DNA of 64,000 nt from Actinomycetota bacterium (GTDB lineage: Bacteria > Actinomycetota > Actinomycetes > Mycobacteriales > HKI-0501): positions 1 to 64,000 of the forward strand of contig JAVEDU010000076.1 of NCBI GenBank assembly GCA_030840805.1, read 5' to 3'. The notes beneath the pieces were generated by a model. It had not been told where the DNA came from, did not search any database, and worked only from the letters and a program-made list of their open reading frames with translations. The position numbers and the translations under genes were made by a program. This document shows, piece by piece, positions 1 through 64,000 of this stretch (the stretch's first letter is position 1; every line of letters starts with the position of its first letter).

Positions 1-38
1 GGGGGGCCACGCCGGGAGCCGGATCCCGAACTTCGGGC

Positions 39-890
39 TCACGGGGTTCCCGAGAGGTGCGCGAGGTTGAGCTCGTTGAACCGCTCGCTGTGCTCGTGCT
101 GCGGCCAGTGCCCGCACTCCGGGAAGACCTCCAGCGTCGAGCCCGGGATGGACCGGTTCATCCGGGTCGCCTCCGGCACGTCGCCGAACGGGTTCTCCGC
201 ACCCCAGACGATGAGCGTCGGGGCCTGGATGCGGCCCATCTGCTCCTCGGTGAGGAGGTCCGGCTGCCGGTTCTCCATCTCCTGGAGCGCCAGCAGGCGG
301 TCGATCGCCGCGACGAAGGACGGGCGGTGGTAGATCGCGTGCCGAGCCTGCACGAGCTCCTCGCTGACGTCCTTCGCCGGGTCGAACATCAGCAGGTGCA
401 GCCGCTTGCGGGTCAGCTCGATGTCGTCGTTCTCCACCGCGGCGCGCGTGCTGGTCTTGATCCGCTCCATCACCGCGGGGTTCGCCACGGTGCCGCCCGG
501 GGCGACGAGGGTCAGCTTGCCGACCCGGTCGGGGTGGTCGGCCGCGAGCCGGCCGCCGACCCAGCCACCGAGCGACTCGCCGACGATGTGGAAGCGGTCC
601 AGGCCCTCCGCGTCGGCGTAGTCGAGGATGTGCCGGACGTAGCGCTCGATGCGGTACGGCTCGTCGACGCTGTCGGTGTACCCGTGCCCGAGCATGTCGA
701 CCGCGTGGCACGCAAAGCGCTCCGCGTGCGACGGGATGTTGCGGACGAAGGCCTCCAGGTGCCCGCTCGTGCCGTGCAGGAACAGCACCGGCTCGCCGGA
801 GCCCGCCTGCAGGGCGCGGGTGCGGACGCCGTTCGCGTCGACGAAGCGGACCCGGTACTCCAGGTCACTCAGGTCGGTCCAGATGGTCAT
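39..890 (-). CDS. Alpha/beta hydrolase, meta-cleavage product hydrolase (MhpC-like)
   Basis: This 283-residue alpha/beta hydrolase probably cleaves the C-C bond of a ring-fission product in the cytoplasm. The oxyanion-hole segment HGTSGH is at residues 39-44, the nucleophile elbow GESLGG has Ser106, and the C-terminal block around His261 (CGHWPQHEH followed by FN) is typical of MhpC/XylF enzymes. The usual WGxxDPF acid motif reads WGAENPF here, so the catalytic acid is uncertain (perhaps Asp237). The ATG at 890 is chosen because GAGGTGG precedes it; an upstream in-frame start would run into the dioxygenase gene. It is the last gene of the operon, directly after the extradiol dioxygenase, which fits hydrolysis of that enzyme's product. 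A second hydrolase lies at 7181-7999, so the division of labour is unknown. Confidence 0.88.
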   Translation of the reverse strand: MTIWTDLSDLEYRVRFVDANGVRTRALQAGSGEPVLFLHGTSGHLEAFVRNIPSHAERFACHAVDMLGHGYTDSVDEPYRIERYVRHILDYADAEGLDRFHIVGESLGGWVGGRLAADHPDRVGKLTLVAPGGTVANPAVMERIKTSTRAAVENDDIELTRKRLHLLMFDPAKDVSEELVQARHAIYHRPSFVAAIDRLLALQEMENRQPDLLTEEQMGRIQAPTLIVWGAENPFGDVPEATRMNRSIPGSTLEVFPECGHWPQHEHSERFNELNLAHLSGTP

Positions 891-922
891 GCTTCCACCT
901 CGGTTCTCGGAGATTCGGTTGG

Positions 923-1855
923 TCAGGACGCGGGCCGCAGCGAGGCGACCGCCATGCCGGTCAGCCACTGCGGGATCGCCGCGTAGGCGTGGGTGGTGCC
1001 GCGGGACGGCCCGAGAGCGGCGGCCATGGCGACCCACGAGCGGATCTCCTGCGCCCCGTTGCCGGCCTCGGCGTCGATGTCCTCGGTGGACATTCCGAGG
1101 AAGTCACCGAGGTCGCCGGTCTCCAGCGCGGCGAGGAAACGCGCGTCGAAGTCCGGGTTGAGGTCCGCCTCGGCCGCGCGGATGATCTGCCGCCGCCGGA
1201 CCTCGTACTCCTGCCAGGAGTTCCGGCCCTCGAGCCAGGCCTCGACCAGGAAGCGGTCGTCGTCCGACAGCGCCTGGAACCACTTGGGCCACGGCAGGCG
1301 GTGCGAGAGCCCGCCCGAGGCGATCACCGCGACGCGCTTGTCCGCACCGTCGGTACGGACCGCCCGGCCGATCGCCTCGCCGAGCGCGTGGCACCGGCGC
1401 AGCGAGGGAAGCGGCGGGGCGAACATGTTCACGACCACCGGGACGATCGGCACGTCCAGTCCCGGCACCAGGTGCTGGTAGCTGTGCGTGATCCCGTGGT
1501 CGACCTGCATCCGCAGCGAGAACGCCGGGTCGAAGTCCTCGATCAGCGTGTCCACCAGGTGCCGGGCGAGGTCGGTGTCGGCGGGCAGCGCACCCTTGGG
1601 GGTGTCCGCCTCGCCCGCGCCCAGCACCTCGCCGACGCCGACCGTGACGGCGGGCATCAGGTCCAGGAACATGCCCCGGAAGTGGTTCGAGCCGATGATG
1701 ACGACCGCGTCCGGGCGGGCGGCCGCGAGGACGTCCCGGGCCTCCTCCAGCCCGGCGCGGAAGCGGATCGCGCCCGGGTCGTCCGCGACCTCCTCCCAGT
1801 GCGTGTTCATGAGGGTGCTGTGCGAGGCACCGACTCCCAGGACGATCGAGCTCAT
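923..1855 (-). CDS. Class III extradiol ring-cleavage dioxygenase (MhpB-like)
   Basis: At 310 residues this matches the length and block order of 2,3-dihydroxyphenylpropionate 1,2-dioxygenase (MhpB, LigB superfamily), an Fe(II) enzyme that opens 3-substituted catechols next to the diol. Visible blocks are GASHS (His12), a histidine at 58, MQVDHG (His120) and SGGLSHRLP (His185); His120 and His185 align with the two conserved catalytic histidines of MhpB. The C-terminal GAQEIRSWVAMAAALG also matches the family. No LigA-type small subunit is present, as expected for MhpB. The ATG overlaps the stop of the M20-like gene (TGATG), so translation is probably coupled. The substrate should be a catechol carrying a three-carbon-type side chain, judged from the family and the lower-pathway genes nearby. 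Confidence 0.9.
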   Translation of the reverse strand: MSSIVLGVGASHSTLMNTHWEEVADDPGAIRFRAGLEEARDVLAAARPDAVVIIGSNHFRGMFLDLMPAVTVGVGEVLGAGEADTPKGALPADTDLARHLVDTLIEDFDPAFSLRMQVDHGITHSYQHLVPGLDVPIVPVVVNMFAPPLPSLRRCHALGEAIGRAVRTDGADKRVAVIASGGLSHRLPWPKWFQALSDDDRFLVEAWLEGRNSWQEYEVRRRQIIRAAEADLNPDFDARFLAALETGDLGDFLGMSTEDIDAEAGNGAQEIRSWVAMAAALGPSRGTTHAYAAIPQWLTGMAVASLRPAS

Positions 1856-3171
1856 CAGGCGTTCCCCAACTCTTCTCGCGTGCGCGTGCAGGTCGTCACG
1901 ATGGTGTGGATCAGCGTGCGGGTGAACTTCTCCATCTCGCGCACGTCCACGACGTTCATCCCCATCGGGAAGTCGATCGGGAGCGGCGCGCCGGCGCCGG
2001 CCCTGGCCATGCCGATGCGGGCGGTGGGAAGTCCGTGCGCCCGCAGGATGTTCGCGTCCGTCGCGCCGCTGTTGCCGACGATCGGCTCGTGCGGCCGGCC
2101 CTCGACGTCCTCCCACGCGGCGATCGCGGAGCGGACGATCCAGTCGTCGGTGGGCGTCGCGGTGCCGGGAATCGACAGCACCATCTCGGCGGTCGCGTCG
2201 AGCCCCGGGTTCGCCGCGACGATCTCCGCCAGGGCCGCCTGGAACTCGCGCTTCACCGACATCGGGTCCTGCTCGGGCCCGAGCCGGACGTCGACGAGCA
2301 TCCGGCACTGCGCCGGCGACAGGGACGGCGTGCGGCTCCACCCGCCGCCGATCGCGCCGATGTTGCCCTGCGGCGCGACGAGCCCGCGGGTGTGCGCGGC
2401 GGTGTACCGCTCGAAGAACCGCTCCAGGCCCTGGGCGACGATGCCGGCGTCGACGATCGCGTTGCGGTACGGCATCCGGTGCCGGCTGCCCACATAGCTG
2501 TACGTGCCGCGCACCGTGACGTCGAACCAGCAGAGCCCGACCTCCTCCCAGTGCACGGCCCAGCCGGGCTTCGCGATCAGCGCGTAGTCCGCCCAGATGC
2601 CCTGCTCCAGCAGGAACGAGCAGCCGTTGCCCTGACCCGCGTTGTACCGGGACGCCCCGGGCCGCCGGTTGGTCGGCATGCCGCCCGCGCCGAGCCCGAT
2701 GACCACGTCGCCACGCAGCGGCACCCCGGCCCGCCGGACGGCCTCGACCGCCGCGATCAGGCAGGCACCGTGGGCCTTCGGGTTGCTCGCGCCGAGCCCG
2801 AGCACGTAGTCGCCCTCGATCGACGCCTCGGCGCGCATGTCCCGCCGGAGGGCGTCGCCGACCCACGGCACGTCCTCCTCCTCGGTCCCGACGGTGAGGG
2901 TGTCGATCGGCGCGTACAGCAGCAGGTCGGCACCGGTCCCGTCGCCGCGGAGCCGGCCGACGGCGTTGCCCTGGTCGGGGTCGATCGGCTGGTACCGGCC
3001 GTCGAGCCCCCGCGCGGCCATGTCCGCGGCGAGCCACCGGGCCAGCGGCCCCTCCTCGCCCGTCGGGCTCGGGATGCTCGTCATCCCGGCGATGAGATCG
3101 CGCAGGCCGGCCGGGTCGAGCTCCGCCCGGGCCGCGGCGATCCACGCCCGCTCCTGCTCGGATGTGATCAC
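1855..3171 (-). CDS. M20/ArgE-DapE fold protein with altered metal ligands
   Basis: This 438-residue protein has the overall layout of M20 metallohydrolases, but the residues that normally bind zinc are changed. The GHxD block is replaced by YAPID (86-90), the GxxD block reads GASNPKAHG (127-135, Asp to Asn), and where family members carry Glu-Glu this one has GAGG (161-164). The C-terminal histidine block is also absent. It may therefore not be a classical peptidase. The GTG at 3171 overlaps the upstream stop (GTGA), and the stop overlaps the dioxygenase start, so it lies inside a tightly coupled catabolic operon. A role in opening a lactam or amide intermediate is possible but is only inference from the neighbours. 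Confidence 0.75.
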   Translation of the reverse strand: MITSEQERAWIAAARAELDPAGLRDLIAGMTSIPSPTGEEGPLARWLAADMAARGLDGRYQPIDPDQGNAVGRLRGDGTGADLLLYAPIDTLTVGTEEEDVPWVGDALRRDMRAEASIEGDYVLGLGASNPKAHGACLIAAVEAVRRAGVPLRGDVVIGLGAGGMPTNRRPGASRYNAGQGNGCSFLLEQGIWADYALIAKPGWAVHWEEVGLCWFDVTVRGTYSYVGSRHRMPYRNAIVDAGIVAQGLERFFERYTAAHTRGLVAPQGNIGAIGGGWSRTPSLSPAQCRMLVDVRLGPEQDPMSVKREFQAALAEIVAANPGLDATAEMVLSIPGTATPTDDWIVRSAIAAWEDVEGRPHEPIVGNSGATDANILRAHGLPTARIGMARAGAGAPLPIDFPMGMNVVDVREMEKFTRTLIHTIVTTCTRTREELGNA

Positions 3172-6100
3172 CGCAGTACCCCTTCCGTGGTCAGCAGCCG
3201 TTCGGCGGCGGTCTCCGCGAGACCCGCGACGGCGTCGAGCTTCCAGACGTTGCCGGGCAGCGGGTGCCCGTGCCGGTCGAGTTCGGCGTCGACGAGCCGC
3301 CGCAGCTCCGCCACCCGCGGCACCGTGCCGTCGACGGCACGCTCCACTGTGGTCAGTCGCCACGGGGTCGGCGCCACCGCACCGAGGACGAGGCGGACGT
3401 CGGTCCACCCGCCCTCGTCGTCGATCGCGGCGGTCAGCGCGACCGACGCCGTGGAGAAGTCGCCGGTGTACAGCGCGAGCTTCTCGAACGCACCGCGACG
3501 GCGGAGCGCGGCGGCGGGGACGCACAGCCGGACGACGACGTCCGTGGGGCCGAGAACCGTCTCGCCCGGGCCGGTGTAGAAGTCCGCGAGCGACACCGTG
3601 CGGCGGCCCGCGGTACCCGCGATGACGACCTCGGCGTCGTACGCCAGCAGGACGGTCGCGAGGTCCGACGGGGTGACGGCCTGGCAGCGGTGCGCGCCGA
3701 CCGCCGCATGCTGGAACCGGTGGTCGCCCAGCAGCGCGTAGCAGGGGCTGGTCGCGCCGTTGCGCTTGTAGCAGGGGAACCCGTTCCGGAAGAACCAGCA
3801 GCGCTTCTCCTGGACGAGGTTCCCGCCCACGGTCGCGGCATTGCGGATCTGCGGCGAGGCGATCGTCCGCACGGCCGCCGCGACGGCGGGCGCGCTGGCG
3901 GCCAGCTCGGTCGCGAGCTCGGCCAGGGTGACCGCCGCGCCGATCTCCACCCCGCCGTCGTCGCGCCACCGCAGAACCCGCAGCTCGGTGAGCTCGGCGA
4001 CCGAGACCAGCCGGGACGGCCGGCTGGGATGCAGCCGCGCCTCGGTGAGGACATCGGTCCCGCCGCCGACGACGACCCCGCCGGCCGCGAGCGCCGCGGT
4101 GGCGGCGGAGACCGTGTCGGCGACGACGAGCTCCTCGGCGGGCACGGCCGCGTCGGCCTCGTCCGGCCGCGGGCCGACGCCCGGTCCGAACCCGGTGCCC
4201 CACCGGTGCAGCACGTGGTGCAGGCCGCGCGGGTACGCCCAGCGCACCAGCGCGACCCACCACCGGTCCGGCCGGCGCCAGAGCCCGAAGCGGCGGACCC
4301 GGCCCTCCTGCTCGGCCAGCGCGGCGAGGATCTTGTCCGGGGTGGCCGGGAGCTCGCGGATCCGCACGCCGACCGCGTCGTAGATCGCGTTCACGATCGC
4401 GGCGCCCGGCGGGATGATCGACATCTCGCCGACGCTCTTGGCGCCGTAGGGGCCGGCCGGGTCACTGCCCCCGACGATGACGGGGCGGATCCGCGGCAGG
4501 TCGGCGGAGCGCGGCAGCGCGTAGTTGACGTACGCCGAGTTGACCACCCGGCCGCCCTCGCGGACGATCTCCTCGCCCAGCGCGGCACCGATGCCCATCG
4601 CGGCCCCACCGGTGATCTGCCCCTCGACCAGCGTCGGGTTGATCGCCTGCCCGACGTCGTGGGCCGCCACGTAGTCGAGGACCGTCACCTTGCCCGTGCG
4701 CCGGTCGACCTGGACCTCGGCGCCGTGGGCCGCGAACGCGTACGTCGGCGAGAGGTTGGCCGTGTCCCGGTCGGGGGTGAGCATCTCGGTGCCCTCGAGG
4801 ACGTAGCTGGTCTCGTGACTCAGCACGCCGTCACGGCTGTCCGGGCTGAGCCGGACCAGGTCCCCCAGCGACACGCTGCCCTCACCGCGGACCGCGTGGC
4901 CGCCGGCGAGCACGACGTCGCCGGGACCGAGCTTCTCCCGCGCCAGGTCCTTGAGCTTCTCCGCCAGCTCCCGCGCCGCCTGCCCGACCGAGCTCCCGGT
5001 CATGTGCGTACCGCGGGAGGACCAGGCGCCGAGGTCGAACGGCGTCTGCTCCCCGTCCATCGACAGCACGTCCACGTCCGCGGGGTCGACGCCGAGCTCG
5101 TGCGCGGCGACCTGCGCGAGGATCGTGCGCTGTCCCGTGCCGGCGTCCGCGCCGCCGAAGCGGACCCGCACGCCGCCGTTCTCGTACACGTCCACGGCGG
5201 CGTCGGCGCGGTTCGCGAACTCGTACGCGTACGCCCCGCTGCCGTGCATCCCGACCGCGACGCCGAGGCCGCGGCCGGGCGTCCGGTCCGCGCGACGGCC
5301 GTTCCAGTCGAGGCCGTCCCGGACCGCCTCCAGGCAGGCGCCCAGCCGGTTCGTGGTCACCTCGTACCCGCAGAGCGTGGTGGTCCACTCGGCGCCGAGG
5401 TTGCGCAGCCGCAGCTCGATCGGGTCGATCCCGAGCCGCTCGGCCAGCTCGTCGACCTGGCTCTCGACCGCGAGTGACACCTGCGGGGTGCCGTAGCCGC
5501 GGAACTGCCCGCCCGCCTGGGTGGCGGTGTCGACCAGTCGCGCGTCGAAGGAGACGCCATCCGGCCGGTACATCGAGCCGAGGGTGATGACCCCGACCCG
5601 CATCACCGACGAGCCCATGTGGTTGTAGGCACCGTTGTCGACCCGGATGTCCGCCTCGAACAGCCGGAGGCGCCCGTCCGCGTCCGCCGAGGTCCGAAGG
5701 TGTGTCTCGAACCGGTGTCGTGGCTTGTTGGCGGCGAACTCCTCCTCGCGCGTGAGCGCCAGGAGCACCGGAGTGCCGGCCTTGCGGGCCAGCGCGGCGG
5801 CGAGGACCTCGTGCTCGGAGATCTTGGACTTGGCGCCGAAACCGCCGCCGACGGCCACCTCGCGGCAGATGACCTGCTCGCGGGACAGGCCGAGGAGGTG
5901 CGCGACCTCCTTGACGATGAACCACGGCGACTGGGTCGAGGTCCACAGCTCGAGGACCTCGCGCTCGGCGTCCCAGGCGGCGAGTGTGGTGTTCGGCTCC
6001 ATGACCGCGTGCGAGACGCTCGGGTACACGAACGACCCCTCGACCGTGTGCACGGCGGCGGCGCGGCCCGCGGCCACATCGCCCCAGTCCGCGGTCCAGC

Positions 6101-6563
6101 GGACCGCGACGTTGCGTTCGCCGGTGGTGCGTACGTGCAGTGCACGCGCCCCGGGCGCCAGGGCCGCGGCGATCGTCAGCGGCGCGCGCAGCGGCCGGTA
6201 GCGCACCCGGACCGCCCGGCACGCCGCCTCCGCCTGCTCGCGGGTGTCCGCGGCGACGGCGACGATCTCCTGCCCGACGTTCCGGACGACGTCCCGCGCC
6301 AGCGGCGGGCGATCGGACAGCGGACCACCGCGGTGGACGTACAGGGCGTCCGGCGGGAAGTCCCGGTGCGTGAGGACGGCCCGCACGCCGGGCATCCGCT
6401 CGGCCCGGCCGACATCGAGCTCCAGGAGGCGGGCGTACGGGTGGGGCGACCGCAGCACGGCCGCGTGCAGGTGGGCGGGCGCCGCCAGATCGGCGGCATA
6501 GTCCACGGTCCCCCGGCTGCGCTCCCGCCAGTCGATCGGCCGGATCCGGTCGCCGATGCTCAC
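3168..6563 (-). CDS. Molybdenum hydroxylase, fused Mo-cofactor and FAD domains
   Basis: This 1131-residue chain joins two subunits of a xanthine-dehydrogenase-family hydroxylase. Residues 1-750 are the molybdopterin domain: GGGFGAK at 239-245, the substrate-loop motif GQFRGYG at 352-358, and the catalytic glutamate in SVGE (Glu713). A linker rich in Arg and Trp (755-800) leads to a CoxM-type FAD domain with GGGTD (833-837) and TVGGNL (911-916). The FAD domain carries an insert with Cys922, Cys931, Cys941 and Cys960, resembling the extra [4Fe-4S] loop of the 4-hydroxybenzoyl-CoA reductase beta subunit. Such enzymes use water to hydroxylate electron-poor carbons next to ring nitrogens, or run in reverse. 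The GTG at 6563 overlaps the 2Fe-2S subunit gene by GTGA. No maturation genes are in view. Confidence 0.88.
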   Translation of the reverse strand: MSIGDRIRPIDWRERSRGTVDYAADLAAPAHLHAAVLRSPHPYARLLELDVGRAERMPGVRAVLTHRDFPPDALYVHRGGPLSDRPPLARDVVRNVGQEIVAVAADTREQAEAACRAVRVRYRPLRAPLTIAAALAPGARALHVRTTGERNVAVRWTADWGDVAAGRAAAVHTVEGSFVYPSVSHAVMEPNTTLAAWDAEREVLELWTSTQSPWFIVKEVAHLLGLSREQVICREVAVGGGFGAKSKISEHEVLAAALARKAGTPVLLALTREEEFAANKPRHRFETHLRTSADADGRLRLFEADIRVDNGAYNHMGSSVMRVGVITLGSMYRPDGVSFDARLVDTATQAGGQFRGYGTPQVSLAVESQVDELAERLGIDPIELRLRNLGAEWTTTLCGYEVTTNRLGACLEAVRDGLDWNGRRADRTPGRGLGVAVGMHGSGAYAYEFANRADAAVDVYENGGVRVRFGGADAGTGQRTILAQVAAHELGVDPADVDVLSMDGEQTPFDLGAWSSRGTHMTGSSVGQAARELAEKLKDLAREKLGPGDVVLAGGHAVRGEGSVSLGDLVRLSPDSRDGVLSHETSYVLEGTEMLTPDRDTANLSPTYAFAAHGAEVQVDRRTGKVTVLDYVAAHDVGQAINPTLVEGQITGGAAMGIGAALGEEIVREGGRVVNSAYVNYALPRSADLPRIRPVIVGGSDPAGPYGAKSVGEMSIIPPGAAIVNAIYDAVGVRIRELPATPDKILAALAEQEGRVRRFGLWRRPDRWWVALVRWAYPRGLHHVLHRWGTGFGPGVGPRPDEADAAVPAEELVVADTVSAATAALAAGGVVVGGGTDVLTEARLHPSRPSRLVSVAELTELRVLRWRDDGGVEIGAAVTLAELATELAASAPAVAAAVRTIASPQIRNAATVGGNLVQEKRCWFFRNGFPCYKRNGATSPCYALLGDHRFQHAAVGAHRCQAVTPSDLATVLLAYDAEVVIAGTAGRRTVSLADFYTGPGETVLGPTDVVVRLCVPAAALRRRGAFEKLALYTGDFSTASVALTAAIDDEGGWTDVRLVLGAVAPTPWRLTTVERAVDGTVPRVAELRRLVDAELDRHGHPLPGNVWKLDAVAGLAETAAERLLTTEGVLR

Positions 6564-7027
6564 CGGCGCTCCTCGGCGACGGCGCAGACGGCGTCGACCA
6601 GGCCGTTGTAGCCGGTGCAGCGGCAGATGTTGCCGCTCAGGCGCTGCCGGACGAACGGCTCCAGCTCCACGCCGGCCGGCAGCTCCTCGCGCAGGATCGC
6701 CGCGGCGTGCACCAGCTGACCCGACGTGCAGAACCCACACTGGAAGGCGCCGTGGTCGGCGAAGGCGGCCTGGAGGTCGTGCGCCTCCTCCCCCAGCCCC
6801 TCGGCGGTGACCACGTCGCGGCGCACCAGCCGCGCCGGGGTGATGCACGACATCCGGGGGGCACCGTCGATCAGGACGGTGCAGGCACCGCACTCGCCGC
6901 GCTCGCACGCGAGCTTCACCGAGGTGAGGCGCAGCTGCTCGCGCAGCACGCGGGCAAGCGACGTCCGGGGCTCCGTCGTCACCGTGACCTGGGCGCCGTT
7001 GACCCGCAGCGCTGTGGACTCCGGCAC
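6560..7027 (-). CDS. Molybdenum hydroxylase 2Fe-2S subunit (CoxS/XdhC-type small subunit)
   Basis: This 155-residue protein has the two iron-sulfur domains of molybdenum hydroxylase small subunits. The plant-type cluster ligands are Cys41, Cys46, Cys49 and Cys61 (CERGECGAC), and the second, helical domain has Cys97, Cys100, Cys135 and Cys137 (CGFC and CRC). It carries electrons from the molybdenum centre to FAD in the partner chain encoded immediately downstream, with which it overlaps by GTGA. The start is GTG at 7027, one base after the stop of the 43-residue membrane protein gene. Length and all eight cysteines are standard, so the assignment is firm; the substrate cannot be read from this subunit. 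Confidence 0.93.
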   Translation of the reverse strand: MPESTALRVNGAQVTVTTEPRTSLARVLREQLRLTSVKLACERGECGACTVLIDGAPRMSCITPARLVRRDVVTAEGLGEEAHDLQAAFADHGAFQCGFCTSGQLVHAAAILREELPAGVELEPFVRQRLSGNICRCTGYNGLVDAVCAVAEERR

Positions 7028-7028
7028 G

Positions 7029-7160
7029 TCAGCGCTTCCGCTGGGTCCGGACCGTCGTGCCCGTGGTGCGGATCAGCGCGATGTCGAGCCAGCGGCGCAC
7101 CGGCGGGAGCGCGAGGGCGGCGACGGCCACCACGGGGAGGACAACCAGGGCTCGGCGCAT
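7029..7160 (-). CDS. Small single-pass membrane protein (43 aa)
   Basis: A 43-residue protein begins at ATG 7160 behind a good AAAGGAA ribosome site. Residues 4-19 are hydrophobic (ALVVLPVVAVAALALP) and the tail is basic, ending in QRKR, which predicts a one-pass membrane peptide with a cytoplasmic positive tail. It sits between the second hydrolase (20-base gap) and the 2Fe-2S subunit (one-base gap), so it is part of the operon. Short actinobacterial membrane proteins of this kind (for example the DUF6893 type) occur beside oxygenase genes, but I cannot assign a family with confidence. Retention of an intact frame in a packed operon argues that it is translated. Confidence 0.6.
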   Translation of the reverse strand: MRRALVVLPVVAVAALALPPVRRWLDIALIRTTGTTVRTQRKR

Positions 7161-7180
7161 GGCGGTTCCTTTCACTCGGG

Positions 7181-7999
7181 TCACTCGGTGTCCAGGAAGG
7201 CGCGGACGGTGGCCGCATACGCGGCCGGTCGCTCCTCCTGCGGGTGGTGGGAGGTCCGGGCGAGGACGTGCACGTCGGCGCGCGGCAGCGCAGCCGCGAG
7301 GTGCAGCGCGTACGCCGGGTCGGCGAACGGGTCGTGCGCGCCCCACAGCAGCAGCGCGGGCGCCGCGACGTCGGGCAGGTGCGGGGTGAGGTCCTCCGGC
7401 GCGCCGCGGGCCGCGCCGGCGGTGGCGACCGCCCGGCACTCCGGCCGGATGCTCGCCTCGTACCGCCTCCGCACGGTCTCGGCAGGCACGCCCGAGCGGT
7501 CGAACCACTCGTACGTCCCGATCAGCTCGGCCATCTTCTCGACGGACGGGCCGTCGCCGCCGAAGTAGGTGTCCCGGATGGACGGTCCGGCCGCGCCGGG
7601 CCCGGCCGGGTCGGGCACCGGCACGCTCCCGGTGAGCACGATCCGTCCGACCCGTTCCGGGGCCAGGGCCGCGATCCGCAGCGCCACCGACCCGCCCAGC
7701 GACTGGCAGACCAGGTCCACAGTGGACAGGCCCAGCTCGTCGAGGGCGGCGAGCACGTGCCGGGCGTGGTAGCTGAACACCGGCTCGGTCACCGTCGGCA
7801 CATCCGACCCGCCGAACTGCGGCAGGTCGAGCAGGATCAGCCGGCGGTCCGCAGCGAGCGCGCCGGTGACCGGCGCGAAGTCGCTCCACGCCGTGCACCC
7901 GGGACCCCCGCCGTGGAGGAGCAGCGTGGGGCGGCCCGCCCCGAGATCGTGGTAGCGCAGGCCGACCCCACCGGCGGAGACCCGGTGGGACTCAGGCAC
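7181..7999 (-). CDS. Alpha/beta hydrolase, BphD/MhpC-type C-C bond hydrolase
   Basis: This 272-residue hydrolase has the full set of meta-cleavage-product hydrolase motifs: the oxyanion segment HGGGPG at 29-34, the nucleophile elbow CQSLGG with Ser100, the acid Asp223 in WGAHDPF and the base His251 in TSHHPQ. These enzymes hydrolyse 2-hydroxy-6-oxo-dienoates into 2-hydroxypenta-2,4-dienoate and an acid. The GTG at 7999 overlaps the end of the Rieske oxygenase gene by eight bases (GTGCCTGA), so translation is probably coupled. It is more canonical than the hydrolase at 39-890; both may act on related intermediates, or one may hydrolyse an ester or lactone. Confidence 0.88.
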   Translation of the reverse strand: MPESHRVSAGGVGLRYHDLGAGRPTLLLHGGGPGCTAWSDFAPVTGALAADRRLILLDLPQFGGSDVPTVTEPVFSYHARHVLAALDELGLSTVDLVCQSLGGSVALRIAALAPERVGRIVLTGSVPVPDPAGPGAAGPSIRDTYFGGDGPSVEKMAELIGTYEWFDRSGVPAETVRRRYEASIRPECRAVATAGAARGAPEDLTPHLPDVAAPALLLWGAHDPFADPAYALHLAAALPRADVHVLARTSHHPQEERPAAYAATVRAFLDTE

Positions 8000-9206
8000 C
8001 CTTGTTGTCCTTGGATCCTGACGGGGCGGAGTACGGCTGCACCTTGAGCCCCGCCTTCTCGACCATCCGGCGGAAGCCGGTGATGGACAGGTCCGGCCGG
8101 TAGAGCTTCTCCGGCGGCGCGTCCATCACGTCGACCATCCAGGCGTCCTGGGCCGTGAACTGCCCGTGGAACAGCCAGCGGATCGCGCCCAGGTACTTGG
8201 CCTTGAAGAGCGCGCCCTTCGCCCCGGACTCGAAGCGCACCATCATCTGGATGTACCGGACATGGTCGGCGTCGACCGGGACGTACCACTCGTAGTGGAT
8301 GAACTCCGGGTAGGCGACGCGCAGCAGCCCGGGCAGCCGGATCGAGACGAAACCCGGCAGGTCCAGCGCGGCGATCACGGGGTTGACCTTGCTGCCCTTG
8401 CCCGGCGCGTCCGGCAGCGGCAGGCGCTTCCACCAGCGCTTGTTGCTCCACGTGCCGAGGCCGGGGAACTCGGCCTCCCAGTGGACCTCGTCCTGGACGC
8501 GGATCAGCCAGGGGCCGACCTCCACCACGCGGGTCTTGTTCCACGTGGGCATGACCTTGAACAGCCGCCAGAGCGCGGTGTTGTGCAGGTACTTGGCGTG
8601 GCCCTCGTCGAAGCCGTTCTCGGCCGCGAACCGCCAGTTGCCGTCCCGGACGTCGATCTTGCCGCCCATCACGTGCTCGTTCTCGAGCAGCTCGGCCGGG
8701 ATGTCGCGCTCGACCGGGTGCGGCTCGCCGTCGCCGACGTAGACCCACAGCAGGCCGAGGCGCTCCTCCACCGGGTACGTCTTGACCGAGACCCGGCCGC
8801 AGATCGGCGACTCCGGACCGTCGGTGATGACCGCCGCGAGCGTGCCGTTCGTCACGTCGTAGGTCCAGCCGTGGTACGCGCAGCTCACCGTGCCGGGGAA
8901 CTCACGCCGGCCGAGCGACAGCGGGACGCCGCGGTGCGGGCACCGGTCGTGCAGGCCGTAGACCTTGTCACCGTCGCGGACGAGCACGATCTTCTCGCCC
9001 AGCAGCGTCACGGCGTAGGGCTTGTCGCCGATCTCCCGCTCCCAGACCACCGGGTACCAGTGATCGCGGAAGCCGAGGGTGGCGGCGTTGTAGGTCGGCC
9101 ACTGCGACCAGTCCTGACCGGGCTGCGGGCGGGCGGCCCGGGCCGCGGTCGGCTCCGTGCCCGCCGCGGTGTCCGCCGCGGGCCTCTCCAGGGGCTGAGC
9201 AGTCAC
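7992..9206 (-). CDS. Rieske non-heme iron oxygenase, terminal oxygenase
   Basis: This 404-residue protein is the terminal component of an aromatic-ring hydroxylating oxygenase. The Rieske 2Fe-2S ligands are Cys89, His91, Cys109 and His112 with a 17-residue spacer. The mononuclear iron site shows Asp200, His203 and His208 (DEGHAKYLH), and a downstream Asp354 (TAQDAWMVD). The sequence style matches the homotrimeric alpha3 oxygenases such as carbazole dioxygenase CarAa and 2-oxoquinoline 8-monooxygenase, and no beta subunit gene is nearby. The GTG at 9206 follows GGAGAGGAC. Its own promoter and operator lie at 9250-9282, and its electron donor is encoded just upstream at 9295-10245. The exact substrate is not decided by sequence. 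Confidence 0.9.
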   Translation of the reverse strand: MTAQPLERPAADTAAGTEPTAARAARPQPGQDWSQWPTYNAATLGFRDHWYPVVWEREIGDKPYAVTLLGEKIVLVRDGDKVYGLHDRCPHRGVPLSLGRREFPGTVSCAYHGWTYDVTNGTLAAVITDGPESPICGRVSVKTYPVEERLGLLWVYVGDGEPHPVERDIPAELLENEHVMGGKIDVRDGNWRFAAENGFDEGHAKYLHNTALWRLFKVMPTWNKTRVVEVGPWLIRVQDEVHWEAEFPGLGTWSNKRWWKRLPLPDAPGKGSKVNPVIAALDLPGFVSIRLPGLLRVAYPEFIHYEWYVPVDADHVRYIQMMVRFESGAKGALFKAKYLGAIRWLFHGQFTAQDAWMVDVMDAPPEKLYRPDLSITGFRRMVEKAGLKVQPYSAPSGSKDNKGA

Positions 9207-9249
9207 GACCCGTCCTCTCCGCTGGTGACGCGCCGCTTCACGGCTGTCC

Positions 9250-9282
9250 GGTACATCGTACGGTCTAGTGCACGTGAGTCAA
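9250..9282 (-). promoter_or_regulatory. Promoter with GTAC-type operator (copy A), upstream of Rieske oxygenase
   Basis: Read on the minus strand, TTGACT (9282-9277) and TACGAT (9260-9255) are separated by 16 bases and make a sigma-70-like promoter. The -10 lies inside GTACATCGTACGGT (9251-9264 on the plus strand), which matches 13 of 14 bases of GTACAACGTACGGT found at copies B and D. A repressor bound here would cover the -10 element. The leader before the GTG start is about 40 bases. Confidence 0.7.
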
Positions 9283-9294
9283 GGGTCCCGGCGG

Positions 9295-10245
9295 TCATGC
9301 GTCGACCACCAGACGACCACTGCGCGCCCGCGAGACGCAGAGCAGCATCGTGTGCCCGGCCTCCTGCTCGGCCGGGGAGAGCAGCGAGTCGCGGTGGTCC
9401 GGGGTGCCGTCGAGCACCTTGACCTCGCAGGTCCCGCAGATCCCCTCGCGGCAGGCGCTGGGGACGAAGACGTTCGCGGCCTCGAGGGCGTCGATCGCCG
9501 TCTCCTCGGCAGACACCGTCACGGTGACCCCCGAGGACCGGCAGACGAGCTCGAACGGCTGGTCGCCCCCCACCGGGACGACCTCCTTGGCCTTGAACCG
9601 CTCCAGGTGCAGCGTGCCGGGCGCCCAGCCGACGGAACGCTCCTCGATCGCCGACAGCAGACCCTCGGGCCCACAGGAGTACACCGCGGTGCCTGCGGGC
9701 AGGTCGCGGAGCAGCCCGTCGAGGTCCAGCGGACCCTGCTCGTCCGCCGGCACCACCCGGACCCGGTCGCCGTACCACGCCAGCTCCCCGAGGAACGCGA
9801 GTGTCCGCCGCGACCGTCCGCCGTAGGCGAGCAGCCAGTCCGCGCCGGCCGCCTCGGCCCGCGCGATCATCGGCAGGATCGGGGTGATGCCGATCCCGCC
9901 GGCGAGGAACAGGTAGCGCTCGGCCGGCTCCAGCGCGAAACGATTGCGCGGGCCGCGGACCGGCACGCGCCGACCCGGGCGCAGGGACTCGTGGACATGG
10001 CGTGAGCCGCCCCGGCCGGCCGGCTCCAACAGCACCGCGATCCGGTACCGGTGCCGGTCCCCCGGGTCTCCGCAGAGCGAGTACTGGCGCACCAGCCCGG
10101 GCAGCACGAGATCGAGGTGCGCACCGGCGTCCCACCCGGGCAGCTCGCCGCCGTCGGGGTCCTCGAGCACGAGGGACACGACGCCGTCGGACTCCCAGCG
10201 CATGGCGCGGATCAGCAGTTCGAGCTCCGGCTCGACCTCCGTCAT
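9295..10245 (-). CDS. Oxygenase reductase, FMN/FAD-NAD-2Fe-2S (phthalate dioxygenase reductase family)
   Basis: A 316-residue electron-transfer protein that passes electrons from NAD(P)H to the Rieske oxygenase. The flavin-binding motif is RQYSL (53-57), the nucleotide-binding motif GGIGITP (116-122), and the C-terminal plant-type ferredoxin domain has Cys265, Cys270, Cys273 and Cys303 (CREGICGTC). The order flavin, nucleotide, then ferredoxin is that of phthalate dioxygenase reductase and VanB. ATG 10245 is chosen because AAGGAGGGG precedes it. It lies just upstream of the oxygenase gene but each has its own copy of the GTAC operator, so both may be expressed separately under the same control. 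Confidence 0.9.
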   Translation of the reverse strand: MTEVEPELELLIRAMRWESDGVVSLVLEDPDGGELPGWDAGAHLDLVLPGLVRQYSLCGDPGDRHRYRIAVLLEPAGRGGSRHVHESLRPGRRVPVRGPRNRFALEPAERYLFLAGGIGITPILPMIARAEAAGADWLLAYGGRSRRTLAFLGELAWYGDRVRVVPADEQGPLDLDGLLRDLPAGTAVYSCGPEGLLSAIEERSVGWAPGTLHLERFKAKEVVPVGGDQPFELVCRSSGVTVTVSAEETAIDALEAANVFVPSACREGICGTCEVKVLDGTPDHRDSLLSPAEQEAGHTMLLCVSRARSGRLVVDA

Positions 10246-10291
10246 GACCCCTCCTTCATCCCCGCCACGTCTCTCCCGCGGCATTTCAAAC

Positions 10292-10313
10292 AGAGTACCG
10301 TACGTTGTACGAC
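10292..10313 (-). promoter_or_regulatory. GTAC-type operator (copy B), upstream of reductase
   Basis: The minus strand reads GTACAACGTACGGTA (plus positions 10296-10310), identical over 15 bases to copy D at 15766-15780. A possible -10 (TACTCT, 10297-10292) overlaps it; no convincing -35 is seen. The reductase ATG lies 47 bases downstream. Confidence 0.7.
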
Positions 10314-10322
10314 AGGGCTAGT

Positions 10323-10386
10323 GCGGCGCGGCGGCGGGACTCAGAGAGTGTGTGGCGGCGCGGCGGCGGGACTCGGAGGGTGTGGC
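10323..10386. repeat. Two tandem copies of a 32-bp GC-rich direct repeat
   Basis: The unit starting GCGGCGCGGCGGCGGGACTC occurs at 10323 and again at 10355, exactly 32 bases apart, with small differences at the end of the unit. A partial, diverged third copy may follow. It is non-coding and lies between operator B and the aldolase terminator. Confidence 0.7.
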
Positions 10387-10431
10387 GCCGCGGCGGCCGG
10401 CGCTCGGGTGCGCTCGCCGCGGCACCGAGAC

Positions 10432-10469
10432 GGCGCCGGCGCGGGAGCCATGTCCACCGCGCCGGCGCC
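10432..10469 (-). terminator. Hairpin after the lower-pathway operon
   Basis: GGCGCCGGCGCGG (10432-10444) pairs perfectly with CCGCGCCGGCGCC (10457-10469) across a 12-base loop. It lies about 20 bases past the aldolase stop codon and is a plausible intrinsic-type terminator without a clear U tract, as is common in Actinobacteria. Confidence 0.55.
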
Positions 10470-10487
10470 GGGTCCTCGGGGGTGCGG

Positions 10488-11510
10488 TCAGGACGCCGTC
10501 TGGGCGGCGAGCAGGTCCAGCGCCACGTCGACGATCATGTCCTCCTGGCCGCCGACCAGCCTGCGGCGGCCGACCTCGGTGAGGATCGCGCGGGTGTCGA
10601 GGCCGTAGCGCTCGGCCGCCGCCTCCGCATGCCGGAGGAAGCTCGAGTACACCCCCGCGTACCCGAGCGTCAGGGTCTCCCGGTCCACCCGCACCGGCCG
10701 CTCCTGGGTGGGCCGGACGAGGTCGTCGGCCGCGTCCATGAGCGGGAACAGCCGGCACCCGTGCCGCCAGCCGAGCAGGTCTGCGACCGCGATGAACGCC
10801 TCCAGCGGGCAGTTCCCCGCGCCGGCGCCCTGCCCGGCGAGCGACGCGTCCACCCGGGTCACGCCGTTCTCCACCGCGACGACGGAGTTCGCCACGCCGA
10901 GCCCGAGGTTGTGGTGCGCGTGGATGCCGATCTGGGTGTCCGCGCCCAGCACCTCGCGGTACGCCCGCACACGGTCGCGCACGCCGTCCATGGTGAGCCG
11001 GCCACCGGAGTCGGTGACGTAGACGCAGTGCGCGCCGTACGACTCCATCAGTGCGGCCTGGCGCGCGAGCTCCGCGGGTTCGGCCATGTGCGACATCATC
11101 AGGAACCCCGCGACGTCCATCCCCAGCTCCCGCGCGTACGCGATGTGCTGCGCGGAGATGTCGGCCTCGGTGCAGTGGGTCGCGATCCGGACCGACACCA
11201 CACCGAGCTCGGACGCGCGCCGCAGGTCGTGCAGCGTGCCGATGCCCGGCAGCAGCAACGTGGTGAGCTTCGCGCGCTTCACCGCACCGGCGGCGGCGGC
11301 GATCCAGTCCCAGTCGGTGTGCGCGCCGAGGCCGTAGGTGAGGCTGCTGCCGGCAAGCCCGTCGCCGTGCGACACCTCGATCGCGTCGACCCCGGCGGCG
11401 TCGAGGGCGCCGGCGATCGCCTCGACCTCGCCCACCGTGTACCGGTGCCGGACGGCGTGCATGCCGTCTCGGAGCGTGACGTCCTGAACGTAGATCTCGG
11501 GGGTGCTCAT
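10488..11510 (-). CDS. mhpE: 4-hydroxy-2-oxovalerate aldolase (MhpE/DmpG/BphI)
   Basis: This 340-residue TIM-barrel aldolase splits 4-hydroxy-2-oxovalerate into pyruvate and acetaldehyde. The N-terminal metal-binding motif TLRDG places Asp15, and the second metal motif IHAHHN gives His197 and His199, as in DmpG. The C-terminal communication domain is present and the length is normal. It overlaps the acetaldehyde dehydrogenase gene by ATGA; in this family the two proteins form a complex that channels acetaldehyde. It ends the operon DUF1989, hydratase, dehydrogenase, aldolase, followed by a strong hairpin. Confidence 0.95.
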
Positions 11511-12445
11511 GCCGGTGCCTCCTGCTGCGCCATCCGCTCCGCGACCCGGAGGGCGGCGGACGTCATGATGTCCAGGTTTCCCGCGTACGACGGCAGGTAG
11601 TGGGCGGCGCCCTCGACCTCGAGGAACACCGAGACCACCCAGCCGTCCCGGGCCTCGGGCGCGTCGGTGAGCGCCGAGATCGGCTCCCCGTCGGCCACCC
11701 GACGGAACTGGACCTCCTGCTTGAGCCGGTAGCCCGGCACGTAGTCCTGCACCCGGGCCGCCATCTCGGCCACGGACGCGGCGACCTTGTCGCGGTCGCA
11801 GTCGCCGACGAGACACAGGACGGTGTCCCGCATGATCAGCGGCGGCTCGGCCGGGTTGAGCACGATGATCGCCTTGCCCCGCGCCGCGCCGCCGACCACC
11901 TCCAGCGCGCGGGACGTCGTCTCGGTGAACTCGTCGATGTTCGCGCGGGTGCCCGGGCCCGCCGACCGCGAGGCGATCGAGGCCACGATCTCGGCGTACA
12001 GCACCGGCGTCACCGCGGAGATCGCCGCGACCATCGGGATCGTCGCCTGGCCGCCGCAGGTCACCATGTTCACGTTCGGCGAGCCGAGGTGCTCGTCGAG
12101 GTTCACGGTGGGGACCACGTACGGCCCGATCGCCGCCGGCGTCAGGTCGATCACCCGCTTGCCGTGCTCACGCAGCACCGCGTTGTTGTGCTGGTGCGCA
12201 CCGGCCGAGGTCGCGTCGAACACGATGTCGATGTCGGCGAAGCCCGGCATCGCGACCAGCCCCTCGACCCCCTCGGCGGTCGTCGGGACGCCGAAGCGAC
12301 CCGCCCGCGCGAGCCCGTCGGAGGCGGGGTCGATGCCGACCATCGCCCCCATCTCCAGGGTCTCGGACAGGCGCAGCACCTTGATCATGAGATCGGTGCC
12401 GATGTTGCCGGACCCGATCACCGCCACCTTCGTCTTGCTGGTCAT
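11507..12445 (-). CDS. mhpF: Acetaldehyde dehydrogenase (acylating), MhpF/DmpF/BphJ
   Basis: This 312-residue enzyme converts acetaldehyde to acetyl-CoA with NAD and CoA. The Rossmann motif GSGNIGTD is at 11-18 and the catalytic cysteine is Cys130 in VTCGGQAT. Length and motifs match DmpF/MhpF, which works with the aldolase encoded directly downstream. The ATG overlaps the hydratase stop (ATGA), and its own stop overlaps the aldolase ATG in the same way. Confidence 0.95.
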
Positions 12446-13236
12446 TCGCCCTCCTCGGCAAACATCGCGCGTACCGTGCCGATCCCGCCCACCTCGGCGA
12501 CGAAGCGGGCCCCGGGTACCACCGGGACCATCGGGCCGAGTGCCCCGCTGAGGATCACGTCCCCGGCGCGGAGCGGGTCGCCCTGCTCCCGGGCGGTGTT
12601 CGCCAGCCAGACGACCGCGTTGACCGGGTCACCCAGGCACGCGGCGCCCGTCCCGGTGGACACCTCGGCGCCGTCCTGCGTCATCCGCATCCGGACCGCG
12701 GGCAGGTCGACCGCCCCGAGCCGGATTGGTCGCGTGCCGAGCACGTACAGCCCGCTGGACGCGTTGTCCGCGACCGTGTCGACGATGGTGATGTCCCACC
12801 CGGCGATGCGGCTGTCCACGATCTCCAGGGCCGGTACGACGAAGTCGGTGGCGCGGAGGATGTCCACCGCGGTCACCGGCCGGTGCGGCAGATCGTGCGC
12901 CAGGACGAAGGCGACCTCCGCCTCGATCCTCGGCTGCAGCAGGCGCCCGGCCCGCACCGGCTCGTCCTGGCCGACCGCCATGTCGTCGAGCAGGACCCCG
13001 AAGTCGGGCCGGTCGACGCCGAGCTGCCGCTGCACCGCGCGGGAGGTCAGGCCGATCTTGCGGCCGGCCCGCCGCGCGCCCGCGGTCAGCGCGCGCTCGA
13101 CGTTGGCGCGCTGCACCGCGTACGCGCCCGCCAGGTCATCGGACCCGAGCAGGTCGCGGACGGGGGCGCACGGCCGGCCCGTCCGGGACGCCTCGAGGAG
13201 GCGTTCGGCCGCCTCCGTCACGTTCTGGTCGGTCAC
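12442..13236 (-). CDS. 2-keto-4-pentenoate (2-hydroxypentadienoate) hydratase, MhpD-like
   Basis: This 264-residue protein belongs to the fumarylacetoacetase-like fold group of MhpD hydratases and 4-oxalocrotonate decarboxylases. The blocks [19 protein letters not shown] (acidic metal-site residues) and PALEIVDSR are visible. It should add water to 2-hydroxypenta-2,4-dienoate to give 4-hydroxy-2-oxovalerate for the aldolase. No decarboxylase partner is encoded nearby, which favours hydratase. The GTG at 13236 overlaps the DUF1989 stop as GTGA. Confidence 0.9.
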
Positions 13237-13877
13237 GCCGTGCTCCTCGCAGTTTCGTAGACGACCACGCGCAGGGGCGAGGGCCGGAAGTTGTTGCAGG
13301 GGTTGCGGTCCGCCGGGCACGCCGACAGCCCGAGCACCAGATCGGTCTCGGCGCGGAGGTCGAGGAAGTCACCGGCCCGGCCCGGGGGCGGGCCGATCGA
13401 GAAGCGGCCGTCGGCGTCCGCGGACAGGTTCATGAACAGCGACGCGCACGAGTCCAGCTCGAGGTCGTGCGGCGAGGCGACATGCGCGTCCAGGCTCGCC
13501 GCCAGGTTGGTCTTGCAGCTCACCGTGCCCTCCACGCCGTACCGCGCGCGGTTGGTCTCCTCGCTGCAGAAACCGCCGCCGAACCAGTGCACCGCCACGG
13601 TGTCCGCGACGACTGTCGCCAGTGGATGTGACTGCTTGCTGTGGAGCACGTGGCCGGTGGAGATCCGCTCGGTGCCGTTCAGCAGCTTGGTGTTCAGGCA
13701 GGACAGCCAGTCCCGGGGCTCGGCGGCCCTGGTCAGGATGATGTCGGCGACCTGCTCCCCCTCGACGTCGAGGATGCGGACCGTCTGGCCGGCCGCGATG
13801 GACCGGGCCCGCAGGTAGCCGCGGGACGGGACGACCAGGTCCTCGACCACGCGCGCACCGGACGGCAGCTCCCTCAT
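13233..13877 (-). CDS. DUF1989 (urea carboxylase-associated) family protein
   Basis: A 214-residue protein of the DUF1989 family, with typical blocks EGEQVADI near residue 40, HSKQSHPL around 79-86 and CNNFRPSPLRVVVYE at the C-terminus. The family is best known beside urea carboxylase or amine-utilisation genes, and its biochemical role is not settled; conserved Cys and His residues suggest metal binding. Here it is the first gene of the 2-hydroxypentadienoate operon and overlaps the hydratase by GTGA. The promoter at 13884-13912 ends six bases before the ATG, so the mRNA is probably leaderless. Its link to a nitrogen-releasing step is inference. Confidence 0.85.
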   Translation of the reverse strand: MRELPSGARVVEDLVVPSRGYLRARSIAAGQTVRILDVEGEQVADIILTRAAEPRDWLSCLNTKLLNGTERISTGHVLHSKQSHPLATVVADTVAVHWFGGGFCSEETNRARYGVEGTVSCKTNLAASLDAHVASPHDLELDSCASLFMNLSADADGRFSIGPPPGRAGDFLDLRAETDLVLGLSACPADRNPCNNFRPSPLRVVVYETARSTA

Positions 13878-13883
13878 TGAGAC

Positions 13884-13912
13884 TTTGTATCGTACGGCGT
13901 ACGGGCAGTCAA
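13884..13912 (-). promoter_or_regulatory. Leaderless promoter with GTAC-type operator (copy C)
   Basis: On the minus strand TTGACT (13912-13907) and TACAAA (13889-13884) are 17 bases apart. The spacer and -10 contain GTACGCCGTACGATA (plus 13888-13902), matching the 15-base consensus of copies B and D at 12 positions. The -10 is six bases from the ATG at 13877, which predicts leaderless transcription. Confidence 0.72.
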
Positions 13913-13919
13913 GGGCGGG

Positions 13920-14813
13920 TCAGCGGAGCAGCAGTACGCCGACGCCGCACACGACCGCACCCGCACCGAGGACGGTCGTCCACCCGACGGTCTCGGTCCG
14001 GCGCAGCAGCAGCAGGCTCACCGGGATCACGACGACCGGGAGCGCCGACGAGATGGCCAGCACCGGCCCCACCGGCAGGTGGTGCATCGCCGCGATCATC
14101 GCGATCTGCGCCGACACCGTGAGTGCCCCGCTGCCGAGCCAGAGCCCGATGCCGAGCGGGCGGGTCGCCCGCAGCGCCGGCAGGGCGCCCCGAAGCGGAC
14201 CGTGCAGCACGACGTAGGCCACGGTCCCGACCGCGGCCCCGACGAGGCCGCCGAACACGGGCTCCTGCCAGTCGTCGAGTGCCGCGCTCCGGAACACCGC
14301 ACCCACCGAGTACGAGGCCGCGGAGATCAGCGCGACCCCGACCGCGAGCACGACGACCCGGGTCGGCGGGCCCCCGGGCGCCGCGGCCGCGGTCGAGCGG
14401 CTGGTGAGCGCGAGGCCGAGGATCACCAGCAGGATCGCGACGGCATCGGCGGCGGCCAGCACCTCGCCGAGGAACACCCACGCCAGCACGACCCCGAACA
14501 GGGGCACCGTGGCCTGTACGGCACTCGCCCTGGACGGCCCGAGCGAGTCGATCGAGAGGAAGAAGCCCCGTCGGCCCAGGTAGTTCGCGAAGAAGCCGGC
14601 GATGCCGAACAGCAGCACGGCGTACCAGTCGAGCGCGAACCCCGCATCGGAGAGCAGCAGCCGTCCGCCGAACAGCAGCCCGGCGACGACCACGTTCGCG
14701 ACCAGGGCCACCAGGAAGCCGAGCTGCTGGCCGAGCAGCGGGCTGGCCAGGCGGACGGTGAAGACGTTCGCGGCGAAGAGGAGCAGGGCCAGGAGCGCGA
14801 GTGCCTCACCCAT
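13920..14813 (-). CDS. EamA/DMT-family transporter
   Basis: This 297-residue protein has about ten hydrophobic segments in two tandem EamA halves, the layout of drug/metabolite transporters that export or import small metabolites across the cytoplasmic membrane. The first half is roughly residues 1-135 and the second 150-297. The chosen ATG at 14813 lies at the start of the first membrane segment; the ribosome site is weak and a start further upstream is possible. It follows the maleate-isomerase-like gene (about 100-base gap) on the same strand and may carry a metabolite of the aromatic pathway. Specificity cannot be read from sequence. Confidence 0.8.
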   Translation of the reverse strand: MGEALALLALLLFAANVFTVRLASPLLGQQLGFLVALVANVVVAGLLFGGRLLLSDAGFALDWYAVLLFGIAGFFANYLGRRGFFLSIDSLGPSRASAVQATVPLFGVVLAWVFLGEVLAAADAVAILLVILGLALTSRSTAAAAPGGPPTRVVVLAVGVALISAASYSVGAVFRSAALDDWQEPVFGGLVGAAVGTVAYVVLHGPLRGALPALRATRPLGIGLWLGSGALTVSAQIAMIAAMHHLPVGPVLAISSALPVVVIPVSLLLLRRTETVGWTTVLGAGAVVCGVGVLLLR

Positions 14814-14912
14814 CGGGCGCTGTCGCGGCCGCGAGCACCTCACGCGCGAAGGACCCCGGGCGACGGAGGGTCCGCGGTGCGCAGACGTCCTGCGCACCGC
14901 TCCTGCGCGGGC

Positions 14913-15626
14913 TCAACCGAATGCCCCCGCGAGCAGAGACCCGTACCCGTCGGGCCGATCGAGCCGGCCGGACATCCGCAGGCACTGCCAGAGCAGGGCC
15001 TGGTTGCTCGCGATCACCGGACGGCCGAACTCCGCCTCGATCGCGGCGAGCACCGGCGCGAGCCGGATGCCGGCACAGCTGATCAGCAGCCCGTCGGCAT
15101 CGCTCCCCCGCAGCTCGCGGGCGAGCTCCCGCCACACCTCGGGGTCGTGGGTCCCCTGCTCGACGGGTGTCGCGCACGGCAGGCTCGCGCGGGCGACGAC
15201 CTCGAGGCCCTGCGCGGCGAGGAAGTCGACCTCGGCGGCCGTCACCTCCTCGACGTACGGGGTGAGGAGCGCGACCCTCCCGACGCGCGCGGCGGCGAGC
15301 GCGTTCAGCACCGCCTCGATGGTGGTCGTCGACGGGATGCCGGTGGCGGCGCGGATGCGAGAGTTCACCGCGTCCGGGCCGGCGAGCATCGTGGCGGCGG
15401 TGCAGTTCATCGCGATGAGGTCGACCTCGGCGTCGGCGAGGAGCCGGCTGTGCGCCTCGAGGTCCGCGAGGAGGGCGAGGTCGTCGGCGAGGCCCGAACG
15501 GCGGAACGGCATCCGCGTGGTCACCAGCTGGACGCCCTCGGGCGCCATCAGCTGGAGCTCGTAGTCACACAGGCCGCCGGACGGGTAGAGGTGCCCGATC
15601 CGCGCGGCGGCGCCGAAGCCCAGGCT
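14913..15626 (-). CDS. Maleate isomerase-like / Asp-Glu racemase superfamily protein
   Basis: This 237-residue protein belongs to the superfamily of maleate isomerases, Asp/Glu racemases and arylmalonate decarboxylases. Two active-site cysteines are visible, Cys76 in MNCTAAT and Cys185 in ISCAGIRL, the spacing used by maleate cis-trans isomerase; arylmalonate decarboxylase keeps only the second. The conversion of maleate to fumarate is therefore the favoured reaction, though a hydantoin racemase-like role is possible. It is transcribed away from the MFS transporter across operator copy D, which ties it to the same regulon as the ring-cleavage genes. Confidence 0.8.
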   Translation of the reverse strand, partial: SLGFGAAARIGHLYPSGGLCDYELQLMAPEGVQLVTTRMPFRRSGLADDLALLADLEAHSRLLADAEVDLIAMNCTAATMLAGPDAVNSRIRAATGIPSTTTIEAVLNALAAARVGRVALLTPYVEEVTAAEVDFLAAQGLEVVARASLPCATPVEQGTHDPEVWRELARELRGSDADGLLISCAGIRLAPVLAAIEAEFGRPVIASNQALLWQCLRMSGRLDRPDGYGSLLAGAFG

Positions 15627-15763
15627 CATCCCCGCCGCCCGCGGCCGTGGTCCGCGGCCCGGACCGCCGCCTCCGGAACACGCCCGGCACCGCCGGGAGC
15701 CGCCGGCAGCGGAGCAGGCCCGTCGTTGCCGCCCACCACCGCCACCCCCGAAAGCCGCCACTT

Positions 15764-15782
15764 TAGTACAACGTACGGTAGC
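15764..15782. promoter_or_regulatory. GTAC-type operator (copy D) in divergent promoter
   Basis: GTACAACGTACGGTA (15766-15780) is identical over 15 bases to copy B on the other strand. It lies between the divergent maleate-isomerase-like gene and the MFS transporter and touches the proposed GTG start of the latter, so it could control both directions. Confidence 0.7.
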
Positions 15783-17009
15783 GTGTCTGAGGTGTCCAGG
15801 GACGAGCACACGACCACGGTGACCCGCGCGCCGGCGCGGCGGCTGGTGACCTTCGGCGCCCTCGCCTTCGTGGGGGTGCTGCTCGTCGCCTTCGCGGCCC
15901 GCGGACCCTTCACGGCCGTCGGGCCGCTGCTCCCCCGCCTCCGCGCGGACTTCGGGCTGTCGACGACGGCCGCCGCGGTGCTGGCCGCCGCCCCGATCGT
16001 GTGCTTCGGGGTCCTGGCACCGTTCGTGCCGCGCCTCACCGACCGCGTGGGCCTCCACCGGGCCGTGCTCGTCGGTGTGGCGGTCCTCGGTGCCGGTGTC
16101 GTCCTCCGGGCCGCGGGTCTGCCCGGGCTCTTCCTCGGCAGCCTCGTGGTCGGCATGGGCATCACCGTCGTCAACGTCCTGCTGCCGGCCGTGACGAAGT
16201 CCGACTTCCCCGGCAGCCTGGCCGTCGTCACCGGCCTGACCACGACGGCCCTGACGGTCTCCGCGAGCCTCGGCGCGGGACTGGCACAGCCCCTCGTGAC
16301 CGTCGCCGGCGGGGCGACGGGAAGCCTGCTGCTGTGGGCACTGCCGATCCTCGCCGCGCTGCTCGCGTGGGCGCCGGTGGCCCGCCGGTCGCGGCCGGCC
16401 GTCGTGTCGGCGGCGCAGCCCGCGCTGCGGTCGATGCTCCGGGACCGGGTCGCGCTGGCCGTGACGCTGTTCTTCGGGCTCCAGACGCTCACGTTCTACA
16501 CGATGATCACGTGGCTGCCCACGATCCTCCACGACGACGCCGGACTGTCGCTCTCCTCGGCCGGAGCGCTGGTCGCGGTCGCCACCGCGTTCGGTGGCCC
16601 GACGTCGTTCCTGGTGCCGTGGCTGGCCGGTCGGACCGCGTCGCAGGGCCTCTGGGTGGTCGCCGTGACGGTCCCGATGGCGGTGGCCCTGGTCGGTCTG
16701 ACCGTCGCGCCGGCGGCGTCCCCGGTGCTCTGGACGATGCTGTGGGGCATCGGGAACGGGGCGTCCTTCCCACTGGCGATGATCCTGGTGCTGCTCCGCA
16801 CCCGCGACAGCGCACAGACCGCCCGGCTGTCCGCCACCGCCCAGTGCCTGGGCTACCTGCTCGCCGCGTCGGGACCGCTGGCGGCCGGGGCGCTGTTCGA
16901 CGTGACCTCCTCGTGGACCCCCGGCATGGCGGCGCTGGTGGGCCTCCTCGTGTTCCAGCTCATGGCCGGGTGGGCGGCGGCACGGCCTCGGTTCGTCGGC
17001 GCCGCCTGA
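15783..17009 (+). CDS. MFS transporter, CynX/NimT family
   Basis: This protein of about 408 residues has twelve hydrophobic segments and the sequence character of the CynX/NimT group of major facilitator transporters, which move cyanate, nitroimidazoles and other small organic anions. The start is uncertain: GTG codons at 15783, 15792 and 15819 are all in frame, and none has a clear ribosome site. The first directly abuts operator copy D, so a leaderless or near-leaderless message is possible. Its position at the edge of the catabolic cluster and its shared operator suggest uptake of the pathway's growth substrate. Confidence 0.85.
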   Translation: MSEVSRDEHTTTVTRAPARRLVTFGALAFVGVLLVAFAARGPFTAVGPLLPRLRADFGLSTTAAAVLAAAPIVCFGVLAPFVPRLTDRVGLHRAVLVGVAVLGAGVVLRAAGLPGLFLGSLVVGMGITVVNVLLPAVTKSDFPGSLAVVTGLTTTALTVSASLGAGLAQPLVTVAGGATGSLLLWALPILAALLAWAPVARRSRPAVVSAAQPALRSMLRDRVALAVTLFFGLQTLTFYTMITWLPTILHDDAGLSLSSAGALVAVATAFGGPTSFLVPWLAGRTASQGLWVVAVTVPMAVALVGLTVAPAASPVLWTMLWGIGNGASFPLAMILVLLRTRDSAQTARLSATAQCLGYLLAASGPLAAGALFDVTSSWTPGMAALVGLLVFQLMAGWAAARPRFVGAA

Positions 17010-17115
17010 CCCGTCCTCCGGGCACCGGAGTCGACTCCGCACGGTCGCGCGTGCATGCCACGGATCGGCAGGGGTACGGCAGGCGCACGACCGAACCTCA
17101 GCGCAGGAGCCGACC

Positions 17116-18258
17116 ATGAAGGCCGTCGTCTACCAGGGCCCGTTCACCGTCTCGGTCGCGGAGGTCCCCGACCCGACGATCGAGGCACCGACCGACGCGA
17201 TCGTGCGCATCACCACCACGAACATCTGCGGCTCCGACCTGCACATGTACGAGGGCCGGACCACGGTCGAGAAGGGCAAGATCCTCGGCCACGAGAACAT
17301 GGGCACCGTCGAGGAGGTCGGCGGCGCCGTGAACCGGGTGAGAGTCGGCGACCGGGTGTCGGTGCCGTTCAACGTCGCCTGCGGCACCTGCCGCAACTGC
17401 GTCGAGGGATGGACCGGGTTCTGCCTGCGCACCAACCCCACCGAGGGAATGGACGGGGCGGCGTACGGCTACGCCGGGATGGGGCCGTACGACGGCGGGC
17501 AGGCCGAGTTCCTGCGCGTGCCGTACGCCGACTTCCAGCTCCTCGAACTGCCGGCCGGTACCGAGCACGAGAACGACTTCACCATGCTCTCCGACATCTT
17601 CCCCACCGGCTGGCACGGCACCGAGCTCGCCGGGATGCGTTCCGGCGACCGCGTCGTGGTCTTCGGCGCCGGGCCGGTGGGCCTGCTCGCGGCGCACAGC
17701 GCGATGATCCGCGGTGCGTCCCAGGTGTTCGTCGTGGACAACAAGCCCGACCGGCTCGCGCTGGCCGAGAAGATCGGCGCGACGCCCGTCGACTTCGGCC
17801 GGGCCGACCCGGTCGAACAGATCCTCGACGCCACCGGTGGCCGCGGTGCGGACTCCGGCGTCGAGGCCGTCGGCTACCAGGCCCACGACGCGTCGGGCGA
17901 GGAACATCCCGAGCTCGTCCTCGACAACCTCGTCGACTCGGTGCGGACCACCGGTGGGATCGGCGTCGTCGGCGTCTACGTGCCGCAGGACCCCGGCGCG
18001 GCCGACGACCTCGCGAAGGAGGGCCGGATCGGCTGGCGGTACGGCCAGTTCTTCACCAAGGGCCAGCGGATGGGAACCGGCCAGTGCCCCGTCATGCGGT
18101 ACAACCGGCGCCTGCGCGACCTCATCGTCGCCGGCCGGGCGACGCCGTCGTTCCTCGTCTCGCACGAGCTGCCGCTGGAGGCGGCCCCCGACGGATACGA
18201 GCACTTCGACAAGCGCGACGACGGCTGGACCAAGGTGCTCCTCCACCCGGGCTCGTGA
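17116..18258 (+). CDS. Zinc-dependent MDR dehydrogenase, formaldehyde dehydrogenase-like
   Basis: This 380-residue medium-chain dehydrogenase resembles the glutathione-independent formaldehyde dehydrogenase group. It has catalytic zinc residues in ICGSDLHMY and GHENMG, the structural zinc cysteines in CGTCRNC plus a further Cys, the family block YGYAGMGPYDGG and the nucleotide motif VFGAGPVGLLAA near 176-187. The start ATG at 17116 follows AGGAG. It is expressed alone, with a terminator hairpin overlapping its stop. A paralogue lies at 57146-58318. The true substrate may be another aldehyde or alcohol. Confidence 0.87.
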   Translation: MKAVVYQGPFTVSVAEVPDPTIEAPTDAIVRITTTNICGSDLHMYEGRTTVEKGKILGHENMGTVEEVGGAVNRVRVGDRVSVPFNVACGTCRNCVEGWTGFCLRTNPTEGMDGAAYGYAGMGPYDGGQAEFLRVPYADFQLLELPAGTEHENDFTMLSDIFPTGWHGTELAGMRSGDRVVVFGAGPVGLLAAHSAMIRGASQVFVVDNKPDRLALAEKIGATPVDFGRADPVEQILDATGGRGADSGVEAVGYQAHDASGEEHPELVLDNLVDSVRTTGGIGVVGVYVPQDPGAADDLAKEGRIGWRYGQFFTKGQRMGTGQCPVMRYNRRLRDLIVAGRATPSFLVSHELPLEAAPDGYEHFDKRDDGWTKVLLHPGS

Positions 18259-18268
18259 GCCCGGGTGG
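18243..18268 (+). terminator. Hairpin overlapping the MDR gene stop
   Basis: CCACCCGGGCT pairs with AGCCCGGGTGG around a four-base loop and includes the stop codon. It lies between this gene and the convergent PucR-type gene and may stop transcription from either side. Confidence 0.6.
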
Positions 18269-18292
18269 CGGCACCGCGGCCGACCGGTCGCG

Positions 18293-19537
18293 TCATCGGC
18301 CGCCGGGTGACATGTCGGCGGGCCGCCATCGGGTGAGCTCGAGCGCCAGCCACAGGTGGAGGAGGTCCGGGCCCAGCGGCTTCCCGTACTCCTCCAGCGC
18401 CTGGTTCACCCGGTACTGCACCGTGTTGCGATGCACCTGCAGCTCCTCGGCCGTGTCGGCATAGCTCCGGTTGTTCCGCAGGAAGGCCAGCAGGGTCGCC
18501 CGCAGCCACTCCCCTCGCGTACCGCCGCCCGCCAGCCGACCCAACGTGCGCGTGACGAAGTCGGCGAGTTCGGTCTGGTCGTCCGCCAGCAGGGCCACCG
18601 GCGCCACCTCGGCGAACTCGAGCGCCAGCGGCGCCGAGGGCCCGGCCGACACCGAGAGCTTCTTGGCTCGCGACGCCCCCCGCATCGTCCGCCGGAAGCC
18701 GTCGAGACCGGGCTGCGCGTGGCCGAGCGCGACCCGGACGGGCAGCTCCGCCGCCCGCAGCTCCTCCCGGATCAGCGCGGTGTCGGTCCGGTGATCCGCC
18801 GGCACGGGGAACCACACCTGCATGTCCCGCTCGTCGGTGGGAACCGCGAGCGGGCGGCCACGAGCCCCGAGCGTCTTCTGCAGCCGGGAGATCGTCGCGG
18901 TGAACAGGTTCGCCATGTCGCTGCTGTCGACCGACTGGTCGATCCAGGCCTCGACTCCGAGGTGTGTGACGCCGATCCGGTAGTCCAGCGCGGCCTCGGC
19001 CCGGGGAACGTCCGGACTGGGAGCGGTGAGCAGCTGCGTCACCCAGTGGCGTCGCATGACCCCGCGGTCCTGGATCCACCGTTCCCGTTCGATCTCGTAC
19101 GCCAGCGTGACCTGTTCGCTGAGGCGATCCACATAGGTCGCGGTGATGTTCACCAGGTCGATCATGGTCTGCGACGTGTCGTCGCGGCCGAGGCGGACGG
19201 CCGCCTCCAGGCAGAGGTTCACGAACCGCGCCTGTCCGAGGCGGTACGCCCGCAGCAGCGCGACGAGCGGCACGTCGCGCTGCGCCAACCGGCGGGCGTA
19301 CGACATGGCCGACAGCGGCGCGTCCACCGTGCTCGGATCGATCTTGTTGCTGAGGACGTTCAGCGCGGCGACGATGTTCTCGGAGATGCTCGCCTCCAGC
19401 AGGCCGCTGAGGCGTTCGTCGTGCTCGAGCGCGTTGATCTCGGCCTTGGTCGCCGCGACGAGGTCGGCGATGAACTGGTCGCGGGCAGGCAGCACGGCCT
19501 GTGAGACCAGGATGACCGCGTCCGTGGTGTCGATCAT
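18293..19537 (-). CDS. PucR/CdaR-type transcriptional regulator
   Basis: This 414-residue protein ends in the PucR-family helix-turn-helix (about 345-405; the segment YADTAEELQVHRNTVQYRV is typical). The N-terminal two thirds is helical and resembles the RsbRD-like or GGDEF-like sensing regions common in actinobacterial PucR proteins. The ATG at 19537 was chosen over an upstream in-frame start because it begins the conserved MIDTTDA region behind GGGACG. It is 28 bases downstream of the FAD oxidoreductase stop on the same strand, so it may be the last gene of that operon and control it. The effector is unknown. Confidence 0.85.
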   Translation of the reverse strand: MIDTTDAVILVSQAVLPARDQFIADLVAATKAEINALEHDERLSGLLEASISENIVAALNVLSNKIDPSTVDAPLSAMSYARRLAQRDVPLVALLRAYRLGQARFVNLCLEAAVRLGRDDTSQTMIDLVNITATYVDRLSEQVTLAYEIERERWIQDRGVMRRHWVTQLLTAPSPDVPRAEAALDYRIGVTHLGVEAWIDQSVDSSDMANLFTATISRLQKTLGARGRPLAVPTDERDMQVWFPVPADHRTDTALIREELRAAELPVRVALGHAQPGLDGFRRTMRGASRAKKLSVSAGPSAPLALEFAEVAPVALLADDQTELADFVTRTLGRLAGGGTRGEWLRATLLAFLRNNRSYADTAEELQVHRNTVQYRVNQALEEYGKPLGPDLLHLWLALELTRWRPADMSPGGR

Positions 19538-19565
19538 GTCGTCCCGTCGCCCTGTCGTGAGTGCG

Positions 19566-20978
19566 CTACGACGCAAGGGACTTCAACGCGCTGGACGCCG
19601 CGTTGAACCCGCACATCCCGTGCACCCCGGCGCCCGGAGGTGTCGCCGCCGAGCAGATGAAGACACCGGGGATGCCGGTGCTGTACGGGTCCAGGGCGAC
19701 CCGCGGGCGGATGGCGACCTGGAGCGCGGTGTTGGCGCCCGTGATGATGTCGCCGCCGACGTAGTTGGGGTTGTAGGCGGCCATCGCGGTCGTGCTGCGC
19801 ACGCTCATGTCGACGATCCGCTCCCGCACGCCCGGCGCGAACCTCTCGATCTGCGCGAGGATGGCCTCGGTGGCGTCGCCCGGGTAGCCGTGCGGGACGT
19901 GAGCGTACGTCCAGACCGGGTGGACATTGCCCGACGACCGGGTCGGATCCGCGAGGTACTGCTGTCCCACCAGGACGAAGGGGCGCTCGGGCATACGACC
20001 GCGGAAGATGTCCCGCTCCGCCAGAGCGACCTCCTCGAACGTCCCACCGACGTGGACGGTCCCGGCCTGCCGGCAGGCGTCGTTCGTCCAGGGGATGCCG
20101 CCCTCGACGGCCAGGTCCACCTTGAACGCGCCGGGGCCGTGCTGGAAGCGTCCGTAGGCCGCGCGCACCCGCCGGGGCAGGCGATCTCCCGCCACCGCGA
20201 CGACGCCGGACGGGGCAAGGTCCAGCATGACGACGTCTGCCGGCGGAAGCTCGTCGAGCGACCGCACCCTCACCCCGGTCTCGATGGTCCCGCCCCAGTC
20301 GGTGAGCATCTTCGCCATGGCGTCGGTGATGGCGCGAGACCCCCCTTCCGCCACCGGCCAGCCGAACCGGTGCCCCGCAGCGATGAGCATCAGGCCGACC
20401 GCGGCGCTCGTCGGGCGCTCCAGTGGGTGGAAGGCGTGCGCCGCCACCCCGGCGAAGAGCGCCCGGGCCTCGTCGGAGCCGAAGCGGCGGGCCACCACGC
20501 CGGCCGGCAGCAGCGCCTGCAGCCCGAACCGCGCCAGCCGGAACGGGTGCTTCGGCACGTGGACGACCGGCCTCATCAGGTCCTGCGTCAACGCGTCGAA
20601 ACCCGCCGTCAGCGGCCCGAACAGCCGTGTCCACGCCCGCCCGTCCGCCCCGAGGCCCGCCGCCGTGCGCGCGAGCGACCGGACCATCACCCCGGCCGTA
20701 CCGCCGTCGAGCGGGTGGGCGAGGTCGACCTCCGGCCATCTCCAGCGCAGGCCGTACCGCTCCAGGTCGACGGTCTGCAGGAACGGCGAACCGAGACCCA
20801 TCGGATGCACGGCCGAGCAGTGGTCGTGCAGCAGGCCGGGGGTCAGTTCGCTGGTACGGGTCCCGCCCCCGATCTCGTCCGCCGCCTCGAGCACCGTCAC
20901 CTCGACGCCCTGGCGGGCCAGGGTGAGGGCGGCCGCCAGCCCGTTCGGGCCGGCGCCCACCACCACGGCGTTGCTCAT
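19566..20978 (-). CDS. FAD-dependent oxidoreductase (phytoene desaturase/PYROXD2-like)
   Basis: This 470-residue flavoprotein has an N-terminal dinucleotide-binding motif VGAGPNGLAAA (7-17) followed by the acidic end of strand two (VLEAADEIGGGTRT), and a C-terminal FAD block ending in GAGVHGMCGFNAA. This is the layout of the phytoene-desaturase-related amine-oxidoreductase group. Its reaction is unknown. The ATG overlaps the DUF3556 stop (ATGA), so the two are co-translated. With the acyl-CoA ligase upstream, desaturation or oxidation of a lipid-like or acyl substrate is possible but unproven. Confidence 0.85.
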   Translation of the reverse strand: MSNAVVVGAGPNGLAAALTLARQGVEVTVLEAADEIGGGTRTSELTPGLLHDHCSAVHPMGLGSPFLQTVDLERYGLRWRWPEVDLAHPLDGGTAGVMVRSLARTAAGLGADGRAWTRLFGPLTAGFDALTQDLMRPVVHVPKHPFRLARFGLQALLPAGVVARRFGSDEARALFAGVAAHAFHPLERPTSAAVGLMLIAAGHRFGWPVAEGGSRAITDAMAKMLTDWGGTIETGVRVRSLDELPPADVVMLDLAPSGVVAVAGDRLPRRVRAAYGRFQHGPGAFKVDLAVEGGIPWTNDACRQAGTVHVGGTFEEVALAERDIFRGRMPERPFVLVGQQYLADPTRSSGNVHPVWTYAHVPHGYPGDATEAILAQIERFAPGVRERIVDMSVRSTTAMAAYNPNYVGGDIITGANTALQVAIRPRVALDPYSTGIPGVFICSAATPPGAGVHGMCGFNAASSALKSLAS

Positions 20979-22726
20979 ACCTCCGCGACACCCTTCGTCG
21001 TTGTCGCTCGCGAGACGACGTCGACCGGGATCTCACCGGCCCAGGCCTGGCGACTGAGCATGTCCGTGACCGAGACGTAGCCCCGCTCGAACTCCCCCGT
21101 CACCGCGTCGACCAGACGGTACTCCTGGCGCTGGCGGTGCATCGGCTGTGACTCGAGCATGATGACCCGCACCTCCCCCTCGGTGAAGTGGCAGCGCTCC
21201 TGGAGGGCCGCGAGCAGTTGCTCGTTGTGCAGGTGCCCCTCGCCGAAGTTCCAGCCGATGGTCGGGCCCGCGACGAACTCTCCGTCGATCGGGATGTGCG
21301 TCGTCTCGTGGTCCCGCCCGGCCGCCCGTGGGATCAGCCCGAACAGCGCGCGCCCGTGGGTGTGCATGGCCCGGAACGCATAGCCCTTGTGCGCCAGGAG
21401 ATCGGCGACCTGATCGCCGTACAGCGTCGCCAGCTGCGACCGGGCGAGTCCGGGGAAGCCGACGATCCCGGAGTCGAGCTTGGCGATCGCACTCGGGGTG
21501 AGGCACCACATCGAGGTCGCCCAGTTACCGGCGTAGTACCGCATGGAGAGCAGGAACGAGAACACCCGGGGGAAGAAGTTCCCGAGGAGGACCAGCGCGA
21601 CGACCGCCGCCATGAGCAGCGCGACGGGCAGCGGGTTGGCCAGGTCACCGACGCCGTACTGCGCATTGTGGACGAACAGCAGCAGGATCCCGAAGCACAT
21701 GAAGACGTTCCACTCGAGCGGGACGCCCATCGGCAGCGCGGACAGGATGTGCAGGTGGAAGACGATCATGATCGTCGCGGCCACCACGGTCGGCAGCCCG
21801 CCGCCGAACAGGAGCAGCGCGAGCGGGACGGTGAACTCCACGACGGTTCCCAGGTGGGCGAGGAACGTCGACACACCCGAGGGCCGGATGTCGTGCGGGG
21901 GGCTCTTGTGGAACAGCCGCTTGATCGCCTTCACCCGGATGATCGGGCTGTTCGACATCATCGTCGCGACGATGTGCGGGAAGTGGCGGTTCAGCTTCGA
22001 CGTCGCCGCGCCCCACCAGATCGCCAGCATGACCAGCTTGGCCGCGATGATCATGTCGACCGGCGGGAAGAAGAACACCAGCGCGAGGAGCCCGTAGACC
22101 TCCGAGCGGGCGGCCAGGAAGATCGTCTTGTCCCGCAGGCCCAGGAGCGCCAGGCCGATCAGCAGCGGCAGCAGGCGGGCGGGGTCGATCAGCCCGACCG
22201 AGCCGTCCAGCGGTCCGTTGTCCCGGCTGCCGGGCGACAGCAGCAGCCACAGGGCGGACCCGATGACCCCGGCGTACAGGAGGACGTCGACCGGCGTCCG
22301 GGTCGTCCCGCTGGTGCCCGGCACGCGGTCCGGCCACGGCGCCAGCCGGATCGTGCCCGGCCGCAGCCAGTACAGGAAGCCGCCGATCGGGGGCAGGAAG
22401 CGCAGCGTCAGCGGGCCGAAACCGCATCCGAAACCGAGCACCTCGAACAGCAGCGTCCAGATCACGACCTTCTGGAAGACCACGGGCTCGGTCCACCAGG
22501 AGGTGAACTCCGCGACCGTGCCGATGCCCGGCGTCGTCGCCGCGAAGAACAGGGCGCCGAGGACGTACAGCCCGATCTTCAGCACATAGACGAGATAGAC
22601 GCCCTCGGGCGGGCCGAAACCCCGCTCGGCCCAGTCCTGGACCATGGGCTTGAGCCGTTCCATCCGGGAGCGGGTGCGCCACTCCTCGTAGTCCAGGTCG
22701 GGGAGCGCTGGCTTGATGAATCCCAT
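20975..22726 (-). CDS. DUF3556 polytopic membrane protein
   Basis: This 583-residue protein opens with the DUF3556 signature (MGFIKPALPDLDYEEW, then WAERGFGPP) and has about ten membrane segments between residues 40 and 400, followed by a soluble C-terminal domain of about 180 residues. The family is known from mycobacteria and relatives and has no established function; the hydrophobic core recalls HTTM/gamma-carboxylase-like membrane proteins, which is only a suggestion. The ATG at 22726 follows GAGGAC and lies 18 bases after the acyl-CoA ligase stop. It is overlapped by the FAD oxidoreductase gene, implying a shared pathway at the membrane. Confidence 0.85.
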   Translation of the reverse strand: MGFIKPALPDLDYEEWRTRSRMERLKPMVQDWAERGFGPPEGVYLVYVLKIGLYVLGALFFAATTPGIGTVAEFTSWWTEPVVFQKVVIWTLLFEVLGFGCGFGPLTLRFLPPIGGFLYWLRPGTIRLAPWPDRVPGTSGTTRTPVDVLLYAGVIGSALWLLLSPGSRDNGPLDGSVGLIDPARLLPLLIGLALLGLRDKTIFLAARSEVYGLLALVFFFPPVDMIIAAKLVMLAIWWGAATSKLNRHFPHIVATMMSNSPIIRVKAIKRLFHKSPPHDIRPSGVSTFLAHLGTVVEFTVPLALLLFGGGLPTVVAATIMIVFHLHILSALPMGVPLEWNVFMCFGILLLFVHNAQYGVGDLANPLPVALLMAAVVALVLLGNFFPRVFSFLLSMRYYAGNWATSMWCLTPSAIAKLDSGIVGFPGLARSQLATLYGDQVADLLAHKGYAFRAMHTHGRALFGLIPRAAGRDHETTHIPIDGEFVAGPTIGWNFGEGHLHNEQLLAALQERCHFTEGEVRVIMLESQPMHRQRQEYRLVDAVTGEFERGYVSVTDMLSRQAWAGEIPVDVVSRATTTKGVAEV

Positions 22727-22744
22727 TGCAGGTCCTCGCAGTTC

Positions 22745-24202
22745 TCAGGCGTTGGTCAGGCCGGCGCGGAGGGTGGGCTTGTCGATCTTTCCGACGGCGT
22801 TCTTCGGAATCACGTCCAGCAGCGTCAGGCGCGTCGGCCACTTGTACTTCGACAGCCGCTCCTGGCAGTGCTCCCGCAGCGCCTCGGCGGTGGCGCCCGC
22901 GCCCGGCCGCAGCGTCACGAACGCGACCGGCACCTCGCCGAGGGTCGGGTGCGGCTCACCGACGACCGCGGCGTCGAGGACGTCGGGGTGCGCGTACAGG
23001 GCGTTCTCGATCTCCTTGGGGTAGATGTTCTCGCCGCCCCGGATGATCATGTCCTTCACGCGGTCCACGAGGACCAGGTAGCCGTCGGCGTCGATGCGTC
23101 CCACGTCCCCGGTGTGCAGCCAGCCGTCGACCACCGTCGCGGCGGTCTCCTCGGGCCGACCGAGGTAGCCCCGCATGACGTTGGGGCCGTGGATGAGCAC
23201 CTCGCCCGCCGAGCCGTCGGTGACGCGTCGCCCGTCCGGACCGAGGATCGCGATCTGCTGGCCCGGGAAGGGCAGCCCGACGGTGCCCGGCTTGCGGGTA
23301 CCGCGCAGCGGGTTGACGGTCGAGGCGCAGGTGCCCTCGGACAGGCCGTAGCCCTCGACCACCGGGATCCCGAACCGGCGCTCGAACCGGTCGATCAGTC
23401 CCGCCGGCATGGGGGCCGCACCGCAGATGGCCGCCCGTACCGAGGACGTGTCGGGCCGCAGATCCCCGGGCAGCGCGGACAGGAGGGCGTAGATCGTCGG
23501 CACGGCGGAGAAGTACGTCGGCCGGACGCGCTCGACGACGCCGAAGAAGGTGTCCGGTGCGAAGCGGCCGGCGATCGTGGTGCGGCCGCCGGCGAGCAGG
23601 GGGGTCAGGACGCTGACCACGATCCCGTTGACGTGGAACAGCGGCAGCACCAGCAGGCTGTGGTCGGCGGCGTCGACCTCGAGCGCGTCGATGCTCATCC
23701 GGCACATCGCGTCGAGGTTGGTGTGGTCGAGCATCACCCCCTTCGGCGTACCGGTCGTACCGCTCGTGTAGATCAGGAGCGCCAGGGCGGACGGATCGGT
23801 GACCGGCTCACCGGAGTCCGGCCGGGTCGTCTCGACCAGGTCCGCGACGCCGAGTGTCACCACATCGGGGTCGATGGCCGCGGCGCCGACGTCGACCAGG
23901 ACCTTTGCCCCCGAGTCGGCGAGCTGGTGCCCGGCCTCGGCGGCCGTCAGTGCCGGGTTGATCGGCGTGACCGCGGCCCCGAGTCGCCACGCGGCGAACA
24001 GCAGGACGACCAGCTCGACCCGGTTCGGGAGCATCACCGCAACGACATCGCCACGCCCGACGCCGTGCCGGCGAAGGACCGCGGCGGCCCCGCGGACCCG
24101 CTGGACGAACTCCGCGTTGGACAGCGAGATCGTGTCGTCCGCAATGCAGTGAGCATCCGGGCTTTGTCCCGCCCGCACATCAGGGAGCGTTGCGAATGGC
24201 AT
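22745..24202 (-). CDS. Acyl-CoA synthetase, AMP-forming (class I adenylate-forming)
   Basis: This 485-residue ligase activates a carboxylic acid with ATP and joins it to CoA or another thiol. The P-loop YTSGTTGTPKG is at 145-155, the adenine-binding block VEGYGLSEG lies mid-protein, the TGD motif is in WLHTGDVG, and the catalytic lysine is in NAVGKIDK near the end. It is somewhat short, consistent with a medium-chain or aromatic acid ligase, but specificity is not readable. ATG 24202 follows GAAGGAG. It is the first gene of the four-gene operon that includes DUF3556, the FAD enzyme and the PucR-type regulator, with an inverted repeat at 24308-24324 upstream. Confidence 0.9.
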   Translation of the reverse strand: MPFATLPDVRAGQSPDAHCIADDTISLSNAEFVQRVRGAAAVLRRHGVGRGDVVAVMLPNRVELVVLLFAAWRLGAAVTPINPALTAAEAGHQLADSGAKVLVDVGAAAIDPDVVTLGVADLVETTRPDSGEPVTDPSALALLIYTSGTTGTPKGVMLDHTNLDAMCRMSIDALEVDAADHSLLVLPLFHVNGIVVSVLTPLLAGGRTTIAGRFAPDTFFGVVERVRPTYFSAVPTIYALLSALPGDLRPDTSSVRAAICGAAPMPAGLIDRFERRFGIPVVEGYGLSEGTCASTVNPLRGTRKPGTVGLPFPGQQIAILGPDGRRVTDGSAGEVLIHGPNVMRGYLGRPEETAATVVDGWLHTGDVGRIDADGYLVLVDRVKDMIIRGGENIYPKEIENALYAHPDVLDAAVVGEPHPTLGEVPVAFVTLRPGAGATAEALREHCQERLSKYKWPTRLTLLDVIPKNAVGKIDKPTLRAGLTNA

Positions 24203-24307
24203 TGAGGTCTGACTCCTTCGAGGTTCCGTGCATCTCCTGTGCGCTGAACCCTAGGGAGTCGCTGTGACCTGGGCCATATTCCCCGGGCCTGAATTTCCCG
24301 ATGCCTG

Positions 24308-24324
24308 TTGTGCGTCCCGCACAA
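24308..24324. promoter_or_regulatory. Inverted repeat upstream of acyl-CoA ligase operon
   Basis: TTGTGCG and CGCACAA form a perfect 7-base inverted repeat around TCC, about 105 bases upstream of the ligase ATG. It is a candidate operator; the PucR-type protein at the end of the operon is a possible binder, which is inference. Confidence 0.45.
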
Positions 24325-24414
24325 GTCTGGCGCGACGGACCGCCGCCACCCGGAGGCCGTCCACGACATCATCTACCGGTACCCCACCGGACGGGTTGGG
24401 CCTAGGGTCGTGAC

Positions 24415-24615
24415 GTGGTGCTGACGCTGGTGCGGTTCGAGGGTGGCCCGATGGACGGCCGGACCCGCGAGTACGACGTCGAGGGCGAGGAGCTCTTCTT
24501 CGACGACCGGACCATGGGACCGGCAGCCTTCTACCGTCGGTCCGATCGCGTGGACCCCACGCCCGGCGGGGCGGCGGCCGTCTACGTCTACGTCGGCCCG
24601 TCGGTGATCCACTGA
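24415..24615 (+). CDS. Small conserved hypothetical protein (66 aa)
   Basis: A 66-residue soluble protein starting at GTG 24415, with the block VRFEGGPMDGRTREYDVEGE and a compact beta-rich C-terminus ending in VYVYVGPSVIH. Its character (EGGPxDGxxR followed by acidic residues) resembles short hypothetical proteins of Actinobacteria, but I know no function. It is transcribed alone between the ligase operon, which is divergent, and the cysteine-rich gene, which is convergent. No strong ribosome site is seen, and a leaderless start is possible. Confidence 0.55.
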   Translation: MVLTLVRFEGGPMDGRTREYDVEGEELFFDDRTMGPAAFYRRSDRVDPTPGGAAAVYVYVGPSVIH

Positions 24616-24639
24616 GCGTTCCCGGCCCGCGCCGGCGGG

Positions 24640-24876
24640 TCAGGCGCGGTCGCTGACCGGCGCCGCGCTGTCGACCTCGCGCGCGCAGCGGGCACAGCAG
24701 TAGAAATGCCCGTCCACCTCGGCGCCGTGGCCGATCACCTTGCACCCGCAGTGCTCACACACCGGCGCCATGCGGTGGATCGCACACTCGAAGCTGTCGA
24801 ACGTGTGCCGCACCCCGGCGGCCACCACCTCGAAGCTCTTGTCGTAGTCGTTTCCGCACACCTCGCACACGGCCAT
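24640..24876 (-). CDS. Small cysteine-rich zinc-binding protein (metallothionein-like)
   Basis: This 78-residue protein has ten cysteines in paired motifs (Cys4, 7, 31, 40, 43, 45, 60, 61, 64 and one more His-containing pair around His34), with the blocks CEVCGNDYDK, HTFDSFECAIH and CEHCGCKVIGHG. It looks like a small zinc-ribbon or prokaryotic metallothionein-type protein widespread in Actinobacteria, probably binding Zn or protecting against metals. The ATG at 24876 follows AGGAGCAG. It stands alone; the remnant of a flavin monooxygenase lies upstream. Function is inferred from composition only. Confidence 0.75.
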   Translation of the reverse strand: MAVCEVCGNDYDKSFEVVAAGVRHTFDSFECAIHRMAPVCEHCGCKVIGHGAEVDGHFYCCARCAREVDSAAPVSDRA

Positions 24877-25009
24877 GGCTGCTCCTCGCAACGGGACCCG
24901 GCGAACGCTCCCCCCGCCGGGGCGAAGGCTCCTGCCCCGGCGTGAGGTCCGGGGCCTTCCCATCCTCGCACCGCACCGGGGGACGCCGATATCCGCGGCG
25001 TGGACGGCA

Positions 25010-25277
25010 TCACAGCGGGCGCCCGAGCACCGTCTCCAGCGCGCGCCGGAGCTGGTCCGGCGAGGCGGCGTCCTCCCGGACCGCGTCCCGCTGCCGCCAG
25101 GCGACGCACCCGTCCGGGCGCACCAGGACCGGTCCGGCCTCGTGCACCTCACGGACCCTCGGCCACGCCCCGTACGGGTCCTCGGTGCCCTTGGCGCCGA
25201 CGACGACCGCCCGCAGGAAGGGCAGGCCGAGCGTGTCGACCGCGCGGACCCCGGTCCCGCCGGCCAGGCCGGTGCTC
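25010..25277 (-). pseudogene. C-terminal remnant of an FAD-dependent aromatic monooxygenase
   Basis: The minus-strand frame ending at the TGA at 25010 encodes about 85 codons resembling the thioredoxin-like C-terminal domain of TfdB/PheA-type flavoprotein hydroxylases: GLPFLRAVVVGAKG, then GPVLVRPDGCVAWR, then LRRALETVLG. There is no start codon, FAD-binding domain or substrate domain; the dipeptidase gene occupies the space where the rest should be. It is therefore a truncated remnant of a lost gene, left by deletion or replacement upstream. Confidence 0.65.
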
Positions 25278-26681
25278 TCACCCGGGCACGGCCGGCGGAC
25301 CGGTGACGCTCGCTCCGAGCAGTGCCACGGCGGTACGCACCCCGCCGCGGAAACAGTCGACGGCGAACCGCTCGTTCGGCGCGTGCATGCGGTCCTCCGC
25401 CAGGGCGAACCCGAGCAGCACGGTCGGCAGCCCCCGCACGACCGCGAGCTGGTGGACCACCGGAATGGTCCCGCCGGAACGGAGCAGCACCGGCGCTCGG
25501 CCGAAGCCGATCCGAGCGGCGGCCCGGGCCGCGTCGACGAGGGTCCCGGACGTGGGCAGCTCGACCGGCGCCGCGGTGGCCCGGACGTTCAGGGAGACCA
25601 CGGTCCCCGGGCGGCTCAGCCGGCGGATCCGAGACCGGAGGGCGGCCACGGCGCGGGCCGGGTCCTGCCCCGGCGCCAGCCGCAGGCTGAGGTCCGCGGA
25701 CGCCTCCGCGCGTACCACCGCCCGCGAGCGGCCGTCCCCCGTCCGCAGCGCGGAGACCACCAGCGCGGGACGGACCGTGGCCCGGGCATGCGCGCCGAAC
25801 CGGGCCTCGACGGCACCGGCGCCGGCCGGGCGCGCCCACCCGAGCCCGAGCACCTCCGCGTCGGACGGCACGGCCTCGCCCGGGACGGCCCGCGGCGACG
25901 GCGGGGGCAGCCCCGGCAGCCGCACCGCGCCCCGAGGTGAGTGGAGCCCGCAGACGATCCGGCACAGCTCGCGAGCGGGGTCGGCCACCGCTCCCCCGTA
26001 CGCCCCCGAGTGGAGGTCGCCCGCCGCGCCCCGCACGATGAGCTCCGCGTGCACGGCGCCCCGGAGCGACACCGTCAACGCGGGGGTACGGGCGTCGCGC
26101 ATCCGGGTGTCGCTGACGACGGCGGCCGAGGGGCGGTACCGCGCCCACACCGCGTCCAGCACGGGCCCGAGGTGCGGGCTGCCGATCTCCTCCTCGCCGT
26201 CGAGGACGAGTACCACCCCGACCGGCAGCGCGCCCGCGGTGGCGTACCAGCACTCGACGGCGGCCACGTGCGCCATCAGCTGACCCTTGTCGTCCGAGAC
26301 CCCGCGGCCGTACAGCACCCCGTCCCGCACGACCGGCCGGAACGGCGCGACCGCCCACGCCCCGGACGGCCCGGCGGGCTGGACGTCGTAGTGCCCGTAC
26401 ACCAGCAACGTCGGCGCACCGGGCGGCGCGGGGGCGTACCCGACCACGGCGGGGTGCCCGTCCGTCCGATGCAGCCGGACCTCGGGCAGCCCCGCCGAGC
26501 GCAGCCGCGCTACCAGCCACCGTGCCGCCCGCTCGACGTCGCCCCGGTGCGCCGGGTCGGCGCTCACGCTCGGGATCGCGGCGAGCGTGGCGACGTCGTG
26601 CAGGTGCCGTGCGGCGTGCGCCCGGGCATACCCGAGGGCAGCGCCCGTGGCGGTGACCGTCCGGGTCGCGGTCACCGTCAC
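25278..26681 (-). CDS. M20 family dipeptidase (cytosolic non-specific dipeptidase-like)
   Basis: This 467-residue metallopeptidase keeps all zinc-site motifs of the M20 carnosinase-type dipeptidases: YGHYDVQP (His97, Asp99), GRGVSDDKG (Asp130), DGEEEIGS (Glu163, Glu164) and the final HAPNERF. It should hydrolyse short peptides or N-acyl amino acids in the cytoplasm. The GTG at 26681 lies four bases after the stop of the unknown 405-residue gene, so it may be the last gene of the acidic-protein operon, where it could finish peptide degradation begun by the HExxH protein. That functional link is inference from position. Confidence 0.88.
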   Translation of the reverse strand: MTVTATRTVTATGAALGYARAHAARHLHDVATLAAIPSVSADPAHRGDVERAARWLVARLRSAGLPEVRLHRTDGHPAVVGYAPAPPGAPTLLVYGHYDVQPAGPSGAWAVAPFRPVVRDGVLYGRGVSDDKGQLMAHVAAVECWYATAGALPVGVVLVLDGEEEIGSPHLGPVLDAVWARYRPSAAVVSDTRMRDARTPALTVSLRGAVHAELIVRGAAGDLHSGAYGGAVADPARELCRIVCGLHSPRGAVRLPGLPPPSPRAVPGEAVPSDAEVLGLGWARPAGAGAVEARFGAHARATVRPALVVSALRTGDGRSRAVVRAEASADLSLRLAPGQDPARAVAALRSRIRRLSRPGTVVSLNVRATAAPVELPTSGTLVDAARAAARIGFGRAPVLLRSGGTIPVVHQLAVVRGLPTVLLGFALAEDRMHAPNERFAVDCFRGGVRTAVALLGASVTGPPAVPG

Positions 26682-26685
26682 CGCC

Positions 26686-27903
26686 TCAGTGGCGGCCGTT
26701 CAGGGGCCGACCCGAGCCGCGGTACGCACCCAGGCCGCCGCGCCGGGAGTACATGGCCGGGCCGTACCGGGCGCGGCGCGCCGACTCGGAGACCGGCCGG
26801 GTGGCGACCCCGACGGGTGCGTGGCGATCCCACGGGAGGACGCGCTCGGTCTCGGTCCGCTCCGCCAGGCCGAGGGACTGCGCCGAGGTGATCCACTCCT
26901 CCGCCGGCTCGGCGATCTCCAGCAGCAGCGCCTCGAACTCGGCCCGGGTCGCCTCCATGATGTGCGGCGCCGCGAGCCAGCGCAGGATCTGCCGGCCGGT
27001 GACCCCCATCCGCTGGCGCGGCGAGGTGACCAGGCGCTCGTCGAAGTAGCGGATCAGGACCTCGTCCACCACGTCCCAGGCGTTGGCGGCGCCGAAGAGG
27101 TCCTTCACGTCCTCGGAGTCGAGGATGCGGTACGCCTCGTCGAGGAGCTGCATCAGCTCGACCCGCAGCACGTTCAGGTGGCCGTACGAGGTGAACTTCA
27201 GGTTGTTCCGGAAGTCCAGCCCCGCCCGCCGCACGATCGCGATGCTGCCGAAGCTGGGGTCGTACGCGCGGAGCCGGATGACATCCGAGATCCGCTTGTC
27301 GCGCCAGAACAGGGCCACCTGGTTGGCGAAGTGCACCAGCAACTTGTGGAAGTCGGTGTTCGGGCGGGCGCCCGCCGACCCGCGGCCCCGGCCGTAGCCG
27401 AGGATGCGCCGGTACGCCAGGATCCGGTCGTCCCGGGTGTAGCGCAGGACGTCGCGACGGTCGAACTTGTACAGCGCGAACGCGCCGGGGCCGTCGGAGA
27501 GCCGCACCGCGCCCTGCTGGAACAGCTGCTGCAGCTTCTGGACGACCTTGAAGACGCCGATCCGCTCGTGCTGGTACACGTAGTACAGGTCGCCCACCGC
27601 GACGATCCGTTCGGACGCGACGGTCTCGTCGTACTCCTTGACCCCGCGCGGCATCCGGGCCTGGCCCAGCGTCTCGGCCGCCTCGGGCCCGACGCCGGCC
27701 AGCTGGCCGAGGCCGCCGTCCGCGGGTGGCCGTGCCGCCATGTCGGCCGCCTCCAGCGCCGCCGTCATGTCGTCGATCTGGCGGTTCAGCGCATCGGCGA
27801 GCTGTGGGTCCACGGAGAGCTTGGAGGCGAGCCCGCTCGTCACCTGGTCACGTAGCGCCGCGAGCCGGTCGTACAGCTCGTTGTATTCCTTCTCGGTGCC
27901 CAT
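26686..27903 (-). CDS. Unrecognised helical protein with RGG/Tyr-rich tail (405 aa)
   Basis: I do not recognise this 405-residue protein. It starts with a short helical region (about 1-55), continues as a mostly alpha-helical soluble domain (90-345) with conserved-looking blocks such as YYVYQHERIGVF and FHKLLVHFANQVALFW, and ends in a low-complexity Arg/Gly/Tyr tail (YSRRGGLGAYRGSGRP). There is no signal peptide or membrane segment. It is the sixth gene of the cluster that starts with the acidic-repeat protein and is followed after four bases by the dipeptidase. A structural or adaptor role in that system is possible. Confidence 0.75.
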   Translation of the reverse strand: MGTEKEYNELYDRLAALRDQVTSGLASKLSVDPQLADALNRQIDDMTAALEAADMAARPPADGGLGQLAGVGPEAAETLGQARMPRGVKEYDETVASERIVAVGDLYYVYQHERIGVFKVVQKLQQLFQQGAVRLSDGPGAFALYKFDRRDVLRYTRDDRILAYRRILGYGRGRGSAGARPNTDFHKLLVHFANQVALFWRDKRISDVIRLRAYDPSFGSIAIVRRAGLDFRNNLKFTSYGHLNVLRVELMQLLDEAYRILDSEDVKDLFGAANAWDVVDEVLIRYFDERLVTSPRQRMGVTGRQILRWLAAPHIMEATRAEFEALLLEIAEPAEEWITSAQSLGLAERTETERVLPWDRHAPVGVATRPVSESARRARYGPAMYSRRGGLGAYRGSGRPLNGRH

Positions 27904-27931
27904 CGGGTTCTTCTCCTCCGTCGAGATCCGG

Positions 27932-29842
27932 TCAGGACTGTTCGACGACGACGTCCGCGACGTCGAGGCGCCTGAGGGTGCCCAGCTCGCGGATCTGGAT
28001 CTCGACCACGTCGCCGTCCCCCTCGAGGTCGACGTCCTCGAACGTCACCCGCCACAGGTCACCGCCGAGGCGCGTCACCTCGGCGGACACCACGAGCCCG
28101 TCCGGCTGCACGAGCGCGAACTCGTGCCGCGCTTGGTCGAAGTCCCGCGCCTCCACCGTGCTCTCCACGGTGCCGACGGCGGACTCGGTGTCGAGCCCGA
28201 ACGAGATGCCGACAGCCGGCGCGGGGATCTCCACGATGGTCGGCCGGTGCGCGGCACCCCGGGCGAGGCACCGGATGTCGAAGAGGCGGTCCTGGAGCGA
28301 CTCGAACGCCACCCGCACGCGCGCGGTCTCGAAGCCGGTCGGCAGGATGCCGCCGCAGCCGAACTGGACCGGACCGTCGGAGCCGCCGCCGGTGGCCCCC
28401 CGGCCACGCCCGAGGGAGCCGCGCCGGGCCCGGCTCGTCCTCTCCTGTGGCGTCCAGCCGATGGCGACGTTGACCGCCTCGTACAGCTTCTCGACCGTGG
28501 GGAGGAACGCGGTGAGGATGCCGGCCCGGCCCCCCACGTCGATGACGCGCTTCCCCTCGTACAGCGCGAACTCCTCGATCCAGGTGAGCAGCCCGTCCAG
28601 GGTGATCGGGGGGTCCGCGAGCCGCAGTGCCTGCCGTTCACCCGCGTCGATGAGCACCGAGTCGAGCGAGACCTTGACCTCCTCCACCTGATCGGCGAGG
28701 GCGGCCAACTGTCCACCCAGGACGGTGAGGGTGCTGCCGAGGAAGGCGTTGTGGCCGGACCACGGGTCGAGTTCCACGCGCTGGTCCTCCCAGCTCGCGA
28801 GGAGCCCGGCGATCCAGTCGACCAGCGTGATGAAGCTGGTCTGGTTCCGCTCCTCGTCCAGGGTGTTGACGCTCCCGGTGAAGATGCCGAGCTCCCGCGC
28901 CAGGTCCGCCAGGTGTCCCCCGACGGTGGTCGCCGTGACCAGCCCGGCCACGTCCCCGTCGCCCGGGTCGAACCCGGTGAGCCGGGCGAAGATCAGGTCC
29001 ACCCGGGGCAGGCGCAGCAGCGGGGACTGCAGCTCCTTCTGGAGCTCCTCCACGTCGAAGCGGACGAGCCCGCGTACCGCGGCGCAGTCCTCCGGGTCCG
29101 CGGCCGGGTCGAGCGGGGTGAGCGCGTCCAGCAGCGGCAGTGCCTCCCGGATGGTCGCCCGGGCGCGCGCCGCGAGCGACGCCTGGCCGCCCGTGACCGC
29201 GCCCATGTCGGCCTGCACGGCGAAGCCCCGCGGCGTCCACCTCGCCTCGGTGTGCCCCTCGACCTTGTGGAGCGTGAAGCTCCCGGTGAGCGCGGCGAGG
29301 AAGGCCTTCGGGTCCTCGGTCCGCACCCGCCAGCCGAGGACGTCCCCGATGGACTGGATCGCCAGCGGCCCGGGATCGCTGTCCGGGGTCGCGGCCCGGC
29401 GGGAGAACTCCTGGGTGACGATCGGGAAGGGGAAGTCGGGCGCGGGCACGACGACGCCGTTGCCGCCGTTGCCGCCGTTGCCGCCATCGGCCCCGTTGCC
29501 GCCCTTACCGCCGTTGCCGTGGCCGCCGTTGCCCCCGTTGCCGGCTGCGCGCCTGGGCCCGCTGTCCCGCCGCGCGGCGGACCGGCCGGCGGGACGATCC
29601 GGAGCACGGACCTCCGGCGTGCGCGGGCCGGCGCTCGCGGCGACCTCACCGCCGCGGGGCTCCCCGGGCACCGGCCGGCTCACCGCACGCGGCGCACCGG
29701 GAGGTGGTGGCTCGGGAGGTGGTGGCTCGGTGGCGGCGGGGACGTCCGACGCGACGGGCGCGGGCGTCGGCCTCGGATCGGGCTTCGCGGGCGGGTCCGG
29801 CTGGTCCGCGGGCTGATTCGCGCGCTTGCTGGGCGGGGTCAT
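27932..29842 (-). CDS. Unrecognised protein with Pro-rich and Gly/Asn-rich N-terminus (636 aa)
   Basis: I cannot assign this 636-residue protein. Residues 1-60 are proline-rich, 60-100 Arg/Pro-rich, and 101-129 a Gly/Asn repeat built on GGNGG. The ordered part (130-635) begins with VVVPAPDFPFPIVTQEFSR and seems to contain a helical bundle (about 225-440) and a C-terminal beta-rich domain (about 480-635, with VRVAFESLQDRLFD and acidic beta strands). There is no signal peptide. It lies 33 bases after the 153-residue gene and 28 before the 405-residue gene in the same operon. The low-complexity start is shared in style, not sequence, with its neighbours. Confidence 0.75.
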   Translation of the reverse strand: MTPPSKRANQPADQPDPPAKPDPRPTPAPVASDVPAATEPPPPEPPPPGAPRAVSRPVPGEPRGGEVAASAGPRTPEVRAPDRPAGRSAARRDSGPRRAAGNGGNGGHGNGGKGGNGADGGNGGNGGNGVVVPAPDFPFPIVTQEFSRRAATPDSDPGPLAIQSIGDVLGWRVRTEDPKAFLAALTGSFTLHKVEGHTEARWTPRGFAVQADMGAVTGGQASLAARARATIREALPLLDALTPLDPAADPEDCAAVRGLVRFDVEELQKELQSPLLRLPRVDLIFARLTGFDPGDGDVAGLVTATTVGGHLADLARELGIFTGSVNTLDEERNQTSFITLVDWIAGLLASWEDQRVELDPWSGHNAFLGSTLTVLGGQLAALADQVEEVKVSLDSVLIDAGERQALRLADPPITLDGLLTWIEEFALYEGKRVIDVGGRAGILTAFLPTVEKLYEAVNVAIGWTPQERTSRARRGSLGRGRGATGGGSDGPVQFGCGGILPTGFETARVRVAFESLQDRLFDIRCLARGAAHRPTIVEIPAPAVGISFGLDTESAVGTVESTVEARDFDQARHEFALVQPDGLVVSAEVTRLGGDLWRVTFEDVDLEGDGDVVEIQIRELGTLRRLDVADVVVEQS

Positions 29843-29875
29843 GACTACCTCTCTTCCACAGCGACAGGCGCCGGA

Positions 29876-30337
29876 CTACCGGCTCGTCGGTACACGGACA
29901 GTCGGGGTCGGCGCGGCCTCGAGAACCTCCCGCCAGCAGCGCAGCAGCGCGTCCTCGGCCGTGCGGAGCCCTGGCTCGCAGCGGTCGAGCCCGGTGCGGA
30001 CCGCGTGGTGCCAGGCCCGCCAGGCGGGTCCGTGGGGGTCCAGCGACCGCCGCAGCGCGGCGGCCCGGTCGGCGGCGCGGAGCTCGCGGTAGTACCGGTC
30101 GCGCACCGCCCGGAGACCGTACGACGCCGCGACCAGTGCGGGACCGTCGAGCGGGGCCAGGCCGTTCAGCGCGTCCTCGATCTCGCCGAGGCCGTCCACC
30201 AGGGTGTCGCAGAGCCCCTCCGCGGCCGCCAGGTCGCCGGGCCGGTCCTCGGTCACGGTCACCACGACCTCCCGCCACGAGTCCCGGAGCCGCCCCAGCG
30301 CCCGTGCCAGCTCGAGAAGCTCGGTCTCCAGTGCCAT
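29876..30337 (-). CDS. Unrecognised small helical protein (153 aa)
   Basis: This 153-residue protein is predicted to be almost entirely alpha-helical, with heptad-like stretches (METELLELARALGRLRDSW region, then GLCDTLVDGLGEIEDALNGL and AALRRSLDPHGPAWRAWHHAV). It resembles no family I know. It starts four bases after the stop of the metallopeptidase-like gene and is therefore probably translationally linked to it. A coiled-coil partner or chaperone role for one of the larger proteins is a reasonable guess but nothing more. Confidence 0.7.
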   Translation of the reverse strand: MALETELLELARALGRLRDSWREVVVTVTEDRPGDLAAAEGLCDTLVDGLGEIEDALNGLAPLDGPALVAASYGLRAVRDRYYRELRAADRAAALRRSLDPHGPAWRAWHHAVRTGLDRCEPGLRTAEDALLRCWREVLEAAPTPTVRVPTSR

Positions 30338-30341
30338 CGCG

Positions 30342-31799
30342 CTACCGCCGTGCCAGTTCGACGTAGAAGTTGCGCATCAACGTCTCCGGGTCGGCGTGGC
30401 TCTGGTCCATCGCCGCCCGGACGGCGCCGAGCAGGAACCGTTCGGGAACCACGCCGGGGTCCACGCCCCGCGCGAGCCGACCGGCGGCCTCCTCGACCAT
30501 CGCCTGCTCCTTGGGCTCGAACCGCTGGACCTGGCGCAGCGTCCGGTTGCCGAGCGTCGGGAACCGGGTACCGGTGACGGCGTCCACCACGACCGGGATC
30601 GCCCGCCCGGCCGTGCGGAGCACCGCCGGCGGGATCGTGCTCGCCCTCGGGTCGGGGTACAGCCGCCGCCAGAGCCGGTCGTAGGACGCGGCGTCGGCCT
30701 CGAACCCGAGCTGCCTCAGCAGGTGGGTGGACAGGAATGCCCGCAGGTACGGCGTGGGATGGGGCCCCGTCGGCATGTACCGCAGCGACACCGCGGGGTC
30801 GCGGCCGATCACGTCGAAGAGCGAGCCCACGAACGACGGCCCGCCGAGCAGCAGCCCCGCCATGTCCGCGAAGATCTCGCGGTTCCACCGGGTCCAGACC
30901 CCGACGGCCTCGGCCGGCAGCCCCTCGGCCATGAGCCGCCGCGCGATGGTCTCCGGCACGATCCGCTGGAGACCCAGGTCGTTCTGCAGGTTGTGGCTGA
31001 TCTCGTGCAGCACCGCGCCGAGCGTCCACGGGTTCACCAGCCGGTGGTACGGCAGTTGGACCAGCGGGAACGGGTTGAGCTGCCGGCCCAGTCGGCGCAG
31101 CGGGATGCCGCGGCGATAGGTGGCAGGGGAGAACCCCGTGCGCATGTACGAGAACGGCGGCGGCGCCGGGATCGACCGCGCGGCGCCCAGGCCCAGGTAG
31201 GTGTACTGGTAGCAGTCCAGGGCGATGCGATCACACGCGAGCAGCCACTCGGCGTACCGCGACTGCCGCTGCCCGAACAGCTCGAAGTAGAAGTCCCAGA
31301 CCTTCTCGGTGGCGCGCACCCAGTCGTGGGCCTTGGACTTGAGCCGCAGCAGCTCGGCGAGGCGGCGGGAGGTGGGCTGCTGCGCGGCGGCGTCCGCCGA
31401 CAGGCGGACGGCCCCGGTCACCGTTCGGAGCGGCCTGCGCAGCGTGTCCAGCAGGGCGTTCACCGACCGGATGTGCCCCTCCGACGGCGCCGCGTCGGAG
31501 GTGCCGAACTCCGCCCGGGTGAACGGCCTGAGCGCGTCGAGGTGCCTCTGGACGTTGGTGCCCTGTCCGACGGTCCACGTGCCGAGAGTGGTGCCCGGGG
31601 CGGTCCGGTACGCGGGGACCTCGGGGCCGGGACGGAGCGGCACCCCGTCGTACCCGCCACCGCCCGCCCGGACCGTCGCCCGGCGGCGCCGGGTGCCCCC
31701 GGTGTCCCGCGGGAGCGTTCCCACGGGCACCCGGGACCGGCGGCGCCTCGGGGAGACGGCCGGGCTGACGGCGGGGCTGCCGCCGAGGTCAGCGGACAC
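30342..31799 (-). CDS. HExxH metallopeptidase-like protein of the acidic-protein cluster
   Basis: This protein of about 485 residues has a basic, disordered N-terminus (SPRRRRSRV, then GGTRRRRATVRAGGGGYDG) and an ordered region from about residue 80. It contains HEISHN at 265-270 followed, about 40 residues later, by NREIFADM (306-313), the arrangement of gluzincin zinc peptidases in which two His and a Glu bind zinc and the first Glu is catalytic. I do not recognise the family. The GTG at 31799 overlaps the end of the second acidic gene by eleven bases and is preferred because it keeps the operon compact; the frame is open further upstream. Likely substrate is unknown; the neighbouring proteins are candidates. 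Confidence 0.7.
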   Translation of the reverse strand: MSADLGGSPAVSPAVSPRRRRSRVPVGTLPRDTGGTRRRRATVRAGGGGYDGVPLRPGPEVPAYRTAPGTTLGTWTVGQGTNVQRHLDALRPFTRAEFGTSDAAPSEGHIRSVNALLDTLRRPLRTVTGAVRLSADAAAQQPTSRRLAELLRLKSKAHDWVRATEKVWDFYFELFGQRQSRYAEWLLACDRIALDCYQYTYLGLGAARSIPAPPPFSYMRTGFSPATYRRGIPLRRLGRQLNPFPLVQLPYHRLVNPWTLGAVLHEISHNLQNDLGLQRIVPETIARRLMAEGLPAEAVGVWTRWNREIFADMAGLLLGGPSFVGSLFDVIGRDPAVSLRYMPTGPHPTPYLRAFLSTHLLRQLGFEADAASYDRLWRRLYPDPRASTIPPAVLRTAGRAIPVVVDAVTGTRFPTLGNRTLRQVQRFEPKEQAMVEEAAGRLARGVDPGVVPERFLLGAVRAAMDQSHADPETLMRNFYVELARR

Positions 31800-32496
31800 G
31801 GGCGCGGGCCCGGGGCCGCCGCGCGCGGACGGCCGGGCCGCCGTAGCCGCGAACGCGCCGGCGACGCGGCCCGCCGCCGGCGTGCCAGCGCCGGTCGAAC
31901 ACCGTGACCGCACTGCGCGCGCGCCGCGCGGCCACCGGCGTGCCCAGCGTGCGCTGGGTGATACGGCCGATCGTCCGGAACACCGTCGAGCCGTCGATCG
32001 GGCGCCCGTTGCGGGCCTGGTCGGCGAGGCTCTGCAGGGTGCGCTGGGCGATCACCGGGAGCGTGGAGACCAGTTGCCGGGTCGCCGGATCGCTGCGGAG
32101 CTGCCGGACGACCCGGCTGGCGCCGCGGATCAGCGTCGGGGCGTGCCGCGCCACCAGCGACGCGGCCCGTGGCACCAGCCTCGCCGCCAGCGGGACCAGT
32201 GCGCCGATGAACGCCTCGGCCTCCTCCTCGGTCTCCGCCGCGGCCGCGGCCTGGCCGAGATGGGCCATCAGCTCGGCGTCGGGGTAGATGCGGCGTACCG
32301 GGTTGACGAACCCCTCGCCCTCCGCTTCCGCCTCGGCCTCCGCCTCGAGCTCGAAGTCGAACTCCGCCTCGTCCTCGAACTCGCCCTCGTACTCGCCCTC
32401 GAGCTCCTCCTCGAACTCGCCCTCGAGCTCGTACTCGCCCTCCCACTCGTCCTCGAATTCCAGCTCGCCCTCGATGACGGGGAACTTGCTGCTCAT
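31789..32496 (-). CDS. Acidic-repeat protein 2 (Glu/Phe/Tyr-rich N-terminus, basic C-terminus)
   Basis: A 235-residue protein with three parts: an acidic stretch (8-62) made of Glu alternating with Tyr, Phe, Leu, Gly and Ala (for example GEYELEGEFEEELEGEYEG), a helical region (88-187), and an Arg-rich C-terminus (188-235). The helical part matches residues 252-347 of the larger acidic protein encoded just upstream (shared pattern RGA, R-Q, P-I, T, then A-G-PI and T-R-LG), so the two are paralogues. There is no signal peptide. The ATG at 32496 follows GAGGAGG and is 16 bases from the neighbour's stop. Function unknown. Confidence 0.8.
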   Translation of the reverse strand: MSSKFPVIEGELEFEDEWEGEYELEGEFEEELEGEYEGEFEDEAEFDFELEAEAEAEAEGEGFVNPVRRIYPDAELMAHLGQAAAAAETEEEAEAFIGALVPLAARLVPRAASLVARHAPTLIRGASRVVRQLRSDPATRQLVSTLPVIAQRTLQSLADQARNGRPIDGSTVFRTIGRITQRTLGTPVAARRARSAVTVFDRRWHAGGGPRRRRVRGYGGPAVRARRPRARARVR

Positions 32497-32512
32497 CGTG
32501 CCTCCTCGGTCG

Positions 32513-33985
32513 TCAGCGCTGGCGTCGCTGCGGGGAACGGGTGACGGTGGCGGTCCGGCCCGTCGGCACCGCGCCCCGCGGGACGCGGACGTCGGTGACC
32601 ATGCGCACCACCCGCGGCGGCGAACCGGCACGTCCGGGGACCCGGACGGGGGTCACCACGCGCACGGTGCCGGGTGGCCGTCTCACCCCGGTCCGGGCGT
32701 ACTGCGGCGTGATGCGGCTGCGGATCGGCTGGCCGCGCACCGCGCCCGCGCCGCCGCGGCGCACACCGGCGTACGGGGCGCCCGGGCGGCGGTAGGGACG
32801 GCCGCTCGCGTACCGACGCCCGGGGTAGCCACCGGTGCGGCGGGGCCGGTACCCGCCGCCGGTCCGTTGTCCGACGACGCGCCGGTAGGTCCGGACGCCG
32901 CGGACGTTGCGGGCGAGAGCGTGGCGGCACCGCCGGTGGTCACCGAGCACGCGCCCGGTGTGGCCGGCCATCACCCGTGCCGTCTCCACCGGCCCGATCG
33001 GCTCGCCGGCCGCCGCCCGGCGCGTCAGCGTGGTGGCGGTGTCGTTGACGATCGTCGGCACGGCGCGGATGAACTGCCGGGCCTCCCGCGTGCCGTACAG
33101 GAGGCGGGTGATCGCGGCCGCGCCCCGCACCAGCCCGGGCAGCGCGCGGGCCAGGGCCCGGCGGTCGCGGGCGGACAGCGTGGTGACCGCGGCGGCACCG
33201 GCGAGTGCCTCCGCCTCGTCCTCGGTCTCGGCGGCGCTGGCGACGGCCGCGAGGGCCTCCGCCTCGGCGTTCGCCGCGGTGAGCGGGGACCGAAGGACGG
33301 CCTGGTGGGCGGCCTCGAGCTCGCCCTCGTCCTCGAACTCCGCCTCCCCCTCGAGCTGACTGGCGAGCGCCCGGGCGACCATGCCCGCGGCGGGGCCACC
33401 GACCGCGGTGGCGACGAGCGGACCGGCGGTCTTGGCGAGGGTGCGCAGGATGGGCGCGGCGCGGCGGACGACGCGGCCGATCCCGCGGGCGATCCCCCGG
33501 AACCGCTTGAAGAACTCCTCGGCCTCGTCCTCGCCCTCGAACTCGTACTCGCCCTCGTACTCCTCCTCGTACTCGCCCTCGCCGAGCAGACCGCCGACGG
33601 CCCGGGCGATGCCGCCGAGGAACTCCTCCCCCTCGTACTCCTCCTCACCCTCGAGGAGGCTCTCCAGCTCCTCCTCGTACTCGCCCTCCCACTCACCCTC
33701 CAGCTCCTCCTCGAACTCGAGCTCCCCCTCCTCCTCGTACTCGCCCTCGCCCTCGCCCTCGCCGAGCAGGCCGCCGACGGCCCGGGCGATACCGCCGAGG
33801 AACTCCTCCCCCTCGTACTCCTCCTCACCCTCGAGGAGGCTCTCCAGCTCCTCCTCGTACTCGGTCTCCGATTCGGACTCGAGCTCTTCCTCGCCCTCAC
33901 CGAAGAACCCTCCGAGGCCGGAGAGCACCTTGCCGAGGAACTCCTCGGACTCCCGCGAGATGGCGACGTCCTGGTGCTGCGCCAT
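32513..33985 (-). CDS. Acidic-repeat protein 1 (first gene of an undescribed operon)
   Basis: This 490-residue protein opens with MAQHQDVAIS, then acidic repeats in which a 60-residue unit occurs twice (43-78 and 103-138 are nearly identical: EEELESLLEGEEEYEG then EEFLGGIARAVGGLLGEGE). A more hydrophobic region (160-210) with alternating Gly, Ala and Arg follows, a second acidic patch (211-225), the helical domain shared with acidic protein 2 (252-347), and a long Arg/Gly/Pro/Tyr-rich basic C-terminus (360-490). No signal peptide is present. The ATG at 33985 follows GGAGGAG. Such opposite charge at the two ends suggests self-association. I know no function for it. Confidence 0.8.
   Translation of the reverse strand: MAQHQDVAISRESEEFLGKVLSGLGGFFGEGEEELESESETEYEEELESLLEGEEEYEGEEFLGGIARAVGGLLGEGEGEGEYEEEGELEFEEELEGEWEGEYEEELESLLEGEEEYEGEEFLGGIARAVGGLLGEGEYEEEYEGEYEFEGEDEAEEFFKRFRGIARGIGRVVRRAAPILRTLAKTAGPLVATAVGGPAAGMVARALASQLEGEAEFEDEGELEAAHQAVLRSPLTAANAEAEALAAVASAAETEDEAEALAGAAAVTTLSARDRRALARALPGLVRGAAAITRLLYGTREARQFIRAVPTIVNDTATTLTRRAAAGEPIGPVETARVMAGHTGRVLGDHRRCRHALARNVRGVRTYRRVVGQRTGGGYRPRRTGGYPGRRYASGRPYRRPGAPYAGVRRGGAGAVRGQPIRSRITPQYARTGVRRPPGTVRVVTPVRVPGRAGSPPRVVRMVTDVRVPRGAVPTGRTATVTRSPQRRQR
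33583..33863. repeat. Two ~100-bp near-identical direct repeats inside acidic protein 1 gene
   Basis: About 100 bases starting at 33583 recur 180 bases later at 33763 with only a few substitutions, preserving the frame. They encode the two copies of the acidic plus LGGIARAVGG unit, a recent tandem duplication within the gene. Confidence 0.8.
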
Positions 33986-34220
33986 TGCCGGCTCCTCCTC
34001 TGCGCTGGCGATCCGCCTCGCAGTACAGAACGGACCCGGCCCGCGCGGTAGTCGCCTCTTCTGTGGACGCACAAAAGGGGTGCTTCGTCCGGGTTACCCC
34101 GTCCACGTGTCACGCGTCCGTAGGACTACCGCCGCCCCGGACGGCTCTGCTGGAATGGCGAACAGGCATGCCAGCTATTGCGGAGCCGTGCCAGCCAGTC
34201 GCGTCCCAACGGGAGGGATC
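33986..34220. promoter_or_regulatory. Divergent intergenic region between acidic operon and LuxR-type gene
   Basis: These 235 bases must hold the promoters of both the minus-strand acidic-protein operon and the plus-strand LuxR-type gene. It is less GC-rich around 34040-34110. An imperfect inverted repeat, GGGGT to ACCCC (34077-34100), is visible; no clear -10 or -35 could be chosen. Confidence 0.45.
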
Positions 34221-34802
34221 ATGACTGTGGCCGACGAGCGTGCACAGGCAGATTCCTGGCCATCCGTCCAGACCGTCCCGCGCCCGGCTCCGGTGCCCCG
34301 GTCCCGGCCCGACGACGGTGCCGCGCGATGGCGGGACAACGACCGCGTGGACATCCCACCCGGCGAGGCGGAACCGCGCTCCGAGCCCGGCCCGGCCCCG
34401 GACGACCACGAGATCGTCGCCCTGCTCCGGCAGGTGCTGCGCCGCTCGCGCCGCGACGGCACGACCGTGACGTCGGCAGACGGTGTCCTGCTGGACGTGG
34501 TCGTCGAGGGCGTGCGGTGCCTGCTGGTGCGCGAACCGGCTCCGCCCTCCATGGCGGCGCTGAGCCCGCGCGAGCGGGAGATCGCGCGGATGGTCAGCCT
34601 CGGTCACACCAACAAGACCATCGCCGACGTACTCGAGATCAGCCTGTGGACGGTGTCGACGCACCTCCGCCGGGTCTTCGCGAAGCTCGGTGTCTCCACG
34701 CGGGCCGCGATGATCGGCGTGCTGTCCGGCAATCCAGAGCTCCTGAGCCCCCGCCGGGTGTCCGAACGCGACGCCGGCCGCGGTCCCGTGTTCTCGTCCT
34801 GA
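34221..34802 (+). CDS. LuxR-type transcriptional regulator without receiver domain
   Basis: This 193-residue protein has a Pro/Arg/Asp-rich N-terminus (1-65), a small mixed region (70-118), and a complete NarL/LuxR helix-turn-helix (about 122-185: ALSPREREIARMVSLGHTN, then ADVLEISLWTVSTHLRRVFA). There is no phosphoacceptor domain. The ATG at 34221 follows GGGAGGG. It is divergent from the six-gene acidic-protein operon and shares its promoter region, so it is the natural candidate regulator for that operon. What signal it senses is not visible. Confidence 0.88.
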   Translation: MTVADERAQADSWPSVQTVPRPAPVPRSRPDDGAARWRDNDRVDIPPGEAEPRSEPGPAPDDHEIVALLRQVLRRSRRDGTTVTSADGVLLDVVVEGVRCLLVREPAPPSMAALSPREREIARMVSLGHTNKTIADVLEISLWTVSTHLRRVFAKLGVSTRAAMIGVLSGNPELLSPRRVSERDAGRGPVFSS

Positions 34803-34897
34803 GCCACGGCTCCCCCGCCGGAGAACGGCGGTCTCGACGGGTCGCTACCCGGGGGGCTCGATCGACCGCCGACCGGATGGGGAGGCCGCACGCACCG

Positions 34898-35430
34898 TCA
34901 CAGGTGCCAGCCGAGGATGCCGGCGACGAGCTCGCGTTTGCTGTGGACGCCCAGCCTGTCGAGCACGGCCTTGACGTGGTCCTGGACGGTGGACGGGGAG
35001 ATGTCCAGCTGCCGGGCGATCTCGCTGGTCGGGAGACCGGCGAGGAGCTGCCGGGCGGGGTCGCGCTGGCGAGGGGTGAGCCCGGGGCGTGGAACACCAG
35101 CGGGGCGACGCCGGCGGCATCGGCGGCCTGGATGGTGACCGCGACGGACCCGGGCGGGGTCGCCGCTCCCCGGTGAGGCACGAGGCGTGGACGGCCAGCC
35201 AGTGGCCGTCGGCGATGCGGACGCGCACGCGTGGCTCGGTGGCTGCGCCGATCGGCGCAGGCCTGGACTCGTCGGGTACGGAGCGGAGCCAGGCGGCGAC
35301 GGCGAGGACGGCGGCCGTGCCCTTCCTCGTCCCATGGGCGGCCGACGTGGCGACTCCCGCCGAGCAGTACGCCGTGCCGCTGCGGAGGCTGCCGCCGCTG
35401 ACCCGTGGCCGCTGTCGCCGGCACGCCCAG
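34898..35430 (-). pseudogene. Frameshifted LuxR-family regulator gene
   Basis: Homology continues through three frames on the minus strand. From about 35430 down to 35165 one frame reads GTAAVLAVAAWLRSVPDESR and then RIADGHWLAVHASCLTGE; a second frame carries VAVTIQAADAAGVAPLVFHA; a third gives the helix-turn-helix LTPRQRDPARQLLAGLPTSE followed by IARQLDISPSTVQDHVK, and ends at the TGA at 34898. Joined, they form the C-terminal part of a known type of actinobacterial LuxR protein, so at least two frameshifts have broken the gene. The 5' part was not found with confidence. Sequencing error cannot be excluded. Confidence 0.7.
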
Positions 35431-36333
35431 GTCGCCTTCGGTGGACCAGGAAGGCGAGCAGGCCGTCCGATGACGTCTGGAGTGGCCGCCCCGGGGCGGG
35501 CGGCCAGGTCGTCCCGGCCGCCGTGAGCGTTCCTGCCAGGCCGAGCGCCCCCGCCGTGCGGACCCGTCGCGCCCGCGTGACCTGACGGTGCGGCCGATCG
35601 ACGTCGGCCCGAGTGGTTCCCGGTATCAGCGTGAACACACCGCCCGGACCGGTCACCACAATGGTCGATGTCGGGGCTCCGCTGCCCGTGACCAGAAGGA
35701 GTAGGCCAGCCGAATACGGCGCCGCTCTCCGCGTACGGGCGTCACGCTATTCGAGTCGGCAGTGCGCGCCGCGCGTGATCGCCCCTTTCTCGTTCGGCGC
35801 CCGCCTTTGTACACCGGACAGTTTCGTGACCTTCACCTCGCCCGCGTCGAGTTCCGATATCGAATTCCCGCATCGTCCCTCGCCGGCACCCCACCGGTCC
35901 TTCCTTGCGGTTCCGCGCCAGAAGCGCGCTCACCCGCGGGAAGAGGTCCGCGCAGTCACATCTCCGGTACCTCTACCAGCGCGGCTGTCGCCGCGCCTCG
36001 CCCTCGGCGATCGGCCACCACCGTCCGATGCGGCGGCGTTCGCCGCTCCGCGCCCAGAAGAGCGCTCGATACCCGGTGTATCCCACCTAACAGACGTATC
36101 CGCGAAGATATCCGGCCACCGGAAATGCCGCGTCGCATTCGGCCCCGCCGGCGCGGTGACGGGAGTACATTGCATTCGTTACCCCAGACCTCGGTGGCGT
36201 GCTGAATCCGCCCGAGTCCTTTCCGGGGAAATCGGACGAAAGACAGCTCCGGCCGCGCGGCGTGGACCGCGCTGTCTCCGCACGACGCACCACGCCGTGC
36301 GCTTCTACAACCGTGCCCGGGAAAGAAGCCGTC
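35431..36333. other. Intergenic stretch of about 900 bases, no supported gene
   Basis: No frame here shows coding character or a convincing start. The GC content drops clearly between about 35750 and 36200 compared with the flanks, with local AT-richer patches (near 35850 and 36100). It probably holds the promoter of the DUF3494 gene and decayed sequence upstream of the LuxR pseudogene. Confidence 0.6.
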
Positions 36334-38049
36334 ATGCACCGCTTCAGTACCGCCGTCCGGACCCTCACCGGCGCCGCCGCCACCGACCGCGAACACCGCA
36401 TGCGCGTGACCCGCGAGGGGGTCGCACCTCCTCGCTCCACGGGAGAGACCATGCGCGCACTGGCCGGCGCCACGATCCTCGCCACGGGCGTGGCGATGGC
36501 CGTCCTCACCCCCACCGCCGCCTACGCCGTCGCGACCACCCCGCCGCTGGGCGCGGCCGCCACCTTCGCCGTACTCGCGGGCTCGACGGTGACCAACACC
36601 GGCCCGAGCGTCGTCACCGGCGACCTGGGCGTCAGCCCCGGCACGGCGGTGACCGGGTTCCCGCCCGGGACGGTCAACGGGACCATCCACGCCGGGGATC
36701 CCACGGCCGCCGCGGCCCAGGGCGACCTCACCACGGCGTACAACTTCGCGGCCGGCGAAGCCTGCGACACGAACCTGACGAGCACGGACCTGGGCGGCTT
36801 GACGCTGCCCCCCGCCGTCTACTGCTTCAACACCTCGGCGCAGCTCACCGGCACCCTCACCCTGGATGCGCAGGGAAACCCCAACGCCGCGTGGGTCTTC
36901 CAGATCGGCACCACTCTCACCACGGCAAGCAATTCGGCGGTCGTGCTCATCAACGGGGCGACCCCCTGTAACAACAACAACGTGACCTGGCAGGTCGGCA
37001 GCAGCGCCACCCTGGGGACGGGCACCAGCTTCGTCGGCAACATCCTGGCGAACCAGTCCATCAGCCTCGCCGCGGGCTCGAACAGCACCGGCAGCCTGTT
37101 GGCGCGCATCGGCGCGGTCACGCTGGACACCAACAACGTGAGCACCTGCGGCGGGGCGGGCGGCACGGCCGGCCCCTCGGTCACCACCACGCCGTCGGGT
37201 TCGGTACCGGCGGGCGGGAACATCTCCGACACCGCTCGCGTGATCGGCGGGGCGTCCCCCACCGGCACCGTGACCTTCAGGTTGTACGGCCCCGGCGACA
37301 ACTCCTGCGCGAACGCGATCGCCACCAGAACCGGCGCGCTGACCGGTGGCACCGCCTCGTCGGGCAACGTCACCGCGGGCGGCGCGGGCACGTACAACTG
37401 GGTGGCCACCTACAACGGCGACGCCAACAACCGTCCGGTGACCTCGCCCTGCGGGAGCGAGAAGGTGGTCGTCTCCGGCCAGAACCTGACCGGACGGGCG
37501 TACGGGCTCAAGGCGACCGCGACCCTGCTCGGGGTCCCCCTCGTCACCGTGCCGCGCACGCCTGACACGGGCCCCGTCTCGACGACCTCGAACTCGTCCA
37601 CGACGACCCCGTGCGTGGCCACCGTGAGTGGGCTGGTCAGCGCCCACGCCCTGTGCGCCAACGTCACCACGGTGGCCTTCCCCAGCAAGTCCACGGCCAC
37701 CGCGTCGACCGCGGACACCACCGTCGCCATCGCCGGCATCCCCACCGTCACGATGCGCACCATCCAGTCCTCGTCGACGACGACCTGCTCCGGATCGACC
37801 GGTAGCGCCACCATCGAGTTCCTCAAGGTCGGCAACACCGTGGTGATCGGCGCACCTGGCCGGCCGGCGCCCAACACGGGGATCAATGTGGGCGTCGTCT
37901 CGCTGGTCCTCAACGAGCAGATCCCCTTGACCACCCCGGACAAGGGTCTGACCGTGAACGCGGTGCACCTCAAGGTCAACACGCTCGGCCTCGCCGTGGT
38001 GGACGTCATCGTGGCCTCGTCCGAGAGCGACATCGGCAACTGCCCGTAA
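36334..38049 (+). CDS. Secreted DUF3494 (ice-binding-like) / choice-of-anchor P protein
   Basis: This protein of 571 residues is exported. A signal peptide is clear from MRALAGATILATGVAMAVL to the cleavage site near AYA at residue 65. If translation starts at ATG 36334, that peptide has an unusually long leader; ATG 36451, behind GGGAGAGA, would place it exactly at the N-terminus and is a good alternative. Residues 70-250 are a DUF3494 beta-solenoid domain (LGAAATFAVLAGSTVTNTG, then VVTGDLGVSPG), known from ice-binding and surface adhesion proteins. An Ig-like domain (about 285-385) and a choice-of-anchor-P-like domain (390-571, with paired Cys) follow. It probably decorates the cell surface. 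Confidence 0.85.
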   Translation: MHRFSTAVRTLTGAAATDREHRMRVTREGVAPPRSTGETMRALAGATILATGVAMAVLTPTAAYAVATTPPLGAAATFAVLAGSTVTNTGPSVVTGDLGVSPGTAVTGFPPGTVNGTIHAGDPTAAAAQGDLTTAYNFAAGEACDTNLTSTDLGGLTLPPAVYCFNTSAQLTGTLTLDAQGNPNAAWVFQIGTTLTTASNSAVVLINGATPCNNNNVTWQVGSSATLGTGTSFVGNILANQSISLAAGSNSTGSLLARIGAVTLDTNNVSTCGGAGGTAGPSVTTTPSGSVPAGGNISDTARVIGGASPTGTVTFRLYGPGDNSCANAIATRTGALTGGTASSGNVTAGGAGTYNWVATYNGDANNRPVTSPCGSEKVVVSGQNLTGRAYGLKATATLLGVPLVTVPRTPDTGPVSTTSNSSTTTPCVATVSGLVSAHALCANVTTVAFPSKSTATASTADTTVAIAGIPTVTMRTIQSSSTTTCSGSTGSATIEFLKVGNTVVIGAPGRPAPNTGINVGVVSLVLNEQIPLTTPDKGLTVNAVHLKVNTLGLAVVDVIVASSESDIGNCP

Positions 38050-38080
38050 CCGCACAGGAGGTCCATCTCCTCGTGCGACA

Positions 38081-38117
38081 CGGTTCGGCCCCGGACACGC
38101 TGTCCGGGGCCGAACCG
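38081..38117. terminator. Strong hairpin between convergent genes
   Basis: A perfect 17-base stem (CGGTTCGGCCCCGGACA with its complement) encloses a three-base loop. It lies between the DUF3494 gene and the convergent ABC ATPase gene and probably terminates transcription from both directions. Confidence 0.85.
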
Positions 38118-38129
38118 CGCTCAACGCTC

Positions 38130-39224
38130 TCAGGTCAGCCGCAGCCCCGTCTTCGGCGAGAAGGCGTGCTCCTTCCCGGCCTTCACCCGCACGTGGACGG
38201 TCTCCCCGACCCGCGGCGGCGCGGCCGGGTCGATCCGGGCCACCAGATCCGGTTCGCCGGACTCCGGCGTGCCCTCGATCGCGCCGTACAGGTACGCGTC
38301 CGCGCCCAGCTCCTCCACCAGCCGCACCGTGACGGGGAAGCCCGCCCCGGGCCCCACCAGCTCGACGGACTCCGGGCGGAAGCCCAGGAGCACCGACCGG
38401 GCGTCCTGCCGTGACAGCGCAGCGACCTCGGCACGGGACAGCGCGACGTCCACCGCGCCGATCCGCGCATGCCCGTCCACGAGATGGAACTCACGGATGT
38501 TCATGGCCGGCGAGCCGATGAACCCGGCCACGAAGGCATTCGCCGGACGCTGGTACAGGTTGAGCGGGGTGTCGCACTGCTGGAGAAGCCCGTCCTTCAG
38601 GACGGCGACGCGATCCCCCATCGTCATGGCCTCGACCTGGTCGTGCGTGACGTACACCGTGGTGACGTTCAGGCGCTTCTGCAGCGCGGCGATCTGGGAC
38701 CGTGTGGACACGCGGAGCTTCGCGTCCAAGTTGGACAGCGGCTCGTCCATCAGGAACACCTGCGGCTGCCGGACGATCGCGCGGCCCATGGCGACCCGTT
38801 GCCGCTGGCCTCCGGACAGTGCCTTGGGCTTCCGGCCGAGGTACGGCTCGAGGTCCAGGATCTTGGCGGCAGCCCGGACCCGCTCCAGTCGCTCGGCCTT
38901 CGGCACCTTGGCCAGCTCCAACGCGAATCCCATGTTCTGCGCCACGGTCATGTGGGGGTACAGCGCGTAGGACTGGAACACCATCGCGATGTCCCGTTCC
39001 CTCGGCGCCAGCTTCGTCACATCGCGGTCCCCGATCCGGATCGCGCCCTCGTCCACCTCCTCCAGTCCCGCCAGCATCCGCAGCGAGGTGGACTTGCCGC
39101 AGCCGGACGGCCCGACGAGCACGAGAAACTCGCCGTCCCGGATCTGGATGTCGAGCCGGTCCACGGCGGGCGTGTCCGACCCGGGGTAGTACCGGGTCGC
39201 CTGGTCGTAGGTCACGGTCGCCAT
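38130..39224 (-). CDS. ABC transporter ATP-binding protein, MsmK/UgpC type
   Basis: This 364-residue ATPase drives sugar or polyol import. Walker A is GPSGCGKST (38-46), the signature LSGGQRQR (137-144), Walker B VFLMDEP (156-162), and the C-terminal third is the TOBE regulatory domain of the MalK/UgpC/MsmK group. It is the last gene of the polyol operon, ten bases after the first MDR dehydrogenase gene on the minus strand. Both permeases and the binding protein are encoded upstream. Confidence 0.94.
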   Translation of the reverse strand: MATVTYDQATRYYPGSDTPAVDRLDIQIRDGEFLVLVGPSGCGKSTSLRMLAGLEEVDEGAIRIGDRDVTKLAPRERDIAMVFQSYALYPHMTVAQNMGFALELAKVPKAERLERVRAAAKILDLEPYLGRKPKALSGGQRQRVAMGRAIVRQPQVFLMDEPLSNLDAKLRVSTRSQIAALQKRLNVTTVYVTHDQVEAMTMGDRVAVLKDGLLQQCDTPLNLYQRPANAFVAGFIGSPAMNIREFHLVDGHARIGAVDVALSRAEVAALSRQDARSVLLGFRPESVELVGPGAGFPVTVRLVEELGADAYLYGAIEGTPESGEPDLVARIDPAAPPRVGETVHVRVKAGKEHAFSPKTGLRLT

Positions 39225-39234
39225 GACAGGGCTC

Positions 39235-40251
39235 CTAACGCACGGGGTGGACCAGGGGTTTGACGGAGTGGGGGTCCGCCGTGACGGCGGTGAGCGCGGC
39301 CTCCACCTCGGACAGTCCGAAGTGGCCGGTGACGAGGCCGTCGAGGTCGACCCTGCCCCGGTCCACCAGGGCGATGGCGGTGGGCCACGTGTTGGCGTAC
39401 CGGAACGTGCCGATCACCTCGACCTCGCGGTTCTGGAGCGCCGAGAGCGGCAGCGGCAACTCGTCCGCGCCCATGCCGACGAGGACCGCGCGCCCGGCCG
39501 GGGCCACGACCTCGACGGCGGCCCTGCTGGCCGTCGGGTGCCCGGAGCACTCCAGCAGGACGTCGGGCTCCAGCCCGGTGAGCGGCGTCCGCGGGACCTC
39601 GACCACCGCCGTGGCCCCGAACCGCGTCGCGTGACCCAGCCGGTACGGGTTGACGTCCGCCACGATCACCTCGGTTGCCCCGCAGACGACGGCCATCTGG
39701 GTGCAGACCAGCCCGATCGGCCCGGCCCCGTTGACGAGGACGCGGCTGCCCGCCGTCACGCGACCTCGCCGGCAGGCCCAGATGCCCACGGACAACGGCT
39801 CCAGCAGGGCCGCCGCGTCGTCGCTGATCGAGTCCGGCACGGGGTGGGCCTGTGCCTCGTGGACGACGACGTACTCGCAGAAGGCCCCGTCCACCGGCGG
39901 CGTCGCCATGAACTGCATGTCGGGACAGAGGTTGTACCGGCCGGCGAGACACTGGCGGCAGGTGAAGTCCGGCCGTCCCGGCTCGACGGAGACCCGCTGA
40001 CCGCGCTGGCAACGTGTCACCGCCGGGCCGACGGCCGTGACGACGCCGGCGGGCTCGTGCCCGAGGACGAGCGGTCGTTCCACGACGTACGGCCCGATCC
40101 GGCCGTGGTCGTAGTAGTGCACGTCGGAACCGCACACCCCGACCGCGGTCACCTGCACCAGTACCTCCTGCGGGCCCGGCGAGGGCACCGGCCGCTCGTC
40201 GACCACGAGGTCGCGGATGCCGCGGAGGACGACGGCGGGCATGGACCTCAC
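39235..40251 (-). CDS. Zinc-dependent polyol dehydrogenase (sorbitol/xylitol dehydrogenase-like)
   Basis: This 338-residue MDR enzyme oxidises a polyol to a ketose with NAD. The catalytic zinc site is CGSDVHYYDHGRIG with HEPAG (Cys and His-Glu), the structural zinc cysteines lie in the CRQCLAGRYNLC block, and the cofactor motif is NGAGPIGLVC. The block DVHYYxHGRIG is typical of sorbitol and xylitol dehydrogenases. The GTG at 40251 overlaps the upstream stop (GTGA). Three such enzymes in one operon suggest that several polyols or both chiral ends are handled. Confidence 0.9.
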   Translation of the reverse strand: MRSMPAVVLRGIRDLVVDERPVPSPGPQEVLVQVTAVGVCGSDVHYYDHGRIGPYVVERPLVLGHEPAGVVTAVGPAVTRCQRGQRVSVEPGRPDFTCRQCLAGRYNLCPDMQFMATPPVDGAFCEYVVVHEAQAHPVPDSISDDAAALLEPLSVGIWACRRGRVTAGSRVLVNGAGPIGLVCTQMAVVCGATEVIVADVNPYRLGHATRFGATAVVEVPRTPLTGLEPDVLLECSGHPTASRAAVEVVAPAGRAVLVGMGADELPLPLSALQNREVEVIGTFRYANTWPTAIALVDRGRVDLDGLVTGHFGLSEVEAALTAVTADPHSVKPLVHPVR

Positions 40252-41243
40252 GGGTACACCTGGAGCTTGCGCCCGGTCCCGGCGCGGAACGTCTCGACCG
40301 CCTCGGCGTAGGCGTCGAGGGGAAAGCGGTGGCTGATCATCGTCTCGGCGTCGATCGCCCCGGCGGCGAGGAGGTCGACCGCGCGGCCGAAGCTGTGCAG
40401 CACGGCCATGCTGCCGACGATCGTGACCTCGTCCCGGTAGATCCGGAACGGAGAGAACGTCGCCGTGGCGCCCGCGGGGGCCACCCCGAACAGCTCGAAC
40501 GTCCCGCCCGGACGGACGCGGGTCAGGCCGTCCTCGATGGCCCGCACCGCCCCGGTGCAGTCGATCACCACCTCCCAGCCCTCAGGGCGGTCGAAGATGT
40601 CGGCGTGGACGGCCGTGTGTGCGGCGCCGAGCCGGGACGCCACCGTGAGACGGTCCGCGTTCAGGTCGACGACGCTGACACTCGCCGCCCCGGCCCGGAC
40701 GGCGAGCTGCGTCATCAGCAGGCCCATCGTCCCGGCCCCGTAGATCAGGTAGTGCTCGCCCACCCGCCCCGGCAGCAGGTCGAACCCGTGGACCGCGCAG
40801 GACAGCGGCTCGACGAGCGGCGCGTGCCCGAGCGGCATCGCGTCCGGCAGCCGGAAGCAGTTCCCGACGGGCACCGTCACGTACTCGGCGCAGCCACCGT
40901 GCACCGTGACGCCCAGGGCCTGGTACCGGGAGCAGAGGTTCTCGTGGCCGGTCCGGCAGTGGTGGCACTCGCCGCAGGACAGGTTCGGGTCGGCGGTCAC
41001 CCGATCGCCGACCGCGAACTCCGTGACGCCCGCCCCGGCGGCCACCACCGTGCCCGCGAACTCGTGCCCCGGGATGACCGGGTACGGCCGGTACGGCAAC
41101 TCACCGTCGAGAAGGTGTAGGTCCGTGCCGCAGATTCCACAGCCCGCGACCGCGAGGACGACGCCCCGGGTCCCGGGCGCCGGGTCGTCCACCGTGGAGA
41201 CCGCGACCTTCCCCGGCCCGACGATGACCGCCGCCCGCATCAT
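40248..41243 (-). CDS. Zinc-dependent MDR alcohol/polyol dehydrogenase
   Basis: This 331-residue MDR protein has the catalytic zinc residues in GICGTDLHLLDGE and PGHEFAG, the structural zinc motif CGECHHCRTGHENLC and the cofactor motif YGAGTMGLL. It is a close paralogue of the enzyme at 44452-45456 (shared block VGSMAVLHSFG or VLGSMAVLHSYG). The ATG at 41243 overlaps the permease stop (ATGA). It probably oxidises one of the sugars or polyols imported by the neighbouring ABC system, with L-threonine-type or arabitol-type activity as possibilities. Confidence 0.9.
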   Translation of the reverse strand: MMRAAVIVGPGKVAVSTVDDPAPGTRGVVLAVAGCGICGTDLHLLDGELPYRPYPVIPGHEFAGTVVAAGAGVTEFAVGDRVTADPNLSCGECHHCRTGHENLCSRYQALGVTVHGGCAEYVTVPVGNCFRLPDAMPLGHAPLVEPLSCAVHGFDLLPGRVGEHYLIYGAGTMGLLMTQLAVRAGAASVSVVDLNADRLTVASRLGAAHTAVHADIFDRPEGWEVVIDCTGAVRAIEDGLTRVRPGGTFELFGVAPAGATATFSPFRIYRDEVTIVGSMAVLHSFGRAVDLLAAGAIDAETMISHRFPLDAYAEAVETFRAGTGRKLQVYP

Positions 41244-42127
41244 TTCACCGCGCCGAGGGAAAGCCCGCGGACGAGCCACTTCTGGGCGGTCCACCCCGCG
41301 ATCAGCACGGGCAGCACGGCGAGCGTCGCCGCCGCCGACAACCGGGCCCAGAAGAGGCCCTCCTGGGTGATGAAGCCGACCAGGAACACCGGCACCGTCG
41401 CCGCCCGGAAGGCCGTCAGCGACACCGCGAAGAAGAACTCGTTCCACGCGAAGATGAAGCAGATCAGGGCGGTGGCCGCGAGCCCGGGCGCGATCATCGG
41501 CAGGATGACCCGCCGCATCTCCACCGGCAGCGACGCGCCGTCCACCCTCGCCGCCTCCAGGACCTCCTTCGGCAGCTCCAGCAGGAACGAGCGGATCATC
41601 CACACCGCGATCGGCAGGTTCATCGCCGTGTAGATCAGGGCGAGGAACGTGACGTTGTCGAGGACGTTCAGGTCCCGCGCAATGATGTACAGCGGCAGGA
41701 TCGTCGCGACCGCGGGCATCATCCGGGTGGACAGGAAGAAGAACAGCGAGTCCTGCCACCTGACCACGGGACGCACCGACAGCGCGTACGCCGCCGGGGT
41801 GGCGAGCAGCAGCACGAGCACGATCGAGAGGACCGACGCGATCAGCGAGTTGCCGAAGTACGGCAGGAAGTCGCGACCGAGGATCGCACGGTACTGGTCG
41901 AGCGTCGGGGTGAAGAAGATCGTCGGAGGATCGGTCGACGCCTGGGACTCCTGCTTGAACCCGGTGAGGAACATCCACAGCACCGGGAAGAAGAACACCA
42001 GCCCGACGGCCCAGGCGACCACGCCGACGGCGATGGTGCCGGGTCGCGGCGGCCTGCGGCGGCGCCGGTGCCGGGCCGGCCGCTCGACTGTCGAGGTGAG
42101 GCGGTCGGTGTCGACGGCGGCCATCAC
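41240..42127 (-). CDS. ABC sugar/polyol permease, MalG type
   Basis: A 295-residue inner-membrane permease with six hydrophobic segments and the EAA loop EVLEAARVDGASLP that contacts the ATPase. It pairs with the permease encoded upstream. The start at GTG 42127 or ATG 42124 overlaps the upstream stop; both are possible and differ by one residue. The Arg-rich N-terminal tail is cytoplasmic. Confidence 0.92.
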   Translation of the reverse strand: MMAAVDTDRLTSTVERPARHRRRRRPPRPGTIAVGVVAWAVGLVFFFPVLWMFLTGFKQESQASTDPPTIFFTPTLDQYRAILGRDFLPYFGNSLIASVLSIVLVLLLATPAAYALSVRPVVRWQDSLFFFLSTRMMPAVATILPLYIIARDLNVLDNVTFLALIYTAMNLPIAVWMIRSFLLELPKEVLEAARVDGASLPVEMRRVILPMIAPGLAATALICFIFAWNEFFFAVSLTAFRAATVPVFLVGFITQEGLFWARLSAAATLAVLPVLIAGWTAQKWLVRGLSLGAVK

Positions 42128-43065
42128 AACACCTCCGTCGTGAACAGGCCGGACACCAACCGCAGCGCGAACGTGGCGAAGACGATCGTCGCCACCACCG
42201 TGATCACGCCGGCCGCGGCCGCCTCACCGGCGTTGAACGCACGGAACGCCTGCTGGTAGATGAAGTACGGCAGGTTCGTGGTCGCCTGCCCCGGACCGCC
42301 CTGGGTGATCATGAAGATCGCGTCGAACGTCTGCAGGATGAAGATCGTGCCGAGCACCGTCGCCAGCTCGATGAACTGCCGCAGATGCGGCATCGTCACC
42401 CGACGGAACGTCTGCCCTCCGGTGGCGCCGTCCGTCTTCGCCGCCTCCAGCACCTCGGGCGACTGGCTCTGCAGCCCCGCGAGGATGATCAGCATGAAGA
42501 ACGGCGTCCACTGCCAGGTGAGCACCAGGATGATCGACGTCATCGGGTACCGGCTCGTCCAGTCGGTCTGACCGGCCCCGAACGGGGACAGCACCCAGTT
42601 CACGATCCCGAACACCGGGTTGAGCATCGAGGTCTTCCACACCAGGGCCGCGGCGGCCGGCATCACCAGGAACGGCGTGATGAGCAGCGTCCGGACGATG
42701 CTCCGGCCGAGGAACTTCTTGTCCAGCAGCACGGCGAGCGCGGTGCCGAATAACGCGCACAGCAGGACCACGGTGACGGTCAGCTTCACCGTGTTGAGCA
42801 CGGCGTTCCGGAACAGGTCGTCGGTGAAGACCCGGCCGTAGTTGCTCAGCCCGACGAACTTCCGGGTCTCCGGCCGCAGCAGGTTGTACCGCTGGGTGCT
42901 GTAGTAGAGCGTCGCCACGAAGGGCAGCTGGGTCAGGACGATCGCGAAGACCAGGGCCGGGAGCAGCGGCCGGCGACGCTGCCGGCGCTCCCTGCGCGTG
43001 AGTTGCCTCGGCTCGGGCCGTCGCCGCGGTTCTGCCGCGGGCGGTGCCTCGACCTGGATGGCCAT
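42124..43065 (-). CDS. ABC sugar/polyol permease, MalF type
   Basis: A 313-residue permease with six predicted membrane segments and the EAA loop EVLEAAKTDGATGG. The N-terminal 40 residues are charged and cytoplasmic. ATG 43065 follows AGGAGG. It forms the channel together with the downstream MalG-type permease. It is the first of the two permease genes and lies 26 bases after the solute-binding protein gene. Confidence 0.92.
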   Translation of the reverse strand: MAIQVEAPPAAEPRRRPEPRQLTRRERRQRRRPLLPALVFAIVLTQLPFVATLYYSTQRYNLLRPETRKFVGLSNYGRVFTDDLFRNAVLNTVKLTVTVVLLCALFGTALAVLLDKKFLGRSIVRTLLITPFLVMPAAAALVWKTSMLNPVFGIVNWVLSPFGAGQTDWTSRYPMTSIILVLTWQWTPFFMLIILAGLQSQSPEVLEAAKTDGATGGQTFRRVTMPHLRQFIELATVLGTIFILQTFDAIFMITQGGPGQATTNLPYFIYQQAFRAFNAGEAAAAGVITVVATIVFATFALRLVSGLFTTEVL

Positions 43066-43091
43066 GGTGGACCTCCTGGGGGTCGCGTGGA

Positions 43092-44450
43092 TCAGGAGCC
43101 GTAGCCGCCGTTCGCGGCCGCGTCCTCTGCGTACCTCTGGGCCTTCCTCATCGCGTCGTCGACGGACTGCTGCCCGGCGATGGCCGCGCTGATCTCCTGC
43201 GACACCTTCGTGCCGAGATCCTGGAACTCCGGGATCGAGACGTACTGCACGCCGATCCAGGGCTGCGGGTACCTCCCGGGCCGGTGCACGTCGACGCCCT
43301 GGATCGACCTGAGCGTCTGGTCGGCGAAGGCACCGGCGGCCTTCCGGTACTGCGGGAGCGCGTACGTGGACAACCGGCTCCCCGGCAGCACCCGCGCCCA
43401 GCCGAGCTTCTCGCCCACCAGCCGGACGTACTCCTTGGACGATGCCCAGGACATGAACGTCCACGCGGCGGCCTTCTCCCGCGAGGTCGTGGGCGACGCG
43501 AGGGACCACGCCCACAGCCAGCCCGAGCGCGGCGTGTCGACGACCGGCGCGGGGGCGTACCCGATCTTCCCGGCGACCTTGCTGACGTTGGGGTCCTCGA
43601 GAGAGCCCGCGGCCGAGGTGGCGTCGTACCACATCGCGGAGTTGCCCTGACTCAGCGACGTGAGGCACTCCGAGAAGCCGGCGCTGGGCGCACCCGGCTC
43701 GCCGTGCTTGCGCACCAGGTCCACATAGAACTTCACCGCGCGCACGGTCGCCGGATCGGTGAGGTGGGCCTTCCAGTGCTCGTCGTACCAGCGACCGCCG
43801 AACGTCAGGATCACCGTGTCGAGCGGCGCCAGCACCTCGCCCCAGCCGGGCAGGCCACGAAGGCAGATGCCGGACAGCTTCTTCGCCGGGTCGTCGAGCC
43901 GCGCGGCGAAGGAGGCCACCTGCTGCCACGTCGGCCGCGCGGGCATCGTCAAGCCCGCCCGCGCGAAAAGGTCCTTGCGGTACATCAGGAACGACGACTC
44001 GCCGTAGAACGGCACCGCGTACATGCCGCCCCGGTACGTGAGCGCGTCGCGTACCGGCGGGATCAGGTCGGCCACGTCGTAGCCGGGCGTCCTCGCCGCC
44101 AGGCCGTCCACTCTGGTCAGCCACGTGTTCGCCGCCCAGATCGGGACCTCGTACGTGCCGACCGTCACGACGTCGTACTGGCCGGCGTTCGTGGCGATGT
44201 CCTGGGTGACCCGGTCCCGGAGCTCGTTCTCGGGCAGGGTCACGAACTTCAGCGAGATCTCCGGGTGCCGCCTCGTGAACTCGCCGCTGAGCCTCTCCAG
44301 GTCCTGCATCTGCGGGTTCGCCACCATGGCCACGACGACCTGGGTGCCGCCGCCGCCGCGACCGCCCACGCCTGCGCAGCCGCTCGCGGCCACGACCAGC
44401 GCGGCGACCGCCGCGAGGAGCGCGAGCCTTCTCCGTCGCATCGCCCTCAC
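43092..44450 (-). CDS. Extracellular solute-binding lipoprotein of sugar/polyol ABC transporter
   Basis: This 452-residue binding protein has a lipoprotein signal (VVAASGC, Cys25) and the type 1 extracellular solute-binding fold of family SBP_bac_1. Blocks such as YDVVTVGTYEVP and the C-terminal helices fit a polyol or oligosaccharide binder. The GTG at 44450 is one base after the downstream dehydrogenase gene region's stop, and ATG 44441 is an alternative start that shortens it by three residues. It delivers substrate to the permeases encoded next. Confidence 0.92.
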   Translation of the reverse strand: MRAMRRRRLALLAAVAALVVAASGCAGVGGRGGGGTQVVVAMVANPQMQDLERLSGEFTRRHPEISLKFVTLPENELRDRVTQDIATNAGQYDVVTVGTYEVPIWAANTWLTRVDGLAARTPGYDVADLIPPVRDALTYRGGMYAVPFYGESSFLMYRKDLFARAGLTMPARPTWQQVASFAARLDDPAKKLSGICLRGLPGWGEVLAPLDTVILTFGGRWYDEHWKAHLTDPATVRAVKFYVDLVRKHGEPGAPSAGFSECLTSLSQGNSAMWYDATSAAGSLEDPNVSKVAGKIGYAPAPVVDTPRSGWLWAWSLASPTTSREKAAAWTFMSWASSKEYVRLVGEKLGWARVLPGSRLSTYALPQYRKAAGAFADQTLRSIQGVDVHRPGRYPQPWIGVQYVSIPEFQDLGTKVSQEISAAIAGQQSVDDAMRKAQRYAEDAAANGGYGS

Positions 44451-44451
44451 C

Positions 44452-45456
44452 TCACCCGTTCGGCAGGAGCTGGATCTTCAGCCCCTGGCCGGTGCGGACC
44501 ATCTCGAGCGCGTCGGGGTACTCCTCCAGCGGGAGCCCGTGCGTGATCAGCGGGTCGACGTCGACGAGCCCGTCCGCGACGAGCCGGAGCGCCTGGCCGT
44601 AGCTGTGCAGGACCGCCATCGAGCCGAGGACCGTGATCTCCTGGTTGTAGATGCGGAAGGGGGAGATCGCGACCGTCGCCTCGGGCGGCGCGACGCCGAC
44701 GACGAGGAATCGCCCGCCCTTCGCCACCGCGGCGAGCCCGGCCTGGATCGCCGGGGGTGACCCGGTGGCGTCCACCACGAGGTCGTACCCGCGGGGCCGG
44801 TCGTCCAGTGCCTCGGCGAGGTCGGTGGAGGTGAGCGTGGCGCCGAGCTGCTCGGCGACCGGGAGCCGGTCCGCCTTGCGGTCCACGACGGCGAGCCGCG
44901 ACGCCCCGCCCCGGGCGAGCAGCTGCGCGGTCAGCAGGCCCATCGTGCCGCCGCCGACGACGAGCACCGACTCCCCGACCCGCGGCGGCGCCACCGCGAC
45001 GGCGTGCACCGCGCAGGACAGCGGCTCCACCAGGGCCGCCTGCCGGAACGTCATCCCGGCCGGCATCCGGTGGCAGTTGTACGCGGGGACGGCCACGTAC
45101 TCCGCGGCCGCACCGTCCACGGTGTCCCCGGTGGCACCCCAGTTGTCGCAGAGGTTGCCGCGGCCCGCCCGGCACCAGTCGCAGTGTCCACACACGAGCG
45201 TCGGGTCGACCGCGACCCGGTCGCCGTCGCGCAGGTGGTCCACCCCGGCGCCGACGGCGACGATCTCCCCGGCGAACTCGTGACCCGGCACGATCGGGAA
45301 CGGCGTCGGCGGGAAGTTCCCGGCCGCGATGGTGACGTCCGAGCCGCAGATGCCGCAGGCGCCCACGCGCACCACGACCTCGCCCGGGCCGGGCGCGGGA
45401 TCCGGAACCGGTCCGACGCGGATCTCGTTCGGCTTGTCGATGACGGCGGCGAGCAC
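44452..45456 (-). CDS. Zinc-dependent MDR polyol dehydrogenase
   Basis: This 334-residue MDR dehydrogenase has catalytic zinc residues in GICGSDVTIAAG and PGHEFAG, a structural zinc site in CGHCDWCRAGRGNLC, and the cofactor motif VGGGTMGLL. It is the third of three zinc MDR enzymes in the operon and closely resembles the one at 40248-41243. GTG 45456 is the start; it lies nine bases after the kinase stop. It should convert a polyol to the ketose that the xylulokinase-like protein phosphorylates. Confidence 0.9.
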   Translation of the reverse strand: MLAAVIDKPNEIRVGPVPDPAPGPGEVVVRVGACGICGSDVTIAAGNFPPTPFPIVPGHEFAGEIVAVGAGVDHLRDGDRVAVDPTLVCGHCDWCRAGRGNLCDNWGATGDTVDGAAAEYVAVPAYNCHRMPAGMTFRQAALVEPLSCAVHAVAVAPPRVGESVLVVGGGTMGLLTAQLLARGGASRLAVVDRKADRLPVAEQLGATLTSTDLAEALDDRPRGYDLVVDATGSPPAIQAGLAAVAKGGRFLVVGVAPPEATVAISPFRIYNQEITVLGSMAVLHSYGQALRLVADGLVDVDPLITHGLPLEEYPDALEMVRTGQGLKIQLLPNG

Positions 45457-45465
45457 GGTGCCCCC

Positions 45466-46917
45466 TCAGGGTTCGGAGTCGAGTCCCCGCCAGGCAGCCA
45501 GGCGGCGGTAGCGGTCGAGCACCTCCTCCCGCCCGGGATCCGGCCGCGGCTCGGCGGCGAGCCGTGCCGGTGGCGCCCACGCGTCCGCGATCTCACCGAC
45601 CTTCGCCCCGTGGAGGATCGCCGCGGCCTGCGCCGCGATCCCCGCGGCGGCCGTCTCCTCCAGTTCCACCGTGTACACCGGACGCCCGGACAGGTCGGCC
45701 AGCAGCTGGCGGTACGCCGCCGACCGGGCACCCCCGCCGGTGAGCAGCACCCGCCCGCCCGTCCGCACCCCCAGCCCGGCGAGGAGGTCGATGCCGGCGA
45801 GCAGGCCCGCGACGACGCCCTCGTAGGCCGCACGGGCGATCTCCTCCCGCGTCAGGTCGCTGCGCAGCCCGCCCAGCAGACCCCGCGCACCGGGCCGGTT
45901 CGGCACCCGCTCACCGTCGAGGAATGCGGCCAGCACCGGCCGCTCGTCGGACGCGGGCGCGGCGAGCGCGAGCGCGGTCATCCCGTCGTGGTCGACGCCG
46001 AGCAGGCGCGCGAACGCGTCGGTCACCTTGGCGGCGTTGAGGGTGCAGAGCAGCGGCAGGTACTCCCCGGTCGCGTCGGCGTTGCCGTTCACCGCTCCGG
46101 TGACGTCCGCGGTGGACTCCGGGTGACGGGCGAAGACGGTGCCCGAGGTGCCGACCGAGACCGCCACGTCGCCGCGCCGCAGGCCGAGGCCGAGCGCACT
46201 CGCCTGGTTGTCCCCCGATCCGGCGCCCACGACCGTGCCGGGCCGGAGACCGAGGGCCGCCGCCGCCGCCGCGGTGACCGCCCCGGCGGGCTCGTCGGGA
46301 CCGACGATCCGGGGCAGCCGCGGCACCCAGTCCATCGCCGGGTCCACCAGGGCCAGCAGGTCCGGCTGCCAGCTGGACTCCGCGGGCGAGAAGTACCCGG
46401 TGCCGGAGGCGTCCCCGCGGTCGGTGACCAGCTCGCCGGTGAGCCGGAACGTCAGCCAGTCGTGCGGCAGCACCACGTGTGCCAGCCGGCGGTACGCGGC
46501 GGGCTCGTTGCGGGCGAGCCACAGCAGCTTCGTGATGGTGAACGCCCCCACCGGGACGCTGCCGGTCCGCCGCGCCCAGGCCGCGGCGCCGAGCCGCTCC
46601 ACCAGCTCGGCGGCCTCGTCCGCGGACGTCGTGTCGTTCCACAGCTTCGCCGGGCGGATCACCTCCCGGTCGGCGTCGAGTGGGACGAGTCCGTGGCACT
46701 GGCCGTCGACCGAGATCGCGACGATCTCCGCGGCATCGGCGGCGTTCAGCGCCTGCCCCAGCGCGACCCACCAGGACTCGGGCGGCTGCTCGCTGACCGG
46801 CGGCGTGGTCCGCGGGTGGGGCGCCCGCCCGTGCCGGACGATCTGCCCGTCGTCGACGTCCCGCAGCACGACCGTGCACGACTGCGTGGACGAGTCCACC
46901 CCGGCGACCAGCGGCAT
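45466..46917 (-). CDS. xylB: FGGY-family carbohydrate kinase, xylulokinase-like
   Basis: This 483-residue kinase phosphorylates a ketopentose or polyol. The N-terminal phosphate motif is GVDSSTQSCT (6-15), the block VDGQCHG and the C-terminal nucleotide motif TGGGARSAAYRQLLAD match xylulokinases. With polyol dehydrogenases downstream, D-xylulose from xylitol or arabitol is the likely substrate. The ATG at 46917 overlaps the stop of a small uncertain gene (TGATG). It is the first clear gene of the operon. Xylulokinase is the best label, but ribulokinase or another FGGY activity is possible. Confidence 0.87.
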   Translation of the reverse strand: MPLVAGVDSSTQSCTVVLRDVDDGQIVRHGRAPHPRTTPPVSEQPPESWWVALGQALNAADAAEIVAISVDGQCHGLVPLDADREVIRPAKLWNDTTSADEAAELVERLGAAAWARRTGSVPVGAFTITKLLWLARNEPAAYRRLAHVVLPHDWLTFRLTGELVTDRGDASGTGYFSPAESSWQPDLLALVDPAMDWVPRLPRIVGPDEPAGAVTAAAAAALGLRPGTVVGAGSGDNQASALGLGLRRGDVAVSVGTSGTVFARHPESTADVTGAVNGNADATGEYLPLLCTLNAAKVTDAFARLLGVDHDGMTALALAAPASDERPVLAAFLDGERVPNRPGARGLLGGLRSDLTREEIARAAYEGVVAGLLAGIDLLAGLGVRTGGRVLLTGGGARSAAYRQLLADLSGRPVYTVELEETAAAGIAAQAAAILHGAKVGEIADAWAPPARLAAEPRPDPGREEVLDRYRRLAAWRGLDSEP

Positions 46918-47195
46918 CAGACCGGCCCTCCGTGCCGCGCCCCGGCCGAGCCGTGCCCCGTCTCCCGCCTGAGCGCGAGGACGTCGTGCCCGGCGGCGAC
47001 GACGAGGCCGGAGCCCATCGCGACCATGGCGCCGGGATCGGCCGGCCACACGACCGCGGGCGGGGTCCCGCCGACGGCGGGGGCCGCGGCGGACCGGACC
47101 TGTCCCCGCGCGGACGACACCGCCGCGGTGGACCGGACCTGTCCCCGGGCGGACGACACCGCCGCGGTGGTGCGCACCTCGTCCGCATCGTCCAT
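46917..47195 (-). CDS. Possible small protein with 13-residue tandem repeat
   Basis: An uninterrupted 92-codon frame runs from an ATG at 47195 to a stop overlapping the kinase start (TGATG). It contains a 13-residue unit (TAAVSSARGQVRS) twice, encoded by a 39-bp DNA repeat. I recognise no family, and composition is unusual. A weak ribosome site (GAGGGCGG) precedes it. It may be a leader or decayed remnant; translation coupling with the kinase is the main argument for it. Confidence 0.35.
   Translation of the reverse strand: MDDADEVRTTAAVSSARGQVRSTAAVSSARGQVRSAAAPAVGGTPPAVVWPADPGAMVAMGSGLVVAAGHDVLALRRETGHGSAGARHGGPV
47091..47168. repeat. 39-bp tandem direct repeat, two copies
   Basis: The unit starting GGACCGGACCTGTCCCC occurs at 47091 and 47130 with a single base difference. 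It lies within the small frame before the kinase gene and keeps its reading frame. Confidence 0.8.
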
Positions 47196-47573
47196 GCGAG
47201 CGCCGCCCTCGGCAGCTCAGTCGTGCCCGCGCGCCGTCAGAGCGGTCGGCGTCGATCCGCCATGTGAGCGCTTGGCCTCTCGGAATACCGCAGTTTCGCG
47301 GGGAAACTCAAGGGCATGGCCAAGGCAACTGTCAAGCAGTTGCGCCCGGAAGGGACGAAGTACTCGTTCCGGACACGCCCGGACACGCGACGCCGGGGCA
47401 CACCACAGCCGCGGACCACGTTCCGGAGCTGGGGACGGATCTCATCGGGCCCCTCCGGGTCACCGGAGGGCAGCACCAGCAGTGCGTCGCACCTCTCGCT
47501 CCCGCTTCGATGCGGCACCGCCCGTCGGGCTCGCACCGTCGACCGGGGGCGCCGGCAGCCGGGCCCGAGCCTC
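47196..47573 (-). promoter_or_regulatory. Upstream region of the polyol operon
   Basis: These 378 bases lie between the HD-protein stop and the polyol operon. On the minus strand TTGACA at 47335-47330 is a possible -35, without a good -10. A GTTTC/GAAAC inverted repeat (47293-47307) and a GAGCGCTTGG segment (47266-47275), which resembles half of a LacI-type operator, follow downstream. No regulator gene for the operon is in the window. Confidence 0.4.
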
Positions 47574-48212
47574 CTACTCCGGCCAGTCGGAACCCTGGAT
47601 CACCTCGACGAAGTCGACGCGCCGGAAACCGGGCACGAAGTGCTCCAGGACGTCGGCGTTCACGTTGCCGAACGTCGTCTCCGGGCGGTCGGCGTTCCCG
47701 TCGGTGAACGCCTCCAGGATCTGCCGCTTGAAGTCCGGCCGCGGATGCGCCTCGGTGACCGCGGCACGCTGCTCGTCGCTGACCGCGTGATAGCCGATGC
47801 CCAGCACGTCGAGCTCGACCCCCCGCGTGACCAGCGCGATCTCCGGTGCCATGTGCAGCGGGACCTCGGGGGTCGTGTGCAGCGCGATCCCCGTCCACAC
47901 CAGCGTCGCCGCGTCCTCGGAGATGCCGTGGGCGAGCAGGAAGCTGCGGGCCTCGTCGGCGCTGTCGATCTCGAAGCGCTGGTCGGTGCGCCGGTACTCC
48001 GGGGTCAGTCCGAGGTCGTGGAACATCGCGCCGACATAGAGCAGTTCGGGGTCGTAGCGCAGGCCCTGCTCGCGGCCACGCAGCGCGCCGAACAGGTACA
48101 CCCGCCGGGAGTGGTGGTAGAGCAACGGGCTCGCGGCCTCGCGGACGAGCTCGGTGGCCTCGGCGACGAGCTTCGTGTCGGGGATCTCGATGTCGGCGAT
48201 GCGGGTGGGCAT
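47574..48212 (-). CDS. HD-domain phosphohydrolase-like protein (cyanamide hydratase-type)
   Basis: This 212-residue HD-fold protein resembles cyanamide-hydratase-like and related metal-dependent hydrolases. His34 lies in the LLYHHSRRVYLFG motif and His65-Asp66 in FHDLGL; a further His in GIALHTTPE around 108 and the C-terminal tail fit this group. The reaction in bacteria is usually unknown. ATG 48212 follows AGGAGG. The gene stands alone, with a 550-base region separating it from the divergent sensor kinase. Confidence 0.85.
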   Translation of the reverse strand: MPTRIADIEIPDTKLVAEATELVREAASPLLYHHSRRVYLFGALRGREQGLRYDPELLYVGAMFHDLGLTPEYRRTDQRFEIDSADEARSFLLAHGISEDAATLVWTGIALHTTPEVPLHMAPEIALVTRGVELDVLGIGYHAVSDEQRAAVTEAHPRPDFKRQILEAFTDGNADRPETTFGNVNADVLEHFVPGFRRVDFVEVIQGSDWPE

Positions 48213-48766
48213 GGCGTCCTCCTGGTGGCCGGTCGTGGATGAGTCACAGCCCCAGCATCACCGCCACGCCCGTCTACGACGTCACGGCCACCTTCAGACC
48301 CACGCTCCCACTGCCCCGAGACCTCGGGTACCCGGTAGCCGGAGGAGGGCAGCCGGACTCGAGATCGCCGGACGGTCGTTCCCTCTGCGGCGACCTGTGC
48401 GGCGACGGCCGCCAGGATGGGACGCGGCCGGCCGCCGCCTGCCGATGGGGGTTCTCCGCCATCGCGAGCAGGCCGATCGGCACGGCTTCGTGCGCTGGCG
48501 CGGCGAACGGCAGGCTCGCCGGGGACCCTTGGAGACGGAAAGGTAGGCGCAGTGGGACCCGGCCGCCGTCCAGGCGCAGTCAGGTCAGCGACGGCCGGGG
48601 TTGCCGATCGACTCGGCGCCGGTTCTACCATCGATCATGGCCATCTCCAGCGGCCGACCCGGGCCCAGGTTGTCGGACTCCGCCCGTGCGGAGCATGTCG
48701 CCGGGCTGGTGCCGGGCGCCGGCCATCGCCGCCGTCCGGCCCGGTGAGGGGAGAGGCGATCTCGAC
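48213..48766. other. Divergent intergenic region, no supported gene
   Basis: About 550 bases between the HD-protein gene and the triple-GAF kinase gene. No frame has a good start and coding character together. It must hold the promoters of both genes, but I could not pick out clear elements. Confidence 0.5.
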
Positions 48767-51358
48767 GTGCACACCGACCCGCCCGAGCCCTCCGCGACCC
48801 GGCGACGGCTGTCTGCTCGGGGCGCGGCGCTGTCCCCGCGGCGTCGGCTCGCCGGTGCCCTCACCGGGTTGGTCGTCCTTCCCCTGCTGACAGTGGGTCT
48901 GGCTCAGCTTCGCGACTTCGTGAACCTGCCCAGCCAGACGCTGCTCTACCTGCTCGCCGTCGTGGTCGTGGCGCTGGTCGGTGGGCTCGTTCCGGCGCTG
49001 GCCGCCGCGGTCACGGCCGCGGTGCTGCTGGATCACTACTTCCTCCCGCCGCTCTACGACTTCGCCGTCGCCGACCCCGACAATGTGGTGGCCCTGCTCG
49101 CATTCCTCCTCGTCGCCGGCGCGGCCAGCTCGGTGGTCGGCCTCGCCACGCGCCGCCGTGAGGCCGAGGCCCTCGCGACCGCGAACGCCGAGAGTCGCGA
49201 GGAGTTCCGCCGGCTCGCGCGGGAGCAGCTCGCGTTGCGCCGCGTCGCCACGCTGGTCGCCCGAGGGCTGCCGCCGGCCGAGGTCTTCGCGGCCGTCGCG
49301 CGGGAGGTCGGCCGCGTCCTCGATGCGGACAGCACGAACATCGTCCGCTTCGATGCCGACGACGCGGCGACCGTCGTCGCGAGCGTCGGACGGCGCCCCG
49401 AACAGGTTCCGGTGGGCACCCGCTGGAAGCCCGAGCCGCCCCTGTCCACGGCGACCGTCTTGCGCACGGGCCGCCCGGCACGCTCGGACGACTACGGCCA
49501 GGCCGCCGGCATCGCCGGTGACGCCGTTCGCCGGCTCGGAATCCGGTCGGGGGTCGCCACTCCGATCGTCGTCGAGGGCCGGCTGTGGGGCGCGATCAAC
49601 ATCGGGACGCAGGGAGAGCCGTTTCCGGCCGATGCCGAACAGCATATGGCCGATTTCACCGAGCTCGTCGGCGCCGCGATCGCGAACGCCGAGGGCCGCA
49701 CCCAGCTCGAGGAGAGCCGCGACGAACTGCGCCGGCTCGCCGACGAGCAGGCGGCGCTTCAGCGGGTCGCCACGCTGGTCGCCCGCGGGGTACCGAGGGC
49801 GGAGGTGTTCCCTGCCGTCGCGCAGGAGGTGAGGCACGTCCTCGGAGCCGCCGCCTCGATGATCGCGCGACTCGATCCGGACGGCGCGATCACCGTCGTC
49901 GACCGTGTCGGCGAGGACCAAGACGGGCTGCCGCCGGGGAGCCGCTGGAGGCCTGAGCCGCCCCTCGCCCTGGCGGAGGCGCTGCGCACCGGCCGGCCGG
50001 CACGCTGCGACGACTACAGCCATGCCTCGGGCGCGTTCGTCGACGCCACCGTTCGCACGATGCGGATCCGCTCGTCGGTCGCGGTGCCGATCGTCGTCGA
50101 GGGGCGGCTGTGGGGCGTGATCGTCGCCGGTGTCCAGCACGGGCGTTTCCCGGCCGACACCGAGCAGCGGATGGCCGGCTTCACCGAGCTCATCGGCACC
50201 GCGATCGCGAACGCCGAGGGCCGCGCCCAGCTCGAGGAGAGCCGCGACGAACTCCGCCGGCTCGCCGACGAGCAGGCGGCGTTGCGGCGGGTCGCCACGC
50301 TGGTCGCCCGCGGGGTGCCGGCAGCCGAGGTCTTCGAGGCCGTCGCGCACGAGGTCGGTCACGTGGTCGGTGCCGACGGCGCGGGCATCTCCCGCCTCGA
50401 TGCCGACGGCGCGATCACCGTGTGCGCCGTCGTCGGCAGCCTCGCCGACGAGCTCGCGGTGGGGAGCCACTGGCGGCCGGTGCCGCCCCTGGCCCTGGCG
50501 GTCGTCTTGCGCACGGGCCGGCCGGCTCGCAACGAGGACTACCGCGAGGACTCGGGGCTCCCTCCGTTGGGGATCCGGTCGGGGGTCGCGGTCCCGATCG
50601 TGGTCGAGGCACGGCTGTGGGGCGTGATCAGCGTCGCGTCACGGCACGGGCCCTTACCGGCCGACACCGAGGTGCGCATGGCCGCCTTCACCGAGCTCGC
50701 CGGCACCGCCATCGCGAACGCCGACAGCCGCGCCGAACTCACCGCCTCCCGGGCCCGGATCGTCACCGCCGCCGACGACGCGCGTCGCCACATCGAACGC
50801 GACCTGCACGACGGCACCCAGCAACGACTCGTCGCGATCAGCCTCACGCTCCGCCTCGCCCAGGCCACCGTCCCGCCCGGCCTGACCGAGCTGCAGGACC
50901 AGCTCGGCCGGGTCGCCGACGAGCTCACCGGGGCGATCGAGGAGCTGCGCGAGATCGCCCGCGGCATCCACCCGGCGATCCTGTCCGAGGGCGGCCTGGG
51001 CCCGGCCCTGCGCACCCTGGCCCGCCGTGCCGCGATCCCGGTGGAAATCGACATCCGGACCCGAATCCGTGCCGCGGGCCCGATCGAGGTGGCGGCCTAC
51101 TACGTCGTGTCCGAGGCGCTGACGAACGCGACCAAGCACGCCCGCGCCTCGTGCGCGCAGGTCGCGGTCGACCAGCGCGACGCGCTGCTGGACCTATCGA
51201 TCCGCGACGACGGCGTCGGCGGCGCCGATCCCGCGGGAGGGTCGGGTCTGATCGGCCTGCGCGACCGGGTACAAGCGCTGGGCGGATCGATCGAGGTCGA
51301 CAGTCCCCCGGGGGCAGGGACCGCGATCGTCGTCGAGCTTCCGCTGCAGCCGGGCTGA
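48767..51358 (+). CDS. Sensor histidine kinase, four-TM input and three tandem GAF domains
   Basis: This 863-residue kinase starts with about four membrane segments (35-125) resembling the DUF4118/KdpD input domain. Three consecutive GAF domains follow (about 155-320, 325-495 and 499-660), each led by the block RVATLVARG and containing RSGVATPIVVEGRLWG-type sequence. The C-terminus is a HisKA_3 dimerisation domain with phospho-acceptor His681 (ERDLHDGTQQR) and a HATPase domain. Such kinases signal to NarL-type response regulators. GTG 48767 is chosen because GGGGAGAGG precedes it. The GAF units are nearly identical at DNA level in places. Ligand unknown; redox or gas sensing is possible by analogy with DevS. 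Confidence 0.87.
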   Translation: MHTDPPEPSATRRRLSARGAALSPRRRLAGALTGLVVLPLLTVGLAQLRDFVNLPSQTLLYLLAVVVVALVGGLVPALAAAVTAAVLLDHYFLPPLYDFAVADPDNVVALLAFLLVAGAASSVVGLATRRREAEALATANAESREEFRRLAREQLALRRVATLVARGLPPAEVFAAVAREVGRVLDADSTNIVRFDADDAATVVASVGRRPEQVPVGTRWKPEPPLSTATVLRTGRPARSDDYGQAAGIAGDAVRRLGIRSGVATPIVVEGRLWGAINIGTQGEPFPADAEQHMADFTELVGAAIANAEGRTQLEESRDELRRLADEQAALQRVATLVARGVPRAEVFPAVAQEVRHVLGAAASMIARLDPDGAITVVDRVGEDQDGLPPGSRWRPEPPLALAEALRTGRPARCDDYSHASGAFVDATVRTMRIRSSVAVPIVVEGRLWGVIVAGVQHGRFPADTEQRMAGFTELIGTAIANAEGRAQLEESRDELRRLADEQAALRRVATLVARGVPAAEVFEAVAHEVGHVVGADGAGISRLDADGAITVCAVVGSLADELAVGSHWRPVPPLALAVVLRTGRPARNEDYREDSGLPPLGIRSGVAVPIVVEARLWGVISVASRHGPLPADTEVRMAAFTELAGTAIANADSRAELTASRARIVTAADDARRHIERDLHDGTQQRLVAISLTLRLAQATVPPGLTELQDQLGRVADELTGAIEELREIARGIHPAILSEGGLGPALRTLARRAAIPVEIDIRTRIRAAGPIEVAAYYVVSEALTNATKHARASCAQVAVDQRDALLDLSIRDDGVGGADPAGGSGLIGLRDRVQALGGSIEVDSPPGAGTAIVVELPLQPG

Positions 51359-51370
51359 CGGGCCCATCCC

Positions 51371-51419
51371 CCCGCTGGCCGGTAGCGAAGTTCGGCGCTG
51401 GCCGTGCAGACTTCCCCAC
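51371..51419 (+). promoter_or_regulatory. Shared upstream element of hemA (stress-box copy 1)
   Basis: The first half CCCGCTGGCCGGTAGCG and the second half GGCGCTGGCC followed by GCAGAC recur with few changes at 59912-59960 before the catalase unit. The element ends 24 bases before the hemA ATG, so it may include the promoter. Confidence 0.7.
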
Positions 51420-51442
51420 GCCCGGGGGCCGATCGTGGCGGC

Positions 51443-52753
51443 ATGACTCTCCTGGTCGTCGGACTGTCCCATCGCAGCGCGCCGGTGGAGGTGATGGAAC
51501 GGGTTGCGGTGTCCGTTCGGGACGCCGGTGAGGTCCTGGACCACCTGCTCGGCTGCGAGCATGTCGCCGCGGCCATGCTGCTGTCCACCTGCAACCGGAT
51601 CGAGGTCTACGCGGAGGTGGCGACGTTCCACGGTGGGCTGGCGAACATCACCGACGTCCTGGAGCGCCGCTCCGCGATCGCGCTGGACGACCTGTCCGGC
51701 CACCTCGACGTGCACTGCGCACAGGCTGCGGTGGACCACCTGTTCTCGGTGGCCGCCGGGCTCGACTCGATGGTCCTCGGGGAACCGCAGATCCTCGGTC
51801 AGCTGCGCACCGCGTACGCCAACGCCGAGCAGGCGGGCACGCTCGGGCGCACCCTGCGCGAGGTGGTCCAACAGGCGTTGCGGGTGGGCAGACGGGTCCG
51901 CACCGAGACGGGCATCGCCACCGCGGGTCCGTCGGTGGTCTCGGAGGCCCTGGCCGCCGCGGCGGCAGTACTGACCGGTGCCGACGGCGCGGGTCTGGCG
52001 GGCCGGCGGGCTCTGCTGATCGGCGCCGGGTCGATGGGCGGCCTGGCGGCCGCGCAGCTGCGCCGGGCCGGGGTGGCCGAGATCGTGGTGGCCAACCGCA
52101 CCGAGGCAGCCGCACAGCGGCTGGCCGCGCGCTGCGCCGCCGAGGGCACGCGCGCCCGGGCCGTGGGCCTGGACGGAGTCACCGCCGTGCTGCCCACCGC
52201 GGACGTCGTCGTCTGCTGTACCGGCGCGAGCGACGCGGTGCTCGGCGCCGACCAGCTCGCCGGCCGCCGGGTACCCCTCGTGGTGTGTGATCTGGGGCTA
52301 CCCCGCAACGTCGAGCCGGAGGTGGGCGACGTGCCCGGGGTGACCCTGGTGGATCTCGCCGCCGTGGCCCGCCGGGCAGAGCAGCACGGCACCGGGTCGG
52401 TCCCCGTCGAGCGCGCCCGCCGCCTCGTCGCCCGGGAGGTACGCGATCACGTCGCGTCCCGGCGTACCGCGGAGGTCACCCCGACGGTGACCGCGCTGCG
52501 CAGACGAGCCGCCGAGGTGGTGGACGCGGAGTTGCACCGGCTGGACGGCCGGTTGCCGGGGCTCGACGCCGCGGTGCGCGAGGAGCTGGCCCGCACGGTG
52601 AACCGCGTGGTTGGCAAGCTGCTGCACTCCCCCACGGTGCGCGTGAAGCAGCTCGCCGAGTCCGGTGCGGGCGAGACCTACGCCGATGCGCTGCGTGAGC
52701 TGTTCTCACTCGATCCGCAGACGCCGGCCGCGCTCACCGGAACCGAGGACTGA
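51443..52753 (+). CDS. hemA: Glutamyl-tRNA reductase
   Basis: This 436-residue enzyme reduces glutamyl-tRNA to glutamate-1-semialdehyde, the first step of haem synthesis in this lineage. The catalytic Cys50 is in LSTCNRIE, the family block [15 protein letters not shown] is present and the NADPH motif [10 protein letters not shown] follows. ATG 51443 opens the conserved [16 protein letters not shown]. It is a standalone gene here: hemC, hemD and hemB are not adjacent. A shared element with the catalase unit suggests it is induced with haem-protein genes. It ends in a strong terminator. Confidence 0.95.
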
Positions 52754-52758
52754 ACAAG

Positions 52759-52795
52759 GGACCGTCCCGGCTGCCCACGGCAGCCGGGACGGTCC
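52759..52795. terminator. Strong hairpin after hemA
   Basis: A perfect 17-base stem (GGACCGTCCCGGCTGCC with its complement) and a CAC loop lie six bases after the hemA stop, between convergent genes. Confidence 0.9.
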
Positions 52796-52813
52796 AGGTC
52801 TCGAGGGCCCGGG

Positions 52814-53530
52814 TCACCTGTCGTCCGGGTTGAGGGCCAGGAAGGCCAGTCCGGCAGCGGCACCGCCGATGACCTGCACCACCACGTACATCCACAGCGT
52901 CGACCAGGCGAACAGGCCCAGCGCGGCGCCGCCGAGGGTGATGGCCGGGTTGAACGCGGCACCGGAGATCCCGCCCACCGCGAACGCTCCCGCCACGACG
53001 GTGAAGCCGATGGCCAGGCCGTAGAAGGAGTTGTCCGGGTTGCTCCTGCTCGTGGCAACGTTCAGGACGACGTAGCAGAGCGCGAAGGTGAACAGCAGCT
53101 CCACGACGAGGGCCGCGACAAGGGTGTGACCGGACAGTGTCGCGGGAGTGGTCTGCGCGCGGTGGAGTACCCCACCGACGGCCGCCGCGGCGATCAGCCC
53201 GCCCACGAGCTGCGCGATCCAGTACCCGACCGCGTCACCCCATCCGATCCGGCCCCGCACCAGCGCGGCCACGGTGACGGCGGGGTTGTAGTGGCCACCG
53301 GAGACGTGCCCACCGGCGTAGATCATGACCATGAGCACCCCGCCGATGGCCAGCGGCGCGAAGGCGCTGCCGGAGATGACGCTGATGCCGACCGTGAAGA
53401 CGAGGAAGAACGCCCCGATCAGCTCGACGGCGTACTTCCGGGCCGCCTGCGGCGGGGCGGCGGGCTGGGGTCGCCCCCGGTGGTCGGTCCTCGTGCGTGG
53501 GGTGTCGGTGCGTTCCAGGCTGCTGGTCAT
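52814..53530 (-). CDS. MIP-family channel (aquaporin/glyceroporin-like)
   Basis: This 238-residue channel has six membrane segments and two half-helix motifs, NPAVT (82-86) and NPAIT (194-198). The second NPA is normally followed by the Arg of the selectivity filter, but Ile stands there, so selectivity may be altered. The N-terminal 30 residues are charged and Pro-rich. ATG 53530 is the start. It is convergent with hemA, sharing the hairpin at 52759-52795. Water, glycerol or a small neutral solute such as hydrogen peroxide are possible cargoes. Confidence 0.88.
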   Translation of the reverse strand: MTSSLERTDTPRTRTDHRGRPQPAAPPQAARKYAVELIGAFFLVFTVGISVISGSAFAPLAIGGVLMVMIYAGGHVSGGHYNPAVTVAALVRGRIGWGDAVGYWIAQLVGGLIAAAAVGGVLHRAQTTPATLSGHTLVAALVVELLFTFALCYVVLNVATSRSNPDNSFYGLAIGFTVVAGAFAVGGISGAAFNPAITLGGAALGLFAWSTLWMYVVVQVIGGAAAGLAFLALNPDDR

Positions 53531-53727
53531 GGCGGGTCTCCTCTACGTCCACTCGGGTCAGTGCTGGGACCTCGAGCGTCGCCTTCCGGCGGGACCACGT
53601 CGTCGGGGCCAACACCCATCTGCGTTCCCGGCGGGCTGGACACCTCACGTACCTGCCAGCCGCCAGCGGGGTGAGTGTCCAGCTAGCGGGAATGCCCGCC
53701 GCCGATCCGCCCTGCGATGCTGGGACC

Positions 53728-54135
53728 ATGCTGCGCTGCCTCATCATCGACGACAGCCCTCATTTCCTGGCCGCCGCCCGCGGTCTCCTGGAGCGTGAGG
53801 GCGTCGCGGTCGTGGGCGTGGCATCGACGGGCGCCGAGGCGCTCCGGTGTGTCGAGGCGCTCCGGCCGGACGTCGCCCTGCTGGACATCGATCTCGGTGG
53901 TGAGAGTGGCTTCGAGGTGGCCACGCGCCTCCACCGGGACACCGGCCCGCCGCCGTCCCGGGTGATCCTGATCTCGACGCACGCCGAGCAGGACTACGCC
54001 GAGCTGATCGCGGCGAGCCCCGTCATCGGATTCCTCTCGAAGTCCGCCCTGTCGGCCGGCGCCATCCGTGACGTCCTCGGGAGCGGCGGTGACGGCGAGT
54101 CGGCCACTCCGGTCAACGGGCCTCCAGGAACGTGA
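53728..54135 (+). CDS. Stand-alone response-regulator receiver domain
   Basis: This 135-residue protein is a receiver domain without output domain. The acidic pair is Asp8-Asp9, the phospho-acceptor Asp53 is in LLDIDLGGE, the conserved Thr84 is in ISTH, and Lys105 is in FLSKSA. It could be a phosphate sink or modulate a kinase by protein contact; the neighbouring kinases are candidates. The 3' end overlaps the convergent NarL-type gene by about 23 bases. An earlier in-frame start is possible but the ATG at 53728 begins exactly at the domain. Confidence 0.85.
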   Translation: MLRCLIIDDSPHFLAAARGLLEREGVAVVGVASTGAEALRCVEALRPDVALLDIDLGGESGFEVATRLHRDTGPPPSRVILISTHAEQDYAELIAASPVIGFLSKSALSAGAIRDVLGSGGDGESATPVNGPPGT

Positions 54136-54799
54136 CCACCGCGAGGACGCGACGGTGGTCGTCGTCGGTCTCCGGGAGGCTCAGCTTGGCCAGGATGCTG
54201 CGGACGTGCTTCTCGACGGTCCCCTCGGTGACCCACAGTCGGCGGCCGATTCCGGCATTGGAACGGCCCTCCGCCATCAGCGCCAGCACCTCACGCTCCC
54301 GCGCGCTCAGTAGGCCCAGCGGGTCGTTGCGCCGCCGGGCGGACACCAGCTCCTGCACCAGCGCGGGATCCACGACCGAAGCCCCCTTGGCGATCCGCCC
54401 CAGCGTGTCGAGAAAGTCCTCCACGTCGGTGACCCGGCTCTTGAGCAGGTAGCCGATCTTGCGGCCGGACGCCAGCAGCTCCATCGCGTGCTCGACCTCG
54501 ACGTGGGCCGACAGCACCACGATGCCCGTCTCGGGGAACTCCTGACGGATCACCCGGGCCGCGTCCAGCCCCTCGGTGGTGTGCGTCGGCGGCATCCGGA
54601 TGTCGACCACCACCAGCTCGGGCGTCAGGTCGCGAACCAGCGCCAGGACCTGTGCGGCGTCGCCGGCCTGCCCCGTGACCTCGAAGCCCGAGCGGCCGAG
54701 CAGGCTGGCCAGGCCCTCGCGGAGAAGGACGTCGTCGTCGGCGACGACCACGCGCAGCGGGGCCCGGGCCGGGACGTCCACGTTCTGCTCCATCGTCAT
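54113..54799 (-). CDS. NarL/FixJ-family response regulator
   Basis: This 228-residue regulator has a receiver domain (15-135; Asp22-Asp23, phospho-acceptor Asp66, Lys120) and a C-terminal LuxR-type helix-turn-helix (about 160-222; LLSAREREVLALMAEG then LWVTEGTVEKHVRSILAKL). It is divergent from the CHASE3 kinase, starting about 110 bases away, so the two are the probable cognate pair. The ATG at 54799 was chosen as the first in-frame start before the receiver domain. Targets are unknown; the shared upstream element nearby is a candidate. Confidence 0.92.
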   Translation of the reverse strand: MTMEQNVDVPARAPLRVVVADDDVLLREGLASLLGRSGFEVTGQAGDAAQVLALVRDLTPELVVVDIRMPPTHTTEGLDAARVIRQEFPETGIVVLSAHVEVEHAMELLASGRKIGYLLKSRVTDVEDFLDTLGRIAKGASVVDPALVQELVSARRRNDPLGLLSAREREVLALMAEGRSNAGIGRRLWVTEGTVEKHVRSILAKLSLPETDDDHRRVLAVVTFLEAR

Positions 54800-54907
54800 G
54801 AACCGAATTCTCGACTAACCTCGTGCCGTGACGACACTCCCCAGCCGGGGTGTCTCGCGGGCGCGAGCGCGACGCCCGGCCGCGTGGCACGCGTACCGGA
54901 GGCTGAC

Positions 54908-56302
54908 GTGCGGGGCGGGCTGACGCGCCGCATGTTCGTCGCGAGCGGTCTGCTCGCCCTGATCGTCGGCGCCGCCTTTGCCGTCCTGCTCTCCTCCGTC
55001 GCCGACCTGCGGCGGGCGGAGGAGCGCGCGACGAGATCCCACGATGTGCTCGTGACCGCCAACCGGCTCGAACGCCTCGCCGTCGACCTCGAAACGGGCC
55101 AGCGCGGGTTCGTCATCACCGGGCAGGCGAGCTACCTGAAGCCGTGGCGCGCGGCGCGGGCCACCTTCATGGGGCAGGCAAGAGCGCTGTCGCAGTTGGT
55201 CGCCGACAACCCAGAGCAGCACCGCCGGGCGCAGGCGATCGCGCGGGAGTACACGTCGTACGTCCGGGACTACTCGGAACCGCTGATCGGCACGGCCCGG
55301 CGAGACCCGCCCGCCGCGAGAACTCTGGCCGCCACCGCCGAGGGCAAGCGGCGCATGGACGGCATCCGGGCCGAGTTCGACCGCCTGATGTCCAGCGAGG
55401 CCGGGCTCTCCGCGGGCCTGGAGCGGCGCTCCGACACGGCAGCACGCCGGGCGATCGCCGCGGCCGTCGGCGGTCTGGCCGGATCGCTCGTCCTCATCGT
55501 CCTGTTCGCCGGCTACCTGACGAGAGCGATCGTCCGGCCGGTCCGGAAGGTGGCCACCATGGCGGGACGGCTCGCCGACGGCGACCTCGGCACGCGGATG
55601 CCGGTGGACGGCGCCGGCGAGATCGGCCTGCTCGAGCGCAGCTTCAACACGATGGCCGGCTCGGTGGAGGAGAGCCGGGCCGAGCTCACCGCCTCACGGG
55701 CCCGGATCGTGACCGCCGGCGATCAGGCGAGGCGACGGATCGAGCGCGACCTGCACGACGGAACCCAGCAGCGGCTGGTGTCGCTCGTGCTGGACGTGCG
55801 CGCCGCCGAGGGGACGCTGTCGCCCGAGCCGGTGCTGAGGGCGCAACTGGCCCACGTCGCAGACGGGCTGACGGGCGCGCTCGACGACCTGCGGGACCTC
55901 TCCCGCGGAATTCACCCGGCGATCCTGTCCGCGGGCGGTCTGGGTCCTGCCCTCAAGGCGCTCGCCAACCGGTCCGTCGTGCCGGTCGAGCTCGACGTCG
56001 ACCTGCCGTCGCGGCTGCCCGAGCCGGTGGAGGTCGCGGCGTACTACGTCGTCTCCGAGGCGCTCGCCAACGCCACCAAGCACGCCCGCGCGTCGGTCGC
56101 CCAGGTCACGCTCCGGGTCCGCGACGGCGGCCTGCACCTGTCGGTACGCGACGACGGCGTCGGGGGTGCGGTCCGCGGCCGGGGCTCGGGGATCGTCGGG
56201 CTCACCGACCGGGTCGAGGCGCTGGGCGGAACGATCTCCCTCGTCAGCCCGACCGGACAGGGCACCGCGCTGCAGGTCGATCTCCCGCTCGACGGGCGGT
56301 AG
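54908..56302 (+). CDS. Sensor histidine kinase with CHASE3 and HAMP domains
   Basis: This 464-residue kinase has TM1 (8-28), a periplasmic CHASE3-type domain (about 30-175), TM2 (about 190-212), a HAMP domain (214-265), a HisKA_3 domain with His283 (ERDLHDGTQQR) and a HATPase domain at the C-terminus (350-464). GTG 54908 follows GGAGG and begins just before the first TM. It is divergent from the NarL regulator and probably phosphorylates it. It senses an unknown extracellular or envelope signal. Confidence 0.92.
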   Translation: MRGGLTRRMFVASGLLALIVGAAFAVLLSSVADLRRAEERATRSHDVLVTANRLERLAVDLETGQRGFVITGQASYLKPWRAARATFMGQARALSQLVADNPEQHRRAQAIAREYTSYVRDYSEPLIGTARRDPPAARTLAATAEGKRRMDGIRAEFDRLMSSEAGLSAGLERRSDTAARRAIAAAVGGLAGSLVLIVLFAGYLTRAIVRPVRKVATMAGRLADGDLGTRMPVDGAGEIGLLERSFNTMAGSVEESRAELTASRARIVTAGDQARRRIERDLHDGTQQRLVSLVLDVRAAEGTLSPEPVLRAQLAHVADGLTGALDDLRDLSRGIHPAILSAGGLGPALKALANRSVVPVELDVDLPSRLPEPVEVAAYYVVSEALANATKHARASVAQVTLRVRDGGLHLSVRDDGVGGAVRGRGSGIVGLTDRVEALGGTISLVSPTGQGTALQVDLPLDGR

Positions 56303-56423
56303 CGGCCGGTCCGGGATTCCGGCCAGCAGGCACCGTCACCGGCCGCTGGCCGGGACGCCCCACGGCAGCCGCGGCGCCACCCTTGCAGAGCACGGGTGAC
56401 GCCGCCGACGAGGGACTCTCGCG

Positions 56424-57149
56424 ATGCACCTGCCTACCGACAGCCCGGCCGTACCGGCGGGGACCGGTCCGGCGCTGCCCGAGCGGGTGGTCGTGCGGCT
56501 GCTGGTGGCCCTGTCTGTCGCGGCGGGCTGTCTGGACGTCCTGTGCGTGACGCGGCTCGGCGGGGTGTTCGCCAGCGTCGTCACCGGCAACCTGGTGCAG
56601 CTCGGCCGAGCGATGGCCACGGTGGACGGTCGCCTCACGGCCGCCGGGTCGGCGGCCGTCGGCGGGTACGCCCTCGGGGTGACGGCCGGCACGGTTGCCC
56701 TGCCGGTGGCGCGCGGTACCGGCTGGCACCGGCGCACCAGCCTGGTGGTGGCGGGTGAGGCGATTCTGCTGACCGCGGTGGCGGTGGCCTGGCCGGCCGT
56801 CGGCGCGCAACCCGGACGTACGACGGCGCCGCTCCTGCTCGGCCTGGCCGCCACGGCGATGGGCGTACAGAGCGCGGTCACGATCAGCTCGGGTGTGCGC
56901 GGCGCGTCCACGACATACCTGACCGGCACGCTGACCGACGTGGTACGCGTCCTCGCCGGCGACCCGCACCGGATCGCGTCCGTCGCGGGCTCCGCGGTCC
57001 GGTTGGCGGCGCTGTTGTGCGGTGCCGTCGTCGGCACCCTCGCGCTCCGGTTCGCACCGCGCTGGGCACCCGTCTTACCGATGGCGCTCGCCGGCGCCGT
57101 CGTCGTCGCCGCCGCGGCACTCGGCCGCGGCCGAAGGGAGGAACGATGA
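56424..57149 (+). CDS. DUF1275 (YoaK-like) membrane protein
   Basis: This 241-residue protein has six to seven membrane segments and the DUF1275 signature (SVAAGCLDVLCVTRLGGVFAS near 31-51, VVTGNLVQLG, and GVQSA followed by TYLTGTLTD). The function is unknown; a transport role is often assumed. The stop overlaps the start of the MDR dehydrogenase gene (ATGA), making a two-gene operon. A partial copy of the stress box seems to lie just upstream. Confidence 0.85.
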   Translation: MHLPTDSPAVPAGTGPALPERVVVRLLVALSVAAGCLDVLCVTRLGGVFASVVTGNLVQLGRAMATVDGRLTAAGSAAVGGYALGVTAGTVALPVARGTGWHRRTSLVVAGEAILLTAVAVAWPAVGAQPGRTTAPLLLGLAATAMGVQSAVTISSGVRGASTTYLTGTLTDVVRVLAGDPHRIASVAGSAVRLAALLCGAVVGTLALRFAPRWAPVLPMALAGAVVVAAAALGRGRREER

Positions 57150-58318
57150 GAGCCGTCGTCTACGAGGATGTCCGCACCGTCGGTGTGCACGACGTGCCGG
57201 ACGCCACCATCGAGAGGGACTCCGACGCGGTGGTCCGCGTGACGTCCAGCGCCCTCTGCGGCTCGGACCTGCACATGTACGACGGACGCACCGGCGCCAC
57301 CCCCGGTCTGGTACCCGGCCACGAACCACTCGGCGTGGTGGAGCAGGTCGGCCGCGCCGTCGAGACCGTCACCCCCGGCATGCGCGTCGTGCTCCCCACC
57401 CACCTGTACTGCGGCACCTGCCACATGTGCGCGCGCGGGCTGTCCGCGGCGTGCCTGCGGGCCCGCCGGGACGGACCGGGCGCCGCGTACGGCTACGCCG
57501 GGATGGGTCCCTACCGCGGCGCGCAGGCGCAGCTGCTGCGCGTGCCGTGGGCCGACGCCAACTGCATCCGCCTTCCGGGCGAGCCCGGCGACGCCTTCGA
57601 GGACGACTTCGTCCTGCTCGCCGACGCGTTCGTCACCGGCTGGCACGCCACCGTCCTCGCCGACGTCCGCGCCGGCGACACCGTCGCGGTCTTCGGCGCC
57701 GGCGCCGTCGGACTGCTCGCCGCCTACTCCGCGCTGCTCCAGGGCGCGCGCGAGGTGTACTGCATCGACGACATCGGCGTGCGCCTGGACATGGCCGGGA
57801 ACCTCGGCGCCACCCCGGTCGACTTCCGCCTCGGCGACCCGGTCGAGCAGATCCGGGAGCACCGGAACCTGACCGGGCTCCCTCTCGGCGAGGCGAAGCT
57901 CGGCGGGGTCGACAAGGTCATCGACGCGGTCGGCTTCCAGGCCCACGACCGGGCCCGGCCGGGCCGGGAACGGCCCGATCAGGTGATCTCGGACGCCGCC
58001 CGGCTCGTCAACCCCGCCGGCACGGTCGGCGTCGCCGGCGTGTACCCGCTGCGGGACCTCGACCCCGGACCCGGCGCGACGCCCGACGGGAACCTCACGG
58101 TGCCGTGGGGCGCCTTCTTCGGCAAGGGCGCCACGGTCCGGTTCGGCCGCACCCACGACCGCCGCTACACCACTCCCCTGCGGGATCTCATCACGTCCGG
58201 ACGGGCCCGGCCCGGCGTCGTGGTCACCCACCACGGCACGCTCGACGACGCACCGGAGCTGTACCGGCAGTTCGACCGGCGCGACGACGGGGTCGTCAAG
58301 GCCGTCCTCCACCCGTGA
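57146..58318 (+). CDS. Zinc-dependent MDR dehydrogenase, formaldehyde dehydrogenase-like
   Basis: This 390-residue dehydrogenase is a paralogue of the enzyme at 17116-18258 (shared YGYAGMGPYRG block). It has catalytic zinc residues in LCGSDLHMY and GHEPLG, structural zinc cysteines in CGTCHMC plus a further Cys, and the cofactor motif VFGAGAVGLLAA. ATG 57146 follows GGGAGG and overlaps the DUF1275 stop. Detoxification of formaldehyde or another aldehyde during stress would fit its setting, but the substrate is unproven. Confidence 0.88.
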   Translation: MRAVVYEDVRTVGVHDVPDATIERDSDAVVRVTSSALCGSDLHMYDGRTGATPGLVPGHEPLGVVEQVGRAVETVTPGMRVVLPTHLYCGTCHMCARGLSAACLRARRDGPGAAYGYAGMGPYRGAQAQLLRVPWADANCIRLPGEPGDAFEDDFVLLADAFVTGWHATVLADVRAGDTVAVFGAGAVGLLAAYSALLQGAREVYCIDDIGVRLDMAGNLGATPVDFRLGDPVEQIREHRNLTGLPLGEAKLGGVDKVIDAVGFQAHDRARPGRERPDQVISDAARLVNPAGTVGVAGVYPLRDLDPGPGATPDGNLTVPWGAFFGKGATVRFGRTHDRRYTTPLRDLITSGRARPGVVVTHHGTLDDAPELYRQFDRRDDGVVKAVLHP

Positions 58319-58321
58319 CGG

Positions 58322-59806
58322 TCAGACCCGGTGGGCGGCGTGTTCCGGCAACGGGAGCGCCGCCCGCCGGTCGGTCTGGTGGCGGCGGACCAGCTCCGCG
58401 ACGGCCATCAGCAGCGCCAGGAGCATGACACCGGACGCGCACAGCAGCGCGTCATACACCGCCACCGGGTAGTCCCGGCCGGTGCGGACGAGCACCTGGT
58501 AGAAGATCGCGGCCAGCACCGCGGTGCCGATCGCCGAGCCGATCCGCTGAGCGGTCTGCAGCGCCCCGCCCGCCGCGCCCGCCTGCTCCACCGGGACCGA
58601 CTCCAGGGTCAGCGTGATGTTGGGAGAGGTCACCATGCCACCGCCGAGTCCGGCCACCAGCAGCGGCGCCGCGGCCGCCCACGCCGCCGCGTCCCCGCCG
58701 ACGTGCCGCAGCACCAGGGCGGTGGCGACCAGCCCGACCGTCACGGTGACCAGCCCGGACACGGTGAGCCAGCGCCCGATCCGGGCTACCAGCCGGCCGG
58801 CGACGACCGCGGAGGCGGCCACCCCGAGCGCGAACGGCGTGACGGCCAGACCCGAACGCAACGGCGAATAGCCCAGCCCGTCCTGGAAGAACAGCGCGAA
58901 CACCAGCCCGATCCCGGTGAAGCCCAGGTAGTAGACCAGCGCGATACCGGATCCGGCGGCGTAGCCGGGCGTGCGCGCCAGCCGCGGGTCGAGCAGGGGC
59001 TGCCGCCCCCGGCGCACCACCCGGCTCTCCCACCGGGCGAACGCGCCCAACAGCACTGCGGAGACCACGAACAGGTACCACCACCGGGCGAGGCCGGTGG
59101 TCTCGGTGTCCACCAGGGGCAGCAGCAGGCACAGCACGCCACCACCGAGCAGCAGAGTCCCGACCAGGTCCAGATGGGTGTCACGCCGCCCTCCCACCCT
59201 GGTGGACGGCACGAGCCGGGCGGCGAGCACCAGCGCGACCAGGCCGATCGGCACGTTGACGTAGAACACCCACCGCCAGCCGTCCGGTCCGGTGAACGCG
59301 GCCAGGATCAGACCCCCGAGCACCGGACCGGCCGCCGTGGCCAGCCCGACGGTGGCGCCGAGGATGCCGAACGCCCTGCCCCGCTCGGCGCCACGGAACA
59401 GTTCCTGGATCAGGCCGGTGTTCTGCGGCACGAGCATCCCGCCGGCGACGCCCTGCAGCAGCCGGGCGGCGATCAGCAGCCCGATGGTCGGCGCCGCGCC
59501 GGTCAGCGCGCTGGTCACCACGAAGGCCGACAGGGCGATCAGGAACATGCGGCGCCGGCCGAGCGTGTCACCGAGCCGGCCGGCCGGTACCAGCGCCAGT
59601 CCGAGGGTCAGCGCGTACCCGGACAGGACCCATTGCACGCTCCCTGCCGAGACGCCGAGCTCACGCTCGATGGACGGCAGCGCGACGTTCACGATGCTGA
59701 CGTCGAGCAGGATCATGAACGCGGCGAGCTGGGTCACCGCCAGCGCCCGCCACCGCCGCGGATCGGCGTGCTCAGGCGCCACCCGCTCTCCCACGGAGCT
59801 GGTCAT
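58322..59806 (-). CDS. MFS transporter, DHA2 (EmrB/QacA) drug-exporter type
   Basis: A 494-residue antiporter with 14 predicted membrane segments. The family block [18 protein letters not shown] near the first segment and the loop motif [13 protein letters not shown] are present, as is motif C-like GPVLGGLI. It probably exports lipophilic or cationic compounds with proton counterflow. The ATG at 59806 lies just before the first segment. It is divergent from the small stress protein across the stress-box copy at 59912-59960 and convergent with the MDR dehydrogenase gene. Confidence 0.92.
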
Positions 59807-59911
59807 CGCGGTGTCCCCCTTCGGTCGGGACTTCAGCGTCGCGCGCGCTCCCCGCCGGGCCATCACCGCAAGCGGCCGACGTCCTCGCCCGGTGACCGGA
59901 GTACCCGGATT

Positions 59912-59960
59912 CCCGCTGGCCGGTAGCGGGGTTGGGCGCTGGCCACGCAGACGTGCCCAC
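59912..59960 (+). promoter_or_regulatory. Shared upstream element of the catalase unit (stress-box copy 2)
   Basis: CCCGCTGGCCGGTAGCG, then GGCGCTGGCC followed by GCAGAC and CCCAC, matches the hemA element at 51371-51419 over about 49 bases with few changes. It lies 79 bases before the 108-residue gene and between it and the divergent exporter. Confidence 0.72.
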
Positions 59961-60039
59961 CTGGAGAAGACCACGGTGGACGGCAAGCAGGAAGAGATCC
60001 GAGCAGGCCGCACAAGCACAGGGAAGCGAGGAGAGAACG

Positions 60040-60366
60040 ATGGGCGGAATCCCGGTACCGAGGGCACGGCGCTCTGCCTCCGAGGTGCCCAGCACGTTCG
60101 AAGCAGTCCGAGCCGAGGCGCTGTTCGCCTCCACCCTGCAGTCCTCCGAGTCACCCGGCCCCGACCAGGTTCGCCGCACCGTCTCGGCGACCCTGCGCCG
60201 GCTGGGGATCCGCGGCTGCGCCGCACAGGTGGCCGGCGAGTTCGGCGACCACCCCGACGCCGCGGTGGCGCGGATGACCTGGGCGCTGACGACGGTCCGC
60301 ACCGTGTACCCGGTCTCCTCGCCGGCCCCGACGACCCCCACCCGACCACTGGCTCTCGCGAGCTGA
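60040..60366 (+). CDS. Small conserved protein upstream of catalase (108 aa)
   Basis: A 108-residue soluble protein with a distinctive middle block: [19 protein letters not shown], then [21 protein letters not shown] recognise this type as a short actinobacterial protein found near stress genes, with no known function. ATG 60040 follows GAGGAG. It lies 32 bases upstream of the catalase gene and shares its promoter element, so both are probably cotranscribed. Confidence 0.72.
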
Positions 60367-60398
60367 CCCGGCACCGCCCACCACGAAGGGAAACAGGC

Positions 60399-61865
60399 AT
60401 GACCACCACCCAGCCCACGCCGCCGCCGACGGCGACGACGACCGCCGGCATCCCGATCGAGAGCGACGACCACTCGCTCACCGTCGGTCCGGACGGACCG
60501 ATCCTGCTCCAGGACCACTACCTCATCGAGCAGATGGCGCAGTGGAACCGGGAGCGCACGCCGGAGCGCCAGCCCCACGCCAAGGGCAGCGGCGCCTTCG
60601 GCAGCTTCGCGGTGACGAACGACGTCAGCGCCTTCACCAAGGCCGCGGTCTTCCAGCCGGAGACCACGACCGCGATGCTGGCCCGGTTCTCCACCGTGGC
60701 CGGCGAGCGGGGCAGCCCGGACACCTGGCGCGACCCCCGCGGATTCGCCCTGAAGTTCTACACGTCCGAGGGTAACTACGACATGGTCGGCAACGACGTT
60801 CCCGTCTTCTTCATCCGGGACCCGCTGAAGTTCCAGCACTTCATCCGCTCGCAGAAGCGCCGGATGGACAACAACCTGCGCGACCACGACATGCAGTGGG
60901 ACTTCTGGACGCTGTCGCCGGAGTCGGCCCACATGGTGACCTGGCTGATGGGCGACCGCGGCATCCCGAAGACCTGGCGGCACATGAACGGCTACTCCAG
61001 CCACACCTACATGTGGGTCAACGCCGACGGCGAGAAGTTCTGGGTGAAGTACCACTTCATCTCCGGCCAGGGCGTCGAGTTCCTCACCCAGGCCGAGGCC
61101 GACCACCTCGCCGGCGCGGACGGTGACTACCACACCCGCGACCTGTACTACGCGATCGAGCGGGGTGAATTCCCGTTCTGGACGCTCAAGGTGCAGATCA
61201 TGCCGTTCGGGGACGCCAGCACCTACCGCTTCAACCCGTTCGACCTGACCAAGGTCTGGCCGCACGCCGACTACCCGCTGATCGAGGTCGGCACGATGAC
61301 CCTCGACCGCAACCCCGCCGACAACCACGCCGAGATCGAGCAGGCCGCCTTCGAGCCCAGCAACCTCGTGCCCGGCATCGGCCCCAGCCCGGACAAGATG
61401 CTGCTCGGCCGGCTGTTCTCCTACCCGGACGCCCACCGCGCCCGGATCGGCACGAACTACAACCAGCTGCCGGTGAACCAGCCGGTCGCGCCCGTCCGCT
61501 CCTACAACACGGCGGGCAACATGCGGTACCAGAACGCGTCCGACCCCGTGTACTACCCGAACTCGAAGGGCGGCCCGCAGGCCGACCCCCGGTACGCGGA
61601 GACGGCCGGCTGGTACACCAGCGGCGAGTTGGTGCACGCCGCCTACACCCTGCACGCCGAGGACGACGACTGGGGCCAGGCCCGCACGATGTACCGCAAG
61701 GTGCTCGACGACGCAGCCCGTCAACGGCTCGTCGACAACATCGTCGGCCACCTGCTCGACGGCGTGACCGAGCCGGTTCTCGAGCGCGCGTTCGAGTACT
61801 GGAGCAATGTGGACCCGGACCTGGGCGACCGGGTCGAGAAGGGCGTCCGGGAGGGACAGTCCTGA
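60399..61865 (+). CDS. katA: Monofunctional haem catalase
   Basis: This 488-residue clade 3 type catalase breaks down hydrogen peroxide to water and oxygen. The catalytic His60 is in [10 protein letters not shown], the haem-distal Asn in GNDVPVFF, and the proximal haem ligand Tyr342 is in [14 protein letters not shown]. Length and motif order are standard for small-subunit catalases. The ATG at 60399 follows GAAGGGA. It shares an upstream element with hemA, which fits the need for haem. A strong hairpin terminates it. Confidence 0.95.
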
Positions 61866-61883
61866 TCGGAGGTCCCGCTGCGA

Positions 61884-61922
61884 CAGACGAGGCCCGGCAC
61901 CGGTGGTGCCGGGTCTCGTCTG
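61884..61922 (+). terminator. Hairpin after catalase
   Basis: CAGACGAG and CTCGTCTG, then CCCGGCACC and GGTGCCGGG, form a 17-pair stem with one mismatched pair around GGT. It lies 18 bases past the catalase stop. Confidence 0.85.
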
Positions 61923-61945
61923 TATCGACCGGTCGAGGAGTGCTC

Positions 61946-62962
61946 ATGTCGTGTCGTCGGATCGGGCTTGTCGTGCACGAGGGCCGGGCGGCCGCGATCG
62001 ACGCCGCTCGGCTCGTGAGCGAGTGGGCGGCGGCCCGGGGCATCCCGGTCACGCAGCTCGACGTCTGGAGTCCCGAGGCGCAGCGCCGCAGCGCCGCGGA
62101 CGAAGCCGCCGCCGGCGGTCATCCGGATCTCGTCGTGACCATCGGCGGCGACGGCACGCTGCTCCGCGGCGTGCGGATCGCCGTACGGGACGACGCGCCG
62201 GTCCTCGGCGTCGGCGTCGGACGGGTCGGCTTCCTCACCGAGATCCCACCGTCCGAGGTGGAGGCGGCGCTGGACGCCTACGCGTCCGGGCGCACGACAG
62301 TGGAAACCCGGATGCTGATCGGCATGCGCGCGTCCCGCCCGCTCTCCATCCCGCCGGGAATCGGGGCACTGCTGCGGTACGGGCGCGGTCCGTTGCTCCC
62401 GCCACCGGCATGCCGTCCCGGCGCGGCCCCACTCGACGGGTACGCCCTCGACATCACGGCGATGAACGACGTCGTCTTCGAGAAGCTCGCCCGCGACCGG
62501 CAGGCCGACCTCGGCGTGTACCTCGACGGCCGGTTGTTCGAGTCGTACTCGGCCGATGCGGTCATCGTCGGGAGCCCCACCGGGTCGACGGCGTACAGCT
62601 TCGCCGCGGGCGGCCCCGTCCTCTCGCCGCGGTTGCGCGCTCTGATCCTCACCCCGGTGGCGCCCCACATGGTCTTCAACCGCAGCCTGGTGGTGTCGGG
62701 CGACGAGGGGGTCGGAGTGCGCGTCCTCGACGGTTCCGGGCCGGTCGTGGTGAGTGTCGACGGCCAGCTCCGCGGCGTGGTGGACCCCGGCGACTGGATC
62801 GACGTCCACGTCGCACCGACGTTCGCTCGACTGGTGCGCCTTCGACCGCCACAGTTCTACGACCGGCTGCGACACCGCTTCGCCCTGGCCGCCGCGCCCG
62901 CCATCGGACCGGACGGCGCACCGCCGACCTTGGTCAGGCGCCCGCGCCCAGCGCCGCGCTGA
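61946..62962 (+). CDS. NAD kinase (ATP-NAD kinase family)
   Basis: This 338-residue kinase makes NADP from NAD. The motif GGDGT is at 67-71, the NE/D block MNDVVFEK, and PTGSTAYSFAAGGP with VSVDGQ follow as in the family. It is longer than the usual enzyme, with an extra segment between the domains (about 115-160). The preferred ATG is 61946, behind GAGGAG; a GTG at 61940 is an alternative. It is probably a second NAD kinase used in oxidative stress, beside catalase. It overlaps the convergent VIT-like gene by 29 bases. Confidence 0.88.
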   Translation: MSCRRIGLVVHEGRAAAIDAARLVSEWAAARGIPVTQLDVWSPEAQRRSAADEAAAGGHPDLVVTIGGDGTLLRGVRIAVRDDAPVLGVGVGRVGFLTEIPPSEVEAALDAYASGRTTVETRMLIGMRASRPLSIPPGIGALLRYGRGPLLPPPACRPGAAPLDGYALDITAMNDVVFEKLARDRQADLGVYLDGRLFESYSADAVIVGSPTGSTAYSFAAGGPVLSPRLRALILTPVAPHMVFNRSLVVSGDEGVGVRVLDGSGPVVVSVDGQLRGVVDPGDWIDVHVAPTFARLVRLRPPQFYDRLRHRFALAAAPAIGPDGAPPTLVRRPRPAPR

Positions 62963-63419
62963 GTCCGGCGATGATCGCCCCGCCCAGCGTGATGGAGACG
63001 AACGAGGCCAGGAAGCCGGTGCCGAAGAAGCGCCACCGGAGCGTGGCCAGGGCCAGCAGCTCGAAGGCGATCGTCGCGATCGCCACGATGATCGCGGTCC
63101 GGAACTGCGGGATCAGGAACGGCAGCGTGTGCAGGACCCCGCCGAGGAAGGTGCCGACACCCGTGATGGCACCGCGCAGGAACGGGTTGCCGCGGCCGGT
63201 GACCTCGCCCGTGTCCGAGAGCCCCTCGGAGAACGCCATGCTGACGCCCGCCCCGATCGCGGTGGCGAGCCCCGTGACGAACGCGTAGTGCGGTTGGTGC
63301 GTGGCCAGGGCGACGGCAAAGATCGGCGCCAAGGTCGACAGAGACCCGTCGATCAGCCCGGTCATCGCCGGTTGCACGCGTCTCAGCAGGAACGAGGCAT
63401 CCGGCTCCACTCGTGTCAT
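62934..63419 (-). CDS. VIT1/CCC1-type membrane protein, short form
   Basis: This 161-residue membrane protein resembles the VIT1/CCC1 iron or manganese transporter family: GLIDGSLSTLAPIFAVALAT near the start, then SMAFSEGLSDTGEVTGRG. It has about four to five membrane segments and lacks the extra cytoplasmic ferritin-like parts of long forms. It may move Fe or Mn out of the cytosol under stress. ATG 63419 is the start. A partial, reversed copy of the stress box lies upstream. Confidence 0.75.
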   Translation of the reverse strand: MTRVEPDASFLLRRVQPAMTGLIDGSLSTLAPIFAVALATHQPHYAFVTGLATAIGAGVSMAFSEGLSDTGEVTGRGNPFLRGAITGVGTFLGGVLHTLPFLIPQFRTAIIVAIATIAFELLALATLRWRFFGTGFLASFVSITLGGAIIAGLSAALGAGA

Positions 63420-63450
63420 CGCTCCAGGGTCACGGCGGCGCCACGTCCCC

Positions 63451-63511
63451 GTCTGCACGGCCAGCGGCCGTCCCCGGTTCCCGCTGACCGGTACGGGGAT
63501 CGGGTGCTGCC
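63451..63511. promoter_or_regulatory. Partial stress-box copies between VIT-like and aldo/keto reductase genes
   Basis: CCCGCTGACCGG (63480 on) resembles the first half of the hemA/catalase element on the plus strand, and GTCTGCACGGCCAGCGG (63451-63467) is the reverse complement of the hemA second half apart from one base. Both directions could be controlled. Confidence 0.5.
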
Positions 63512-63611
63512 CTCGATGACCGGCCGGCCCGCCGACGCAACCCTGGAGCGGAACCTGCAGCGGTCCGGCGGGTCGACATCGAGCCGGGCCCGAGACGACG
63601 GGAGGACAAGC

Positions 63612-64000
63612 GTGCAACAGACACAGCTCCAGACGACCCAGCTCGGGACCACGGGCCTGGTGATCACCCGCGTCGGCTTCGGCGCCTGGGCCATCGGCGG
63701 TGGCGGCTGGGAGTTCGGCTGGGGACCGCAGGACGATGACCAGTCGATCGCCGCCATCCACCACGCGCTCGAACGGGGCGTCAACTGGATCGACACCGCC
63801 GCCGCGTACGGCTTCGGCCGATCCGAGGGCGTCGTGGGCCGTGCCCTGGCGGGGCTGGCGCAGCGGCCGTACGTGTTCACCAAGGCGTCGCTGCTCGAGG
63901 GCCCCGGCCACCGGGTCGTCCACAGTCTCGAGCGCGAGGACATCCTGCGCGAGGCCGAGGCCAGCCTCGCCCGGCTGGGCCTCGACGCGATCGACCTGTA
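63612..64000 (+). CDS. Aldo/keto reductase (N-terminal part, cut by window end)
   Basis: The first 129 residues of an aldo/keto reductase are visible. The catalytic tetrad residues Asp61 and Tyr66 (DTAAAYGFGRSE) and Lys95 (VFTKAS) are in place, so the enzyme should reduce aldehydes or ketones with NADPH. GTG 63612 follows GGAGGAC. The gene continues beyond 64000. It may use NADPH supplied through the nearby NAD kinase. Confidence 0.9.
   Translation, partial: MQQTQLQTTQLGTTGLVITRVGFGAWAIGGGGWEFGWGPQDDDQSIAAIHHALERGVNWIDTAAAYGFGRSEGVVGRALAGLAQRPYVFTKASLLEGPGHRVVHSLEREDILREAEASLARLGLDAIDL

Follow-up and report, generated by a model that had tools for sequence, protein, structure and literature searches.

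What does a bacterium make with seven tightly packed genes, six of which encode proteins of no recognised family? The question is raised by a stretch of 64,000 nucleotides, hereafter the window, from an Actinomycetota bacterium of the Mycobacteriales (HKI-0501; GenBank assembly GCA_030840805.1, contig JAVEDU010000076.1, positions 1 to 64,000). A preliminary description of this DNA had reported six close-set or overlapping minus-strand genes followed by a dipeptidase, and the coordinates and gaps confirm it. The open reading frames of the window give seven minus-strand genes, here called A to G, and a receiver-less LuxR gene, at the position where they had been reported. Only 16 bases separate A from B, 4 C from D, 33 D from E, 28 E from F and 4 F from G; the B–C junction hinges on the start of C and measures 58 bases with a GTG at 31730, while the longest open reading frame of C overlaps B. 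Proteins A to F have no match above cut-off in Pfam, NCBIfam, PADLOC or PHROGs, in keeping with the claim that they belong to no recognised family. The highest 19-residue hydropathy in any operon protein is 0.8–1.7, low for a membrane helix, which agrees with the cytoplasmic location proposed for all of them.

Long chance reading frames are frequent in GC-rich DNA, and the block might be read as unrelated neighbours or spurious genes. A conserved gene order outside the strain, which the preliminary description had suggested looking for, was found in 16 public actinobacterial genomes, always with luxR adjoining, and on a Paraburkholderia megaplasmid, where F is 71% and C 55% identical. Recurrence of the order across two phyla means more than chance; with orthologues in order in both, the reading as accidental neighbours is untenable, has practically no probability left and was rejected. 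A block of six unannotated protein families kept across phyla is rare.

Could the block belong to a known system? The PADLOC defence models recovered no family for A to G, and a known anti-phage defence system was therefore rejected. Relatives of F and C were absent from viral contigs and those of C from phage records, PHROGs yielded nothing above noise for A to F, and the predicted structure of C found no fold match among the viral structures of BFVD. A phage origin was rejected for want of viral or phage relatives, and with it falls the phage-related particle that had been suggested. Profile searches for similarity to known systems, also proposed at the outset, gave none that was clear (Pfam, NCBIfam, PADLOC, PHROGs). 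Clear similarity of this kind, or an order confined to one strain, had been named as what would refute the idea of a dedicated system with a linked peptidase; this part of the description stands, because the order is conserved elsewhere and no known system is clearly similar. Genes A to G and luxR thus almost certainly form an undescribed dedicated system. No description of the operon was met in the open-licence literature, an absence that is weak evidence. The operon recalls the VMAP/FtsH ternary conflict systems in arrangement: there, too, a metallopeptidase is encoded next to a fast-changing precursor, and one kind of precursor is acidic (Kaur et al., 2020; PMC7159879). The operon differs in that A and B are large repeat proteins and in that MoxR, vWA, VMAP, FtsH and radical-SAM genes are missing; Pfam and NCBIfam matched none of MoxR, vWA, VMAP or FtsH among A to G.

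The conserved unit takes in luxR as well as A to G. This gene (34221–34802, plus strand, 193 aa) starts at an ATG after GGGAGG, and the only domain of its product is the GerE helix-turn-helix (PF00196, 55.3 bits, cut-off 23.5). Pfam found no receiver domain, as expected of the divergent, receiver-less LuxR/GerE-type regulator that had been described beside A. It is linked to the operon in all 16 loci; in 8 of them it is upstream and divergent, and in the other 8 it lies downstream of G. The 235 bases between A and luxR (33986–34220) are, by position, the presumed promoter region; no sigma-70-type site was found in them.

Gene A (33985–32513, minus strand, 490 aa; matches in 14 of 16 loci) and its smaller relative B (32496–31789, minus strand, 235 aa) are true paralogues as judged by profile–profile comparison (99.4%, E 6.8e-22 over 110 columns), and a search of their own genome returned them as the only clear copies, with no clear further one. 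The earlier portrait of paralogues with Glu/Tyr/Phe-rich acidic repeats and basic tails holds, but simply 'acidic' had to be corrected: net charges by segment (-60/+8/-6/+2/+35 in A, -29/+10/+12 in B) make both acidic–neutral–basic polyampholytes. The acidic arm of A (33515–33985, minus strand; residues 1–157, net charge -60) consists of Glu/Tyr/Phe repeats with FLGGIARAVGGLLG-type amphipathic segments and is followed by the cationic amphipathic and glycine-zipper-like segment FFKRFRGIARGIGRVVRRAAPILRTLAKTAGPLVATAVGGPAAGMVARALASQLEGE (33341–33514, minus strand; about residues 158–215), a pattern seen in many orthologues. A segment of A presumably resembles cecropin-like peptides. The protein ends in a basic tail (32516–32950, minus strand; residues 346–490, net charge +35), and B is likewise built of an acidic arm, a helical domain and a basic tail. 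Orthologues repeat both the charge layout and the amphipathic segments. A functional analogy may be drawn with phage holin–endolysin cassettes, where a membrane-active candidate lies next to an exchangeable peptide-bond or wall hydrolase. However, holins have at least one transmembrane helix, whereas the maximal 19-residue hydropathy is 1.41 in A and 1.47 in B; A and B lack membrane helices and phage relatives, and they are far larger and charged.

Gene C (about 31730–30342, minus strand, 462 aa, start uncertain) encodes a metallopeptidase-like protein of no assigned family, and the zinc-peptidase signature noted earlier proved real. The predicted zinc-binding and catalytic motif HEISH (30993–31007, minus strand; residues 242–246) is followed by EIFAD (30864–30878, minus strand; residues 285–289), whose E and D are the presumed third zinc ligand and its partner. 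H242, E243, H246, E285 and D289 are invariant over 22 sequences, distant loci included, down to 19% identity. This combination of HExxH with a downstream conserved acidic ligand is gluzincin-like, and C is probably active as a metallopeptidase. It shares with gluzincin-type peptidases (e.g. Pfam Zn_peptidase, PF04228, and M48) the HExxH and then an invariant E…D some 40 residues on, but no member of its family clearly matches a Pfam metallopeptidase family: the closest among the relatives is PF04228 (E 0.06, in 2 of 22 sequences), and Pfam gave no relevant family above cut-off for C of the window. Its structure is predicted with confidence (pLDDT 88.9, pTM 0.90) and places HExxH inside one helix and the E/D pair inside another. 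The model has no fold match in the PDB (the top hit has E 1.2 and a TM score no higher than about 0.3), and a sequence profile found no peptidase among solved structures. Going by the model, C is apparently a peptidase of new shape.

Gene G (26681–25278, minus strand, 467 aa) is the dipeptidase that had been placed at the end of the operon. It matches Peptidase_M20 (PF01546, 1.4e-28, 100.6 bits, cut-off 24.6) and M20_dimer (PF07687, 37.5 bits, cut-off 21), reaches NCBIfam PRK09104 at cut-off, and shows by eye the ligand motifs YGHYDVQ, SDDKGQ, DGEEEIGS, SDT and HAPNE. M20 dipeptidases are common enzymes. Those of the PRK08201 and PRK09104 type have the same two Pfam domains as G, which differs from them in its place, at the exchangeable end of an otherwise undescribed operon. 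The gene after F varies by clade, being M20, M20 plus amidohydrolase, M15 (M15_4), trypsin-like or none; M20 is the commonest, present in 12 of 16 loci and replaced or absent elsewhere. Since the Saccharopolyspora loci lack G (at least two of them have a single repeat protein), G is not essential. Comparison of the loci shows a core of A to F with one interchangeable hydrolase.

Two peptidases sharing an operon with Glu-rich proteins, and M20 as the commonest terminal gene, might suggest storage and turnover of peptide or glutamate, A and B being reserve or cation-binding proteins that C opens and M20 finishes degrading. In such a system, however, M20 would not be expected to give way to M15, a trypsin-like enzyme or nothing, the conserved amphipathic and basic parts would be superfluous, E and F stay unexplained and the distribution is patchy; we regard this account as improbable.

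The best explanation as a whole, which we put forward tentatively, is that A and B are charge-masked proteins matured by C, whereupon an exchangeable hydrolase acts. Both would be synthesised in the cytosol as polyampholytes that neutralise their own charge, the acidic repeat arms masking the cationic, amphipathic, glycine-zipper-like segments and the basic tails, with D, E and F as assembly partners. C would cut them, most likely where the acidic arm meets the helical part. The assembly, inert until then, would become active, bind or disrupt membranes and carry the terminal hydrolase (M20 here; M15, trypsin-like or amidohydrolase elsewhere) to peptides or the cell wall. There is about an even chance that A and B are the substrate of C; that the outcome is directed at membrane or wall we infer with more reserve, as something that may or, rather more readily, may not be so. 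The use would most likely be antagonism or regulated lysis, not metabolism. In its favour are the recurring gene order with its luxR linkage, the invariant residues and confident model of C, the charge layout and amphipathic segments kept in orthologues of A and B, the swapping of the terminal gene, and the genes that accompany C relatives in other loci. Several points count against this explanation: the operon has neither a secretion gene nor any protein with a signal peptide or membrane helix, so it offers no evident route of delivery; G is dispensable, as the Saccharopolyspora loci show; and G could be a mere clean-up enzyme. If the module does work in this way, it would add a family of metallopeptidases whose predicted fold has no match, and also a general route to producing a dangerous or aggregation-prone protein safely, namely charge masking and proteolytic release.

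The remaining core proteins bear on a different account. D (30337–29876, minus strand, 153 aa) is a small helical protein with an orthologue at the corresponding position in 15 of 16 loci; E (29842–27932, minus strand, 636 aa) has a low-complexity N-terminus and then a conserved core (mean column identity 47% over 24 loci); and F (27903–26686, minus strand, 405 aa) is the best-conserved protein of the set, with 65–85% identity over 16 orthologues and a mean column identity of 76%. None of the three received a family assignment from Pfam, NCBIfam, PADLOC or PHROGs, which also counts against the charge-masking explanation. The extreme conservation of F, as for an assembly subunit, together with the polyampholyte layout of A and B, the exchangeable terminal enzyme and the repeats that tag certain effector enzymes in sister loci (e.g. 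TEWGE repeats on a tyrosinase protein), would fit a cytosolic particle or condensate. Assembly would be driven by the opposite charges on the arms of A and B, F (with E and D) would make up the body, C would trim the assembled scaffold, and the terminal hydrolase would be packaged as a cargo varying by lineage, without any membrane attack. Encapsulins and other protein compartments offer a functional analogy only, a conserved core with enzyme cargo that varies by lineage. However, no shell family was detected for the operon proteins; a search for encapsulin and similar shell folds gave no sequence match, G carries neither a repeat tag nor any evident cargo signal, and the model of F, built from 17 close sequences, is unusable (pLDDT 38). 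We consider a particle possible, though doubtful.

Relatives of C extend beyond the operon. C belongs, on its aligned residues, to a wide metallopeptidase-like family that also occurs, in actinobacteria as well as on plasmids of rhizobia, in cassettes with CHAT, STAND-like and trypsin genes. These have a distant C homologue (19–27% identity) with identical invariant residues, but none of the other operon genes (A, B and D to G), and they have NTPase and caspase-like genes of their own that are absent from the operon. Such neighbours, and a patchy distribution typical of conflict systems, could place C in an intracellular conflict or programmed-death module, as a proteolytic effector or activator triggered by infection, with A and B as death substrates. 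The link is through C alone at that low identity, PADLOC finds nothing, and the operon has no NTPase, sensor or CHAT gene (the CHAT genes of its own genome sit on other contigs); this role is unlikely. Sister loci with a C relative encode acidic-repeat glycine-rich proteins (Gly-zipper_Omp below cut-off) and effector-like enzymes predicted to bind peptidoglycan, which combine PG_binding with glucosaminidase and DUF2272, with GIY-YIG, or with the TEWGE-repeat tyrosinase. To return to charge masking, the repeat proteins of these loci match B weakly (35 columns, E 9e-4, probability 23%), which counts against it, and profile comparison detected no relation of E and F to their helical proteins, so similarity of layout is not taken for homology in these loci. 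We would only cautiously entertain, as rather unlikely, a new class of module common to Actinomycetota and Pseudomonadota: an HExxH peptidase with a novel helical fold would activate charge-masked glycine-zipper polyampholytes, and these would bear or deliver enzymes that can replace one another (peptidases, wall hydrolases, nucleases, tyrosinase), with no known secretion machine.

How did the system spread? It is rare and patchily distributed, with further loci in Pseudonocardiaceae and other families. That the terminal enzyme is swapped and that rhizobial plasmids carry sister loci suggests a platform adapted by many soil bacteria, and the operon is best read as a module that is conserved, linked to luxR and able to move horizontally. 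In the tree, Paraburkholderia has a long branch and falls between the remaining actinobacteria and three loci of another family, a position compatible with transfer in either direction as well as with old inheritance and loss; its conserved unit also includes an amidohydrolase. Mycolicibacterium is placed among Nocardioidaceae, which points to transfer.

Seven genes, here designated A to G, form an operon on the minus strand of the window, with intergenic gaps of 4 to 33 bases save around the uncertain start of C. The open reading frames of A (33985-32513) and B (32496-31789) encode acidic-repeat proteins and are followed by C (about 31730-30342), which carries an HExxH motif, D (30337-29876), a small helical protein, E (29842-27932), a conserved core behind a low-complexity N-terminus, F (27903-26686), the most conserved protein of the set, and the dipeptidase G (26681-25278). 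A short LuxR gene (34221-34802, plus strand) diverges from A. Both the tight spacing and the regulator on the opposite strand had been reported in the preliminary description and are indeed present. Pfam and NCBIfam gave matches for two of the proteins alone: G, an M20 peptidase that also has the dimerisation domain, and the LuxR protein, through its GerE helix-turn-helix. Proteins A to F matched no family in these databases, PADLOC and PHROGs recognised none of them, and hydrophobicity scans revealed no stretch sufficient to suggest a membrane helix. No account of A to F was found in the searchable part of the literature. These proteins are explained by no known family or system, and any function ascribed to the set is putative.

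A single search of F against 84,980 species genomes returned 16 loci (65-85% identity) from Rugosimonospora, Lentzea, Kutzneria, Streptomyces, Saccharopolyspora, Kribbella, Nocardioides, Mycolicibacterium and a Marmoricola MAG, in all of which the order (A)-B-C-D-E-F is identical. B, C, E and F are present in 16/16, D in 15, an A match in 14 and G in 12; the four loci lacking G belong to Saccharopolyspora, and in two of these the A and B matches land on a single shared repeat protein. A LuxR gene is linked in every locus, divergent upstream of A in eight and downstream of G in eight. A 2.4-Mb Paraburkholderia sp. PGU19 plasmid also carries the whole set (identity 55% for C, 71% for F and 41% for G), followed by an amidohydrolase and the LuxR gene. 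The gene order, whose conservation had been proposed earlier as a check, recurs in two phyla. Despite this wide conservation the set is rare: of 297 genomes drawn from across the phylum, the window's own alone had F, and C of the operon type occurred in 12/250 Pseudonocardiaceae, 7/250 members of the window's order, 3/250 Nocardioidaceae and 1/249 Streptomycetaceae, counts that include genomes already known as carriers. In a tree of C plus F, the window groups with Rugosimonospora, Mycolicibacterium falls among Nocardioidaceae and Paraburkholderia sits outside most actinobacteria on a long branch; the topology therefore allows both transfer and old ancestry.

A and B are, judging by their profile comparison (99.4%, E 6.8e-22), paralogues of each other, as previously suggested. 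In each, a Glu/Tyr/Phe/Leu repeat arm is accompanied by a domain of helical appearance and a basic tail; the net charge of the arm is -60 for A and -29 for B, that of the tail +35 and +12, respectively. A also contains FLGG-type amphipathic segments and, at residues 158-215, a cationic, glycine-rich hydrophobic segment; a strict pattern detects this segment in roughly half of the orthologues, and others have a looser version of it. These parts look membrane-active or prone to aggregation.

In all 22 sequences compared, which extend from operon-type proteins to relatives only 19-27% identical, residues H242, E243, H246, E285 and D289 of C are invariant, the pattern expected of an active gluzincin-like metallopeptidase. 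The AlphaFold2 model of C (30 sequences; pLDDT 88.9, pTM 0.90) is nearly all helical, with HExxH within helix 194-206 and E/D within helix 238-251 (model numbering). Foldseek against PDB and viral models gave no significant match, and profile searches found no solved homologue. Among solved structures the predicted fold therefore seems to be new, although searches of this kind have difficulty with mostly helical models.

The gene after F is exchangeable. It encodes the M20 dipeptidase in the window and most other loci, M20 plus an amidohydrolase in Paraburkholderia, a trypsin-like protease in one locus and an M15_4 protein (D-Ala-D-Ala carboxypeptidase family) in two, the M15-type peptidase taking the place of M20 in loci L103 (4119-5282, minus) and L104 (4359-5564, minus); in Saccharopolyspora and relatives no terminal hydrolase gene accompanies F. 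This constant core with a variable hydrolase is the strongest hint at the operon's function.

Relatives of C also occur in Paraburkholderia phymatum, Ensifer adhaerens and Rhizobium plasmids, beside acidic- or QGEY-repeat glycine-rich proteins, in loci where a large protein occupies the place of F and which include a sigma-54 activator. Two encode peptidoglycan-binding enzymes (GIY-YIG; glucosaminidase with DUF2272) and two an amidohydrolase 53-59% identical to that of PGU19. Rhizobium plasmid locus L122 holds three glycine-rich FLGG-type proteins, a C relative and a protein (13411-16212, plus) joining an acidic N-terminus to peptidoglycan-binding, DUF2272 and glucosaminidase domains. In a Nocardioidaceae locus (L107), a C-family gene adjoins a tyrosinase (4670-6787, minus) with a peptidoglycan-binding domain and N-terminal TEWGE repeats. 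In profile comparisons the repeat proteins of these wider loci match B only weakly and the F-position proteins match neither E nor F; the loci are therefore related through C and by layout. C relatives at a still greater distance occur in CHAT, STAND-like and trypsin cassettes. One cassette, recurrent in Pseudonocardiaceae and others (L067-L070, L106), combines a CHAT protein, a STAND-like protein of about 1700 aa and a C-family HExxH protein, several copies adding a trypsin-like protease; it appears to be a proteolytic conflict system not yet described.

The theme common to all these loci is a peptidase beside repeat or effector proteins, and we therefore propose that C matures A and B, which would release or expose their cationic, glycine-rich parts. 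D, E and F would put the assembly together, and the terminal hydrolase may act on peptides or wall once it becomes active. Gene order, motif conservation, charge layout and enzyme swaps are what the sequences show; the maturation step and its outcome are proposals. The main rival reading is that the operon builds a cytosolic particle carrying an enzyme as cargo; conflict-type cell death is a less likely reading, as is peptide storage. In ternary conflict systems (PMC7159879), the units that pair a metallopeptidase with a precursor offer a functional parallel to C beside A and B, but the remaining genes of those systems are absent from the operon.

Elsewhere in the window, a second LuxR/GerE-type gene (34898-35659, minus) lies tail to tail with that of the operon, about 100 bases off. 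An ice-binding-like protein (36334-38046, plus; PF11999, E 6.5e-63) has a possible Ig-like domain, and a DUF3556 membrane protein (20975-22726, minus; E 1.3e-252) adjoins an AMP-binding acyl ligase (22745-24202).
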